Source of the DNA: Skeletonema tropicum
Lineage: Eukaryota > Bacillariophyta > Thalassiosirophyceae > Thalassiosirales > Thalassiosiraceae
NCBI GenBank assembly: GCA_037178625.1
Contig: CM074143.1
Coordinates: 2,084,980 to 2,148,979 of the forward strand
Length of the DNA stretch: 64,000 nt
Direction of reading: 5' to 3'
Positions within the stretch are counted from its first letter, which is position 1; every line of letters begins with the position of its first letter. The translations under genes were made by a program, and so were the position numbers. Shown here piece after piece: positions 1 to 64,000 of this stretch. The notes below the pieces were generated by a model. It was not told the origin of the DNA. It did no database searches and was given only the letters and a program-made list of their open reading frames with translations.

Positions 1-479
1 CTTACTCGAGTTGCTCCAGCTTTTGCTCCAGCTAGTAACCCATTTGCATCTACGGGCCCTGAGGCAACGCTTCTTTCCGCGGCCCCTGCATTGAACGGCT
101 AGGAAAATTGGGTCATCCTCGGACTCGAACTCCTCGGACGGAGCGGTAATTCCCTCACCGTCATATTCAAATTCAAATCCACCAACAGGAAACTCGTCGG
201 ACGGAGCAGTAATTCCCTCACCGTCATTTTCAAATTCAAATCCACTAACAGGATGCTATGATGCATATTATACAAGTGAGAGTGAAGTGAGAGGCGTCAG
301 TGATTTGAACTTGAATCAGTAGAAAGGCTGCAAGGCAAGGCAAGGCGAAACACATGAACTGACTTATCAAACGAACGGAACAAATAACAATGCAAACTTA
401 CAGCCACAGCGGCAGAGACAGCTCCTGGAGCGGTTGAGAGAAGAGCTAAGGCGGCGGAGATAATAAGATGAAGCTTCAT
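1..479 (-). CDS. Secreted acidic/cationic Cys protein, array copy 1 (3' end off window)
   Basis: Exon 1 is 402-479 and encodes the signal peptide. The intron is 256-401 (GTAAGT to ATAG). Exon 2 starts at 255 and runs off the left edge, so the basic domain is only partly visible and the acidic tail is missing. As in copy 2, the second acidic repeat reads PVGG, where later copies read PVSG. The start codon lies in a palindromic ATGAAGCTTCAT. The architecture of the family is described under copy 2. Confidence 0.7.
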
Positions 480-580
480 GATTTTTGAGATATCGTTTAA
501 TCTGTTGCTGTTGATAAAATTATGGCAGGATCAAGATGCCAACCCCTCATGAAATGGTTCACGCTGGTGTTCCAGAAACA

Positions 581-656
581 GTTCACACTTGTGTCGGTTC
601 ACACTTGTGTCGGTTCACACTTGTGTCGGTTCACACTTGTGTCGGTTCACACTTGT
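581..656. repeat. 16-bp minisatellite upstream of each array gene
   Basis: The unit GTTCACACTTGTGTCG is repeated 4-6 times about 100-180 bp upstream of the start codon of every array gene. This is the first example; others begin near 1931, 3281, 4652, 5990, 7338, 8672, 10007, 11341, 12681, 14014, 15348 and 16682. Each unit contains the E-box-like hexamer CACTTG inside a CACAC/GTGTG dyad. Copy number (counting the partial last unit) is 5, 5, 6, 4, 5, then mostly 4. Its position suggests promoter or UTR, but function is not shown. Confidence 0.9.
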
Positions 657-908
657 GTTTTTCTCATCGTTCCCCTCTGTAGGAGGCAAAGGCGTGTTGT
701 TCATTTCCCTGTCCAAGCGTGGATGGAGCGTTGACCCGGCCTCGCAGGTACAGGTAAGTTCCTTCTTGCAGTTGCAGGCGGGACAAAGGTCTTTCGATTT
801 TAAAGGAAGATACAGATGCAACTGATAAAAGGTTGGACTTTCTGCCAATGCCAATACCAATACGTGGTGCACAAGTGCTGGTAAAAGAGATGAAAAGAGT
901 GGCAACAA
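615..908 (-). other. Conserved 97-codon open frame in the array spacer (uncertain)
   Basis: An open frame recurs in each unit. It begins MLPLFSSLLPALVHHV, includes a CPACNCKKELTC segment, and runs into the minisatellite. The degenerate unit at 26.8-27.1 kb keeps a similar frame with a long CN repeat. The hydrophobic start could be a signal peptide. However, it overlaps the presumed upstream region of the next gene and its C-terminus is encoded by the minisatellite, so it may be chance. Confidence 0.2.
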
Positions 909-1194
909 TCGTTACAATGAAAGATAATGCAGCATGTCACTCTTGCGACGAGTTTTCAGGAATTGTTTTTACTATTGGATAAGAATATTTGAACGTGACC
1001 TGACGTGCAGTTGCACACACATTTGCTCCTACCAGATAGTAGAGTGCTTTTGAAAGTTCTCTCTCTGATTGCCCTTACCCTTAGCCACCAACACCAACAC
1101 TCTTAACTACTCCAACACTCACATTTGCTCCTACAGATAAGAGTGCATTTGAAAATTCTCCTCCTGATTGCCCCCAGCCGCCAACACTCTTAAC

Positions 1195-1829
1195 CTACTC
1201 CTCATCAAAGAAATCATACTCCTCATCCTCATCATCGTCATCGTCATCGCCGACGAAGCCAAGGTCTTTGACGACAACGCGTTTTGCTACGCATCTGCGG
1301 CTGCGCCTTTTCTGATTCTTCCAGCGATTGATTTTTTTCCCATTCTTGCGCTTACTCGAGTTGCTCCAGCTTTTGCTCCAGCTAGTAACCCATTTGCATC
1401 TACGGGCCCTGAGGCAACGCTTCTTTCCGCGGCCCCTGCATTGAACGGCTAGGAAAATTGGGTCATCCTCGGACTCGAACTCCTCGGACGGAGCGGTAAT
1501 TCCCTCACCGTCATATTCAAATTCAAATCCACCAACAGGAAACTCGTCGGACGGAGCAGTAATTCCCTCACCGTCATTTTCAAATTCAAATCCACTAACA
1601 GGATGCTATGATGCATATTATACAAGTGAGAGTGAAGTGAGAGGCGTCAGTGATTTGAACTTGAATCAGTAGAAAGGCTGCAAGGCAAGGCAAGGCGAAA
1701 CACATGAACTGACTTATCAAACGAACGGAACAAATAACAATGCAAACTTACAGCCACAGCGGCAGAGACAGCTCCTGGAGCGGTTGAGAGAAGAGCTAAG
1801 GCGGCGGAGATAATAAGATGAAGCTTCAT
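1195..1829 (-). CDS. Secreted acidic/cationic Cys protein, array copy 2 (reference copy)
   Basis: This is a two-exon gene: exon 1 1752-1829, intron 1606-1751 (146 bp, GTAAGT...ATAG, phase 0), exon 2 1195-1605, for 162 residues. Residues 1-26 form a typical signal peptide (MKLH, then hydrophobic LIISAALALLS, cleavage near VSA or AVA). Exon 2 has two 21-residue acidic repeats beginning PVSGFEFEND and PVGGFEFEYD. A strongly basic stretch follows with four cysteines (CRGRGKKRC, RRC, RRC) and Trp/Ser/Lys motifs (TSWSKSWSNSSKRK). The C-terminus is Asp/Glu-rich and ends YDFFDEE. An upstream acceptor (TTGCAG) would run straight into a stop, whereas the ATAG acceptor keeps the frame open, so I chose it. 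The family is not recognised. Secretion is inferred; a silica-associated or antimicrobial role is only a hypothesis. Confidence 0.75.
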
Positions 1830-2544
1830 GATTTTTGAGATATCGTTTAATCTGTTGCTGTTGATAAAATTATGGCAGGATCAAGATGCCAACCCCTCAT
1901 GAAATGGTTCACGCTGGTGTTCCAGAAACAGTTCACACTTGTGTCGGTTCACACTTGTGTCGGTTCACACTTGTGTCGGTTCACACTTGTGTCGGTTCAC
2001 ACTTGTGTTTTTCTCATCGTTCCCCTCTGTAGGAGGCAAAGGCGTGTTGTTCATTTCCCTGTCCAAGCGTGGATGGAGCGTTGACCCGGCCTCGCAGGTA
2101 CAGGTAAGTTCCTTCTTGCAGTTGCAGGCGGGACAAAGGTCTTTCGATTTCAAAGGAAGATACAGATGCAACTGATAAAAGGTTGGACTTTCTGCCAATG
2201 CCAATACCAATACGTGGTGCACAAGTGCTGGTAAAAGAGATGAAAAGAGTGGCAACAATCGTTACAATGAAAGATAATGCAGCATGTCACTCTTGCGACG
2301 AGTTTTCAGGAATTGTTTTTACTATTGGATAAGAATATTTGAACGTGACCTGACGTGCAGTTGCACACACATTTGCTCCTACCAGATAGTAGAGTGCTTT
2401 TGAAAGTTCTCTCTCTGATTGCCCTTACCCTTAGCCACCAACACCAACACTCTTAACTACTCCAACACTCACATTTGCTCCTACAGATAAGAGTGCATTT
2501 GAAAATTCTCCTCCTGATTGCCCCCAGCCGCCAACACTCTTAAC

Positions 2545-3179
2545 CTACTCCTCATCAAAGAAATCATACTCCTCATCCTCATCATCGTCATCGTCATCGC
2601 CGACGAAGCCAAGGTCTTTGACGACAACGCGTTTTGCTACGCATCTGCGGCTGCGCCTTTTCTGATTCTTCCAGCGATTGATTTTTTTCCCATTCTTGCG
2701 CTTACTCGAGTTGCTCCAGCTTTTGCTCCAGCTAGTAACCCATTTGCATTTACGGGCCCTGAGGCAACGCTTCTTTCCGCGGCCCCTGCATTGAACGGCT
2801 AGGAAAATTGGGTCATCCTCGGACTCGAACTCCTCGGACGGAGCGGTAATTCCCTCACCGTCATATTCAAATTCAAATCCACTAACAGGAAACTCGTCGG
2901 ACGGAGCAGTAATTCCCTCACCGTCATTTTCAAATTCAAATCCACTAACAGGATGCTATGATGCATATTATACAAGTGAGAGTGAAGTGAGAGGCGTCAG
3001 TGATTTGAACTTGAATCAGTAGAAAGGCTGCAAGGCAAGGCAAGGCGAAACACATGAACTGACTTATCAAACGAACGGAACAAATAACAATGCAAACTTA
3101 CAGCCACAGCGGCAGAGACAGCTCCTGGAGCGGTTGAGAGAAGAGCTAAGGCGGCGGAGATAATAAGATGAAGCTTCAT
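2545..3179 (-). CDS. Secreted acidic/cationic Cys protein, array copy 3
   Basis: Exon 1 is 3102-3179, the intron 2956-3101 and exon 2 2545-2955, all open. One C-to-T change in the plus strand near 2750 turns an Arg of the basic domain into Lys, a conservative change. From this copy on, both acidic repeats begin PVSG. The unit downstream of its promoter has the largest minisatellite (6 copies). Confidence 0.73.
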
Positions 3180-3916
3180 GATTTTTGAGATATCGTTTAA
3201 TCTGTTGCTGTTGATAAAATTATGGCAGGATCAAGATGCCAACCCCTCATGAAATGGTTCACGCTGGTGTTCCAGAAACAGTTCACACTTGTGTCGGTTC
3301 ACACTTGTGTCGGTTCACACTTGTGTCGGTTCACACTTGTGTCGGTTCACACTTGTGTCGGTTCACACTTGTGTTTTTCTCATCGTTCCCCTCTGTAGGA
3401 GGCAAAGGCGTGTTGTTCATTTCCCTGTCCAAGCGTGGATGGAGCGTTGACCCGGCCTCGCAGGTACAGGTAAGTTCCTTCTTGCAGTTGCAGGCGGGAC
3501 AAAGGTCTTTCGATTTCAAAGGAAGATACAGATGCAACTGATAAAAGGTTGGACTTTCTGCCAATGCCAATACCAATACGTGGTGCACAAGTGCTGGTAA
3601 AAGAGATGAAAAGAGTGGCAACAATCGTTACAATGAAAGATAATGCAGCATGTCACTCTTGCGACGAGTTTTCAGGAATTGGTTTTACTATTGGATAAGA
3701 ATATTTGAACGTGACCTGACGTGCAGTTGCACACACATTTGCTCCTACCAGATAGTAGAGTGCTTTTGAAAGTTCTCTCTCTGATTGCCCTTACCCTTAG
3801 CCACCAACACCAACACTCTTAACTACTCCAACACTCACATTTGCTCCTACTCCTACAGATAAGAGTGCATTTGAAAATTCTCCTCCTGATTGCCCCCAGC
3901 CGCCAACACTCTTAAC

Positions 3917-4552
3917 CTACTCCTCATCAAAGAAATCATACTCCTCATCCTCATCATCGTCATCGTCATCGCCGACGAAGCCAAGGTCTTTGACGACAAC
4001 GCGTTTTGCTACGCATCTGCGGCTGCGCCTTTTCTGATTCTTCCAGCGATTGATTTTTTTCCCATTCTTGCGCTTACTCGAGTTGCTCCAGCTTTTGCTC
4101 CAGCTAGTAACCCATTTGCATCTACGGGCCCTGAGGCAACGCTTCTTTCCGCGGCCCCTGCATTGAACGGCTAGGAAAAATTGGGTCATCCTCGGACTCG
4201 AACTCCTCGGACGGAGCGGTAATTCCCTCACCGTCATATTCAAATTTAAATCCACTAACAGGAAACTCGTCGGACGGAGCAGTAATTCCCTCACCGTCAT
4301 TTTCAAATTCAAATCCACTAACAGGATGCTATGATGCATATTATACAAGTGAGAGTGAAGTGAGAGGCGTCAGTGATTTGAACTTGAATCAGTAGAAAGG
4401 CTGCAAGGCAAGGCAAGGCGAAACACATGAACTGACTTATCAAACGAACGGAACAAATAACAATGCAAACTTACAGCCACAGCGGCAGAGACAGCTCCTG
4501 GAGCGGTTGAGAGAAGAGCTAAGGCGGCGGAGATAATAAGATGAAGCTTCAT
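3917..4552 (-). pseudogene. Array copy 4, frameshifted in exon 2
   Basis: Exon 1 (4475-4552) and the intron (4329-4474) match the other copies. One extra base in the A-run near 4175-4180 shifts the frame just after the EDDPIF motif, and translation then stops within about 20 codons, losing the basic domain and acidic tail. The same indel creates a misleading 143-residue open frame (3917-4348) that joins two different frames. An E-to-K change is also present in an acidic repeat (near 4244). Either a genuine dead copy or a homopolymer sequencing error. Confidence 0.7.
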
Positions 4553-5251
4553 GATTTTTGAGATATCGTTTAATCTGTTGCTGTTGATAAAATTATGGCA
4601 GGATCAAGATGCCAACCCCTCATGAAATGGTTCACGCTGGTGTTCCAGAAACAGTTCACACTTGTGTCGGTTCACACTTGTGTCGGTTCACACTTGTGTC
4701 GGTTCACACTTGTGTTTTTCTCATCGTTCCCCTCTGTAGGAGGCAAAGGCGTGTTGTTCATTTCCCTGTCCAAGCGTGGATGGAGCGTTGACCCGGCCTC
4801 GCAGGTACAGGTAAGTTCCTTCTTGCAGTTGCAGGCGGGACAAAGGTCTTTCGATTTCAAAGGAAGATACAGATGCAACTGATAAAAGGTTGGACTTTCT
4901 GCCAATGCCAATACCAATACGTGGTGCACAAGTGCTGGTAAAAGAGATGAAAAGAGTGGCAACAATCGTTACAATGAAAGATAATGCAGCATGTCACTCT
5001 TGCGACGAGTTTTCAGGAATTGTTTTTACTATTGGATAAGAATATTTGAACGTGACCTGACGTGCAGTTGCACACACATTTGCTCCTACCAGATAGTAGA
5101 GTGCTTTTGAAAGTTCTCTCTCTGATTGCCCTTACCCTTAGCCACCAACACCAACACTCTTAACTACTCCAACACTCACATTTGCTCCTACAGATAAGAG
5201 TGCATTTGAAAATTCTCCTCCTGATTGCCCCCAGCCGCCAACACTCTTAAC

Positions 5252-5886
5252 CTACTCCTCATCAAAGAAATCATACTCCTCATCCTCATCATCGTCATCG
5301 TCATCGCCGACGAAGCCAAGGTCTTTGACGACAACGCGTTTTGCTACGCATCTGCGGCTGCGCCTTTTCTGATTCTTCCAGCGATTGATTTTTTTCCCAT
5401 TCTTGCGCTTACTCGAGTTGCTCCAGCTTTTGCTCCAGCTAGTAACCCATTTGCATCTACGGGCCCTGAGGCAAAGCTTCTTTCCGCGGCCCCTGCATTG
5501 AACGGCTAGGAAAATTGGGTCATCCTCGGACTCGAACTCCTCGGACGGAGCGGTAATTCCCTCACCGTCATATTCAAATTCAAATCCACTAACAGGAAAC
5601 TCGTCGGACGGAGCAGTAATTCCCTCACCGTCATTTTCAAATTCAAATCCACTAACAGGATGCTATGATGCATATTATACAAGTGAGAGTGAAGTGAGAG
5701 GCGTCAGTGATTTGAACTTGAATCAGTAGAAAGGCTGCAAGGCAAGGCAAGGCGAAACACATGAACTGACTTATCAAACGAACGGAACAAATAACAATGC
5801 AAACTTACAGCCACAGCGGCAGAGACAGCTCCTGGAGCGGTTGAGAGAAGAGCTAAGGCGGCGGAGATAATAAGATGAAGCTTCAT
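5252..5886 (-). CDS. Secreted acidic/cationic Cys protein, array copy 5
   Basis: Exon 1 is 5809-5886, the intron 5663-5808 and exon 2 5252-5662, all open. A substitution near 5475 changes the KKRC motif of the basic domain to KKLC. Copy 7 shares exactly this change, which suggests sequence exchange between units or block duplication. Confidence 0.73.
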
Positions 5887-6602
5887 GATTTTTGAGATAT
5901 CGTTTAATCTGTTGCTGTTGATAAAATTATGGCAGGATCAAGATGCCAACCCCTCATGAAATGGTTCACGCTGGTGTTCCAGAAAACAGTTCACACTTGT
6001 GTCGGTTCACACTTGTGTCGGTTCACACTTGTGTCGGTTCACACTTGTGTCGGTTCACACTTGTGTTTTTCTCATCGTTCCCCTCTGTAGGAGGCAAAGG
6101 CGTGTTGTTCATTTCCCTGTCCAAGCGTGGATGGAGCGTTGACCCGGCCTCGCAGGTACAGGTAAGTTCCTTCTTGCAGTTGCAGGCGGGACAAAGGTCT
6201 TTCGATTTCAAAGGAAGATACAGATGCAACTGATAAAAGGTTGGACTTTCTGCCAATGCCAATACCAATACGTGGTGCACAAGTGCTGGTAAAAGAGATG
6301 AAAAGAGTGGCAACAATCGTTACAATGAAAGATAATGCAGCATGTCACTCTTGCGACGAGTTTTCAGGAATTGTTTTTACTATTGGATAAGAATATTTGA
6401 ACGTGACCTGACGTGCAGTTGCACACACATTTGCTCCTACCAGATAGTAGAGTGCTTTTGAAAGTTCTCTCTCTGATTGCCCTTACCCTTAGCCACCAAC
6501 ACCAACACTCTTAACTACTCCAACACTCACATTTGCTCCTACAGATAAGAGTGCATTTGAAAATTCTCCTCCTGATTGCCCCCAGCCGCCAACACTCTTA
6601 AC

Positions 6603-7237
6603 CTACTCCTCATCAAAGAAATCATACTCCTCATCCTCATCATCGTCATCGTCATCGCCGACGAAGCCAAGGTCTTTGACGACAACGCGTTTTGCTACGC
6701 ATCTGCGGCTGCGCCTTTTCTGATTCTTCCAGCGATTGATTTTTTTCCCATTCTTGCGCTTACTCGAGTTGCTCCAGCTTTTGCTCCAGCTAGTAACCCA
6801 TTTGCATCTACGGGCCCTGAGGCAACGCTTCTTTCCGCGGCCCCTGCATTGAACGGCTAGGAAAATTGGGTCATCCTCGGACTCGAACTCCTCGGACGGA
6901 GCGGTAATTCCCTCACCGTCATATTCAAATTCAAATCCACTAACAGGAAACTCGTCGGACGGAGCAGTAATTCCCTCACCGTCATTTTCAAATTCAAATC
7001 CACTAACAGGATGCTATGATGCATATTATACAAGTGAGAGTGAAGTGAGAGGCGTCAGTGATTTGAACTTGAATCAGTAGAAAGGCTGCAAGGCAAGGCA
7101 AGGCGAAACACATGAACTGACTTATCAAACGAACGGAACAAATAACAATGCAAACTTACAGCCACAGCGGCAGAGACAGCTCCTGGAGCGGTTGAGAGAA
7201 GAGCTAAGGCGGCGGAGATAATAAGATGAAGCTTCAT
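6603..7237 (-). CDS. Secreted acidic/cationic Cys protein, array copy 6
   Basis: Exon 1 is 7160-7237, the intron 7014-7159 and exon 2 6603-7013. The frame is open throughout and no copy-specific coding change was noticed relative to the majority sequence. Confidence 0.73.
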
Positions 7238-7936
7238 GATTTTTGAGATATCGTTTAATCTGTTGCTGTTGATAAAATTATGGCAGGATCAAGATGCCAA
7301 CCCCTCATGAAATGGTTCACGCTGGTGTTCCAGAAACAGTTCACACTTGTGTCGGTTCACACTTGTGTCGGTTCACACTTGTGTCGGTTCACACTTGTGT
7401 TTTTCTCATCGTTCCCCTCTGTAGGAGGCAAAGGCGTGTTGTTCATTTCCCTGTCCAAGCGTGGATGGAGCGTTGACCCGGCCTCGCAGGTACAGGTAAG
7501 TTCCTTCTTGCAGTTGCAGGCGGGACAAAGGTCTTTCGATTTCAAAGGAAGATACAGATGCAACTGATAAAAGGTTGGACTTTCTGCCAATGCCAATACC
7601 AATACGTGGTGCACAAGTGCTGGTAAAAGAGATGAAAAGAGTGGCAACAATCGTTACAATGAAAGATAATGCAGCATGTCACTCTTGCGACGAGTTTTCA
7701 GGAATTGTTTTTACTATTGGATAAGAATATTTGAACGTGACCTGACGTGCAGTTGCACACACATTTGCTCCTACCAGATAGTAGAGTGCTTTTGAAAGTT
7801 CTCTCTCTGATTGCCCTTACCCTTAGCCACCAACATCAACACTCTTAACTACTCCAACACTCACATTTGCTCCTACAGATAAGAGTGCATTTGAAAATTC
7901 TCCTCCTGATTGCCCCCAGCCGCCAACACTCTTAAC

Positions 7937-8571
7937 CTACTCCTCATCAAAGAAATCATACTCCTCATCCTCATCATCGTCATCGTCATCGCCGACGAAG
8001 CCAAGGTCTTTGACGACAACGCGTTTTGCTACGCATCTGCGGCTGCGCCTTTTCTGATTCTTCCAGCGATTGATTTTTTTCCCATTCTTGCGCTTACTCG
8101 AGTTGCTCCAGCTTTTGCTCCAGCTAGTAACCCATTTGCATCTACGGGCCCTGAGGCAAAGCTTCTTTCCGCGGCCCCTGCATTGAACGGCTAGGAAAAT
8201 TGGGTCATCCTCGGACTCGAACTCCTCGGACGGAGCGGTAATTCCCTCACCGTCATATTCAAATTCAAATCCACTAACAGGAAACTCGTCGGACGGAGCA
8301 GTAATTCCCTCACCGTCATTTTCAAATTCAAATCCACTAACAGGATGCTATGATGCATATTATACAAGTGAGAGTGAAGTGAGAGGCGTCAGTGATTTGA
8401 ACTTGAATCAGTAGAAAGGCTGCAAGGCAAGGCAAGGCGAAACACATGAACTGACTTATCAAACGAACGGAACAAATAACAATGCAAACTTACAGCCACA
8501 GCGGCAGAGACAGCTCCTGGAGCGGTTGAGAGAAGAGCTAAGGCGGCGGAGATAATAAGATGAAGCTTCAT
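7937..8571 (-). CDS. Secreted acidic/cationic Cys protein, array copy 7
   Basis: Exon 1 is 8494-8571, the intron 8348-8493 and exon 2 7937-8347. It shares the KKRC to KKLC variant with copy 5, while copy 6 between them lacks it. The frame is intact. Confidence 0.73.
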
Positions 8572-9271
8572 GATTTTTGAGATATCGTTTAATCTGTTGC
8601 TGTTGATAAAATTATGGCAGGATCAAGATGCCAACCCCTCATGAAATGGTTCACGCTGGTGTTCCAGAAACAGTTCACACTTGTGTCGGTTCACACTTGT
8701 GTCGGTTCACACTTGTGTCGGTTCACACTTGTGTTTTTCTCATCGTTCCCCTCTGTAGGAGGCAAAGGCGTGTTGTTCATTTCCCTGTCCAAGCGTGGAT
8801 GGAGCGTTGACCCGGCCTCGCAGGTACAGGTAAGTTCCTTCTTGCAGTTGCAGGCGGGACAAAGGTCTTTCGATTTCAAAGGAAGATACAGATGCAACTG
8901 ATAAAAGGTTGGACTTTCTGCCAATGCCAATACCAATACGTGGTGCACAAGTGCTGGTAAAAGAGATGAAAAGAGTGGCAACAATCGTTACAATGAAAGA
9001 TAATGCAGCATGTCACTCTTGCGACGAGTTTTCAGGAATTGTTTTTACTATTGGATAAGAATATTTGAACGTGACCTGACGTGCAGTTGCACACACATTT
9101 GCTCCTACCAGATAGTAGAGTGCTTTTGAAAGTTCTCTCTCTGATTGCCCTTACCCTTAGCCACCAACATCCAACACTCTTAACTACTCCAACACTCACA
9201 TTTGCTCCTACAGATAAGAGTGCATTTGAAAATTCTCCTCCTGATTGCCCCCAGCCGCCAACACTCTTAAC

Positions 9272-9906
9272 CTACTCCTCATCAAAGAAATCATACTCCT
9301 CATCCTCATCATCGTCATCGTCATCGCCGACGAAGCCAAGGTCTTTGACGACAACGCGTTTTGCTACGCATCTGCGGCTGCGCCTTTTCTGATTCTTCCA
9401 GCGATTGATTTTTTTCCCATTCTTGCGCTTACTCGAGTTGCTCCAGCTTTTGCTCCAGCTAGTAACCCATTTGCATCTACGGGCCCTGAGGCAACGCTTC
9501 TTTCCGCGGCCCCTGCATTGAACGGCTAGGAAAATTGGGTCATCCTCGGACTCGAACTCCTCGGACGGAGCGGTAATTCCCTCACCGTCATATTCAAATT
9601 TAAATCCACTAACAGGAAACTCGTCGGACGGAGCAGTAATTCCCTCACCGTCATTTTCAAATTCAAATCCACTAACAGGATGCTATGATGCATATTATAC
9701 AAGTGAGAGTGAAGTGAGAGGCGTCAGTGATTTGAACTTGAATCAGTAGAAAGGCTGCAAGGCAAGGCAAGGCGAAACACATGAACTGACTTATCAAACG
9801 AACGGAACAAATAACAATGCAAACTTACAGCCACAGCGGCAGAGACAGCTCCTGGAGCGGTTGAGAGAAGAGCTAAGGCGGCGGAGATAATAAGATGAAG
9901 CTTCAT
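9272..9906 (-). CDS. Secreted acidic/cationic Cys protein, array copy 8
   Basis: Exon 1 is 9829-9906, the intron 9683-9828 and exon 2 9272-9682. A G-to-A change (coding strand, near 9602) replaces one Glu of the GFEFE motif with Lys. Frameshifted copy 4 has the same change. The frame is intact. Confidence 0.73.
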
Positions 9907-10605
9907 GATTTTTGAGATATCGTTTAATCTGTTGCTGTTGATAAAATTATGGCAGGATCAAGATGCCAACCCCTCATGAAATGGTTCACGCTGGTGTTCC
10001 AGAAACAGTTCACACTTGTGTCGGTTCACACTTGTGTCGGTTCACACTTGTGTCGGTTCACACTTGTGTTTTTCTCATCGTTCCCCTCTGTAGGAGGCAA
10101 AGGCGTGTTGTTCATTTCCCTGTCCAAGCGTGGATGGAGCGTTGACCTGGCCTCGCAGGTACAGGTAAGTTCCTTCTTGCAGTTGCAGGCGGGACAAAGG
10201 TCTTTCGATTTCAAAGGAAGATACAGATGCAACTGATAAAAGGTTGGACTTTCTGCCAATGCCAATACCAATACGTGGTGCACAAGTGCTGGTAAAAGAG
10301 ATGAAAAGAGTGGCAACAATCGTTACAATGAAAGATAATGCAGCATGTCACTCTTGCGACGAGTTTTCAGGAATTGTTTTTACTATTGGATAAGAATATT
10401 TGAACGTGACCTGACGTGCAGTTGCACACACATTTGCTCCTACCAGATAGTAGAGTGCTTTTGAAAGTTCTCTCTCTGATTGCCCTTACCCTTAGCCACC
10501 AACACCAACACTCTTAACTACTCCAACACTCACATTTGCTCCTACAGATAAGAGTGCATTTGAAAATTCTCCTCCTGATTGCCCCCAGCCGCCAACACTC
10601 TTAAC

Positions 10606-11240
10606 CTACTCCTCATCAAAGAAATCATACTCCTCATCCTCATCATCGTCATCGTCATCGCCGACGAAGCCAAGGTCTTTGACGACAACGCGTTTTGCTA
10701 CGCATCTGCGGCTGCGCCTTTTCTGATTCTTCCAGCGATTGATTTTTTTCCCATTCTTGCGCTTACTCGAGTTGCTCCAGCTTTTGCTCCAGCTAGTAAC
10801 CCATTTGCATCTACGGGCCCTGAGGCAACGCTTCTTTCCGCGGCCCCTGCATTGAACGGCTAGGAAAATTGGGTCATCCTCGGACTCGAACTCCTCGGAC
10901 GGAGCGGTAATTCCCTCACCGTCATATTCAAATTCAAATCCACTAACAGGAAACTCGTCGGACGGAGCAGTAATTCCCTCACCGTCATTTTCAAATTCAA
11001 ATCCACTAACAGGATGCTATGATGCATATTATACAAGTGAGAGTGAAGTGAGAGGCGTCAGTGATTTGAACTTGAATCAGTAGAAAGGCTGCAAGGCAAG
11101 GCAAGGCGAAACACATGAACTGACTTATCAAACGAACGGAACAAATAACAATGCAAACTTACAGCCACAGCGGCAGAGACAGCTCCTGGAGCGGTTGAGA
11201 GAAGAGCTAAGGCGGCGGAGATAATAAGATGAAGCTTCAT
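10606..11240 (-). CDS. Secreted acidic/cationic Cys protein, array copy 9
   Basis: Exon 1 is 11163-11240, the intron 11017-11162 and exon 2 10606-11016. The frame is open with the majority sequence. Its upstream minisatellite (about 11341-11410) carries a 6-bp internal insertion not seen elsewhere. Confidence 0.73.
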
Positions 11241-11945
11241 GATTTTTGAGATATCGTTTAATCTGTTGCTGTTGATAAAATTATGGCAGGATCAAGATGC
11301 CAACCCCTCATGAAATGGTTCACGCTGGTGTTCCAGAAACAGTTCACACTTGTGTCGGTTCACACTTGTGTCGGTTCACACTTGTACTTGTGTCGGTTCA
11401 CACTTGTGTTTTTCTCATCGTTCCCCTCTGTAGGAGGCAAAGGCGTGTTGTTCATTTCCCTGTCCAAGCGTGGATGGAGCGTTGACCCGGCCTCGCAGGT
11501 ACAGGTAAGTTCCTTCTTGCAGTTGCAGGCGGGACAAAGGTCTTTCGATTTCAAAGGAAGATACAGATGCAACTGATAAAAGGTTGGACTTTCTGCCAAT
11601 GCCAATACCAATACGTGGTGCACAAGTGCTGGTAAAAGAGATGAAAAGAGTGGCAACAATCGTTACAATGAAAGATAATGCAGCATGTCACTCTTGCGAC
11701 GAGTTTTCAGGAATTGTTTTTACTATTGGATAAGAATATTTGAACGTGACCTGACGTGCAGTTGCACACACATTTGCTCCTACCAGATAGTAGAGTGCTT
11801 TTGAAAGTTCTCTCTCTGATTGCCCTTACCCTTAGCCACCAACACCAACACTCTTAACTACTCCAACACTCACATTTGCTCCTACAGATAAGAGTGCATT
11901 TGAAAATTCTCCTCCTGATTGCCCCCAGCCGCCAACACTCTTAAC

Positions 11946-12580
11946 CTACTCCTCATCAAAGAAATCATACTCCTCATCCTCATCATCGTCATCGTCATCG
12001 CCGACGAAGCCAAGGTCTTTGACGACAACGCGTTTTGCTACGCATCTGCGGCTGCGCCTTTTCTGATTCTTCCAGCGATTGATTTTTTTCCCATTCTTGC
12101 GCTTACTCGAGTTGCTCCAGCTTTTGCTCCAGCTAGTAACCCATTTGCATCTACGGGCCCTGAGGCAACGCTTCTTTCCGCGGCCCCTGCATTGAACGGC
12201 TAGGAAAATTGGGTCATCCTCGGACTCGAACTCCTCGGACGGAGCGGTAATTCCCTCACCGTCATATTCAAATTCAAATCCACTAACAGGAAACTCGTCG
12301 GACGGAGCAGTAATTCCCTCACCGTCATTTTCAAATTCAAATCCACTAACAGGATGCTATGATGCATATTATACAAGTGAGAGTGAAGTGAGAGGCGTCA
12401 GTGATTTGAACTTGAATCAGTAGAAAGGCTGCAAGGCAAGGCAAGGCGAAACACATGAACTGACTTATCAAACGAACGGAACAAATAACAATGCAAACTT
12501 ACAGCCACAGCGGCAGAGACAGCTCCTGGAGCGGTTGAGAGAAGAGCTAAGGCGGCGGAGATAATAAGATGAAGCTTCAT
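11946..12580 (-). CDS. Secreted acidic/cationic Cys protein, array copy 10
   Basis: Exon 1 is 12503-12580, the intron 12357-12502 and exon 2 11946-12356. The frame is open and the sequence is of the majority type. Confidence 0.73.
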
Positions 12581-13279
12581 GATTTTTGAGATATCGTTTA
12601 ATCTGTTGCTGTTGATAAAATTATGGCAGGATCAAGATGCCAACCCCTCATGAAATGGTTCACGCTGGTGTTCCAGAAACAGTTCACACTTGTGTCGGTT
12701 CACACTTGTGTCGGTTCACACTTGTGTCGGTTCACACTTGTGTTTTTCTCATCGTTCCCCTCTGTAGGAGGCAAAGGCGTGTTGTTCATTTCCCTGTCCA
12801 AGCGTGGATGGAGCGTTGACCCGGCCTCGCAGGTACAGGTAAGTTCCTTCTTGCAGTTGCAGGCGGGACAAAGGTCTTTCGATTTCAAAGGAAGATACAG
12901 ATGCAACTGATAAAAGGTTGGACTTTCTGCCAATGCCAATACCAATACGTGGTGCACAAGTGCTGGTAAAAGAGATGAAAAGAGTGGCAACAATCGTTAC
13001 AATGAAAGATAATGCAGCATGTCACTCTTGCGACGAGTTTTCAGGAATTGTTTTTACTATTGGATAAGAATATTTGAACGTGACCTGACGTGCAGTTGCA
13101 CACACATTTGCTCCTACCAGATAGTAGAGTGCTTTTGAAAGTTCTCTCTCTGATTGCCCTTACCCTTAGCCACCAACACCAACACTCTTAACTACTCCAA
13201 CACTCACATTTGCTCCTACAGATAAGAGTGCATTTGAAAATTCTCCTCCTGATTGCCCCCAGCCGCCAACACTCTTAAC

Positions 13280-13913
13280 CTACTCCTCATCAAAGAAATC
13301 ATACTCCTCATCCTCATCATCGTCATCGTCATCGCCGACGAAGCCAAGGTCTTTGACGACAACGCGTTTTGCTACGCATCTGCGGCTGCGCCTTTTCTGA
13401 TTCTTCCAGCGATTGATTTTTTTCCCATTCTTGCGCTTACTCGAGTTGCTCCAGCTTTTGCTCCAGCTAGTAACCCATTTGCATCTACGGGCCCTGAGGC
13501 AACGCTTCTTTCCGCGGCCCCTGCATTGAACGGCTAGGAAAATTGGGTCATCCTCGGACTCGAACTCCTCGGACGGAGCGGTAATTCCCTCACCGTCATA
13601 TTCAAATTCAAATCCACTAACAGGAAACTCGTCGGACGGAGCAGTAATTCCCTCACCGTCATTTTCAAATTCAAATCCACTAACAGGATGCTATGATGCA
13701 TATTATACAAGTGAGAGTGAAGTGAGAGGCGTCAGTGATTTGAACTTGAATCAGTAGAAAGGCTGCAAGGCAAGGCAAGGCGAAACACATGAACTGACTT
13801 ATCAAACGAACGGAACAAATAACAATGCAAACTTACAGCCACAGCGGCAGAGACAGCTCCTGGAGCGGTTGAGAGAAGAGCTAAGGCGGCGGAGATAATA
13901 AATGAAGCTTCAT
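13280..13913 (-). pseudogene. Array copy 11, frameshifted in the signal peptide
   Basis: Exon 2 (13280-13690) and the intron (13691-13836) are intact. Exon 1 (13837-13913) lacks one base near 13901, so the reading frame ends after about ten codons and the signal peptide is lost. Without another start this copy cannot make the secreted protein. Confidence 0.7.
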
Positions 13914-14612
13914 GATTTTTGAGATATCGTTTAATCTGTTGCTGTTGATAAAATTATGGCAGGATCAAGATGCCAACCCCTCATGAAATGGTTCACGCTG
14001 GTGTTCCAGAAACAGTTCACACTTGTGTCGGTTCACACTTGTGTCGGTTCACACTTGTGTCGGTTCACACTTGTGTTTTTCTCATCGTTCCCCTCTGTAG
14101 GAGGCAAAGGCGTGTTGTTCATTTCCCTGTCCAAGCGTGGATGGAGCGTTGACCCGGCCTCGCAGGTACAGGTAAGTTCCTTCTTGCAGTTGCAGGCGGG
14201 ACAAAGGTCTTTCGATTTCAAAGGAAGATACAGATGCAACTGATAAAAGGTTGGACTTTCTGCCAATGCCAATACCAATACGTGGTGCACAAGTGCTGGT
14301 AAAAGAGATGAAAAGAGTGGCAACAATCGTTACAATGAAAGATAATGCAGCATGTCACTCTTGCGACGAGTTTTCAGGAATTGTTTTTACTATTGGATAA
14401 GAATATTTGAACGTGACCTGACGTGCAGTTGCACACACATTTGCTCCTACCAGATAGTAGAGTGCTTTTGAAAGTTCTCTCTCTGATTGCCCTTACCCTT
14501 AGCCACCAACACCAACACTCTTAACTACTCCAACACTCACATTTGCTCCTACAGATAAGAGTGCATTTGAAAATTCTCCTCCTGATTGCCCCCAGCCGCC
14601 AACACTCTTAAC

Positions 14613-15247
14613 CTACTCCTCATCAAAGAAATCATACTCCTCATCCTCATCATCGTCATCGTCATCGCCGACGAAGCCAAGGTCTTTGACGACAACGCGT
14701 TTTGCTACGCATCTGCGGCTGCGCCTTTTCTGATTCTTCCAGCGATTGATTTTTTTCCCATTCTTGCGCTTACTCGAGTTGCTCCAGCTTTTGCTCCAGC
14801 TAGTAACCCATTTGCATCTACGGGCCCTGAGGCAACGCTTCTTTCCGCGGCCCCTGCATTGAACGGCTAGGAAAATTGGGTCATCCTTGGACTCGAACTC
14901 CTCGGACGGAGCGGTAATTCCCTCACCGTCATATTCAAATTCAAATCCACTAACAGGAAACTCGTCGGACGGAGCAGTAATTCCCTCACCGTCATTTTCA
15001 AATTCAAATCCACTAACAGGATGCTATGATGCATATTATACAAGTGAGAGTGAAGTGAGAGGCGTCAGTGATTTGAACTTGAATCAGTAGAAAGGCTGCA
15101 AGGCAAGGCAAGGCGAAACACATGAACTGACTTATCAAACGAACGGAACAAATAACAATGCAAACTTACAGCCACAGCGGCAGAGACAGCTCCTGGAGCG
15201 GTTGAGAGAAGAGCTAAGGCGGCGGAGATAATAAGATGAAGCTTCAT
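14613..15247 (-). CDS. Secreted acidic/cationic Cys protein, array copy 12
   Basis: Exon 1 is 15170-15247, the intron 15024-15169 and exon 2 14613-15023. A substitution at about 14887 changes one Glu of the ESEDD motif to Lys. The frame is otherwise intact. Confidence 0.73.
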
Positions 15248-15946
15248 GATTTTTGAGATATCGTTTAATCTGTTGCTGTTGATAAAATTATGGCAGGATC
15301 AAGATGCCAACCCCTCATGAAATGGTTCACGCTGGTGTTCCAGAAACAGTTCACACTTGTGTCGGTTCACACTTGTGTCGGTTCACACTTGTGTCGGTTC
15401 ACACTTGTGTTTTTCTCATCGTTCCCCTCTGTAGGAGGCAAAGGCGTGTTGTTCATTTCCCTGTCCAAGCGTGGATGGAGCGTTGACCCGGCCTCGCAGG
15501 TACAGGTAAGTTCCTTCTTGCAGTTGCAGGCGGGACAAAGGTCTTTCGATTTCAAAGGAAGATACAGATGCAACTGATAAAAGGTTGGACTTTCTGCCAA
15601 TGCCAATACCAATACGTGGTGCACAAGTGCTGGTAAAAGAGATGAAAAGAGTGGCAACAATCGTTACAATGAAAGATAATGCAGCATGTCACTCTTGCGA
15701 CGAGTTTTCAGGAATTGTTTTTACTATTGGATAAGAATATTTGAACGTGACCTGACGTGCAGTTGCACACACATTTGCTCCTACCAGATAGTAGAGTGCT
15801 TTTGAAAGTTCTCTCTCTGATTGCCCTTACCCTTAGCCACCAACACCAACACTCTTAACTACTCCAACACTCACATTTGCTCCTACAGATAAGAGTGCAT
15901 TTGAAAATTCTCCTCCTGATTGCCCCCAGCCGCCAACACTCTTAAC

Positions 15947-16581
15947 CTACTCCTCATCAAAGAAATCATACTCCTCATCCTCATCATCGTCATCGTCATC
16001 GCCGACGAAGCCAAGGTCTTTGACGACAACGCGTTTTGCTACGCATCTGCGGCTGCGCCTTTTCTGATTCTTCCAGCGATTGATTTTTTTCCCATTCTTG
16101 CGCTTACTCGAGTTGCTCCAGCTTTTGCTCCAGCTAGTAACCCATTTGCATCTACGGGCCCTGAGGCAACGCTTCTTTCCGCGGCCCCTGCATTGAACGG
16201 CTAGGAAAATTGGGTCATCCTCGGACTCGAACTCCTCGGACGGAGCGGTAATTCCCTCACCGTCATATTCAAATTCAAATCCACTAACAGGAAACTCGTC
16301 GGACGGAGCAGTAATTCCCTCACCGTCATTTTCAAATTCAAATCCACTAACAGGATGCTATGATGCATATTATACAAGTGAGAGTGAAGTGAGAGGCGTC
16401 AGTGATTTGAACTTGAATCAGTAGAAAGGCTGCAAGGCAAGGCAAGGCGAAACACATGAACTGACTTATCAAACGAACGGAACAAATAACAATGCAAACT
16501 TACAGCCACAGCGGCAGAGACAGCTCCTGGAGCGGTTGAGAGAAGAGCTAAGGCGGCGGAGATAATAAGATGAAGCTTCAT
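15947..16581 (-). CDS. Secreted acidic/cationic Cys protein, array copy 13
   Basis: Exon 1 is 16504-16581, the intron 16358-16503 and exon 2 15947-16357. This is the last complete gene of the array. Its upstream region breaks off at about 16930, some 350 bp from the start codon, but still includes the full minisatellite. Confidence 0.73.
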
Positions 16582-17001
16582 GATTTTTGAGATATCGTTT
16601 AATCTGTTGCTGTTGATAAAATTATGGCAGGATCAAGATGCCAACCCCTCATGAAATGGTTCACGCTGGTGTTCCAGAAACAGTTCACACTTGTGTCGGT
16701 TCACACTTGTGTCGGTTCACACTTGTGTCGGTTCACACTTGTGTTTTTCTCATCGTTCCCCTCTGTAGGAGGCAAAGGCGTGTTGTTCATTTCCCTGTCC
16801 AAGCGTGGATGGAGCGTTGACCCGGCCTCGCAGGTACAGGTAAGTTCCTTCTTGCAGTTGCAGGCGGGACAAAGGTCTTTCGATTTCAAAGGAAGATACA
16901 GATGCAACTGATAAAAGGTTGGACTTTCTGAAGATAACATTGAGACTTAGAGTCGACGATTTATTGAATGCCCACCATGCAGAAATCTACTAGTGGTGAA
17001 G

Positions 17002-18048
17002 ATGATGGGCTTGAAGCTCATCCCCAATGATGATGATACCGACGACGAGGATGCATGTGATTGCTCCGATTTTGTTGCAGAAAGGAGAGTGCGTCGTGCC
17101 AACCGCCCAATGGCAAAGTCGGCTGTATGTATTAGAATTACCAAACCCCCATTCAAGCAAAAGCGTTGGTACATTGGACGGAAGAAGGGGATTGCCAAAC
17201 TTCTGTGGAGGTTGCTACACTCCAGTCATGGATTTATCAGTCTTGATGCTCTTGGTGGAGAGGAACAAAAGACAAATGTGCTCAAGCTCGTTACTTGGGG
17301 AGTATTGCAAAAAGTGCCAGGGAAGAATAATGGCAATATTTATCGGATGGATAAAAAGGAGCAAGCTCTTTTGGCCCCACTATTCCAGCTCCCAAAGAAT
17401 GCATCGGACAAGGACAAAGAGAAAGAGAAGGAATTGTTCGGTAATGCCATGGTCGACACGCTGTATGCTTCCTATCAATTCTTGAAGGTATTCCGCATTG
17501 ATCGCTCTCTACGAATGCTCAATCAACTTTGCGTTCTAAACTTGACGGCCTTTGGGGCATTGCCGCGTCTGCCTCTTTCGCAAGGTCAAGCTATTGTTGT
17601 GACCACATTGAATATCTACTTGGTATTGACAGTATTGCAACTGTTGATCATTGTTGTGGTGTACCTATTCTTCTTCTTTTCGGTTGGATATGGTGTCTGC
17701 TACGGCGTGAAGCGAAGCAGGAAGACAAAGCTTGAGTTGTGGCAACAGGGCTGTATTGCGGTGGGTGTGTATGGGGTAGGCGTAACTTGCTATGCTGTCG
17801 TACGCAAGGTATCTTTTGGTTTGCTGTACGGGCAAGTATTCCCTAAGTCCAAGTCAGTCTCCTTGCTACAATCGATCCATCGGCCCATTTTTCGAACCAT
17901 TGATGCTTCTGTCGATACTGTCTGTGGTTCTTTACCCAAAGTTGGTGCGTTGCTACGAAATCCAGTTACGTGTCTTGTCGCTCCATATGTGGTAGTTGGC
18001 ATTTATGCCGGTGTCAAAGCCTTGTTGGGTTCTAGAAAGAATGGCTGA
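17002..18048 (+). CDS. Predicted multi-pass membrane protein, unknown function
   Basis: The open frame begins with two GTG codons at 16993; the first ATG is at 17002 (MMGLKLIPNDDD), giving about 348 residues. The N-terminus has an acidic patch and a basic stretch (ERRVRRANR). A soluble region with lysine-rich KDKEKEKE follows. The second half has hydrophobic segments around VVTTLNIYLVLTVLQLLIIVVVY, GCIAVGVYGVGVTCYAVV and TCLVAPYVVVGIYAGVKALL, which are probable membrane spans. The overall layout (amphipathic N-terminal half, C-terminal spans, basic tail) is loosely reminiscent of peroxisomal PEX11-type proteins, but I could not establish a family. It stands alone between the array edge, 70 bp upstream, and transposon debris. 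Confidence 0.7.
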   Translation: MMGLKLIPNDDDTDDEDACDCSDFVAERRVRRANRPMAKSAVCIRITKPPFKQKRWYIGRKKGIAKLLWRLLHSSHGFISLDALGGEEQKTNVLKLVTWGVLQKVPGKNNGNIYRMDKKEQALLAPLFQLPKNASDKDKEKEKELFGNAMVDTLYASYQFLKVFRIDRSLRMLNQLCVLNLTAFGALPRLPLSQGQAIVVTTLNIYLVLTVLQLLIIVVVYLFFFFSVGYGVCYGVKRSRKTKLELWQQGCIAVGVYGVGVTCYAVVRKVSFGLLYGQVFPKSKSVSLLQSIHRPIFRTIDASVDTVCGSLPKVGALLRNPVTCLVAPYVVVGIYAGVKALLGSRKNG

Positions 18049-18553
18049 AGAGCGTAGGGTTCGAGTGAACATGGCAAATCCTTGGGGAGACTGAGAGCAT
18101 CGGAGTGAATTCAGTCCAATCTATTTATACCTAAGACTAACTTTCATTTATTTTATCATTGAATCGTTTCAAGTCAAGCACTTCAGAAGGTGAAAGAAAT
18201 TTTATTTTACGTCAGCTCGTTCACGCGCTTGTTCCACCAAACAGAAGGTCGGGTGGGGCTCTCTGCTTCTACCCAAGTTGGAGAGGGACTCCTCGTCGGT
18301 CGTGGAGTGGGTCTTCTTGTGGGCTTCATTGTTGGATGAATATCTGCATCAGTGCGACAATACGTACAGCACGTGCACACCCAGAAATACTCGACGGCTG
18401 CAGAGGGAGGAATCGAGATTGACGGTTCATGGCTAAGTGCAGGGTCAGCCTAGCCACTTTTGCCCCTTTTGTTCGTTCTCAGCCGCTACACACACTCTGA
18501 AGCTATTTTATTCGCTTAAATTACTGCTCTCAGTGAGCTCAGTCCGAATCCAG
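18049..18553. other. Intergenic region, no gene seen
   Basis: This stretch lies between the membrane-protein gene and the first LTR-like repeat. The open frame at 18159-18422 has no recognisable domain and overlaps the presumed 3' UTR. I see nothing convincing here. Confidence 0.5.
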
Positions 18554-18726
18554 CGTTAAAAGTAGCACGGCACGCTATGATTACGTAATATACAGACTAA
18601 TCAGTACTACTGCGATAACATCAACTAATAATATAATTACATGGTACGGATACAAAACATGGATAATGATTGGTGAGAAGTGAGTGATCGTATAAGAGAA
18701 TGAGACGTTCCGTGCTACGCGAAACG
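18554..18726 (-). repeat. LTR-like terminal repeat, left end of palindrome
   Basis: A 173-bp sequence begins CGTTAAAAGTAGCACGG and ends CCGTGCTACGCGAAACG. It recurs inverted at 26470-26642 and directly at 26680-26851. Its inner edge abuts CTCCCC, the complement of a purine tract GGGGAG, and the decayed RNase H coding end lies just inside it, as expected for the 3' LTR of a minus-strand copia-like element. The ends are CG..CG rather than TG..CA, which is unusual. Confidence 0.7.
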
Positions 18727-21700
18727 CTCCCCATGAATTGTAAGCCAACGCTTGCGATTCATAAAGCTAAGTCTCCCCGGAAACCTTCTCATCAATTATC
18801 GTGCACTGATGTTGGTAATATATCAAGTCGTTGAGAAGTTGAATCCTCTTGTATAAAGGTAATATCTTCTTGAGTGTGTCCGAGTAATTGGCTCCAGGAT
18901 GTATTACCGACATCGTAAAATTCCTGTTGCTGTTGCGGTATACTCCCCCCTGATGATACGGTGTCTGTCTGAGTTTTGTAGAGTATGTTGGAGTATTCAT
19001 AGCCTTCACCATACTGTCATTGTCACAAAAGAAATCAGGTGCTCAGTCAATTGGTACAGCGAACATCTTTAGTTTGATCTTCAGTGCAACTGTCAAACCT
19101 CTCGCGAAGCGCATCGCTACCGTCTCCGTCGCGGCTCCAAAATTTTGCAGATTCAGCCGTACTCTGCTTCTTGTTTATTGAACGATAAGATTCTGATCCT
19201 CGCCTTCTTCCCCAACGGAACTGGTATTTCCGCTGGGTCTTCCTCAATTATCTCCCGTAATAATTCTTCCAATCTGTGCTATGCTTTGGGGCTTCTTCGA
19301 CATGCATTGTAGACATAGCAAGTCTCCTATCTGGATACCTATCCAGGTAACGTATAATTCCGTAAACAGCTTTCGAGGTGTCCAAGACGAAGTGCGGTCA
19401 TGTATTGTGGCACGATGGCGACATCAATCTGGATATAATTGCGTCCAAATCCAATCGATCGAAACATTCCCATGATCTGTTGATACCTAGTTGAACACTG
19501 TTTTAACTTCTCCCCGTTGGCCGCTGGGTGCATTCAGCCCAATATGCCGACTGGTATTAATATTTGGTTGGATTCCCTGCACCGAATCTGGTAACATGTT
19601 TCGATCGTGCTTGTGGTCAAAATGGTCTCTACATACCGGCTGGGTCAATCTTTCCTAGCCTCAACCGTCTCCCCGTAAACACCTTCCGCTGTACATCTTT
19701 CCATGTAACTTCTCAGATGCATCGGGGTTTTGTATTCCCGAGTGTCGCGAGGTGCTTTGACGACATCGTAAAAACGGTCTTATTGCTACAAGCCAATTGA
19801 TCGTCGTACACATGAGTTGCTGGTATCTTTACCTCTCTCACCGCTTTAGTTCGGTCTTAGCTCTAACCTTCTGGATAAGGTAGCCTGGTATCTTCCTGTG
19901 TCAACTTGATTGATTGAGTTCTCTCTCCTCCTTCTCATGCATCGTGTTGTCTCAGAGGTTCTTCATAAGTTTGCCATGTCCTTCTTCCTGCCCGAGGTCG
20001 TTTATTATTCTCTCAGAGCTTAATCATCACCTCGTTCGGGCTTAGGATGTCATCTACGTCGATAGATACTATCTCATAATGTATGATGGATTGTGTCCCT
20101 AATCATCTCGTGTCTTGGGAGTGACTCTTCATCCTGTATACATCTTGGACAAGCATAGTTCTGTACATTGTAAGTCAAGTTGCGCATAGTGACAGATCTT
20201 CACCTCGTTCCCTTCATCTTCACTACCTCAGGTGATTCTAGCTTCGAACCACATTTTCACTTGAATTCAAGCATGCGTTGCCCATACGAATATTCGTGTT
20301 CGGTACATCTAATGGCAGTCATGTAGATGAGGTAGGCATTGTCCCGTGGATGACATATCTGGATCTATATCTGTGCTGTTTTGTGAGCCCTAACTTAGAT
20401 GCGTATGGCTGTTTGGGCAGCGCTTATCCGCTTTGTCTTTGCTCATTATTATACTCTGCATGTTCAAGTAGTCATCTCTTCACGACCTCTCCTATGTTCC
20501 GATAGGTGTCGCCTGTATTGCTTTTGGAATATGTTGAATGCCATGCTCCCAGAGCCGGCGTGGGACTTCCATGGTATAATTGCTCTCCTGCTATTGACTC
20601 ATCGCCTCTTGCATGTCTATACATCTTTGGGTTGTCGTGATTATCGCCTCGTTTCAGTCATTTACAGTTGTGCGTTTATAACACCTCGTAGCAGTCATTT
20701 ACATTTGTGTGTCAAATCGTCCAGTGCGTCTCTGGTTCGACTCGCATTAGCCTGGCCTACATGTGTTTCAGCAACACGAGCGAGGTATATCATTCGTATT
20801 CTCCCCGTATGCCGAGTCTTTTGTTGGCCTAATGATGGTGATTGTCCGAATCAGTCTCATGAAGTCATGCCATGTGATGGCTTTACCCCATCTACCACGA
20901 ACAGCATTTAAGCGTCTGCAATACCCTATCGACGGCACCCCATACTCTGTCAGACCTTCTCGTGCCGTTTGAGATTGGTCTCACTTGATGTATATTCAAA
21001 CTCATTTGCAGATCTAGTATCCAGTGATAATAGAGATTTGTGATCTCTAGTCTGAGTGCCCTACAACATAAGCAGTTCGATGCAAAGGTTAGCTGTTGTT
21101 GTCGTCTCATACGAAGAAGGCTTGTTGTCCATGCAACTAGAGTCGTCTCAAAATGTGTTATGGCGCTCCCGCAGTGATTGTCGTGCAATTGTTCTCAAGT
21201 AGTGTCAGGTGTCACCTCAACAGCGAGTCCTACGCTCGGTCTTAACGCTACGCTCGGTCTTAACGTTGTTCTGGTTTCGTGAAACTCACTAACAATAACC
21301 ACTAAGCTATCGAGTTGGCTTCTCGCTCGTTGTCCAGTTTTGTTGATAACGCTACCAACCACTAAAGCCTATCATGTCGATGTTGATTTCTCGGAAATGT
21401 TTTGCTCTGCTCTGCTGACGTAATTATGCATGCCCATCTCAGATATCACGGTGTTCACATCATTGTTATCATAATATTGACGTCAACTTGATGCTACATA
21501 GTAGCCGCTTTGTGGGTCATCCTATCTTTCTCATGTCGCTTTCATTCGACCTGACCGAAGCTTTCTTCAATATCATTTCTTCATTTGCACTCTTCTGCGA
21601 ATATCTTGGTCTGCACTATCTCGTTGACTTCCTCTGCGTGCCATTATGTCGGGTGATAAGACATGCATCACGTTCTTCACATGTGGCGTATCCACATTCA

Positions 21701-21794
21701 TCCGTAGTGTCACAAGTATCTTCGCGACTGGCTCTATGGTCAGCGTGAACGTCATGAACATCATTCGCATCTGCTTTTAACACAGCTCCTTGTT
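18727..21794 (-). pseudogene. Decayed Ty1/copia-like polyprotein, left arm
   Basis: On the minus strand, fragments of a copia polyprotein remain in several frames. The clearest are an RT/RNase H stretch at 19339-19533 (STRYQQIMGM, IDVAIVPQYM) and the C-terminal RNase H stretch at 18767-19012 (NYSDTLKKILP, YKRIQLLNDLIYY). Stop codons and frameshifts are scattered throughout, so it is dead. Open frames on the plus strand (such as 20399-20911) are antisense. Confidence 0.75.
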
Positions 21795-21914
21795 CGAAAT
21801 ATATAACCCCCCCCTGTGAATTACGCCGATGGCGTCGAAAGACCGGCGTGTGCGGGGAGGGACCCGCGAGCGCCTAAAAAAAAAATCTGGGAACTAGCGA
21901 ACGGACCTGTCGAT

Positions 21915-22476
21915 CAGGGTTTTGCACCCGAGTTCGCACCCATACCCGATACCCGAGGTTTTTGGCTCGGGTACGGGTAAATACCCGATACCCGATACCC
22001 GTAAAAAGTCCCCCCTCGGGTATTACCCGATACCCGATACCCGAGTAAAATACCCATGATTTCGGGTATGGGTATTTCGTGATTTTCGTGTGGAAAAAGG
22101 TCGGTTTAGGGGCCATTTTAGACCAAAGTACTTTGATTTTGCACGTAAAAGATCCAATATTTCTTCAAATCGGGCGAGCTGCCCCGATTTCGGAAAGATT
22201 TTATCTCAAGTTCCAAATTCAAAAAGCCTCCTTTCGAGCGTTGGCGAAATGAGTCACCAAAATAATTTGTCTCTAAGACCCAACAATTTCGCTAAAATTG
22301 GTAGGAATTAGTACCATGGTCGCTAAAACAAATACCCATACCCAATACCCGATACCCGAGTATTTTGACTCGGGTATCGGGTATATACCCGATACCCATA
22401 CCCGATGCCCCTTTACCAGGGATACCCATACCCGTACCCGTACCCGACGGGATTTTCCCTCGGGTGCAAAACCCTG
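21915..22476. mobile_element. Non-autonomous hAT-type DNA transposon (562 bp)
   Basis: The ends are perfect 18-bp inverted repeats, CAGGGTTTTGCACCCGAG. They are flanked by a perfect 8-bp target duplication CTGTCGAT (21907-21914 and 22477-22484). CAGGG-type termini plus 8-bp duplications are the hallmark of the hAT superfamily. The subterminal regions are packed with TACCCGA/TCGGGTA repeats in both orientations, which could bind a transposase. There is no transposase frame, so mobility would depend on a copy elsewhere. Confidence 0.93.
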
Positions 22477-22747
22477 CTGTCGATTCATGTTGTCCGCGAA
22501 CGGCTTATTTCGAAGTTTCGAATGATTTATAAATTTATCTAGTGTGTTACGTTATTGTTACATTTCGTTACCCGAAAATTCGAATCGTTACAAATGTTAC
22601 AGTCGTTTCGCGTCGCACAGTCATATCAATTCTCGATTGATCGAATAAAGCAATGCCGCTCGATTAAGTAAAATTGCTAGCAATGCGAAAGAAAAGAAAT
22701 ATAGCTTTTAATAGCAACATAGCGTATTGTAGTCATCGGCCACTGCC

Positions 22748-22787
22748 GCCGACCCCATCGCCTGCCTCTCGCAGGCATGGGGTCGGC
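22748..22787. other. GC-rich hairpin
   Basis: GCCGACCCCAT (22748-22758) pairs with ATGGGGTCGGC (22777-22787). Inside it GCCTGC pairs with GCAGGC around a five-base CTCTC loop, giving a 17-bp stem with one bulged base. It could be a transposon end relic or a structured RNA; no neighbouring gene explains it. Confidence 0.6.
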
Positions 22788-22924
22788 GCTCGAAAATCGA
22801 TGATGCCTGACTTCCTGCGGTTACCGCCTCTCTTTCAGCTGGCGTGCAGGCGCCTACACTGCTTACTTATCTCTTCTCTCTTCTATATAGCACATTTAGG
22901 GCTGTCTTGTTGCATTGGTATCTA

Positions 22925-23478
22925 CTGCTATGGACATAGCTCCTTGTTGCATTGGTCTCTGTCTCTTTAATCTGCCTCTTCTAGGCCATCTTGGGAATGT
23001 CAAGTATCAACATTCTCCCCTGCTTGAAATTCATTATTGGTCTACACTAGGTATTGCTGCCCCTTCTTTGATCATATCGAGTATCTCCTGGTCCTGGATG
23101 TCAACTCATCTCCAGTTCAGTGCCCATTGTTTGCACCATGTTGTATCAATCGTTCTTCACTATGGGCTCCTCGCTGGCAAGATGCTCTGGATGAGATACT
23201 CCAGAGCATCTTGCCAGCGAGAAGCCCACAGTGAAGAATGATTGATACAACATGGTGCAAACAATGCGCACTGAACTGGAGACGGGTTGACACCCAGGAA
23301 CGGGAGACACTCGACCGATATGATCAAAGAAAGGGCAGCAATACCTCCCGTACACCAATAATTGAATGTCAAGCAGGGGAGAGAATGTTGATACTTGACA
23401 TTCCCAAGATGGCATAGAGAAGGCAGATAAAATAGATGGCATAGAAGAGGCAGATAAAAGAGACAGAGACCAATGCAA
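22925..23478. repeat. Central inverted repeat of the palindrome with copia end-like sequence
   Basis: The left arm (22925-23191) and right arm (23200-23478) are imperfect reverse complements. At the centre, 21 bp match perfectly (23171-23191 with 23200-23220) around an 8-base spacer. Each arm holds a purine-rich stretch followed by TGTTGATACTTGACATTCCC (right copy from 23386), resembling a polypurine tract plus LTR start of a second copia-type element. Confidence 0.75.
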
Positions 23479-26430
23479 CAAGGAGCTGCGCCATAGCAGA
23501 TGCAAATGATGCTCACGCTAATCATAGAGCCAGGTGTGAAGTTACCTATGACACTACGGATGAATGTGGATGAAACGCCAGTTATCAAGCTAGAAAGGGC
23601 GTGATGCATGTCTTATCACCCGACATAATGGCAGAGGAAATCAACGAGATAGTACAGACCAAGATTTTGACAGAAGAGTGCAAATGAAGAAATGATATTG
23701 AAGAATGCTTTGGTCGGGTCGAATGAAAGCGACATAAGAAAGATTGGATGACCCACAAAGCGGTCACATAGCATCAAGTTGACGTCAATATTATGATAAC
23801 AATGGTGTGAACACCGTGATACCTTACATGGGCATAGTTGCGTTAGCAGAGCAGAGCAAATGGGAACACCGTGATACCTTACATGTGCATCATTGCGTTA
23901 GCAGAGCAGAGCAAAACGTTTCTGAGAAGCCGACTCGATAGCTTAGTGGCTATTGTTAGTGAGTTTCATGAAACTAGGACGTTAAGACCGAGCGTAGGAC
24001 GCTGTTGAGGTGCCTCCTGACAATTCTTGAGAGCAATTGCATGACAATCACTGCGGGAGCGCCATAACACATTTGGAGACGACTCAAGATGCATGGACAA
24101 CAAGCCTTCTTAGTATGAGCGACAACAACAGCTAACCTTTGCTTCGAACTACTTATAGTAGGGCACCGCTCAGAGAAGGGATCACAAATAATCTCTACTG
24201 GATACTAGAGCTGCAAATGAATTCGAATATATATCAGGTGAGACCAATCTCAAACGGCACGAGAAGGTCTGACAGAGTACGGGGTTACATCGATAGGGTA
24301 TTGCGGACGGTTAGATGCCGATTGTGGTAGATGGGGTAAAGCCACCACATGGCTTCGTGAGACTGATTCGACCAATCACCAACTAGACCAACATAAGACT
24401 CGGCATACGGGGAGAATATGAGTGATATACTTCGCTCGTGATGCTGAAACAAGAGATATAAGCCAGGCTAATGCGAGTCGAACCAGAGACGCACTGGACA
24501 ATTTGACACACAAATGTAAATGGCTGAAATGAGGCGATATAACCACGACAACAAGAGACCGACTTAAAGACGTATAGATATGCGAGAGGCGATGAGACAA
24601 TACAGGAGAGCCAACATCAACATACCAAGGAAGTCACACGCCGACTCTGGAAGCAAGACATTCAACATGTTACACAAGCAATACAGGCGACAGAATGTAG
24701 GAGAGGTTGTGAGGAAATGACTCCTTGAAAATGCAGAGTATTGTATAAATTGCCGCGACAAATACTGAGCAAAGACAAAGCGGATAAGCCCAGCAGCCCG
24801 AACAGTCAGACGCATCAAAGTTAGGGCCTACAAAACAGCACAGATATAGATCCAGATCTGTCATCCACGGGACAATGCCTACCTCATCTACATGACTGCC
24901 ATTAGACGTACCGACCACGAATATTCGTATGGGTATCGCATTCTTGAATTGAAGTGAGAACGTGGTTCGAGGCTAGAATCACCTGAGATAGTTTAAGATG
25001 AAGGGAACGAAGCGAAGATTTGTCACTATGCGCAACATGATTTACAATGTACAGAACTATGCTTGTCAAAGATGTATACAGGATGAAGAGCCACTCCCAA
25101 GACACGAGATTAGGGACACAATCCATCATTCATTATGAGATAAGATAATGTTGGTCGACGTAGATGTCGTCCTACCAACAACCAAGAACCTGAATGAGGT
25201 GATGATGAAGCTCTGAGAGAATAATAAACGACCTCGGGCAGGAAGAAGGACATGGCAAACTTATGAAGAACCTCTGAGACAACACGATGCATGAGAAGGA
25301 GGAGAGAGAGAACTCAGTCAATTAAGTTGACACAGGAAGATACCTTGCTACCTTATCCAGAACGCTAGAGCTAGACACCGGACTAACCCAGTGAAAGAGG
25401 TAAAGATACCAGCAACTCATTTGTGTACGACGATCAATTGGCTTGGACCGTTCCTACGATGTGGTCAAAACATCTCGCGACACTCGGGAATTCAAAACCC
25501 CGATGCATCTGAGAAGTTGCATGAAAAAGATGTACATTGAGAGGTGTTTACGGGGAGACGGTTGAGGCTAGTGAAGATTGACCCAGCCGAAATGTAGGGA
25601 TCATTTTGATCACAAGCACGATCAAAACATGTTACATTGGTGCCGACGGAATCAATACCGATCAGCATAATGGGCTGAATGCACCCAGCGGCCAACGGGG
25701 AGGGTTAAAACGATGCTCTACTAGGTATCAACAGATCATGGGAATGCTTCGATCGATTGGATTTGGACGCATTTATATCCAGATTGATGTCGCCATCATG
25801 TCACATTACACGACCGTACTTCGTCGTAACCACAAAAGCTGTTTACGGAATCACACGTTACCTGGGTAGGTATCCAGATAGGAGACTTGCTATGTCTACA
25901 ATTCATGTCGAAGAAGCCCCTAAGCATGGCACAAATTGGAAGGATTTTGACGGGAGATGATTGAGGAGCGGGAATACCAGTTCTGTTGGGAGAGAAGGCG
26001 AAGACCAGAATCTTATTGTTTAATAGGCAAGAAGCAGAGTATGGTTGATGGTTGAACCTGCAACTTTTGGAGCCGAGATGGTCGCGATGCGCCTCGCGAG
26101 GGATTTGACAGTTGCACTGAAGGTCAAACGAAAGATGTTCGGTATACCAATCGACTGATCACCTGATTTCTTTTGCGACAATAACAGTATGGTGAAGGCT
26201 ACGAATGCTCCAACATCCGCTACACAACTCAGTCAGACATCGTTTGATCAGGGGGGAGTATACCGCAACAGGAGTTTTACAAGTGTCGATAATACCTCCT
26301 GGAGACAACTACTCAGGCATGCTCACGGAGATTTTACCTTCATACAAGAGGATTCAACTTCTCAACGACTTGATTTATTACCAACATCAGTACACGATAA
26401 TTGATGAGAAGGTTTCCGGGAAGACTTAGC
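23479..26430 (+). pseudogene. Decayed Ty1/copia-like polyprotein, right arm
   Basis: The plus strand carries the counterpart of the left-arm element. It includes an RT/RNase H stretch at 25690-25869 (STRYQQIMGMLRS, IDVAIMSHYT), then RYPDRRLAMSTIHVE, and the terminal RNase H region at 26205-26429 (GDNYSGMLTEILPSYKR, QLLNDLIYYQ). The coding end sits 40 bp before a GGGGAG purine tract and the LTR-like repeat. It is broken by many stops and shifts. Confidence 0.75.
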
Positions 26431-26469
26431 TTTATGAATCGCAAGCGTAAGCTTACAATTCACGGGGAG

Positions 26470-26642
26470 CGTTTCGCGTAGCACGGAACGTCTCATTCTC
26501 TCATACGATCACTCACTTCTCACCAATCTTTATCCTTGTTTTGTATCCGTACCATGTAATTATATTATTAGTTGATGTTATCGCAGTAGTACTGATTAGT
26601 CTGTATATTACGTAACCATAGCGTGCCGTGCTACTTTTAACG
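26470..26642 (+). repeat. LTR-like terminal repeat, right end of palindrome
   Basis: This is the inverted copy of 18554-18726, directly preceded by the purine-rich GGGGAG that would prime plus-strand synthesis. It ends CTTTTAACG at 26642. Confidence 0.7.
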
Positions 26643-26679
26643 TTCTGATGTTTTGGATACGAATCGCTCTCTCTAGGAA

Positions 26680-26851
26680 CGTTAAAAGTAGCACGGCACG
26701 CTATGATTACGTAATATACAGACTAATCAGTACTACTGCGATAACATCAACTAATAATATAATTACATGGTCCGATACAAAACATGGATAAAGATTGGTG
26801 AGAAGTGAGTGATCGTAGAAGAGAATGAGACGTTCCGTGCTACGCGAAACG
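26680..26851 (-). repeat. Third LTR-like copy (solo-like), at the edge of the degenerate array unit
   Basis: This copy has the orientation of 18554-18726 and lies only 37 bp beyond the oppositely oriented copy ending at 26642. Its right edge joins directly to degenerate array-unit sequence. No obvious target duplication is visible, so it may mark a recombination junction rather than a simple insertion. Confidence 0.65.
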
Positions 26852-26904
26852 TCAAGCGTGGATGTGGATGTAGCGTTGACCCGGCCTCGCAGGTAAGTTC
26901 CTTC

Positions 26905-26964
26905 TTGCAGTTGCAGTTGCAGTTGCAGTTGCAGTTGCAGTTGCAGTTGCAGTTGCAGTTGCAG
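26905..26964. repeat. (TTGCAG)10 microsatellite
   Basis: Ten copies of TTGCAG occupy this stretch, where the array units have only two. Read on the minus strand it would encode alternating Cys-Asn. Confidence 0.95.
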
Positions 26965-27411
26965 GCGGGACAAAGTAGGTCTTTCCATTTCAAAGGAAGA
27001 TACAGATACAACTCATAAAAGGTTGGACTTTCTGCCAATGCTGATACCAATACCAATCCAATACGTGGTGCACAAGTGCTGGTACGTATGTAATGGTAAG
27101 AGAGAGCTGAAAAGAGCGGCAACAATCGTTACAATGAAAGATAATGCAGCATTTCACTCTTGCGACGAGTTATCAGGAATTGTTTTTACTATTGGATAAG
27201 AATATTTGAACGTGACCTGACGCTGCAGATGCACACACATTTGCTCCTACCAAATAGTAGAGTGCTTTTGAAAGTTCTCTGCCTGATTGCCCTCAGCCGC
27301 CAACACCAACACTCTTAACTACTCCAACACCCACATTTGCTCCTACAGATAGAGTGCATTCAAAAATTCTCTTCCTGATTGCCCCCAGTCGCCAACACTC
27401 TTACTCTTAAC

Positions 27412-27942
27412 CTACTCCTCATCAAAGAAATCAAACTCCTCATCGCCGTCTCAAAGCCAAGGTCAAGGTCAAGGTCAAGGTCTTTGACGACAACGCGTTT
27501 TGCAATGCATCAGCGTTTGCGCCTAGCCCACCTGCATCTTTTGGCCCTTTTGCAACCCCTCCTCTTTTTGCGCCTGCATCGAGCGGCAAGGAAAATTGGT
27601 TCATCCTCGGACTCGTCGAATTCGTCGAACTCGGACAGAGCAGTAGCAGTAATTCCGTCACCGTCATCTTCAAATCCACTGACAGGATACTATAATGTAT
27701 AGCACGCAAGTGAGAGTGAAGTGAGAGGCGCCAGTAACAGTAACTTGAACTTGAGTCATATTAGAACGGCTGCAAGGCAAGGCAAGGTCAAGGCAAGACG
27801 AAGCACATGAACTGAATAATCAAACGAACGGAGCATGTAAATGTAACAATGCAAACTTACAGTCACAGCGGCAGAGACAGCTCCTGGAGCGGTTGAGAGA
27901 AGAGCCAAGGCGGCATAGATACATAATAAGATGAAGCTTCAT
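27412..27942 (-). pseudogene. Degenerate copy of the secreted acidic/cationic Cys protein gene
   Basis: The same exon layout is visible: exon 1 27861-27942, intron 27690-27860 (GTAAGT...ATAG, 171 bp), exon 2 27412-27689. Exon 1 has a net 4-base insertion that breaks the signal peptide. Exon 2 keeps the frame PVSGFEDDGDGIT, an acidic EFDEFDESEDE run and a basic RCRRKKRRGCKRAKRCRW segment, then hits a TGA. The intact frame over most of exon 2, and the conserved splice signals, support the gene model of the array copies. Confidence 0.75.
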
Positions 27943-28082
27943 GATTTTTGTGATATCGTTTGATTGTTGATAAAATTATGGCAGGATCAAGAGGCCAACC
28001 CCTGATGAAATGGTTCATGCTGGTGTTCCTGAACCGGTTCACACTTGTGTCGGTTCACACTTGTGTCAGTTCACCAGGCATC

Positions 28083-28270
28083 AAGTTAAATGTCGAAGAA
28101 AGTGCGACGCAGAAACCGTGGCAGGAGCAGTTGCCGCAACCGCACTGCCCTTAGATCCAGACAGGAATGTTTGCCTACTATTTCGCAATGACATCGAAAT
28201 CGAAGACGACTATGACTTCAACTATGACTATGACTTTAACTTCAACGTCTTTGACTTTGATGAGGAGTAG
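28083..28270 (+). pseudogene. Inverted, truncated exon-2 fragment of the same family
   Basis: On the plus strand a basic Arg/Cys stretch in one frame (KKVRRRNRGRSSCRN) is followed, after a frame change, by an acidic tail (DDYDFNYDYDFNFNVFDFDEE trimmed here to its end FDFDEE) and a stop at 28268-28270. Downstream to about 28440 it matches the sequence beyond the array gene stop codon in reverse orientation. There is no signal-peptide exon; it abuts the minisatellite of the degenerate unit head to head. Confidence 0.6.
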
Positions 28271-28799
28271 GTAGGTCAAGAGTGTTGGCGGAGGGGGGCT
28301 CTTCCCGAACCTGACAAGCACTCTATCTGTAGTGTAGGAGTAGGCGACTGTTTGTGTAGCTGCAGCGTCAGGTCACGTTCAATTATCCTTATCCATAGTA
28401 AAATCAACTCCTGAAAACTCATAGTAATAGCAAGAGCAAGAGTGAAATGTTGTGTTATCTTTCATTTGTACTTATAATTATTGTTGCTGCAAAAGCAAAA
28501 TTAGTCCCAGGTTGGCTGAGATGATGAAACTTGCAACTTAAAGTCATCTCAATGTCCAAAGACGACGAATGAACGTAGGGAAGAGGCGTGAAATGACCAT
28601 ACAGAGGAGCATGGTGTAGAAGAAGAAGAAGAGAAGAAGTTCACTCTCACTCTCACTCCGTCCATGCTGGAACGGATTGCTTGGTATAAACCAGCTCGTG
28701 AGCGTGAGGTTCGAGATCGCGATTTGCAGATGAGTTCACCGTTGGGATCGAGAGAAATACCTTGATAGAATTCTAAAATTGGATCAGTAAATCCGAAGT
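28271..28799. other. Junction region, no intact gene
   Basis: To about 28440 it resembles the region 3' of the array genes in inverted orientation. Beyond that it enters the tail of the gag-protease fragment on the minus strand (frame 28549-28818). I see no independent gene. Confidence 0.5.
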
Positions 28800-29593
28800 T
28801 AGCGGACGGTGCTTTCACCTTTTAGCTGAAGCTGAACCTTGAACTTAGGAGCGACGCGGATGGGTACCTTATCGTCTTCACACGAGGTTGCTGAGGAAGG
28901 AAGAGCCAATCCACGGAAGTGGCTATTGGCCGGAGAGCCATGCAACCTATGACTGTGGAATGAGTAACGTTAAGGTAAGAATGGACCAGTTGAATAACAT
29001 GGAATGAAAAGAGCTTAGATTAGAAGCTGCCTTTTATGCAAGATTTGCGTGGCACATGTTGTCAGGAGAGCTGTGTCTGACGCGTCCGTCACTCACCTAA
29101 GATGACCAGCCCCTCGATCGGCATTGCTCAAGCCGAGGAGGTAAGAAGCAGCAGAGAAATCATCATCGACTTCGGACACGAAGACAGAGTCACTGTCTGA
29201 TTGTAGAGTGGAAGCACCATTTGATTCGATGAGTTGATGAGCTGGACTAACGAATGGATTAGACTCGGATGGAGCCGTCTCAGTCGGAGGGACGTCATTT
29301 GGGAGATCCGCAAAACGAAGTTGCTGCCCGTCGGTGGACCTAGCCACACCTTGATGGCGGAGAGCAGTCGAGTGATGAGGACATAAGTTGTCACGAGGTT
29401 GGAGGAAGGCCTCACCTCACGGAGTTGAGAGATGGTGCGAAGGACATCACCGTACTTGGAGCGATCAACCTTGAAGTTAGCGAGAACCGCTTTCATAGGA
29501 GGCACATTTACGTTGGGACGTTCGTACGTCAAAGGGAAGATGGTAGTTCCAACAAGACGAGGGCGAGGGAGCTGAAGGACATTATCGCTGAAG

Positions 29594-29953
29594 TCAATGC
29601 AACCACCGAGTGGGAAGTGACTTCAAAAGGGGAATACCAATGATGCAATTGACAGTTACATCTCGACCGAGAGCAATTCGAACAAGGAGGCGCTTTGGAG
29701 CAGACGGACTGCCGACGAAGTAGTTGGTCTTAAGTTCAACTCCAACAGGAAGCTCAGTGGTAACAGTAACAGTCTTATCGTCCGTGAAGAATTGATTGAC
29801 AATGTTGGGGTAGCCTTCACCTTCACAGATATTCAACCAGAAACCCATGTGTATGTGTCCAGCGGATAAACCTGCTCCACTACCACTATCGACAGTAACA
29901 CGGATTACAGCGGAGAGAGCAGCATCGGGGGTAGGGCCGAACTTCATGGCCAA
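29594..29953 (-). CDS. Retropepsin-like aspartic protease segment
   Basis: This 119-residue frame contains VTVDSGSGAGLS, matching the D-[ST]-G active-site motif of retroviral-type aspartic proteases, and near its end NCIIGIPLLKSL, resembling the conserved hydrophobic-hydrophobic-G motif. Such an enzyme would process the gag-pol polyprotein. The frame is short and isolated from any polymerase. Confidence 0.55.
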   Translation of the reverse strand: MAMKFGPTPDAALSAVIRVTVDSGSGAGLSAGHIHMGFWLNICEGEGYPNIVNQFFTDDKTVTVTTELPVGVELKTNYFVGSPSAPKRLLVRIALGRDVTVNCIIGIPLLKSLPTRWLH

Positions 29954-30645
29954 ACTGGCAAGTCGGGGTCGATGGAGACAGGAAGCGTAGGCTTGTTAGA
30001 ATTATTGAAGATAATAGGGAGGAGGGAGTATGTGACTGTGTCCTCAGGTGCAGCGTTGGCAGATGGAGGAGCAACCTCGTCGGCCTGATGGTGATGGTAC
30101 TGGCGAATTTCCTGGAGTTCACTAGCAGTGAGACTCTTGGCGAAGGAAGCTTTCTGCGTAGGGCTCATATGTTTGTAATTGTAAGAAGAACGACCACCTC
30201 GGAGAGAATAACGTTTTTTCCTGGCGTCCTTCTGCCTCTTAAAGAATGCTTTCTTGCCTTCCATAGCTTTAGCATTCGCACCAGGTGTCTTGAAGAGAGG
30301 ACAGTTGGGTCCAAAGCCAAATCGATGTTGACCTTGACAATCAGGGTGCCAACACTCTTCGGGAGGCTTGCGACCACTAGGCACTAGGATATGATTAGGA
30401 CCAGGACAATAGTGACCAGGAGTGCACTCGGCTTGACTGCTGAGAGCATCGGAGTGATGTGCTGAAGCATCCTGATTTTGGGGGGTAAGGAACTGGCTGA
30501 CTTGCTCCTCAGTACGTTGGATTGGGCGCTCAGCCTCCATAGCAGCTGTCTGAAGCGCAGAAAGGAGACTCATTTGGAGAGGGTTGGAGAGGGACTGAGG
30601 GTGAAGATGGGCGCTGTAGTTATCGGCTTCCAGCTGCTTCTTCAA
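29944..30645 (-). CDS. Gag-like protein segment with Cys/His cluster
   Basis: The 233-residue frame has a Gln/Ser-rich start. A Cys/His cluster follows (CTPGHYCPGPNH, then CWHPDCQGQHRFGFGPNC), reminiscent of a zinc knuckle, and then a basic KKAFFKRQKDARKKRYSLR stretch that could bind RNA. It overlaps the protease frame by 10 bases, as gag and pro often do. It belongs to the truncated element at 28.8-31.9 kb and is probably not functional alone. Confidence 0.55.
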   Translation of the reverse strand: MKKQLEADNYSAHLHPQSLSNPLQMSLLSALQTAAMEAERPIQRTEEQVSQFLTPQNQDASAHHSDALSSQAECTPGHYCPGPNHILVPSGRKPPEECWHPDCQGQHRFGFGPNCPLFKTPGANAKAMEGKKAFFKRQKDARKKRYSLRGGRSSYNYKHMSPTQKASFAKSLTASELQEIRQYHHHQADEVAPPSANAAPEDTVTYSLLPIIFNNSNKPTLPVSIDPDLPVWP

Positions 30646-32319
30646 AAAGCAGTGTCCATGTTACGAAAACATTCATTATGAACATCAAGTGGGAGTGGGA
30701 AGACAGAGTCATTAGCCCAGGTGGCAATACCAGCATAGAATTCTTGCATATACTGTTGGACAGGCTTGACAAAGTCTTGACCACCGGTAGAGGATGGAAT
30801 GCGTTGATTGATAGAGCGCAATTGATCGGCAGGCTGGCCGGAGAAGATAGGGCAAACTTGCGGTGAACATGACTGTGAAGACATCGTCGGTAATGATGTC
30901 ATAAGATAAGAAGCTCCTTGTCATGACGAGCGATGGTGGAGGGAGGTACTGGAGGTAGGAGGTCATACGGAAAGCGCTGAGAAGGAGGGGCATTTAGGAT
31001 GGTAGACTTGAACACCACAGGATCCATAGAACGAAGGTCGTCAGGCCCCCAGAAGGTAGTAACATCGAGTGGATTACCAGCGGAGTTGAGGGTAGCCTAC
31101 GTCTCTTGTGGGATTCGACGAAGAAGCTATAGTAGGCAGGGTTGTCAGGCGGAGTACAAGTCGGATCTACTGCTGAGTATTGAAGGCGACATTGGATTTG
31201 GACCCACTTAACATCAGCCGAGCGACGTTGGGCAGCGGTACGGTACGTGGAGTGGTTTCGTCAATGGGGGTAGGAGGACTTGACGATTCGCAGTGGTAGT
31301 GGTAGTGGTGGAGGGGAGGGAAGTACCATCAGAACCATAGAAGCCAAGGATGACGAAGTTAAGAGGATTCTGCCAATGGGAAGTAAGAAATATCATCCAG
31401 ATGGAGAGCCTAGAACTGACCTGGGTGCCAAGGTTGAGGATTTGGCCGAGAGATTGGAACTTATCATGGGCATTCACCTTGGTGCTGTGAACGGCATCAA
31501 GCCGATAAAAGTGGTGTTCGCTTTCCATTGCTTCAGAGGCTCGCTGTCCGTATGTTTGATTTGAGAGGGAAGACTCCAAAGGGCGAAGTCATCAGTATGG
31601 AGTGATGATGGGACGACAGAGCTGGCGTAGATGGAACGCTGCAAGTTAGGATTGAGTTGACTCAACGTAGATTGTAGATGTAGAGGAGGTCAACGAGGAA
31701 GGTGAAGAAGGCATGAAGGGTTCGTGGGGTTGAAGAAGTCGTATCGACGACAATTGACAGCGAAGGCTGATTAGAAGAGTCAGAGCAGGCGGCGAAGGCA
31801 GCGGCGGCGGACGAATTATCAGTGTAGACAGTAAAGGATGATTGGTAGAGCAGATGAGATGAGGAGGAGAGTTGTTGTCAAACATGGGAGCACCACTTGA
31901 CAAACAGTGGGATCAGTCGATAGATTGATGCGGAGCTGGAATGACTATTCTATGAGATGATCTACGATTATCGAGTGAAAGAGGCGTGATGAGGGAAAGA
32001 TCTCATCGAACAGCATCGGAACAGCAGATGGCCGAAGAACAGATGCTGTGAAGAGGTGACGCGTCGGGATTCTATCGCTATCAAGAGATAGAAGATGATG
32101 CGCCGGACTCTGTCGGACTATCGATCGAGAATGAGATTCAGATAAGGATGATCTACTGGTATGCGAGAATACCAGTGGAGAGTCCTTATGCAGCGGCTAG
32201 CACGAGCGCCAGCGAGGCTATATAGTGATCTCATGGTGAAATTGAAATCATTGTGTGAAGCTCCAGTAGACAACAAGCTCATTTCGCCTCCGTAAAGGTA
32301 TGTAAAGATGCTATTTCAC

Positions 32320-32590
32320 TGTCACAGGGAATGACTCTCTTCCGGTATTCCAATACCGTTACGACAGTCATTCTTCCTGTTCACACGTGTCAAGTAGCAA
32401 CCACGGTAAGAACCCGTGATTGATCCTCTCACACAAGATGACGTCGCACGTTGGTGCTCCTTCATCACCTTTGGGAATAGCCCACTCTTCTTCTTTAGCT
32501 CTTAAGCTTAGTCACCATGATATCCGTGTTCCTAGTGGTCTCTTCTGGCTCTAGTTGCACAATCAATACCGGTCCTATTTGCTTGTGACA
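32320..32590 (+). repeat. 5' LTR
   Basis: The 271-bp LTR has the 6-bp inverted termini TGTCAC/GTGACA. Sequence right after it (TTATTTATAAATATTTCC) does not show an obvious initiator-tRNA primer site. Confidence 0.93.
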
Positions 32591-35500
32591 TTATTTATAA
32601 ATATTTCCATCCAGTTTACTGGGTGCAAAGCAAAAGAATCCTTCATCGGTCGGGAAAGATCGACCTTTGAGAAGAAAAAATTAATATTATTCAGCGCATA
32701 TCCACATTGGTGGGTTTGTGAACCGTGAGCTAGTACAACAAAATCGATTGGCTTCTAGAAGATCCATTTCGTCAACACATGGATGTGCGATGAACGCTCG
32801 GCGTTTCGTGCTACCATGGAGATGTGACGGCGTGCGATAGAAGTGTGTTTCGACGTTGACAGAAGTGCATCGGAGGTGAGAAAAGAATTTCGATTCTCCT
32901 CATGTAGAGGAAGTGCCCATGGCGAGAATGCACCGTGGCACAGCTCATCACAATAAGGAATTTCATTCCAATAAAAAGACTACGGTCATCTAAATCCAAA
33001 GGACATCAGCTGTTGAGCGATGGACTACGATTAGAATTACGTGTGGGGGGAGAAGTGTTCTCTCATCCAACCCTCACATATCGAGAGTCATCTGCTGTTA
33101 GGCGAGATGATACCCTCACAACAACAGAGTTTGCGGATATAGTTAGCAGACTTAGAAGTATTTATTCCTTATAAGACGCTGGTCGCAATTGGAAAAATAC
33201 GCACTCTCTTGTCTACCTCTGAGAAGGTGTGGAGAGTTTTGATCTTTACAGCATGATAGTGCATGTAGCTGGAGCTATTGAGAGCATGTTTGTTGACGCA
33301 TTCTGTACAGATTGTGATTGTCGCAGCCGCTTAGCCTTGATGGATTGTTGGTTATTACACAGTGTTGCCGAGGTAGTCTACGCCTTGCTCAAGCGAGTAC
33401 CTCAGGATGACGAGACGATTATACCCCACTGGGCGAAGTCGAACGTGCAATTGAACCACCTACCCTAATTAATAAAAATCATATTGCTGTGAAAGCAAAT
33501 CGTGTTTATTTGTCCCTTTATTTGTCCCTGTTGATTCAACATGTGCAGCGACGCCCTGGTTAAAGAAAGATCAAGTCTATTCAGTTGCGCACAGCGTGCT
33601 GTTCAAAGAAAGGTCATGTCTATTCAGTTACGCACAGCGTACTGTTCAAGTCATTTCTATCCAGCGACGAACTATTTAGCGTAAATTCATCCTTATTCAC
33701 TGGTGCATCTAGGATGACCAGCCTCTTGCTTGCATTGTGGGAGGAGGAGGAATGAGAGAAACAATTCAAGAGCAATCTGAACTGGAATTACCAAACCAAA
33801 ATGGTCTGTGCCGCTGTGGCAGCCATGGATTGTCCATGTTCTCTAAATGTGGTTGGCCAACGTGGCAATCATGCCTGACATATTTCAGAAGACAAGGTCA
33901 TGGGGGAGTAACGATTGTCTACTCTGCTTCTCCTAGATATCGGATTATATCCTTTGGTGTGCCGTTTCTTCCACCAAAGAGATCTTCCAAAATACTAATG
34001 AGCAATTCAGATGTTAGTCTGAAGGGAAGGGGACTTCCTTGGTACTTTGTGTCCATGGCAAGTGTCCCGAGTCCCGAATCTCGTACCTTGATTCTCTGTC
34101 TTGTTTACACGCGACAGTCGAAAGGAATCTCTTGCGCAAGCTCAAATTCAAACATTATCCGGAGTGGTGGGTCTCGTAGGAGAGACTACTCTATCAATAC
34201 TAATACGGTGGTCATGCCTAGAAAAGGAAGACTACTTTCACAACGCAATCTCGCGTCGGCGAATATGATTGTGGTTGGAACCATGCTGCTGCAGATTACC
34301 TACGGTGTTCAAAAGGAACCTGCACACACCTCGATGCATCCGACTTAACTATCCTTGCTGGATGTACTTCTCACGTGAAGGAGAGGACGTTCAAGGATTG
34401 CTCGAGCAAGTGGAAAAGCACATGCGGAAATCAAGGCAGGGTCGCAAACAGGCGCATACCAGCACAACGAGATGATAACTACAAGACATCGTCCTTCTAA
34501 ACCGCTGTTGTTGAAGACAACTAGTGGAGGACTTGCGAGAAAGCTGGCTGCTTGCTCAATGCTCGTCCTACAGTCCGAGAGTGGCTGAGATCCGTAGCCG
34601 ACTGCTCACCGTGTTTCGGGAGGTTCACCTTCTTCCAATGCACTTGAGACATTCATCGGCTGATGGTAAATTTCGTTCATAGTTCGGTGACCTGATTATT
34701 GGATACTCAGATGGGACAGAGCTCGCCAAGCCTGCGTCATGGAGGGTTCAGTACAGAGCAGGCCATCGAGGGAGCTACACTTGCACCCGGACATCTTCTA
34801 CTGAAATGTTGTAATACATGATGAGAAAGTGTTTAACTCTATCGGAACGACCTGTTGTTTGGTGTACACAACGCAGGTAATAATGATCAAATAAGAGAGA
34901 AGCGTGCTCAAGGCAGTTCTCGAGGCTTCCAAGTAAATGCTGCAAAAGACACTTACCATGCCCAGGAAGTGACTAACACTTGGATACACCATCTGGAAAT
35001 TGTTCTTTCGACGATGGTGGTTGCCATCTTAGTTCTTGTGTGTTGTACCAAGACTACCAATAGATCTGCTCCGCTGCTTTTAGTGGCAAATGTGGGGCCT
35101 CCTCGAAATTCGGTCAATATGGTACGGGGAGGAGGGATGCTGACCAAACAAGGAAGCGTTCCCATGATCAATCGCCAGCGACTAGATGCATGTCTAAGGC
35201 GTTTCCAAATTCAGAGTTGATCGGCATTTTGGCTGAGCTTACTTCATTCAAGCGCAAGGCTTGGGGGAGTATCGATTCTTGAAGACACTCATCGACTGGC
35301 ATCTGTCGTGGTGCACAACAGGAGATGAAGTGATGAAGCTTGAACTTCGAAAAGAAGTTCAAGGGCGCGTGTCGGAGTGCGGGTGAGTAATGTGCTATCA
35401 CCTCCTCTCGGCATTTGTGCCTGGAGTTCTTCCGGTCTAAAGACAGGGCGAGGGCCGCCATACCCTCCGGGAGACAATCTCTACTCATATTTATCAAATC

Positions 35501-37364
35501 AACCTCAAAGTAATTGCAAGGGGAAGATATTACGACTGCGACGGGGCTAGTGCTAGCGAGGCTGCGCTGCCTCAGTTGAGATCCTCAGTGGTCGAGGGTG
35601 TGATGCTTCAGCGTAAAGGAAAGTAGTACATACATTACCAGCGTTTGACAGCGTCATCCTTCACGACACATGCCACACCTACAAAGGAAGAGGTACCGAC
35701 AGCAGCTCATTGGAGTGCGCTGTTATAATGCAGACTTGGGAAGACAGCAGCTCTTTGAGTGGCTGATCTAAAGATGACGAAGACAAATGGTAAGCTCTTG
35801 TGACTGCGCATAGTCACACACGACATGGAAGTAGAAGATAGTGTTCTGATATAAACGTTGATGAAGCAAAGCTAGCTACGTATGTTCCTGGACCTGCCGC
35901 AACATTCTAATGGGATCGAAAAATATTCTAATGATCTTCGACAGAGATGATGTATGCAGAGCCTATGCAACGATGCAAAAGGAGATACCTCTGTGGTGAT
36001 TCCGGCAGCTCTTCAATCCAAGATCCAAGACCTTGCTTAGGGGATCTGGTATATCACGACCGTTTTGTGCCTTAGGCCGATGGATCGTAAGAACGCACTT
36101 TACGTCAACGAGGTTCTGACAGGTACTGATGCAAGTACGCTTATTTTATCAGGAAGTTATGCAGTTGTGCATGCAGTTGTTGTTGCCCTATCGTCTGATC
36201 TGATATTAGATTCGATTGAGGTAGAGGTGCCAAAGAAGGCTGAGGAGGGAGCTCAGGATGCGCTTACCCCTTTGCAACATTCAACTTGCCATTATTATGT
36301 GTGAAACTATGATCGACCTTCCACGGCTCGTTCAAAGTGGTTGACTTTCCCACTACCAAAGATTCGAACGGGATGTTGGTGAATCCGCGAGATAGAGTGA
36401 CTCCTCTTCTCACACTTCAAGTGAAGTTCAAGCGGACTCTCTACCTGTTCTTCAAGACTCTTGATTAAATCGTTTTAGGCAGAAGTGATGAATGCACATG
36501 AAGCCAGTGATACTCTTCCAACACGTAAGTCACGATATTCAAGAATACAGAGATGATACAACCTCTCTGGACGGAGTGCAATATGTACTTGTTACAATTA
36601 CAATGCACCCACCGCAGTACTACTGCCGCAAAAACAGAGTCACTTGTGAACCTGTTGATGCAGCCCGATCGTCAAATCCGAATGCAGCCGGAAGACAATC
36701 TGGTCTCTTCGTACCACACCGTTTAACGCAGCCTTGCGAAGCCAGTAAAGCGTTGTCCAAGATAGACACTTGTTATACTCTGGTCGCCAGGATGGCCGCT
36801 GCCGAAAGAAATTGGTGGATAGTTCCAAACGCTCGAAAGAACTTCGAAGCGTCGCGATCCCAAATACTGATTTGGTTCGTAGGCTTTGATCTAGCCGTTT
36901 TTAAAGTCTTAAATCTGCCGAAAGCAGAGACTCCAACGGAGGTCTCTTCTTCAAGCGACTGAAGTTGACACGAAAGGAACTGTACGATACAAAAACGAGC
37001 CTCAGTTAGTTTAGTCTAGTGAGCGCTACAACAATTGATAAAGACCCCATAGTATTGAGGAGTACAGGGGGTGTGTATAGAGAAATTATTCGAATTGGAA
37101 ATGGAAACTGAACGTTGAACAACGACGTCTTGGCCAAATCCTATGCACACACAACCGATGTCAAGGAAAGTACATTTGGTTGCTCTAATATCACAAAAGA
37201 ACTTACGTCCTTGATTCGATCGAAATTGACATTGCCTGGAGGTCTTTTTTTCCCAAGTTGGGTTTTGGTTTCTATCTGTTAGACTGGTTTTTTATCCGGA
37301 TGGCTTGCCATGGGTTTTCCAGTCTTGACAGCTCGTTTTTGGTTCACACAAGTTCGGGGGAGAA
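32591..37364 (+). other. Interior of the LTR element
   Basis: The longest plus frame is 33737-34348 (203 codons, starting MGGGGMRETIQEQSEL, no domain recognised). Others at 33229-33468, 36065-36304 and 36492-36962 are likewise unrecognised. A 43-bp tandem duplication occupies 33562-33604 and 33605-33647. Overall it appears to be non-coding or strongly decayed sequence. Confidence 0.6.
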
Positions 37365-37635
37365 TGTCACAGGGAATGACTCTCTTCCGGTATTCCAATA
37401 CCGTTACGACAGTCATTCTTCCTGTTCACACGTGTCAAGTAGCAACCACGGTAAGAACCCGTGATTGATCCTCTCACACAAGATGACGTCGCACGTTGGT
37501 GCTCCTTCATCACCTTTGGGAATAGCCCACTCTTCTTCTTTAGCTCTTAAGCTTAGTCACCATGATATCCGTGTTCCTAGTGGTCTCTTCTGGCTCTAGT
37601 TGCACAATCAATACCGGTCCTATTTGCTTGTGACA
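37365..37635 (+). repeat. 3' LTR
   Basis: This is the second 271-bp copy, identical to the first as far as I can read, preceded by a purine tract and followed by TTCAC. Confidence 0.93.
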
Positions 37636-37642
37636 TTCACCC

Positions 37643-38225
37643 TCACGCCGCATTGATGCCTCTTCGTGCGCTTTGCAATTGGTTCGGCTGGCTTCCTAAT
37701 GTTATCATTGCAGTGTCACCACTCACCACCACCACCGAAATGTGCACGCCTTCCCCTTCCTGCTTCCTCCTCTTCTTCTTCTTCCGCCTTCGGGCTGCGT
37801 CTCCTCCTCCACGTGAGGGTAAATGTTGCAGTGAAGGTGACACTGAAGGTGACGTTACGGTTACGGAGGATGTTGTTCCTGAAATGATTGGCCTTTTGCT
37901 TTTGGAGAATGGGGAAGGGTGAGGTGAGCCCCTGCTGGTGTTGGAGAGAGGAGAGGGCGTCGGCGTCGGCGTCGGCGGGCGTCGCGCGCCTGTTGCTGCT
38001 GCCTGACGGCGAGCACGCTGCTGAAGTTTCTTCATGTAGTGAGATCGCCATTAGATGATTATGAAGATGATAGTAGTAGTAGGCTGTGGTTGTTGGAAGT
38101 GACGGACTGCTACTGCCAGTATTATGAGCCGTTATATTATTATTATTATTATGAGCCGCACAGAAATCGTGCAAGAAAGGAGCCCCTGAGTGACCTGTCG
38201 TTGCGACATTTGACGAGAAAAGCAC
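37643..38225 (-). other. Low-complexity open frames, possible gene (uncertain)
   Basis: Two overlapping minus-strand frames exist. One (37643-38035, 130 codons) starts MKKLQQRARRQAAATGARR, is Pro/Thr/Ser-rich with a lysine run, and stops 3 bp inside the LTR insertion site. The other (37716-38225, 169 codons) has Asn, Tyr and Glu runs. Neither has a recognised domain. A host gene whose 3' end was hit by the LTR element is possible. Confidence 0.25.
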
Positions 38226-38368
38226 CTTCCCTCACTCACATATTTGGCACGAAACTTGCCTCATAAAATTCGGCATCTATCTAGCTACTAGAGTGTGATG
38301 TGCTGGAAGAAATCAGCCTGTGTTGCACCAACATCAAGGGAACTAAATATTATATTAAAGTTTCTATC

Positions 38369-39802
38369 ATGATGATGTGGTCACCCTGGTCGACCCTCTC
38401 CCGTGATGGAACGGCCGTGAAAGCCAAAGCTACCTTTGTTGCCGCTGTTTTGATTGTCGCTGTGGCATCAATGTTTTTGGATAACAAAGTTGAATTGCCA
38501 GCAAACGAGAGAGATATGCAGTCGCTTGCTGAAAGATTTGTAAATGTAGCATCTGCATTTGCACCAGAACTCAAGGAACAAAAGATGGCCACAAAAGAGC
38601 AATTGCGACGTTTGCAGGAAAATAAGCGAAAGAATAGGAAAAGGACAGCACATGATGGACAAAGCATGGTAACATATGCAGCAGCCGCGGAGGATTGTAC
38701 TTCCCATTTCTGCCAAAAGCAGCTCTCTGATGCCTGCTTAGTAGAATACAAAGTGAATAACATCATCCCATCTACTATTACAATGGTACTTGTCTGCGAA
38801 GGCAGTAGGTGGGTAGGCCTCGGATTTTCTGAAAGTGGTCGGATGTTGAACTCTGACGCCGTCCTCGGTGGTCCTGGAACAATTCCCGAGAAATATTGTC
38901 TTGGTGGATACGATCAATCGTCTGTAGTTGCTATGGAGAAAAGGAGGCAAACTCTAATTGACGCGTCAATTAATTACTACGGTGCCGATGATGTAACTGT
39001 ATTGAAGTTCACAAAGATCATGAAGGAAGATGGAGAGGTCGAGATCAAGCCAGGAAAGAATTTATTTCTGTATGCAAAAGGAATGTCTGAAGATCTTAAT
39101 TACCACCAAGAGCGTGATTTATTTGAGCTGACAATTCCAGAGGTGAATACTCCTCCAATCGCGGAAGAGTCCTCCGAAAAGAAGAGGAAGGATCGTGACA
39201 AGTTGAAGAAAGAAAATGATGATTCGGCAGAGAATTCCTCAGCTGTGGAGACGCAGCCACAAGAGAACAAGAGGAAAGAGGGTAAAGGAAATGGGAAACA
39301 GACTCTTGCGGAACAATTTGCCGCCCTTGGACCTATAGAGCTACGACCTTTGAAGGATCTTCGACTACAGTTAAGCCCTCCGGTCCCAGCTGGCGACGCT
39401 TTTCCTTACCCCTACCCCAAAATTCGTTTCACGGAATGGGGACATCTCTCCTCACATACAAGAGAAATCATGAAGGAAAACTTTGGATACACAAAAGAAA
39501 ATTGGGATTCCTTGGGCATGAATGAGAATGAGAGGAAGGCATGTTCTCAACTGACCGATACGCAACGGCAAACTATTCAACTTCTTGGTTGGAATTGTGA
39601 TGTGTATGATTGCTGGATCAATCATTACAAGTCTTACAGTGCCGAACAGTTGAAGGAACACAAGCTCGTAGGGCACGTGGATGTGGTTAGATCTGCTTGG
39701 GTGAAAATGTGGGTGAATTTAAGCGATCTAGAATTGGAGTCTGCCACTCGGCTTTGTTTCACGGAAACTTCGTGGGATTATGGTTACATCGGCTCAAATT
39801 AG
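38369..39802 (+). CDS. DOMON-domain protein with N-terminal signal anchor
   Basis: The frame opens at 38300, but the MMM at 38369 directly precedes a hydrophobic segment (ATFVAAVLIVAVASMFL), so I prefer that start (477 residues). The protein probably enters the secretory pathway through this anchor. A charged linker follows. At roughly residues 110-260 there is a DOMON-like fold: CLVEYKVNN, then WVGLGFSESGRMLNSDAVLGG, the typical W-x-GLGFS...M..SD..LG pattern, and a C-terminal NLFLYAKGMSEDL strand region. DOMON domains bind haem or sugars in secreted redox proteins. A Lys/Glu-rich linker and an unrecognised C-terminal domain with several Trp and Cys residues (LLGWNCDVYDCWINHY) complete it. 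The ligand is not predictable from sequence alone. Confidence 0.8.
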   Translation: MMMWSPWSTLSRDGTAVKAKATFVAAVLIVAVASMFLDNKVELPANERDMQSLAERFVNVASAFAPELKEQKMATKEQLRRLQENKRKNRKRTAHDGQSMVTYAAAAEDCTSHFCQKQLSDACLVEYKVNNIIPSTITMVLVCEGSRWVGLGFSESGRMLNSDAVLGGPGTIPEKYCLGGYDQSSVVAMEKRRQTLIDASINYYGADDVTVLKFTKIMKEDGEVEIKPGKNLFLYAKGMSEDLNYHQERDLFELTIPEVNTPPIAEESSEKKRKDRDKLKKENDDSAENSSAVETQPQENKRKEGKGNGKQTLAEQFAALGPIELRPLKDLRLQLSPPVPAGDAFPYPYPKIRFTEWGHLSSHTREIMKENFGYTKENWDSLGMNENERKACSQLTDTQRQTIQLLGWNCDVYDCWINHYKSYSAEQLKEHKLVGHVDVVRSAWVKMWVNLSDLELESATRLCFTETSWDYGYIGSN

Positions 39803-40112
39803 AATTATTATTGTTTTGAAACTACCACTATCTACCACAATAGCATATAGAAAATGTAGAGAGAAATCGTAAATCAGAACTTATTCATCAGAACTGACTC
39901 TCTACGAAAATACACACGTTAGTTTTTATCGGCAAATCGGACACTCATAATATGCGCACATTTAGCCGTGAATGCAACCATGTCAGTAAGTGTCAATTCC
40001 ATCAACTACTGAAGGTTGGACACACAAAGCTAATTCATTTGTTGTATCATTGGCAAAATATTTGCCATCCAATCATCCCTTCCACATCCCACTACTATCA
40101 TAATATATAAAC

Positions 40113-41034
40113 TCAACGAGACAAATTGGCAAGTCTCGCCTCCAAATCATCCTCCGCCACCTCCTCCTTCTTCTTTGGCTCCTTAATCTTCCCCACAGGA
40201 CCCAAATCACTAAACGCCTCACCCAACTCCAAATTATTCTCATCCGCCACCATCTTGACCAAATCATCCACCTGATCCACCGGCGTGGCATTCGCTGTCG
40301 TGGCATTCATCGCCTGATCCATGTAAGCAGCCTTAACATCCAAATCTTCAAATTGTTGTTCGAATTTATCCATAATGGAGGATATTTTGTCCACGTCCAT
40401 GCTGGCGAGACCTTTGTCCATGCCCTTGACAACTCCCTTCATGGATTTGGTGACGGTGTTCATTCGGACGGCTGTTTCGAGACGGGATGCTACTGCGTCT
40501 ATTCGTGAGGCTAGCCGTAGACAATTTAATGCCTTGATTTGGTTTATGATATACACATATTTGTGTAGTACAACATAGTATTGTTGAGAATTCTGCACAC
40601 ATTATTATTTTGAAAAGGAGGACACACGAATTGTGAATAAATGGACTCACCTGATTCTTTTCTCGTATTGCATCCTGAGCATAGATTCTGGCACCTTCGG
40701 AATTGCCTTGTGCAATTGCCTGTGTATTAGTGAGAAAAGAAGAGAGTTGAATTAGAAATAGAGCACTCGGTCACTGGATACAAAAGATACGAAAAAAATA
40801 TGAATTATAATAACATCGAGAGGTCACGATACATCATGACATTCCTGCAAATATGCGCACCACTCAACAGTATAAAAACAGCTCTAAGAGTAGATATACA
40901 TCCGTACACACCTTTTTCAACTTGTTAACAGCAGCCTTTTCATTCTTCTCACACTTCTTGGCAGCACGTTGCATCTGCTTGGAAGTTATTTTGAGATTGA
41001 CAAGTTCTTCTTCTAGTGATATGCTGTTTCCCAT
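40113..41034 (-). CDS. CHMP1: ESCRT-III subunit CHMP1/Did2 (3 exons)
   Basis: Exons are 40912-41034 (41 codons), 40651-40719 (23 codons) and 40113-40532 (139 codons plus stop), giving 203 residues, the normal CHMP1 length. Introns (192 and 118 bp) are GT-AG and all junctions are phase 0. The basic N-terminal helix (LKITSKQMQRAAKKCEKNEKAA), the family signature AQGNSEGARIYAQDAIREKN and the run SRIDAVASRLETAVRMN are clear CHMP1 features. The C-terminus EDDLEARLANLSR is a textbook MIM1 motif, which binds Vps4/MIT domains. The protein acts late in ESCRT-III filament disassembly at endosomes and in cytokinesis. It shares a 354-bp divergent promoter region with the TPR-like gene. Confidence 0.93.
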
Positions 41035-41388
41035 GGTAGATAGTATTGATGATGCTTGCTAGTATATTGTATGATTTATGTCCAATGAAATGGTTGACAG
41101 TTATAAAAGGGGCAGTCTTTGGATCTTGGTTGTTATGCCTTGCTTGCTACTACTTATATTATGCCGATGCTGTCGTGCTCGAGCCGCATTGCAGCTGGTC
41201 GTGGTTTGCGTTGGTAGGCTCTTGCAAGAAAGGAGCTTCCGATAATAATTTCTCCAATATTGCCCCCCAACAAAATCGGTATTTGCCTTCGCGCACCGCC
41301 ACCCCAACCTCTCCACTCACCTATGTACCTCTCACCAGCCTCTCACCTACTTACCTCTCGGATCGACCTCAATCTCTCTAGAGTGAAG

Positions 41389-43413
41389 ATGATACGAACC
41401 CTCCACAGCAGAGTCCGTCTTGGCGGCCATCATCGCCTCATAGCATCAGTATCATCTCCTCTTACTGCTGGTGCTATTAACGATAACACAAATGGGCATA
41501 ATAGCACCAACTTCAAACATCTCTCCCACCCATCACTTCTTCCACACCACCGAACATCACAGCCATCACGATCCTTCTGGTCCTCATCATCCTCCTCCTC
41601 ACAACAAGATGATGAGCTATCTAACAATATCAGCTCAAGCTCAAATACAACTACTTCTCCATCTTCTATCCTTCCCGCAGCTCCACTAACCCCATCCAAC
41701 ATTTCCGCCACATCACTTCTATCCAACTCCACCATCGAATCCTTACAATCCCTTCCCGAAATCAAATCGGCGTTGGACACTTTATATTCCAATGATACCA
41801 CTAACTCTACCTCGATTCAACAAGTGCACACCAATCTACAACGAGCAAGAGATATACTCCAATCTCTTCCAGAATTACATTCGGCTACCTATTTGATATC
41901 AATGGATCTGTATGCACTTCAAGGGAAGTATGATTTGGCATTGGAGAGTTTGGCTCGATACAATCATCATTCCTTACAACAACAACAGACGAAAGGGAAG
42001 AAGAACAAACAACAACAGCAACTTCAATTACAATTCCTCAAGGCGAAAATGTACCTCCTCTCCGGACAATTCACACATGCACTATCCGAATATGAAGATT
42101 TATTAGATATCATGGAACAACGTGTCCAACACCAAATGAAGAATCAACAAAGGAGTGAAGAATCACGGGGGGTATCAGTAATTGATGGTGCTGCGACGTT
42201 GACGGGGGTGGGATTGACCAAGTTGTTCCTGGTGTTGTATGAACAAGAAGTAGTAGTAGTTGATACTGACAATGATGCTTCTGGTACTACTAGTGCAACA
42301 ATTACAAATAATGAAATCATGGAAGCAATTGAAACATCCACCGAAATGCTCCTTGAATCACGTCGCGATGCACTCAACTCACCACAACACGCCGTACTCG
42401 CTCTCGATCTAGGCATCGCTGCGTCCATCTCACTTACCAACCTCGGCATCGTCCATTGCACACTACTAAATAACAAGGTCAAATCTATCGAATTGTGGAA
42501 ACAGGGATTGGACACGTTGGATAATTTGTTGGGTGATGCAATGAATATGGCAATGATTATTCCACGGCATAAGTTTTTGTGGATGGAGAGTGTGAGGGCT
42601 AGATTGCATTGTGATATTGCCTGTTTGTTATTGGGGTTGGAGGAAGAAGAACAACAGCAGCAGGATGGTGGTGGTGGGCCGAGGAGGAAGAAGAAACAGT
42701 TGGAGGAGGAGACGTTGAAGCATGCTAGTGAGGCGGCGAAGAAGGGTTTGGATATTTATGATGAGTTGATTAATGGTGCCAAGATATTGAGAGGTGAGAA
42801 TAATGGTGGTGGTAGTGACGATACTAAGCAAGATGGCAATCCTACTGATAATACTGATGAAGATAAGGAAGAGTGGGAACGAATTCTAAAGGAAGAAGTG
42901 AAAAAGAAGCAAGAATCATCAGATGACGAGGAGAAACCTCCGGAAGTTGCCCTGTCTCAACTATGGATCGACTATCATCGCTGCGAGAGTGCACGAGCAT
43001 TAGGTCTTGTGGCACACTGCTACGCTCAAGCAGGAGCAGCTGTCACATCCGAGGGTCTATTCCAATCAGCATTGGATGCTTCAGCATCGTACCCCATGGG
43101 ACAAAAACTACGCAGCAGTAGTAACAGTAATGTGGTTGTTGCGGATGATGGAAAAGGTATTGCACTATCATCACCAAATTTGGGATTGATTGCACGAGAT
43201 GTGAGAGTGTGGTATGCCATGCTGTGCAATAATTGGGAAAAGAGGAAGGGTGATGCGGATAGATTGCTTGCTGATGCACAAAGGATTGACGAGGAAATGA
43301 TATTTCAGGGATACTCTTCCCTTTCGGAAGAAGAAAAGAAGAAGAAGAAACGCATATCTGGAATGATTTCTTCTCTATGGCTGTTTAATCCAATTGACTT
43401 TGAAAGGAAGTAG
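41389..43413 (+). CDS. TPR-like protein with possible mitochondrial presequence
   Basis: The frame is open from 41260 but the ATG at 41389 gives MIRTLHSRVRLGGHHRL, a basic amphipathic start typical of mitochondrial import, so I prefer it (674 residues). A Ser/Thr/Asn-rich linker follows. Helical pairs resembling tetratricopeptide repeats appear at SATYLISMDLYALQGKYDLALESLARY, LQFLKAKMYLLSGQFTHALSEYEDLL and later ALDLGIAASISLTNLGIVHCTLLNNKVKSIELW (fragments, separated by Gln runs). An acidic insert (KQDGNPTDNTDEDKEEWE) and a final helical block end the protein. Specific function is unknown; a role in protein-complex assembly is generic inference. Confidence 0.75.
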   Translation: MIRTLHSRVRLGGHHRLIASVSSPLTAGAINDNTNGHNSTNFKHLSHPSLLPHHRTSQPSRSFWSSSSSSSQQDDELSNNISSSSNTTTSPSSILPAAPLTPSNISATSLLSNSTIESLQSLPEIKSALDTLYSNDTTNSTSIQQVHTNLQRARDILQSLPELHSATYLISMDLYALQGKYDLALESLARYNHHSLQQQQTKGKKNKQQQQLQLQFLKAKMYLLSGQFTHALSEYEDLLDIMEQRVQHQMKNQQRSEESRGVSVIDGAATLTGVGLTKLFLVLYEQEVVVVDTDNDASGTTSATITNNEIMEAIETSTEMLLESRRDALNSPQHAVLALDLGIAASISLTNLGIVHCTLLNNKVKSIELWKQGLDTLDNLLGDAMNMAMIIPRHKFLWMESVRARLHCDIACLLLGLEEEEQQQQDGGGGPRRKKKQLEEETLKHASEAAKKGLDIYDELINGAKILRGENNGGGSDDTKQDGNPTDNTDEDKEEWERILKEEVKKKQESSDDEEKPPEVALSQLWIDYHRCESARALGLVAHCYAQAGAAVTSEGLFQSALDASASYPMGQKLRSSSNSNVVVADDGKGIALSSPNLGLIARDVRVWYAMLCNNWEKRKGDADRLLADAQRIDEEMIFQGYSSLSEEEKKKKKRISGMISSLWLFNPIDFERK

Positions 43414-43693
43414 TATTATGAAGCATAAATATCTAATTCAGTGATTTGATTCAATCTACTTGCATTCATTACATTCTCGAGAGGTCCAACTCCAACTAAA
43501 GAACAGCAAGATCAAGAAGTACTTACAAGTGAAACACGACCGACAATCTTTTATGTATGGTACTTGTGAAGTTTCATTAACTTCTAAGCTGCAAGTTGAA
43601 CTAGAATGCAGCAGAAAGAAACTTCTTGAATACCGAACAGAAGCCTTTCATTCACTGAGAAAAACACAAACACAACACACGCACATAAAAACA

Positions 43694-45712
43694 ATGATGA
43701 GTTCCGAAATACTAGCCCCTCCACCCCCACCCATGAGCCCTCAACACGAGCAGGCCGAGGAAGACCTCTACGGTCCCGTCACCAAAGCCGCCAGCAAGGA
43801 AGCGGAACGTGACGAAAAACGAAAAGAAGAGGAGTTACAGCATGCGAAATCGCCTTTGTCCGTCAGAGAGAAAATGAATATTGAAACGGCTCAAGTGTTG
43901 GCTGCTGCTGCATCTCCTCAACAGCAGCAGCAGCAGCACAAGAAAAAGAGGCAGCCACAGAATTCACCTCATCCGTCGACACCGCCTCGGGGAAAGATGA
44001 GTGTGGCGGCACGTTCACGAGCGGCTGCCGATGCCAAAATTAACAACAAACACCAGAATAATGATAACACTCCGAAACAGAAAAACCCACGTCCAACCGC
44101 CCTTCCATCCAGCGGAAATCGCGGCATTGCACGGGGGAAATACACCGCTGCCGAAGCAAAGCGACTAGCCGATGCATGGGGTAGGGATGACACGTCAGAG
44201 GAGGATGAGGGATATTTCGGCTACGAAGATGACGATGGCTCCTCCTATTACGATGATGACGAGGGTTACGAAGACCCGCCGTATTATAGCAATGATAACC
44301 CCACTGAGGAAGAAATGTTTCATTATCAGCATCATCGGGTGAGTGCCTATGCGAATAGATATGGGAGAGGGCATGGTCGGTCGCCCAACCGAGGTCATTT
44401 GGACGGTAGCCACAACAATACTAACAGGCACCATCATACCAACAGCAACAACAAGAATCAAGGTGGTGGAATATTTTCCATAGCATCCAACTGGCTCCAA
44501 AACCAACGTGAAAAACTGCACAGACTAGAATTAGAACGGCAGGTGGAAGAACAACGGCGAAAATTGGTCGAGGAGGGTCGCAAACAACGTGAGTTGGAGG
44601 CAGAAAAACGACGTGATCGGGGATATGCCGTCTCACCTCCTGGGTCTCCCACCAAACATCAATCGGCAGTTGCCTCGAGTGCCATTGCAGGGGATGAGGT
44701 TGCGACATCGTCTTTGGTTTATATGAATGGAAGTTGTTGTCCGAGTCAAGAAGAGGAATCAGAAGAGCCGGAAAAAAGTCCCAGTAAAAGCAATTCACTC
44801 CTTCTCTGTGGCTTTGGTGGAAACTACGCACAAGCCTTAAATGATGATGCGTCTGATTATTCCGGCGTGGCTAGGATTGATTCCGCTGGGAATATTGTGG
44901 AAATGATGCCCAGTCGCGACCTAGATGATTCAGACGATGAGGAAGGGTACGAGGAAGGAGACTACATGACCGTACGAACACCAAAGATTACAATGACGGG
45001 GAAAGGAATGTCAGTCGATGTGGAAATTCCCGAAGACCACCTATCACTGTCAGATGGTAGTACAGATCCAACACATGTGGATATCAAAATTGTTCCGGAA
45101 CCGCGCAGGGATGAGAACTCGGTTGCCAACCCTTTCATATTGCTGCCGCCCCAAATGAAGGCACTATTGGAATCGGGTGCATTACCCCAATCACTCAACT
45201 ATTGCAAATGGAAAAGACTGTACAGTCTCTCACGTGATGGAGACTCTTTTGAAACCTTCTTACGGATGGTAGAAGGCCACAACCGAACAGTACTTGTGGT
45301 AAAATCCACAGCGGGGCGATTGTTTGGTGGATATGCGGATACGCGATGGGAAGCACGGCACAAGAATAGACAAGCAGATGGTTTTTATGGGAGTGCTCAA
45401 GCTTGTTTGTTTCGGTTCCCTCGCAGTGGAGAAGCAATGACTTCCGGTGCATCAACGTCGGAGGATGATAATGAGGTTGTGATTTACAGATGGTCTGGAG
45501 CCAACCGGTATATTCAACTATGTGATGCTTACAAACGAGCTGTGGCGTTTGGTGGAGGTGGTGATGATGGAGACTTTGGATTGTGCATTGAGGATGACTT
45601 TCGGAGGGGTACGACTGGTCATTGCTCTACATTTGAAAATGACCCTCTATGTGAGGAAGGCTATTTTGATGTTGTAGATTTGGAAGTTTGGGGTTTCACA
45701 TTGGACTTTTGA
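43694..45712 (+). CDS. TLDc-domain protein (first of two)
   Basis: The open frame starts at 43460, but the 5' part looks like UTR; the ATG at 43694 (MMSSEILAPPPPPMSP) gives 672 residues. The N-terminal three-quarters are low-complexity: poly-Pro, poly-Gln, acidic Asp/Tyr-rich and Asn/His-rich segments and a coiled coil near residue 280 (RLELERQVEEQRRKLVEEGR). Residues about 498-672 form a TLDc domain: WKRLYSLSRDGDSFETFL, TVLVVKSTAGRLFGGYAD, WSGANRYIQLCD, AFGGGGDDGDFGLCIEDDF, STFENDPLCEEGYFDVVDLEVWGF. TLDc proteins are associated with oxidative-stress protection and V-ATPase regulation in other eukaryotes. No TBC or LysM partner domain is present. Confidence 0.88.
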   Translation: MMSSEILAPPPPPMSPQHEQAEEDLYGPVTKAASKEAERDEKRKEEELQHAKSPLSVREKMNIETAQVLAAAASPQQQQQQHKKKRQPQNSPHPSTPPRGKMSVAARSRAAADAKINNKHQNNDNTPKQKNPRPTALPSSGNRGIARGKYTAAEAKRLADAWGRDDTSEEDEGYFGYEDDDGSSYYDDDEGYEDPPYYSNDNPTEEEMFHYQHHRVSAYANRYGRGHGRSPNRGHLDGSHNNTNRHHHTNSNNKNQGGGIFSIASNWLQNQREKLHRLELERQVEEQRRKLVEEGRKQRELEAEKRRDRGYAVSPPGSPTKHQSAVASSAIAGDEVATSSLVYMNGSCCPSQEEESEEPEKSPSKSNSLLLCGFGGNYAQALNDDASDYSGVARIDSAGNIVEMMPSRDLDDSDDEEGYEEGDYMTVRTPKITMTGKGMSVDVEIPEDHLSLSDGSTDPTHVDIKIVPEPRRDENSVANPFILLPPQMKALLESGALPQSLNYCKWKRLYSLSRDGDSFETFLRMVEGHNRTVLVVKSTAGRLFGGYADTRWEARHKNRQADGFYGSAQACLFRFPRSGEAMTSGASTSEDDNEVVIYRWSGANRYIQLCDAYKRAVAFGGGGDDGDFGLCIEDDFRRGTTGHCSTFENDPLCEEGYFDVVDLEVWGFTLDF

Positions 45713-46518
45713 GATCTAGAGGCTGAGCTTGCCTTGTCTACTTAGCTACTTGTGTCGGATTATATGGATTTAACTAATCTGATTAAGTAAAAGTATGGCA
45801 AACAAATAATAAGTATGCTACTGCACTTTTCAGATACTTATAGGTACACACAAGTACCACATCATGTTTTTAAGTTCGAGCTTTTCTAGAGTGAGAGAGA
45901 AATCTACAAATCCTTCCACACTCGTTAATAGGAGTAGTTCGCATCAACAACATAAAAGATGCTCTATATCCGGTTGCTCTTGGCTTGGGGGGACGGACAG
46001 CTCACTTATTCGAGTGACGAACGCACTGCAACCATGAGTTGGCTTGGAGGGAGTTTATTTGGAAAGAAGTTCGTAGGGAACAATTTTGAAACGAGTTCTG
46101 AGTAGAGAGAAATGTGGGTAAGAATCGAGACTGGCAGTCTTACTTACTTGCAGGCAAAGTGAGAAAGTAATTCCTGCACGAAGATGTAAATGGCCCCTGA
46201 AGGAGATGAGAGAAGGTACATACACAATAATACAAATTCCGACGTCGGCTTTGTAAAAGACACCCATCTTAAAGAGTTCGCGAACGGTGTCTTCAGATTT
46301 CTTCTTGGTTTTGATTCAAATCTCACACTCTCCATTTGAATGTCTGACACCGGCGCCAGACGTTTCAAACGGCATCCGTTGAAAAGACCGGTGTCAAATA
46401 CATATTAAGCACTTAATTTAGTCATATTTAAGCTTACTCTATTAACTACTCGGAGTAGCACAATTTATCGTCCTGCAGACACAAATAAGCTAATAGAGCT
46501 TAATTCGCCCACATAAGA
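45713..46518. other. Intergenic region with possible small spliced gene
   Basis: A minus-strand frame near 46200-46330 reads plausibly (KKSEDTVRELFKMGVFYKADVG). A strong donor GTAAGTAAG lies downstream at about 46150 and an acceptor CTACTCAG about 50 bp further on, suggesting a small spliced gene. I could not assemble a complete convincing product. The plus strand has a 23-codon frame at about 46034. A hairpin lies at 46345-46396. Confidence 0.25.
46345..46396. other. 52-bp interrupted palindrome
   Basis: TGACACCGG (46345-46353) pairs with CCGGTGTCA (46388-46396), and inside it TTTCAAACGG pairs with CCGTTGAAA around a CAT loop with one bulged base. It overlaps the 5' end of the small minus-strand frame described for this region, so it could be a regulatory hairpin. 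Confidence 0.6.
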
Positions 46519-48666
46519 ATGAATCATGAATTTCAAACAATGACGAGAAGGAAAGAAGGTCGAAGAAACCAGAAACACATCTCATGCCAAGACAAAGGCA
46601 AGGTCTCCAACCATGTGCTTATTTTGTGTACACATCATAGGAACACGGATTACAACATAGAGAGCCGTCAGAATAGTGAGCCAACGATGAGCAGCACCCG
46701 TTCCACCGCTGCAAAGGACGAGCTAACTGCGTCGGAAACTCTGATTGCCATCAGCATGTCACCCAACAAGAAGGACGCAAAGAACGAGGCGGTCTACACA
46801 AATCCGAACCCTGTAAATGATGAAATTCTTCCTCCCTCCAAAAGCTCTGCTACCACCCGCACATCTTCCCGATCACTCTTCTCTCCTCATATCAAGGGTG
46901 CATCTGCATCATCATCTATTGTCACGCCCAAATCGACCATCAAGATACCACGTGTCACCCGCAACCGTTCCGCCGCTGCTAGGGCTGTCTCCGGCGCCGC
47001 TGCCTCCCGCATAGCCGCTGTTGAAAATTCTACCACCAAGCAGCAGGTCAAGTTAGAAAAAGAGGGTGATGTGGAGTCCACCAACGTCAATGGAGGGGCG
47101 GAGGCTTTGGAAACACCCATTTTCCGCCGCACCGCCGATAACTCCTCTACGGCCATCAAACAGGTTGCGGCTTCAAAGCCGGCGCCGATACGTGATATTA
47201 CTTCCCCTAGCACTGTGGTGCTCCCCCTCCTGACTATACGCAGTGCCTACAATAACACCGCATATGATAGAGTACAGCAGCAACAGGGTGTAGCAGCCGC
47301 TCCATTCCTTTCTGCTTCATCCACCATTGCTACTACCACCGCTACCAATAATAACACGCACATCCACAATGGTATCGCCAGCTACGTGGAACAGGCAGCA
47401 GAAGACGACATTAAAACCAAACTACTCATGGAAATTAATGATCTGAAGCAACTCCTAAGTGGTCGCAAGGCACAGGTGAACTCTCTCACTGCAGCTAATA
47501 CCAATCTTGAGGAAAAACTTCATCGACTGCAAGGGATGGAACGTCAGAATAAGAGACAGAGGCATTCCTCTAGATCCCCTACGCCTACTCGATTTGTTGG
47601 TGAGGAGCAGCAGGTGAAGGTGACCAAGAGTCTACAGTTGGAGGTATTGAAGGAGGAGGCCGTGGCAAGAGGTATTATGGACGCTAATTCTGTCTCATCC
47701 ATGACTAGGGAGGCCCTTCTAGAAACACTTGTTATTGGGACCACGTGTATCACCAAGTCTTCTGCATGGGCCGAGGTACTCAGTCTACGAGCACAAATTA
47801 AGAGTGAAAAGGTTGTCGTTCGTCTACAAGAAGAAGATGAGCAGCAAAGGCTATTGGAGATGGAACAGAAACGTGAACAGAAGCGTGAAAGGCGAGCTCA
47901 GCAGCAGCAGCAGATGAAAAATACGGCATTCACTCGTGATGGTGTGGCAGCACTCGAAACGGCAACCAAGACTGTGTGCAAGTCTGAATTACAAAAGAAT
48001 TCTGTTGCAGGAGCTGCTGCTGCTGTTGCTAGTGTTGTTCCAGCGAAACGTACCAGAGGCCGTCCCAGAAAAGCAAGCAAGAAGCCATCATTTGGAAAGC
48101 AAGGAAGTGCCTTTGGCTCTGTCAATAAACCTCCTTCCAGCAGTTCTGAGGTTACGTATCCAAGTCTTTATTCAGAGGAGGATGAGCAGAATACTCATCC
48201 ATCTCATGCCATCATCCGTCGTGACATCTTGGAGGCGTTTGTCACTATCGCTCCCAAGGAAGACGAGGACCTCAGCGGTGAAGGCAAGAAGAAGACTGCA
48301 CGTCGAAGACGCTATGCAGGAAAGGTTGGCTTCCGCTGTCGTTACTGCAAGGATAAACACGTGGAAGAACAGGGTGACCTCTCTGTCATTTACCCCGAGT
48401 CTATCAAGGGCCTCTACCGTGCCAACATTCGCTTCCAAAGCAAGCACATCCAAGCCTGCAAGTACATTCCTCAAGAACTCCGAGACCAGTTGGATTACCT
48501 CAAGACTTGCAAGGAGGGAATGAACCGTGGGAACAAGAACTATTGGACTGAGAGTGCGCTCCGTAAAGGATTCCGTGACTGGCAGACTGTCGACGGAGAA
48601 AAGAAGGGCATTATTTATTGTCCTGAACTCAATGAAGAGTTGAAAGAATCGTCAGGTACCCATTGA
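46519..48666 (+). CDS. AT-hook nuclear protein with C-terminal Cys/His domain
   Basis: The first ATG is at 46519 (715 residues); the ATG at 46687 (MSSTRSTAAKDEL, 659 residues) is an equally good start because the first 56 residues look like UTR. The N-terminal half is Ser/Thr/Ala-rich. A coiled coil follows (EINDLKQLLSGRKAQVNSL), then a SAP-like helix pair (LKEEAVARGIMDANSVSSMTREALLE). An AT-hook core is plain in RTRGRPRKASKK. The C-terminal 130 residues carry GFRCRYCKDKH, a conserved-looking YPESIKGLYRANIRFQ stretch, KHIQACKYIP and NYWTESALRKG. The C-x2-C plus H-x4-C spacing suggests zinc binding. It probably binds DNA or chromatin. I do not recognise a named family. Confidence 0.75.
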   Translation: MNHEFQTMTRRKEGRRNQKHISCQDKGKVSNHVLILCTHHRNTDYNIESRQNSEPTMSSTRSTAAKDELTASETLIAISMSPNKKDAKNEAVYTNPNPVNDEILPPSKSSATTRTSSRSLFSPHIKGASASSSIVTPKSTIKIPRVTRNRSAAARAVSGAAASRIAAVENSTTKQQVKLEKEGDVESTNVNGGAEALETPIFRRTADNSSTAIKQVAASKPAPIRDITSPSTVVLPLLTIRSAYNNTAYDRVQQQQGVAAAPFLSASSTIATTTATNNNTHIHNGIASYVEQAAEDDIKTKLLMEINDLKQLLSGRKAQVNSLTAANTNLEEKLHRLQGMERQNKRQRHSSRSPTPTRFVGEEQQVKVTKSLQLEVLKEEAVARGIMDANSVSSMTREALLETLVIGTTCITKSSAWAEVLSLRAQIKSEKVVVRLQEEDEQQRLLEMEQKREQKRERRAQQQQQMKNTAFTRDGVAALETATKTVCKSELQKNSVAGAAAAVASVVPAKRTRGRPRKASKKPSFGKQGSAFGSVNKPPSSSSEVTYPSLYSEEDEQNTHPSHAIIRRDILEAFVTIAPKEDEDLSGEGKKKTARRRRYAGKVGFRCRYCKDKHVEEQGDLSVIYPESIKGLYRANIRFQSKHIQACKYIPQELRDQLDYLKTCKEGMNRGNKNYWTESALRKGFRDWQTVDGEKKGIIYCPELNEELKESSGTH

Positions 48667-49156
48667 GAGAATTGGTGGGTTTTCTGAACATCGTGCATAC
48701 ACATTATATGGGATATTTTTTTTGTCCTGCCAATGAAGGATTTACAGCATCTTTAGACTTTTGTTGCATCATCATCCTGTTTGGTTATATAGATTACATT
48801 ATTTGGCCATATGTTATGGCATCCATAAGCTAAAAATAAAGAGAATAGTGCTACAAGATAATGAGTGCTAGAGGTACTGAATCTGAATATAATCCTGGCA
48901 TGGGATGGTGTTGAGGTTGTATTGATAGTCACTTGGCTTGGCATAGTCGTCAGAGATATATGTATAAACCGAAAATCATTGGTGCTGTCTGATACACGAA
49001 AAGAACAATGAACAATGCCAATGTAACACGAGGAAGGAAGAGATCACAATTCACAATCGTCAGCAGCAAAAACATAAAAGCAATAAGTACCTTCGACGCA
49101 TAGTTCACCATGATACCTTCCGCTGCAATGCAAAAGAATAATGAGATGGGGCGTAT
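48667..49156. other. Intergenic region before the tRNA pair
   Basis: The 3' UTR of the AT-hook gene and AT-rich sequence occupy this stretch. Short minus-strand frames at 48753-48944 and 48950-49174 have no recognisable features. I see no gene here. Confidence 0.5.
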
Positions 49157-49163
49157 AAAAAAA
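49157..49163 (-). terminator. RNA polymerase III T7 terminator
   Basis: Seven T residues on the minus strand follow the end of the tRNA-Cys 5' half by 5 bases. No comparable T-run separates tRNA-Ala from tRNA-Cys, so it probably ends a joint transcript. Confidence 0.8.
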
Positions 49164-49168
49164 TGATT

Positions 49169-49246
49169 CTGCAATCGAACGCTCTACCACTGAGCTATAA
49201 GTGCGACAGTAGCACCCAACGTGAGTCGAACACGTGACCATTCGAA
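49169..49246 (-). tRNA. trnC-GCA: Circularly permuted tRNA-Cys(GCA): 3' half precedes 5' half
   Basis: Read on the minus strand, 49246-49211 gives bases 38-73: T, stem TCGAA, variable TGGTC, T-arm ACGTG-TTCGACT-CACGT, acceptor TGGGTGC, discriminator T. Six bases (49210-49205, ACTGTC) follow. Then 49204-49169 gives bases 1-37: acceptor GCACTTA, TA, D-arm GCTC-AGTGGTA-GAGC, G, stem TTCGA, loop TTGCAG. All four stems pair when the halves are reordered (acceptor with two G-U pairs). The anticodon is GCA, and U73 is the tRNA-Cys identity base. At the split, TTGC pairs with GCAA, flanked by 3-base bulges AGA and TCT, a bulge-helix-bulge. Cutting each bulge after its second base yields exactly a 7-base anticodon loop. 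The RNA should be ligated, circularised and opened at the ACTGTC linker. No CCA is encoded. Confidence 0.88.
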
Positions 49247-49254
49247 GATTGCGA

Positions 49255-49326
49255 TGGAGATGCGGGGAGTCGAACCCCGGACTTTCCGCATGCAAAGCGG
49301 ACGCGCTACCACTGTGCCACATCCCC
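49255..49326 (-). tRNA. trnA-UGC: tRNA-Ala(UGC)
   Basis: The 72-base minus-strand sequence folds as a normal cloverleaf. The acceptor is GGGGATG/CATCTCC with the G3-U70 pair that defines alanine tRNAs. The anticodon arm is TCCGC-TTTGCAT-GCGGA (anticodon TGC). The T-arm is CGGGG-TTCGACT-CCCCG and the discriminator is A. It has no intron and no encoded CCA. Its 3' end is 8 bases from the first base of the permuted tRNA-Cys, with no T-run between, so both are probably made from one Pol III transcript. Confidence 0.95.
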
Positions 49327-51073
49327 AATTGTGAAGAAAAGGACAGTCCCTGACAATTAGAAGTTCAATCAATGCCTATTTCATGAGCCACCAGATTTGA
49401 CACATACCTACTTACTTAATGCTTGGATAAGTAAGAGCTCCTTCGGTCACCAATTTTTTTTCCAAATATCCAAAACTCACCGCGCCGCCGCCATGGCACC
49501 TCCTACACAGTACACTAAGTAGTGGGGTGCATAACATGAAGTAATGACAATAACACAACGCCATAACGTAATATCTAGACCAGTTTTCAACGCTGATTCC
49601 GATAATGCTATCGGCGGTTCGATATTTTTTGAGACGACAGAAGTATCGGTCGTTACATACATAAGCAGCATCGATTTTGCCGATTTTGGGCACATCATAC
49701 ATTGACACTGTTGATGGGGTACATATGCAGTAGTCAGCCCGTGGGTCATCAGAGAAGGGTGAACTTAATCCTGGGGGAGTACTTTTCGGCCCAGTTTGCG
49801 CCTGTGGTGCAAAGCGTTGGTTGTCGCGTCTGGTGTTTGCCAGGGGGAGTATATTATTATGCGGTACATAACACTGTAAGGATTGGAGGTACATCATGTT
49901 TGCGCTGCATGTGGGATATTAGCGTTGGCATTATCAATGGATAAGGAACGAGTATCGACTCAGATATCATCACAGCAGAGTTTCAAGTGGCCATGGCGGA
50001 TTCATTGCATCAAGTGAAATCTCTCCATTGCAGGCGTTACGGACATTTGGGAAATTGTTGCAGCGGCATAGAAGAGAATAGTGAAGGTATTAGTAGTGGA
50101 GTGGTGACTTCTTCTTCTTCTTCTTCGACAGGAAGTGGACCAACGATTCGGAGACAACGACAATTGGTCAAGTTGGCTGAGTATAGATATGGCAGCTTAA
50201 GGCGAACGTGTTGTTGATCTGATTGAACCGATGGATATGCTTGTAAATTCGCAGTGGAGATGTGTGAAACAAAACGTGCCTACGACAGGGATGGTAGCGA
50301 GATCATCATTCTTACTTCCGAATAGTATGGTACTAGTTATTGCGATCTATCAAGCGTCTACTTCTGCTACTGCTACCACCTCTGCTGCCTTGGAGTCAGT
50401 ACAGGCATCACCAGTCCTATAGGTGATTTTCATATATATGGAACTAGCCTTTCCTCGGTTCTACTGTGTTTGCATCTCGAATGGTATCAAGAGAGAAGGG
50501 AATCAATTTTGATGCAATGGGCTTTGAGCCCGATGCAGAATTACCAGCGTGCCTTCTTTCCTGTGATAATATGATGTATTAGATACGTTTATGAATCTAT
50601 TTCAAAGAATGCAACGTGGAGTATACTCTGGTAGAATTCAACGTTTCAACACTCTCTTTGGAGAGCTTTCGTAGTTTTAGTATGCTGTCAAATGTCTATC
50701 ACTCACACTGCATGCGTCGACTCCTCGAAACTTCGGAACTTTCCAACAATGTAGCGATTATTCATCTCCAATATAAAATATAAAGTATAGTAGTTTCTCA
50801 AGGAAATTGTGTCACGATGGTGGAGTGTAACATTATGAAGTACCGTATCTACGTAAACATTTTCAAATCGTGGGGTCTTCTCGTTTTTTCTGACGACGAT
50901 GAGATGAAACGAGCTGCAACGAAACTACGATACATAATATACCGCAATGACAGGTTTGGAGCAGCTAACCATACCATCACTGCCATTAGTAATCAACAGC
51001 TAACACCCTACCTATCACCTGCTACCTCCTCTCAATAATAAATGTCAACAATAATTGCGTCGGCGTTGTCACG
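49327..51073. other. Region without a convincing gene
   Basis: Several frames of 60-160 codons lie here on both strands (for example 49412-49897 minus and 49987-50217 plus), without recognisable domains or consistent coding character. A short ORF beginning at 50817 lies in the presumed USP upstream region. A decayed element or unannotated spliced gene is possible. Confidence 0.4.
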
Positions 51074-54000
51074 ATGAGTAAAGAGCTTCAATTCCACTTC
51101 GACAGCATCACCACTTCGGGCGGCACCTCCGTTCCCTCCTCGGTCGTTGCATTCGACAAACGGACACTCTACATCGGTGCCAATTGGACCATCAAGCTCA
51201 AAGAGTTGAACAAGGTCAATGTCATCCAGCAAGATGAAGATGATGGCGGGTACACCAATGACAGCAGGCGGTACAATCATCGATTCAATAACGGACCGCA
51301 GCAACGACGTCAGTATGGTGCATCTCATCATCATCCACCCACCGCCACTGTCACATTGCAGGGCAAGGGAGGACGATCCTCCTTCACTTGCATCACGAAC
51401 AATGCTACCAATGACGAATTCCACAATTTCATAGAGGCATTGAAACAAGCGCATCGCAAGGTCAAGTTGAAACATGACGAGAAGGATCCCTATGCAGCTG
51501 ACAACAACCATCAAAAAACGAGTAGGGGTGGTGGTGCCATCCATTATCGGTCCAACAAGAGGCCATTAATTACACCCACCGTTTCTCGATCCAATCACCA
51601 ACATCAACCAACAATGAAACAACAATCACGTGCCTCACTTCACATGACACCAACAAAAATGAAACAGTCGACTGGGGCCTTTCTCTCTCGCAGTGGTAAT
51701 AATAATAATAATAATAATAGTGGTGGACACAACAATCACACTACACGAGGAAATGTCCTCCAAAACAACAATAATAATAAATCCTCCCCACCACTTCGTT
51801 TACCACCCAAATCTCCAAGGAATGCTACTCCCACAAAATTACGTCAGCAGCATGATGATGATTCATCCGAAGAAGATGAAGTAAAATATGATGAGTTCGA
51901 ATTCGATGATGGAGAGGGTAGTAGTAAAACAAAACTTTCATCTTCACGTGTATTGTTTCAAGATAATGTTGTTGTCAAAAAACGGGATAAAAAACGTGTG
52001 AAAATGAGCAAGTTGCAGAAGAAAATTGAGGAGAGAATTTTGGGTGATCGTAGTGATGATGAGGAGGAGGATGTGGAGATGAATAATCAGATGCAGCAAG
52101 AAGAAGAAGAAGAAGAAATTTTGGAAGAGGAAGAGAGGAGTGTGGTGAACAAGAAGAAGAAGAAGAGATTGAGAAAGGTAAAAGTTCAAATGAATGAGGA
52201 GAGTGACGGTTCCGATGTAGAATTTGATATTGGTCCTTCTCCTTCTTCTACGACGGGTGATGTCAGGAAAAAGTTACGTCTGGAAGATGATGATGAAGAC
52301 GACGACGACAACAACGAGGAGGAGGAAGGAGAGAATGACAGTCCATCTCCAGCAAGAGAAGAAAAGGTCAAGGAAAATCATGCAAGTGGCAAGACAATTA
52401 CAGATGAAGATACGAGTAGGGAGACCTCACCAGTGACCACGGAGGAGGATGTTGTCGCAGGTGACGCTGAGAATGATGACGACGACGACGATGACGACTT
52501 GGAGAATGGGGAAATTTCTTCCACCCCGGAAGAAAAATCATCTGCCAAGAAGGGATCCGGAACCATCCTCAATTTCTTTCAACCACTATCCGCTGCTTCC
52601 TCCTCCAAAACAAAAAGTAGTAGTGCTGCATCGTCGACGCCCGTTCTTCCACCAACGACCCCCTCCAAGAAGAAGAAGAAACACGGCTTCAACAACTCCC
52701 ACCCATCCACCCCTTCACCCCCTTCTTCTTCGCAACAGTCGTATACGTGGCATAGCTCCTCGTCGACACGGGTGGAAACGACACCACTCCCTATGCAGAG
52801 ACAAGCTAATAGGTGGGACAATAGTGTTGCCACTGCCACTCCCAAGAAGAAGGCTGCCCTATTTAGTCCCTCCATTGATTCTGGATCATATTATAATCAT
52901 AAGAAAACACCTGTAGGAGGGTACGGATCGGATGATTATGAAGAAGAAGAAGTGGATGACATTTACGGAGATGACGACGACGATGAAAATACGGCTCCTC
53001 CCTCTCCACCAATAAGGACAACCTACCACCAACAACAACGTCGAGTGAAACAAATCTACGGACGACAGGGTGGTCTAGGACGACCTCGACTTGGTCAGGC
53101 GGCTCGGAATCCATACAAGAACGATCATTTCCGTCGGGTCGGCGGCAGTAGGAGACTACTCCCCTCCGAGGCGGATTCGGCATTGGGATTTCCGGGACGG
53201 AGGAATTTAGGTGCACGAACGATGAATCGTGATATGTCGAGGAGGAGGTTGGGAAATCAAAAGTTGTTTTCTTCCGTGGCCGTGATTGAAGATCAGAATG
53301 ATATTGATGATGATGATGAGGAGGAACAAGATGACAAGCCCAAAATTCCAGGAATTCAAAATCTTGGTAATACATGTTATCTCAGTGCATCGTTGCAAAC
53401 ATTGTACAGCATCCCTCAATTTCTTCACAAGCTCTACCAATCCTATGAGGAATTGCATATCATGAAGGATTTGCCACTAACAACGTCATTGCTCGAGGTA
53501 GCCGTGACCATTGGGGCATTGAAAGAGGTGGATGTTCCCCTGATCTCCCCCGACGTGGCACGTAGCACATTGCTCACTTCCAAGGCGGCAAATCCATCGG
53601 CATTGAAGAAGCAGATGGATGTGCTGACGGAGAAGTTTGCTGGGTATGAGCAACGGGATGCTCATGAGTTCCTTGGTGACTTGGTGGACTTTTTGCATGA
53701 AGAGTTGATCAATGATCCTTTTTCAGATGAGAAGGATGATGAATCCAAAAAGTCGGAAGAGTTCAATAGTGAGGATAGTGATGCTACTGTTGACGAAGAG
53801 AAACCTTCTACCGTGGTAACTACCGATCTCCCCACGGATGAATATTTTCATCTCAAAGTGCGGGTATGTCTCAAATGCAAATCTTGTGGCTATTCTCGAT
53901 CCAAAGAAGAGTTGTATCGTCATTTGTCTATTGATGTGGGAGAAGATGACCAAGGTGAATCTTGGGGAGTGGAACGGAGTTTAGAGCATTTCTTCCAAGC

Positions 54001-54533
54001 GGAAGATCGTGAGGTCAATTGTGAGAAGTGTCAGGATGGCACTTTTGCTACTCAAACGATGGAGATTATTTCTCGGTAAGTTTTGTGTGCGATTTTCACG
54101 TTGTTGTCAATACCCAGCATTTCACTCAACTCCTTTCCCTTTGCTGTATATTGACCTCTCTAGACCGAAAGCAATTCTCCTTCATTTCAAAAGATTCATT
54201 GTCACCCAAAGAGATAATGGAGAGATGGTCCTCCGAAAGAACAAAGCCAAAATACCTCTGAAGGATTCCCTTTCCATTTCTTCCTTCTTCAGTTCCGAGG
54301 AAGAAAAACCAAATGGTCTCTATCACCTCTGCGGTGTTGTCCATCATGTTGGAAATACTGCCTTTTCCGGTCACTATACAACATGTGCCAAGAGAAAACT
54401 TGAAGAAGAGTCTGTCGAAGAGCAGTGGGTGTTCTTCGATGACACAGTAGGCCAAAGGCGAACTATCAACTACGTTACTGGTAACGAAACGAACCAGAAA
54501 AATTGTTACATGGCGTTATACGAGTTGAAGTGA
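51074..54533 (+). CDS. Ubiquitin-specific protease (USP/UBP family, C19)
   Basis: Exon 1 is 51074-54075, an 88-bp GT-AG intron is 54076-54163, and exon 2 is 54164-54533 (1123 residues). Splicing joins ISR to PKAILLHFKRF in frame. The catalytic Cys box is GNTCYLSASLQTL (Cys768). The EQRDAHEFL box follows, then a zinc ribbon (CLKCKSCG ... CEKC) and the His box (GNTAFSGHY, His about 1071) with WVFFDD completing the active site. It would cleave ubiquitin from substrates. The first 100 residues (FHFDSITTSGG...LYIGANWTIKL...FIEALKQAH) resemble the PH-like N-terminal domain of USP37-type enzymes. A 650-residue disordered, strongly acidic linker contains GTILNFFQPL, similar to a PCNA-interacting motif. 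Nuclear action is plausible but inferred. Confidence 0.92.
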
Positions 54534-54625
54534 TCGTGAGCTGAGGGAATAATTTGATTTTTGTGCTGTAAATCGCATATATACTAGATGTCAACACATA
54601 TATTTAGAACGTTTATTACTCCAAT

Positions 54626-57600
54626 CTAAGCTGTTAGAGTCTCACGCTTCATTAACACAAGTACAAGATCCCCAAGTAGGATCACAAATGAGGGCACAAA
54701 GAGTAAGTTTTGCACCTGCCTCAGATCGATGAAGCCGACAGTTGTAATGAAGGCATCCCCCAACGCACGACCAAGTGTGCCGACAATTGTGGCCAGCAGC
54801 CCAGAGTTCAAGGTCCCGGCAGCCAGTGCTGTCGGAATTACCTTCGATAAGACCGAACCCACAACACCATCAAATGCTTGGATCGAGCAAAACACAAGCA
54901 AATATCCAGCGTAATACCTGTTAGGCCCAACAGCAAAGATATCTCCTTCATTGTACGTGTCTGTATCTGTCGACATAAAGTCTGTAGGGTCGACCAAAAG
55001 TGCCATTCCAAGTGTAGCACACGTGATCAACCAAACCATTAGAACCCCATCCTCACGATACTGAGAAATCCACCCTACAAAGATTGAAATAGGAATAGTT
55101 AGGCAACCCACTACAGTCCCCAAAGCACCTACTTGTTTCAATTCCCAGCCATATCTATTCTTTGTCACCATTGATGCACTACTAATCATGTTTTCCACAG
55201 TAAACTGCTTCGAAAAGATGAGGAACATGCAAAGATGAACAGCTGGGGTCATGTGTCTGCGCACGAATTTAATCTGGGACCAAAATGATTCATTTTCATT
55301 TTTGGCTTTGGAATGTTCGCTATCAGAACCAAACTCAACTCTATTTTCAACATCCGACACATTAGATTGGTCAGAATCACCTCGCTCATAATTTGTAAAA
55401 GTAGAAGTACGCCTCTCCAAGGGGCTCATTTCATATTCTGACGGGTAAGTTTGAATTGTCGGAATAGACTGGATATTCGAATTACTCAACTCGATCTGCC
55501 TCTCCTTCTCAATCTCCACTTGCTCGATCAGTCCGCTCCTCACTGGTTCACGGAACATGCAAATCGTTACAGTAAGATAAATCATCCACAGCGCACACAT
55601 CAGGTACCCAGGGCCAGTCATCGCGTTGAAGTAGAGCGTACCATACAGAGGTAAGTTCAATTCAAACTCGAAATTACTCAGCACCACTGCAATAGCCGGT
55701 CCCACTGCCGCACCTAGTGCAGTAGCCGTGCCAAAGGCAGCATTGGCAGCAGTCCTGTAAACAAGTGGCGTAGTGTCGGCAATGTAACGTCTATTCATAC
55801 TCCTCGGGCCTCCCAACCCGGTAAGGAACCTCCCACACAAGGCCATGACAATGCTTCCTTGACGGTAGGCGCTACTGTACAATATATTCCCCGCAATCAG
55901 AAGCACACCACTCGCTAGCAAAGGAGATCGGTACGATTTATTACTCCAGACGGAAAAGATGACGGCAGATATCATTGCAGCCCAAGGCATTGCTCCAATG
56001 ATCAGGCCTGACATGGCATCTTTCGCACCCAAGGCATTGGCGTACTGTACACTGGATGGTCCAACAATGTAGTAATTCATCATGTACAAGAAACAAGATA
56101 GAATATTCAAAACCAGGGAAAATTTCGTGTTGGTCGATGACGATGCTGATTTCGGTGTTGATTGAGGCTCCACACCCCGGAACCCTCCAAACCAAGAGTC
56201 GTTGATACCCTCAGGTTCAGGAATGATCCCGTACAGATTGGCCTTGCGTGCATCCCTCCACTGGGCGACAACCAACAAACTGCTCTTAAGGCTCTTCCCC
56301 CTCATGATGAGATACTCCGGCATCAAACTCAAGTTAGTCAACGCACTCCCCAACAAGAAATACTCCCGCAAAGTAGTGATAAAGTTATCACGAACTCCGG
56401 AGGCTCGACCAGTATACGTCTTTTCAATGGAACGCTGTGTTTTCGATTGGACACACTTGAAAATGTACACTTGGTACTCAATATCTTCCCCAATGTCGGG
56501 ATTAGATCTCAAACTTGCATAATCGGGAGGCTGCAATGGACGGGTTGGTAGGACTGCGTCCGCGCCAGTAATTTCTGACTTGGGTGTCTCGAGGTACGAG
56601 TCAGACGAGGCAGCTGGTCGCAAGGGAGGAGTCTGGGACCGTTCCATTGAGGCTGATGGTGGTGCCACTGCAGTCTCAATACCTAATTCTCCTCCTCCAT
56701 CTTCTCCTCCTTCCTTATCATGAATCGACGAAAACCCCTCACCAAAATCCATCGCCGAAACATTCATAGCAGGTTGCCTCCACCTAGCCCGTTGACGTTT
56801 CTTAATCTCTTCCGCAGCATCCACAAGTTTATGAAATTGATCCGCAAATCCTTTAAATCTCAACCTCCTCCTCCTCCTACGATTTCCCCTCCCCCCTCCA
56901 CCTCGACTTCCCAAAAATCCCTCCCCCTCCTCCTCATTCTCATACTTTTCCAAATTCTGCTTATACTCCCCAATATACGCCAAGGTCAACCGTTTCAATT
57001 TCGAATGAAAGGTCAAATCCCGAAAATCACTACTCCGTCCATTCTTCCTCAACCGACGTGTCTTTTGATACCACGAGGACATGGGAGACCCCCCCAAACT
57101 TCGTACAAAGGCATCATATCGAATGAGGATTTGACGTACAACGATAATGTTGGTGGTAACAAAGGCGTGTAGTTCGAGTATTTCGGACCCTAGGTCGTTG
57201 AAGGAGAGGGTGTCAATGATACGGTTGGAGGATGGTTCGATTAGGTCGTCATCATCATCTTGATCATTATTGTTGTTGTTGCCGAGTAACTCATTGAATT
57301 CTGGATTGCTCGTACTACCACCACCCATCATCATTGATGTTACTCCCCCACCTCCACCACCACCACCATCATCATCATCCCCACTAGCAGCAGCAGTAAA
57401 CCTCCGGGGTAAAACCTCCCCATCCTCCCTATTCGGAGCCAACTCTGCCAATCGATTCCGATAAAACATCACCGCACGTTCCACCTCGGAATCCAATACG
57501 GCACTAAGTTCGACACGTTCCATAAATGATAACTGTTTCATCACCTCTGCTTCAGTGAGCATAATGTTCACTTCTCCTCCTCCTGGTAAATTCAACTCGT

Positions 57601-58402
57601 TCGTATTCGAATTGTTGAAATTAGTAGTATTGGAGTTGTTGTTATTGTTATTGTTGCCAATATGATCCATCATTTCCACATACGACCCCCCAGTAGTCAC
57701 ATTATAACCATCACTTGCAAATGAATTTTCTTCATCCCTCATAAATTCTTCTTCGGTATAACAACTTCCACATCGTAATGATCTTGTGAATATATTACTC
57801 CGTTTGTTGTTGTAGGATGCATTGTTGTTGGAAGTAGTGTTGGTGTTGTAGCCGCAGCGGGGCGGAGTGGTGCCGAGAGCACGTTGGGAGGCGTATTCCA
57901 TGACGTGGGTGTTGAGATTGGGTGCTTTTTTGGAGTAGTCGTGGATTAGTTTGGTTAGTTCGTGTTGGCTTATCCGATTGTTATTGTTGTTATTGGTGGT
58001 ATTGTTGTTGTGACTGTCATTGTTGATATTATTGTCACGAATGGCAGTACGAACGGCCAATCGACGACGTGAGAAAAAGGCAAGACACTCTTGGAGTAAG
58101 TGATAGCTGGCGTGGTGGGATGACCAATCTTGATTGAGCAATTCATCATTGTGGTTGTTAGCAGCAGAAGAAGAGCCCTGCAGGTCGTTGCTTGGTTGTG
58201 GTGTTGTTGTCGTTTCTTCACTCGACGCCTCGTTGATATTCGGGAGGCCTCCGCCACCACCACCGCTACGTTCTTTCGTACTACTATATGTTGGATGATG
58301 ATGATCCGAGGGAGGAGGACGTCGAATGGCACGTTCCAAGCAGGCGGAGAAGGATCCTCCACCTGCGATGACGTCTTCGGTCCTCGGTGGAATGGCAGGC
58401 AT
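54626..58402 (-). CDS. SPX-MFS transporter, probable vacuolar phosphate transporter (PHT5/VPT-like)
   Basis: The uninterrupted frame gives 1258 residues. Pieces of an SPX domain are spread over residues about 100-480, separated by Asn, Gly and Asp runs: LLQECLAFFSRRRLAV, LDSEVERAVMFYRNRLAEL and FVTTNIIVVRQILIRYDAF, the last being the conserved SPX helix. From about residue 770 there is a major-facilitator core with about 12 spans, including FSLVLNILSCFLYMMNYYIVGPSS and ALCGRFLTGLGGPRSMNRRYIAD. SPX binds inositol pyrophosphates to report phosphate status; SPX-MFS proteins load phosphate into vacuoles. The SPX part is much expanded by low-complexity inserts. The gene converges on the USP gene with 92 bp between stop codons. 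Confidence 0.88.
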   Translation of the reverse strand: MPAIPPRTEDVIAGGGSFSACLERAIRRPPPSDHHHPTYSSTKERSGGGGGGLPNINEASSEETTTTPQPSNDLQGSSSAANNHNDELLNQDWSSHHASYHLLQECLAFFSRRRLAVRTAIRDNNINNDSHNNNTTNNNNNNRISQHELTKLIHDYSKKAPNLNTHVMEYASQRALGTTPPRCGYNTNTTSNNNASYNNKRSNIFTRSLRCGSCYTEEEFMRDEENSFASDGYNVTTGGSYVEMMDHIGNNNNNNNSNTTNFNNSNTNELNLPGGGEVNIMLTEAEVMKQLSFMERVELSAVLDSEVERAVMFYRNRLAELAPNREDGEVLPRRFTAAASGDDDDGGGGGGGGVTSMMMGGGSTSNPEFNELLGNNNNNDQDDDDDLIEPSSNRIIDTLSFNDLGSEILELHAFVTTNIIVVRQILIRYDAFVRSLGGSPMSSWYQKTRRLRKNGRSSDFRDLTFHSKLKRLTLAYIGEYKQNLEKYENEEEGEGFLGSRGGGGRGNRRRRRRLRFKGFADQFHKLVDAAEEIKKRQRARWRQPAMNVSAMDFGEGFSSIHDKEGGEDGGGELGIETAVAPPSASMERSQTPPLRPAASSDSYLETPKSEITGADAVLPTRPLQPPDYASLRSNPDIGEDIEYQVYIFKCVQSKTQRSIEKTYTGRASGVRDNFITTLREYFLLGSALTNLSLMPEYLIMRGKSLKSSLLVVAQWRDARKANLYGIIPEPEGINDSWFGGFRGVEPQSTPKSASSSTNTKFSLVLNILSCFLYMMNYYIVGPSSVQYANALGAKDAMSGLIIGAMPWAAMISAVIFSVWSNKSYRSPLLASGVLLIAGNILYSSAYRQGSIVMALCGRFLTGLGGPRSMNRRYIADTTPLVYRTAANAAFGTATALGAAVGPAIAVVLSNFEFELNLPLYGTLYFNAMTGPGYLMCALWMIYLTVTICMFREPVRSGLIEQVEIEKERQIELSNSNIQSIPTIQTYPSEYEMSPLERRTSTFTNYERGDSDQSNVSDVENRVEFGSDSEHSKAKNENESFWSQIKFVRRHMTPAVHLCMFLIFSKQFTVENMISSASMVTKNRYGWELKQVGALGTVVGCLTIPISIFVGWISQYREDGVLMVWLITCATLGMALLVDPTDFMSTDTDTYNEGDIFAVGPNRYYAGYLLVFCSIQAFDGVVGSVLSKVIPTALAAGTLNSGLLATIVGTLGRALGDAFITTVGFIDLRQVQNLLFVPSFVILLGDLVLVLMKRETLTA

Positions 58403-59219
58403 TGTAACAACACCGTTATGCTGCTCGAGATTTAGGCCTTAGCTGTACCTAACTCCACTGCCCTGAGCCAAACGAAAGAGACGATCACGAGTCTAATTCA
58501 TAGAAAGCAATTTCCCAACAAAGCTCAAGCTCAGCATGTTGCAGGCGTTAGATTTGGCTGCCCCTTACCATAATATATCACGCCATGAGCGAGAGATGCC
58601 AATGACAACGGCATGGGGCGGTACGGTACGTTGTTGGACGTTGGACGCGTTGCGCGTTAGCTTGGTTGCGTTGGGCGATGTTGGAAGTCCGTCGATGGAT
58701 CGCGCGGAGTCGCGGGTAGGTACTCAAAGAACTTCCCGAATAAAAGATAAAATGAATATTTTTCTCGTCTCCTCTTTCCCCCTCTCTCCTCTAGACTCCG
58801 ACTTTTAGGTTGAACTTCAAGTGCCTTCTCCATCCAAGACATAAAACTGCATGCATCATGCGCGCAACGCAAAACGGGAAAGAATAAAGATTCACTCACG
58901 ATCACACGATGGTTCACAATGACGGTTTAGCTTCTCGAAAAGTGACCATTTCCTATGACGAGATATCACAAAAATGACGAGAGACGTTCACAGTCAAATC
59001 ACACGGGTGTGAACCGTCGTGGGAACTTTCACTTGAAAAACGGGAAAGGTTCGCCGAGTAGTCCGCGCTGTCCCTCGCCTAAATTTTGAAGGCAGCCTTC
59101 ATCGTGACACCAAACTGCTGGCAGCATGCATGCACCATTACCAACCAATGCCATGGTACAATAAAATTTTTGACCGGCCTGGATAGCTCTCATAAATCTA
59201 TCTGCTCTGTACAACTACA
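58403..59219. promoter_or_regulatory. Divergent intergenic region between SPX-MFS and TLDc genes
   Basis: The two start codons face away from each other across 817 bp. An inverted repeat is visible: CACACGATGGTTCACA near 58907 and TGTGAACCGTCGTG near 59008, about 100 bp apart, a candidate transcription-factor site pair. No gene is evident; the frame at 58536-58808 has no recognised features. Confidence 0.4.
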
Positions 59220-60200
59220 ATGACCACCATGCTTGCTACTAACGATGAATGGGGCGAATGGGAAATGGGTGACTTTGGTTTCTACGAAGATCTCGACGAT
59301 GATGATGACAGAATCGATTCTACCCCACTGATGACCTACTCGTCCTCCTCGTCCAACTTGTTCAGTGGCCCACTTACACCAAGTGACATATCTAGCAGCA
59401 ACAGTAGCAGCTGCTCCTCCCATCACGACGCCATAGAAGATCCTCAACCCTCCACCCTAACATCGTATCCACCCATCCTTTCCTCCACAACTATAGATCA
59501 ACTCAATGAACATGCACTACCATGGTCCCTCCAAGACAGTCAGTGGGTACGACTCTTTTGTTCGTCTCGTGATGGGACATCCTTTGGACAATTTATGAGA
59601 AGTGTACGTAATGTAACGAATACGATTGTCGTGGCCAAGACACGGAGTGGGATGGTGGTGGGTGGATTTTCCATGGATGTTTGGTCCGGACGGAAACAGC
59701 AGGGTGGGATGAATCATGCCTTTTTGTTTGTTGTGGAGCCTTCTACTCCTCCTCCTGCTGTTGTTGATACCGCTGCTTCAGCCAACAAGGTGGAGGTGTG
59801 CCCCTCACAGCAGCAGCAGCAGCAGATTCGCGTGAAACGATTCATTCCTGGACTAGAAGACCTTGCCTCCTCACCTACAGGTGTGTTGGAATTCAATTTT
59901 GACGCACTGTCATCCCTCTCCCCTTCTGACAAGATTGTCAACGATAATAACAAGGAGGAGGAAGTACACATCTTCAAGCCATCTTCGAAACAAGCACCCT
60001 TAAAGCAAGTTTGTCAGCTTGGAAACAAGTTGATTTCCTTGGGAGAAGAAGAGGCTGATTCTTCTAATAATAATTTGTTGACGATTGAAAACTCCTTTTC
60101 GAAAGGAGAAGTGACCATGACATTGAATGATGGTCGATGCATCATGGAAGAGTTTGATGTTGTGAGCTTTGAGGTTTATTGCCTTTCAGATGATGATTGA
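59220..60200 (+). CDS. TLDc-like protein (second, divergent)
   Basis: The 326-residue frame starts MTTMLATNDEWGEWEMGDFGF with an acidic N-terminus and a Ser-rich linker. From about residue 95 it follows a TLDc pattern: LPWSLQDSQWVRLFCSSRDGTSFGQFM (fragment), TIVVAKTRSGMVVGGFSMDVW, NHAFLFVVEP, later LTIENSFSKGEVTMT and EEFDVVSFEVYCL. An insert with a Gln run and Ser/Pro residues splits the domain in the middle. The G-G-x-G loop of the first TLDc gene (43694-45712) is replaced by NKLISLGEEEA, so it is a degenerate member. Function is presumably related to stress or V-ATPase regulation, by family only. Confidence 0.78.
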   Translation: MTTMLATNDEWGEWEMGDFGFYEDLDDDDDRIDSTPLMTYSSSSSNLFSGPLTPSDISSSNSSSCSSHHDAIEDPQPSTLTSYPPILSSTTIDQLNEHALPWSLQDSQWVRLFCSSRDGTSFGQFMRSVRNVTNTIVVAKTRSGMVVGGFSMDVWSGRKQQGGMNHAFLFVVEPSTPPPAVVDTAASANKVEVCPSQQQQQQIRVKRFIPGLEDLASSPTGVLEFNFDALSSLSPSDKIVNDNNKEEEVHIFKPSSKQAPLKQVCQLGNKLISLGEEEADSSNNNLLTIENSFSKGEVTMTLNDGRCIMEEFDVVSFEVYCLSDDD

Positions 60201-60816
60201 TAGGCGCATGCACACGAATCATGATGTGAACTAATGTGAAACTGTACTGATTAGTCTTTGATAACAAGACAAAAAAGACATACACACACACATCATCATG
60301 ATGTTTTAGAACTTATTCTGCGATTAGATTAGAGAATTAGAATTCATTCAGGCTAGCTACAAAAGTAAAAATATAGAAAAAGTAAAAATAAAGAAAAATG
60401 ATTAGGAACGAAGTAAAACACTCTAATCGGGAAAGAGAGCGTACGATCACTTATTATTCCCGCAACGTACTGTACCGAAAGGGCAGATAGAAAGCAACAA
60501 TCCACAGTGTGTGTTGCATGTGAATGATTGATCACAGGTGAAAAGAAAGTAGGTGTAATATGTCAAAAGAGAGATGTAGATGAACGAATAGGCATCGTCT
60601 TAACGTCAAGCCATGTACACATGCATCCGCTGCTACTTCGTGAAGAAGAAGTGCACTGTCGAATTAGACTTGGAATATTGAGACAATTGCAACAAATTCG
60701 TTGCATTTCACTCTACAAAACCCGCGTGAAAATGTAGATTTTTTGATCCTTATATTGTTTAAGTAGTAACATATAAGAATTCATGCATGCAGAAAGCGAG
60801 GTATATCGACTCAGTT
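60201..60816. other. Convergent 3' intergenic region
   Basis: AT-rich sequence lies between the two convergent stop codons. The short frames here show no coding character. I see nothing else. Confidence 0.5.
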
Positions 60817-63525
60817 TTACCAGATGGAATCACCACCAATATTACTCCCCCAAGTATTGTTGCCAAGAGCATTTCCACCAAGTGATGTATTTCCTTTCGT
60901 AGCATTTCCTGAGTCGTTTTGACCTGACAATGCATCATCCTGCATAAAAGAGCTAAAGTCGAAACCACCCAAACCTCCAAGTGTATCAGATTGATTTGTA
61001 TTGCTCGTTGCTCCTCCACCCCAAATACTGCCAAGACCACTACTACCCTGATCTGCTGGTGCTACGCCGTAGCTTATCGATTCCAAAATAGATGATCCCT
61101 GCAGACCACCACTAGTGGCAGTATTCGATTCAAAGGTCATGATACTGCCCACTCTTGAAGTTGTCGGTTTTTCTTCGGAGAGAGTTCCGGATAGTCCAGT
61201 AATGGAAGATGCTGCACTTACAGTAGGGTCAACGCCAACCGTTTGTGAAAGAGTAGGTGGGGTAGGCGAAGAACTTACATTGCTCAGCAAGCTGGACATG
61301 GGCTCAATAAGAGAAGATGCAGCAGCAGCAGCAGCTGAAGCAGGTGCAGTGGAAGAGTTCTCATTCGAAGATGATGACAGCTGAGGCGCAAGAGGTTGTT
61401 TACTACTTGACTGAGCACTCATCGACGGAACAACATTATCTTCAGACACTGGGCTAGGTGCAAAGGAGGGAACGAACTCTCTTGCTGTAGCTCGAATCAT
61501 ACCCATATGATTTGGTTCCACATAAGGTGCAGTAGCTCCTCTAGGTTGATTCGCAGCTTTACCAGGCACAGCAGGGTGAAACCCAGGTGGAGGCACCGAC
61601 GACTTTTTGGCGACACTTTTTTGCACTTGAAAAGGTTGCTGCTTCTTCCCAGCATTCCCTGCGGAAGGTATACTTCCATCCGAGACACCGGGGGGACGAA
61701 ACTCAGGTGCAGTAGCAGAGATTCCCTTCGATGCCGATTGAGATTTTGCCCCCTTTTTCAGAATCATTGTAGGTTGATGCGTTGATGGATTATTTGGTTT
61801 CGAAGCACGTGAGGAGGACCTGGATGGTGCAGGTTTAGTGAAAAGAGGCTGATTCCCAGCAGAACCTTTCGATGCATCGCTGGGTCTTGCCAATATTTTC
61901 GGAGCCTTCACAGTCGGAGCTTGTGGGATGCCCATGTTCGATTTCTTGGAAGACTTTTTACCACCGGCGACAATTGTCATTGGAGGTCCTCCTTTTCCAC
62001 CACCACCGCCACCAATATTGATTGACATTGGAATGCCAGGACCAGCAGGTCCTCTTGGCCTTTCTGCCATCATCTTTTCCATCTCAGCCTGTCGTTGCCT
62101 CTCCAAAGCTTGCGCAAGCTTTGCGTTCTTCTCTTCCTGCTGCCGAGCCTGTTCTCGCTCATTCCATTCCCGACGGAGACGACGTTGCTCTTCTCGTTTC
62201 GCAGCAGCCTTTTGAGCATTTGCAATATCCTCCTGGCGCTTCCGAGCAGCTTCCTCAGCCTTCTTTTGAGCACGAGTGAGAGTCTTTGTTTTGGGGGTGG
62301 TACTTTTCGTGCTACTGGCGATACTGACACTGCTATCCTTACTACGAGCCTGACTGTTTTGCTGGGAATTTGTGTCGCTTTGATCGATGGCACTCGTATC
62401 ACCTCCACTAAGAATCCACATGACCATATCATCAGCACCGACGTATCCCCCAAACGCGTTTGCGGCAGCTTTGATTTGTTCTTCTGAGAAGCCCATACCT
62501 AATAGCGCGACTGCAACAGGGTCAGAGAGGTCGTCGCCTGATGATGACTTTCCCTTTGACTTTACCTCTGGTTCAGCTGAGGTAGTCGCAGGGGCAGGAG
62601 TGGAATTCGACTCCTTGGCTTTCTTTTTCTTCTTCTTCTTTGACTTTTTCGCGGGTGCTGCGGATGACGTCGATTCCGAAGGAGTTTCCTCAAATATCAA
62701 CGCAATCTGCTCTTCATCTTCCGGAAGTGGCCAATAACCATTCTTTTCTACCTCTTTCAGCCGTTCCTCTATTGCCTTGAGTATTCGCATGTAAGAAGTC
62801 TTATCAGATGAGGACACATTGACAATCCGCTTATCTACAATCTCATCCAAAATGGCTGCTTTACTTGTCAAATCATCATCCACTGCACCAGCTTGCAACA
62901 CTACGGCTAGTTCCCGTGCCGTAATACCATTCGAAGATTGGTAGGGAGTAAACGTCCTAAAGGATGTCAAAGCAGGATTCGAACGAGCCTTGACATTGCA
63001 TTTTTCCGACATTAACAATTCCAAAGCCGACTTGGCTCCACCCGCAGTAGCATAATGAAGAGGTGTCCACCCAGCATCCGTACAAGGACTTTCCAAGAAA
63101 TCTCTGTCATTTTCCTTCGAGTTATGTAACACCCATTTTATAAAATCAACGTCGTTTGCAAATGCTGCAGAATGTATGGAAGTTCTTGAATAGGAAGGGA
63201 CCGGTTCCCGAAACACATCAAATGAAGTGGAAAGAATGTATTTGGCTAGGAGTTCTCTTGCAACATTGAACTCAAATGGGAGTGCATCAAATGAGGCACT
63301 TCCTTTTGTTTGATACTTTTGCAAGCAATTTGGTAGAAACCAATTCAGTTGTCGTAACAAGTACTCCTCTTGATTCTTTGGCCCATTATTGTCATTGTCA
63401 TTAGTTGCATCATTATCATCACCATCACCCTCTTTTGAAACGGGAGTAAACGTATAATTCCTATACGGACTTTCCCCAATCAACATTTCCATCTTTCGTG
63501 CATCCCCACTTCGCACAGGCCGCAA
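60817..63525 (-). CDS. Ankyrin-repeat/UBA-domain protein, 5' end frame-disrupted
   Basis: The frame covers 902 codons from a TTG; the first ATG codon is at 63492. Near the start RSGDARKMEMLIGESP and then SIHSAAFANDVDFIKWVL and GWTPLHYATAGGAKSALELLM are ankyrin repeats. Residues about 338-380 (DPVAVALLGMGFSEEQIKAAANAFGG) form a UBA domain with the MGF ubiquitin-binding loop. A lysine run, a charged coiled coil (about 420-495) and a long Ser/Pro/Gly-rich tail ending in Asn/Gly repeats follow. It probably binds ubiquitin or ubiquitinated partners. The absence of a good start, and the coding-like sequence just upstream, indicate that the true gene continues beyond 63525 in another frame. Confidence 0.8.
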   Translation of the reverse strand: MRPVRSGDARKMEMLIGESPYRNYTFTPVSKEGDGDDNDATNDNDNNGPKNQEEYLLRQLNWFLPNCLQKYQTKGSASFDALPFEFNVARELLAKYILSTSFDVFREPVPSYSRTSIHSAAFANDVDFIKWVLHNSKENDRDFLESPCTDAGWTPLHYATAGGAKSALELLMSEKCNVKARSNPALTSFRTFTPYQSSNGITARELAVVLQAGAVDDDLTSKAAILDEIVDKRIVNVSSSDKTSYMRILKAIEERLKEVEKNGYWPLPEDEEQIALIFEETPSESTSSAAPAKKSKKKKKKKAKESNSTPAPATTSAEPEVKSKGKSSSGDDLSDPVAVALLGMGFSEEQIKAAANAFGGYVGADDMVMWILSGGDTSAIDQSDTNSQQNSQARSKDSSVSIASSTKSTTPKTKTLTRAQKKAEEAARKRQEDIANAQKAAAKREEQRRLRREWNEREQARQQEEKNAKLAQALERQRQAEMEKMMAERPRGPAGPGIPMSINIGGGGGGKGGPPMTIVAGGKKSSKKSNMGIPQAPTVKAPKILARPSDASKGSAGNQPLFTKPAPSRSSSRASKPNNPSTHQPTMILKKGAKSQSASKGISATAPEFRPPGVSDGSIPSAGNAGKKQQPFQVQKSVAKKSSVPPPGFHPAVPGKAANQPRGATAPYVEPNHMGMIRATAREFVPSFAPSPVSEDNVVPSMSAQSSSKQPLAPQLSSSSNENSSTAPASAAAAAASSLIEPMSSLLSNVSSSPTPPTLSQTVGVDPTVSAASSITGLSGTLSEEKPTTSRVGSIMTFESNTATSGGLQGSSILESISYGVAPADQGSSGLGSIWGGGATSNTNQSDTLGGLGGFDFSSFMQDDALSGQNDSGNATKGNTSLGGNALGNNTWGSNIGGDSIW

Positions 63526-64000
63526 TCACACGTGATCTCCAACTGGTAATGGTCCGTTCTCGTTTCTTAATTGCTGCCGCAGCCGCCTTTTGTTCCGCCT
63601 CTCGTTTCAGACGTTCTTTTTGTCGAGCCTTTTTATCTCGTCGTTTGGATGCCTTGAGTTCCCGTCTTCGTTCCTCTTCTTCGGCTTGCTCTTGGCTTTT
63701 CGTTCTTCTTCTTCCTCTTTTGCTGCCTTGGCTGCTGCTGCTGCTGCTTTTTCTTCTTCCTCACGTTTGTATTGTTGTTGTTGTTGTCTTGTCTTGTCAG
63801 TATCATCTGATAAATGCTCAAATGTTGGTCTATCCTGAGATGATGCAGCATTCCCCCTCTTGACACGATCCATTTCCTGAGCAAACCGTTCCATAACATC
63901 CGGATTATCCAAATTCATCACCGAAGCCATCGATTTGGACATGACATTTAACAATTCAATTCTTCTGGTAAACATCCAAATCCTCCCCCTCCCCCTCCTC
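63526..64000 (-). CDS. Upstream coiled-coil part of the ankyrin/UBA gene, out of frame, runs off window
   Basis: Coding-like sequence continues in other frames. KASKRRDKKARQKERLKRE, then KKRERTITSWRSRVIAAC ends opposite RSGDARKMEM, which needs a one-base shift near 63515 to join. Further up, the frame of 63607-63975 (MERFAQEMDRVKRG, Gln and Ala runs) needs another single-base shift near 63690. Two single-base indels in one gene suggest sequencing errors, an unrecognised intron or decay. The 5' end of the gene lies outside the window. Confidence 0.55.

Follow-up and report, generated by a model that had tools for sequence, protein, structure and literature searches.

Five circularly permuted tRNA-Cys(GCA) genes in the diatom Skeletonema tropicum, probably its only cytosolic source of this tRNA

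Structure of the permuted gene

The genome of the diatom Skeletonema tropicum carries five copies of a tRNA-Cys(GCA) gene whose halves lie in reversed order, and in our view it is highly probable that these are functional nuclear genes of type II (37/38 junction) that together probably form the diatom's only source of cytosolic tRNA-Cys. The copy described here lies on the minus strand at positions 49169-49246 of the window, i.e. the whole 64,000-nucleotide stretch of DNA analysed, in the order 3' half, six nucleotides, 5' half. On this strand the tRNA-Ala(TGC) is followed by eight bases (TCGCAATC), the Cys 3' half, ACTGTC, the 5' half, AATCA and seven T. As a sequence observation the permuted gene is confirmed, and the letters are as the original prediction described them, with two tRNA halves reversed and six bases apart. 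The features are listed below in the order of the minus strand.

49255..49326, minus strand: conventional tRNA-Ala(TGC), 8 nt upstream of the permuted gene (Rfam 64.3 bits; ARAGORN)
49249..49252, minus strand: GCAA, 5' strand of the central junction helix, partner TTGC at 49171-49174 (GCAAT the same in all five copies)
49246..49248, minus strand: first 3-nt bulge, TCT, predicted cut after base 2 (TCT except in the C12 copy, which has TAT)
49211..49246, minus strand: 3' half, nt 38-73, with U73 and the B box/T arm (from the sequence; identical in all five genome copies)
49205..49210, minus strand: intervening ACTGTC, linking nt 73 and nt 1 (the length is 6 nt in every copy)
49169..49204, minus strand: 5' half, nt 1-37, with the A box/D arm (from the sequence; identical in all five copies)
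49171..49174, minus strand: TTGC (nt 32-35), 3' strand of the central junction helix (helix in the minimum-energy folds of all five copies)
49170..49172, minus strand: anticodon GCA (from the sequence)
49168..49170, minus strand: second 3-base site, AGA, outer side open, predicted cut after base 2 (no outer helix)
49157..49163, minus strand: run of seven T, likely RNA polymerase III terminator (from the sequence; T-runs of 4 to 8 after all five copies)

Put back in the conventional order, the halves give a 72-mer with a complete cloverleaf, as claimed earlier: a 7-bp acceptor stem (with two G-U pairs), a 4-bp D stem and 5-bp anticodon and T stems, with no non-standard pair in any of them, the anticodon GCA and U at position 73. 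U73 is a feature of tRNA-Cys. The arrangement is of type II, i.e. the 3' half is upstream, the spacer is short and the full cloverleaf appears on reordering.

Standard searches overlook this gene: in the window ARAGORN, and Rfam at gathering score, reported the neighbouring tRNA-Ala alone. We built a covariance model from 14 other tRNAs of the same genome (ARAGORN calls, none of them Cys), permuted in silico, and against this held-out model the window gene scores 69.4 bits (E 7e-22) over model positions 1-79 of 79. One further match in the window (22.8 bits, E 2e-5) overlaps the tRNA-Ala and has several pairs broken; it is the bits and the pairing that separate the two matches, as the E-value is rough. 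The same model was run on 70 of 119 loci (216 kb), a part of the genome that consists mostly of tRNA surroundings or pattern matches. Here the five Cys copies score 69.4-70.9 bits and the remaining 78 of the 83 matches, mostly on halves of ordinary tRNAs, reach at most 31.3 bits, i.e. no permuted tRNA other than the five Cys copies rises above 31.3 bits in these loci. In addition, a permuted-tRNA descriptor, applied to both strands, has a single match in the window, compared with none in 60 resampled windows drawn according to the same dinucleotide frequencies, and this result and the score of the held-out model bear out the earlier view that such an arrangement is hard to get by chance.

Conservation in the five-copy family

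A genome search with the window stretch gave five copies of the permuted tRNA-Cys, at the following positions.

C17a (the window copy), C17:2134119
C17b, C17:1302859
C13a and C13b (two units), C13:1066139-1066395
C12 copy, C12:2448615

The 36-nt halves are letter-identical (72/72) in all five copies. The spacers are 6 nt each (ACTGTC, ACTGTC, ATCATT, ATACCT, AATATG), and they differ among the four distinct units that enter the column comparison, C17a and C17b having the same spacer. Among these four units the variable columns number 0/72 in the exons, 5/6 in the spacer and 28/30 downstream. With columns treated as independent, Fisher's test gives p 3e-7 for spacer versus exons and p 1e-24 for spacer plus downstream versus exons. 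The GCAAT just before the 3' half is invariant in all five copies, whereas 22 of the 24 columns before it vary; at these 24 columns C17 and C13a differ at only two, and both have the tRNA-Ala there. Runs of four to eight T follow all five copies and none lies inside a 6-nt spacer, so that the runs after the 5' half are likely to be, as judged from the letters, Pol III terminators. The identical halves could be due in part to gene conversion. It is nevertheless simpler to assume selection acting on both the halves and the junction helix, because conversion would have to copy both halves and yet skip the six bases in the middle.

The five copies do not represent five independent events. C17a and C17b lie inside an inverted duplication of more than 13 kb on the same contig (C17:1296000-1309500 versus window 42778-56110) with 99.1-99.5% (about 99.5%) identity; the extent is a lower bound as the duplication ends beyond the compared stretch. 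The two may be alleles, one of them perhaps misplaced, or a real duplicate. By contrast, for the surroundings at C13 (10.5 kb) and C12 (8 kb) similarity to the window is confined to the tRNA genes and the few bases next to them. We also note that an acceptor-stem pair of the tRNA-Ala(TGC) is compensated, being A-T in C17 and C-G in C13, next to Cys halves that are identical.

Search for an ordinary tRNA-Cys gene

In the original prediction an ordinary tRNA-Cys(GCA) gene elsewhere, combined with a lack of reads that join the two halves, was considered a sign that the permuted gene is a relic; DNA and pattern searches of the genome found no such gene. A search with the reordered 72-mer, in which four candidate regions were scored, gave 10 matches in the genome; these correspond to the ten halves, one match extending by a few bases into the leader. 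An intronless pattern from the anticodon to the T loop, TGCAR...GTTCRANYC, gave 36 matches (76 in the reversed control), all 36 of which were scanned; three are tRNA-Leu(TAG) and none is a tRNA-Cys. Patterns for the Cys 5' half, which are blind to introns and allow up to two mismatches, gave 22, 29 and 2 matches with D loops of 7, 8 and 9 nt, respectively, and GCA occurs in a tRNA setting at the five permuted copies only.

The 7-nt pattern recovers all five permuted copies, which serves as a positive control. Its 17 other matches (the reversed control has 3 in all) consist of four that were checked in sequence, one of them a tRNA-Arg(CCT), two tRNA-Arg(TCG) loci (L003/L004) and 11 that were judged by their matched letters. 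With the 8-nt loop there are 29 matches (versus 2 in the reversed control), of which 23 belong to Tyr, Trp, Phe or Asn by their matched letters, and the surroundings of the other six were empty on examination, as were both matches of the 9-nt pattern (reversed control 1). The absence of an ordinary gene is thus one of pattern and DNA searches, which would miss an unassembled gene or one that combines an unusual D arm with an intron; the tRNA catalogue, in which 63 of 2517 first-look candidates were scored, has no part in this argument.

For cysteine only one anticodon is available, since ACA is described as absent everywhere (PMC8007984). Because of this, and because no ordinary gene was found, the permuted genes should be the working ones, and the nucleus probably has no other source of this essential tRNA. 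The genome paper of S. tropicum states that tRNAs were predicted with tRNAscan-SE and gives 96% complete BUSCOs (PMC11032307). Our results suggest that a tRNAscan-type annotation of this species, and perhaps of related diatoms too, would be without a tRNA-Cys.

Several other elements turned up in these searches and in a search for further permuted tRNAs. In the latter, a pattern for the D arm alone, with a 7-nt loop, has 75 matches that are Cys, Arg, Ala, Thr or repeats that do not look like tRNA (by matched letters, some checked in sequence), and a further D-arm pattern has 7 matches versus 13 in the reversed control. A tRNA-Tyr that was suspected of being permuted was ruled out: the tRNA-Tyr-like genes (L115, L116, L119) are in the ordinary order and have short anticodon-loop introns that differ between copies. 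A dispersed repeat with the A-box-like core TAGCGCAGCGGTAGGGC has 16 exact copies among the D-arm pattern matches, and the two copies examined (L110, L114) contain no tRNA. Finally, L120 (C5:2397080-2397260) has two adjacent units that resemble tRNA 5' halves (GCTCAGACG.ATAGAGCA) and no T arm.

Alternative readings

There is one place in the genome where the order of the halves can be read in two ways. At C13 two permuted units follow each other 86 nt apart, so that the inner 5' half, the 86 nt and the following 3' half can also be read as an ordinary intron-containing tRNA-Cys, and ARAGORN with introns allowed does call a tRNA-Cys(gca) there (c[693,850] in L048). The ordinary order, 5' half-intron-3' half, was not found at C12, C17a and C17b, and the overlapping reading is possible at C13 only. 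One could suppose that the working tRNA-Cys is C13 read in this manner, with an 86-nt intron, and that the permuted copies are by-products of duplication; the GCAA/TTGC junction would suit an ordinary intron equally well. We think that this is unlikely. The 86 nt contain two T4 runs, one T5 run and, 34 nt before the second unit, TATATAAA, which would fit a promoter of that unit, and the flanks after C13a and C13b have TAGGAAG..TCATCCTTTTT in common, which suggests that a permuted unit was duplicated in tandem. For these reasons we favour two permuted genes at C13, with a tandem duplication of an already permuted unit as their probable origin, although C13 could also be one locus where both readings are used. 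In addition, the outer C13 halves and all halves at C12 and C17, for which no partner in the ordinary order was found, are 100% conserved together with the junction and the T-run.

The remaining two explanations have still less in their favour. Tandem duplication followed by loss of the outer halves is a proposed origin of permuted genes (PMC3978253) and would leave exactly the permuted order, so the copies might be viewed as non-functional remains of an ancient tandem array whose tRNA-Cys genes had introns. However, the decay expected of relics is absent, since none of the 72 exon columns varies while spacer and downstream flank have diverged, and the searches gave no other gene for this essential tRNA; we consider the relic explanation very improbable. 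An assembly artefact (inversion or misjoin), also raised in the original prediction, seems the least credible of all. The near-identical inverted copies C17a and C17b on one scaffold make some assembly redundancy possible, but the permuted order is present in five copies and four contexts, it recurs at C12 and C13 with different spacers, the surroundings of C17, C13 and C12 are unrelated, and a misjoin would not preserve the junction and the T-run each time. The reading that we prefer is thus that of functional permuted genes.

The splice junction and its processing

The original prediction spoke of an exact bulge-helix-bulge, which is correct in one part and too strict in another. The GCAA/TTGC helix and the TCT and AGA bulges are there, they place the expected cuts at 37/38 and, as predicted, leave a 7-base anticodon loop. 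What all five copies lack is an outer helix on the far side of the second bulge. At the first outer position the bases are C-A, C-A, T-T and A-C, with a lone A-T in C12, and at the second position every copy has a mismatch. The 37/38 junction thus has a motif of the bulge-helix-bulge type (the helix and a 3-nt bulge), while the strict, closed form (hBHBh') is approached by at most one A-T outer pair, in C12. As no copy has an outer helix, the junction is of the relaxed hBH form rather than a closed bulge-helix-bulge. The C12 copy also has TAT and AGT where the others show TCT and AGA. An hBH junction is given for the type II genes of the B. natans nucleomorph and of green algae, and the strict hBHBh' form is not demanded of type II genes (PMC3978253).

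Free folding of the window precursor shows a moderate excess of stability only (z -2.1; 6 of 200 shuffles are equally stable). The minimum-energy fold (-28.4 kcal/mol versus -22.6 for the permuted cloverleaf) keeps the GCAA/UUGC helix, the anticodon stem and the T arm and loses the acceptor and the D arm. The junction helix, the anticodon stem and the T arm are found in the free folds of all five copies, whereas the acceptor helix across the spacer is kept in C13a, C13b and C12 and lost in the C17 copies. We give these folds little weight either way because the mature form of the tRNA-Cys also misfolds, at the D arm, in the same program.

A domain search found the tRNA-splicing endonuclease domain (PF01974) at two places and the RtcB ligase domain (PF01139) at one, while the domain of the yeast-type tRNA ligase (PF09511) had no match here and none in the control genomes either, so that no conclusion can be drawn from this negative. 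An ordinary tRNA-Tyr with an anticodon-loop intron is another splicing substrate in the genome.

A possible pathway can be outlined. RNA polymerase III would read the tRNA-Ala and the permuted Cys gene as one precursor up to the T-run, and the tRNA-Ala would be trimmed by tRNase Z and RNase P. The Cys part would fold with GCAA paired to UUGC, the tRNA-splicing endonuclease would cut after nt 37 and before nt 38, as the conserved junction suggests, and RtcB or another ligase would join 37 to 38, giving a circle. The six bases that link nt 73 to nt 1 would then be excised by RNase P and tRNase Z, followed by addition of CCA, by analogy with other algae, for which such a pathway of circle excision and end trimming has been described (PMC3978253).

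Expression of the permuted genes

In a permuted gene the B box precedes the A box, an order thought to be unsuitable for TFIIIC (PMC3978253). Three of the copies (C17a, C17b and C13a) are separated from a preceding tRNA-Ala(TGC) by 8 nt that contain no T-run; beside the window copy, the tRNA-Ala neighbours are at C17:1302783 and C13:1066400. In the other two copies a possible TATA-like or AT-rich element was seen in the 50 bp upstream, where the first three have the tRNA-Ala instead: C13b has the TATA-like TATATAAA at -34, a sequence that fits a candidate promoter of the second C13 unit, and C12 has TTTATATTA at -50. Since close tRNA pairs are not rare in this genome, we think it likely that Ala and Cys share a transcript and a promoter. 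The data also lead us to lean, with some reserve, towards a broader scheme in which all cytosolic tRNA-Cys would be made by way of RNA circles, three copies being transcribed as an Ala-Cys dicistronic precursor and two from a TATA of their own.

Eight D arms of the Ala(TGC) kind are present in the genome, five of them away from Cys. In the three Cys-free examples that were examined (L053, C19:1816667; L060, C9:2742105; L064, C19:2016842) the tRNA-Ala(TGC) is followed, after a few bases, by what appears to be the 5' part of a tRNA-Leu(CAA). Other close pairs on the same strand are Ile(AAT)-Ser(GCT), with a 9-nt gap, at three loci (L019, L020, L021) and Ile-Tyr (L051/L115).

Comparison with known permuted tRNA genes

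A published list has 34 entries for permuted tRNA genes, found in six algae and one archaeon (PMC3978253). The closest counterparts are the type II tRNA-Cys(GCA) genes of the prasinophytes Ostreococcus lucimarinus, O. tauri and Micromonas pusilla (Maruyama 2010, per PMC3978253 Table 1), which likewise concern the GCA isoacceptor, have the type II 37/38 junction and lack an extra intron (PMC3978253). Their spacers are longer, 26, 38 and 12 bp, respectively, versus 6 in S. tropicum. The permuted Cys gene of O. lucimarinus is followed downstream by an additional 5' half, noted as a possible intermediate (PMC3978253), which is somewhat like the C13 array. Prasinophytes are green algae and not stramenopiles, and in the accessible part of that source neither a five-copy family nor a tRNA directly upstream is described for them (PMC3978253).

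In the red alga Cyanidioschyzon merolae the general features are alike, as the 3' half comes first and a T-stretch follows, and the upstream TATA-like element of that alga (PMC3978253) resembles the stretches at C13b and C12; the circle intermediate was detected there (Soma 2007, per PMC3978253). That alga differs in having 11 permuted genes with several junction positions (PMC3978253), as opposed to Cys only, at 37/38, in the loci searched in S. tropicum. Permuted tRNA-Ser genes are known from the nucleomorphs of Bigelowiella natans and Amorphochlora amoebiformis (PMC3978253, PMC4494063), and that of B. natans is of type II with a 5-bp spacer, near the 6 in S. tropicum (PMC3978253). The nucleomorph cases nonetheless concern serine and a relict green-algal nucleus, while the S. 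tropicum copy is on a chromosome-size contig of the host nucleus. In the green alga Auxenochlorella permuted genes came to light after the tRNAscan-SE set had proved incomplete (PMC12636532).

The earlier remark that permuted tRNA genes are known from other groups, with no known case in a diatom-like genome, agrees with what we found: no permuted tRNA in a diatom is reported in the literature searched, which lies mostly outside subscription journals and includes the accessible parts of PMC12636532, PMC8450103, PMC4090602 and PMC13353863. Literature searches for permuted tRNA with Nannochloropsis gave nothing, and those with dicistronic gave what appear to be studies of RNase P only. Sequence relatives were also sought farther afield: two patterns had no match in viral contigs, the exact 5' half had none in prokaryote genome contigs, and phages gave two records only, both matching the tRNA-Ala.

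We are dealing with a known kind of gene in a new lineage, in an unusual genomic setting and with an apparently exclusive role. If the broader scheme of RNA circles is true, the permuted tRNA-Cys(GCA) would have arisen separately, or been transferred, in a stramenopile and in prasinophytes. In the literature covered here, permuted genes come from an archaeon, a red alga, green algae and nucleomorphs of green origin. A stramenopile case would add a major marine lineage to this range, and it would concern an essential tRNA that is seemingly without an ordinary backup. With their diverged spacers, the five copies would serve as a natural experiment to show which positions are important. The neighbouring tRNA-Ala suggests a concrete and testable way in which transcription could occur in a gene whose A and B boxes are inverted.

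Other features of the window

Positions 1-16930 of the window are occupied by a tandem array of roughly 1.34-kb units that are about 98-99.5% identical to one another; this array has no Rfam match at gathering score. A protein is encoded at 54626-58438, and for its residues 640-1260 the best named relative is from Skeletonema marinoi, with 80% identity, another NCBI entry having 94%.
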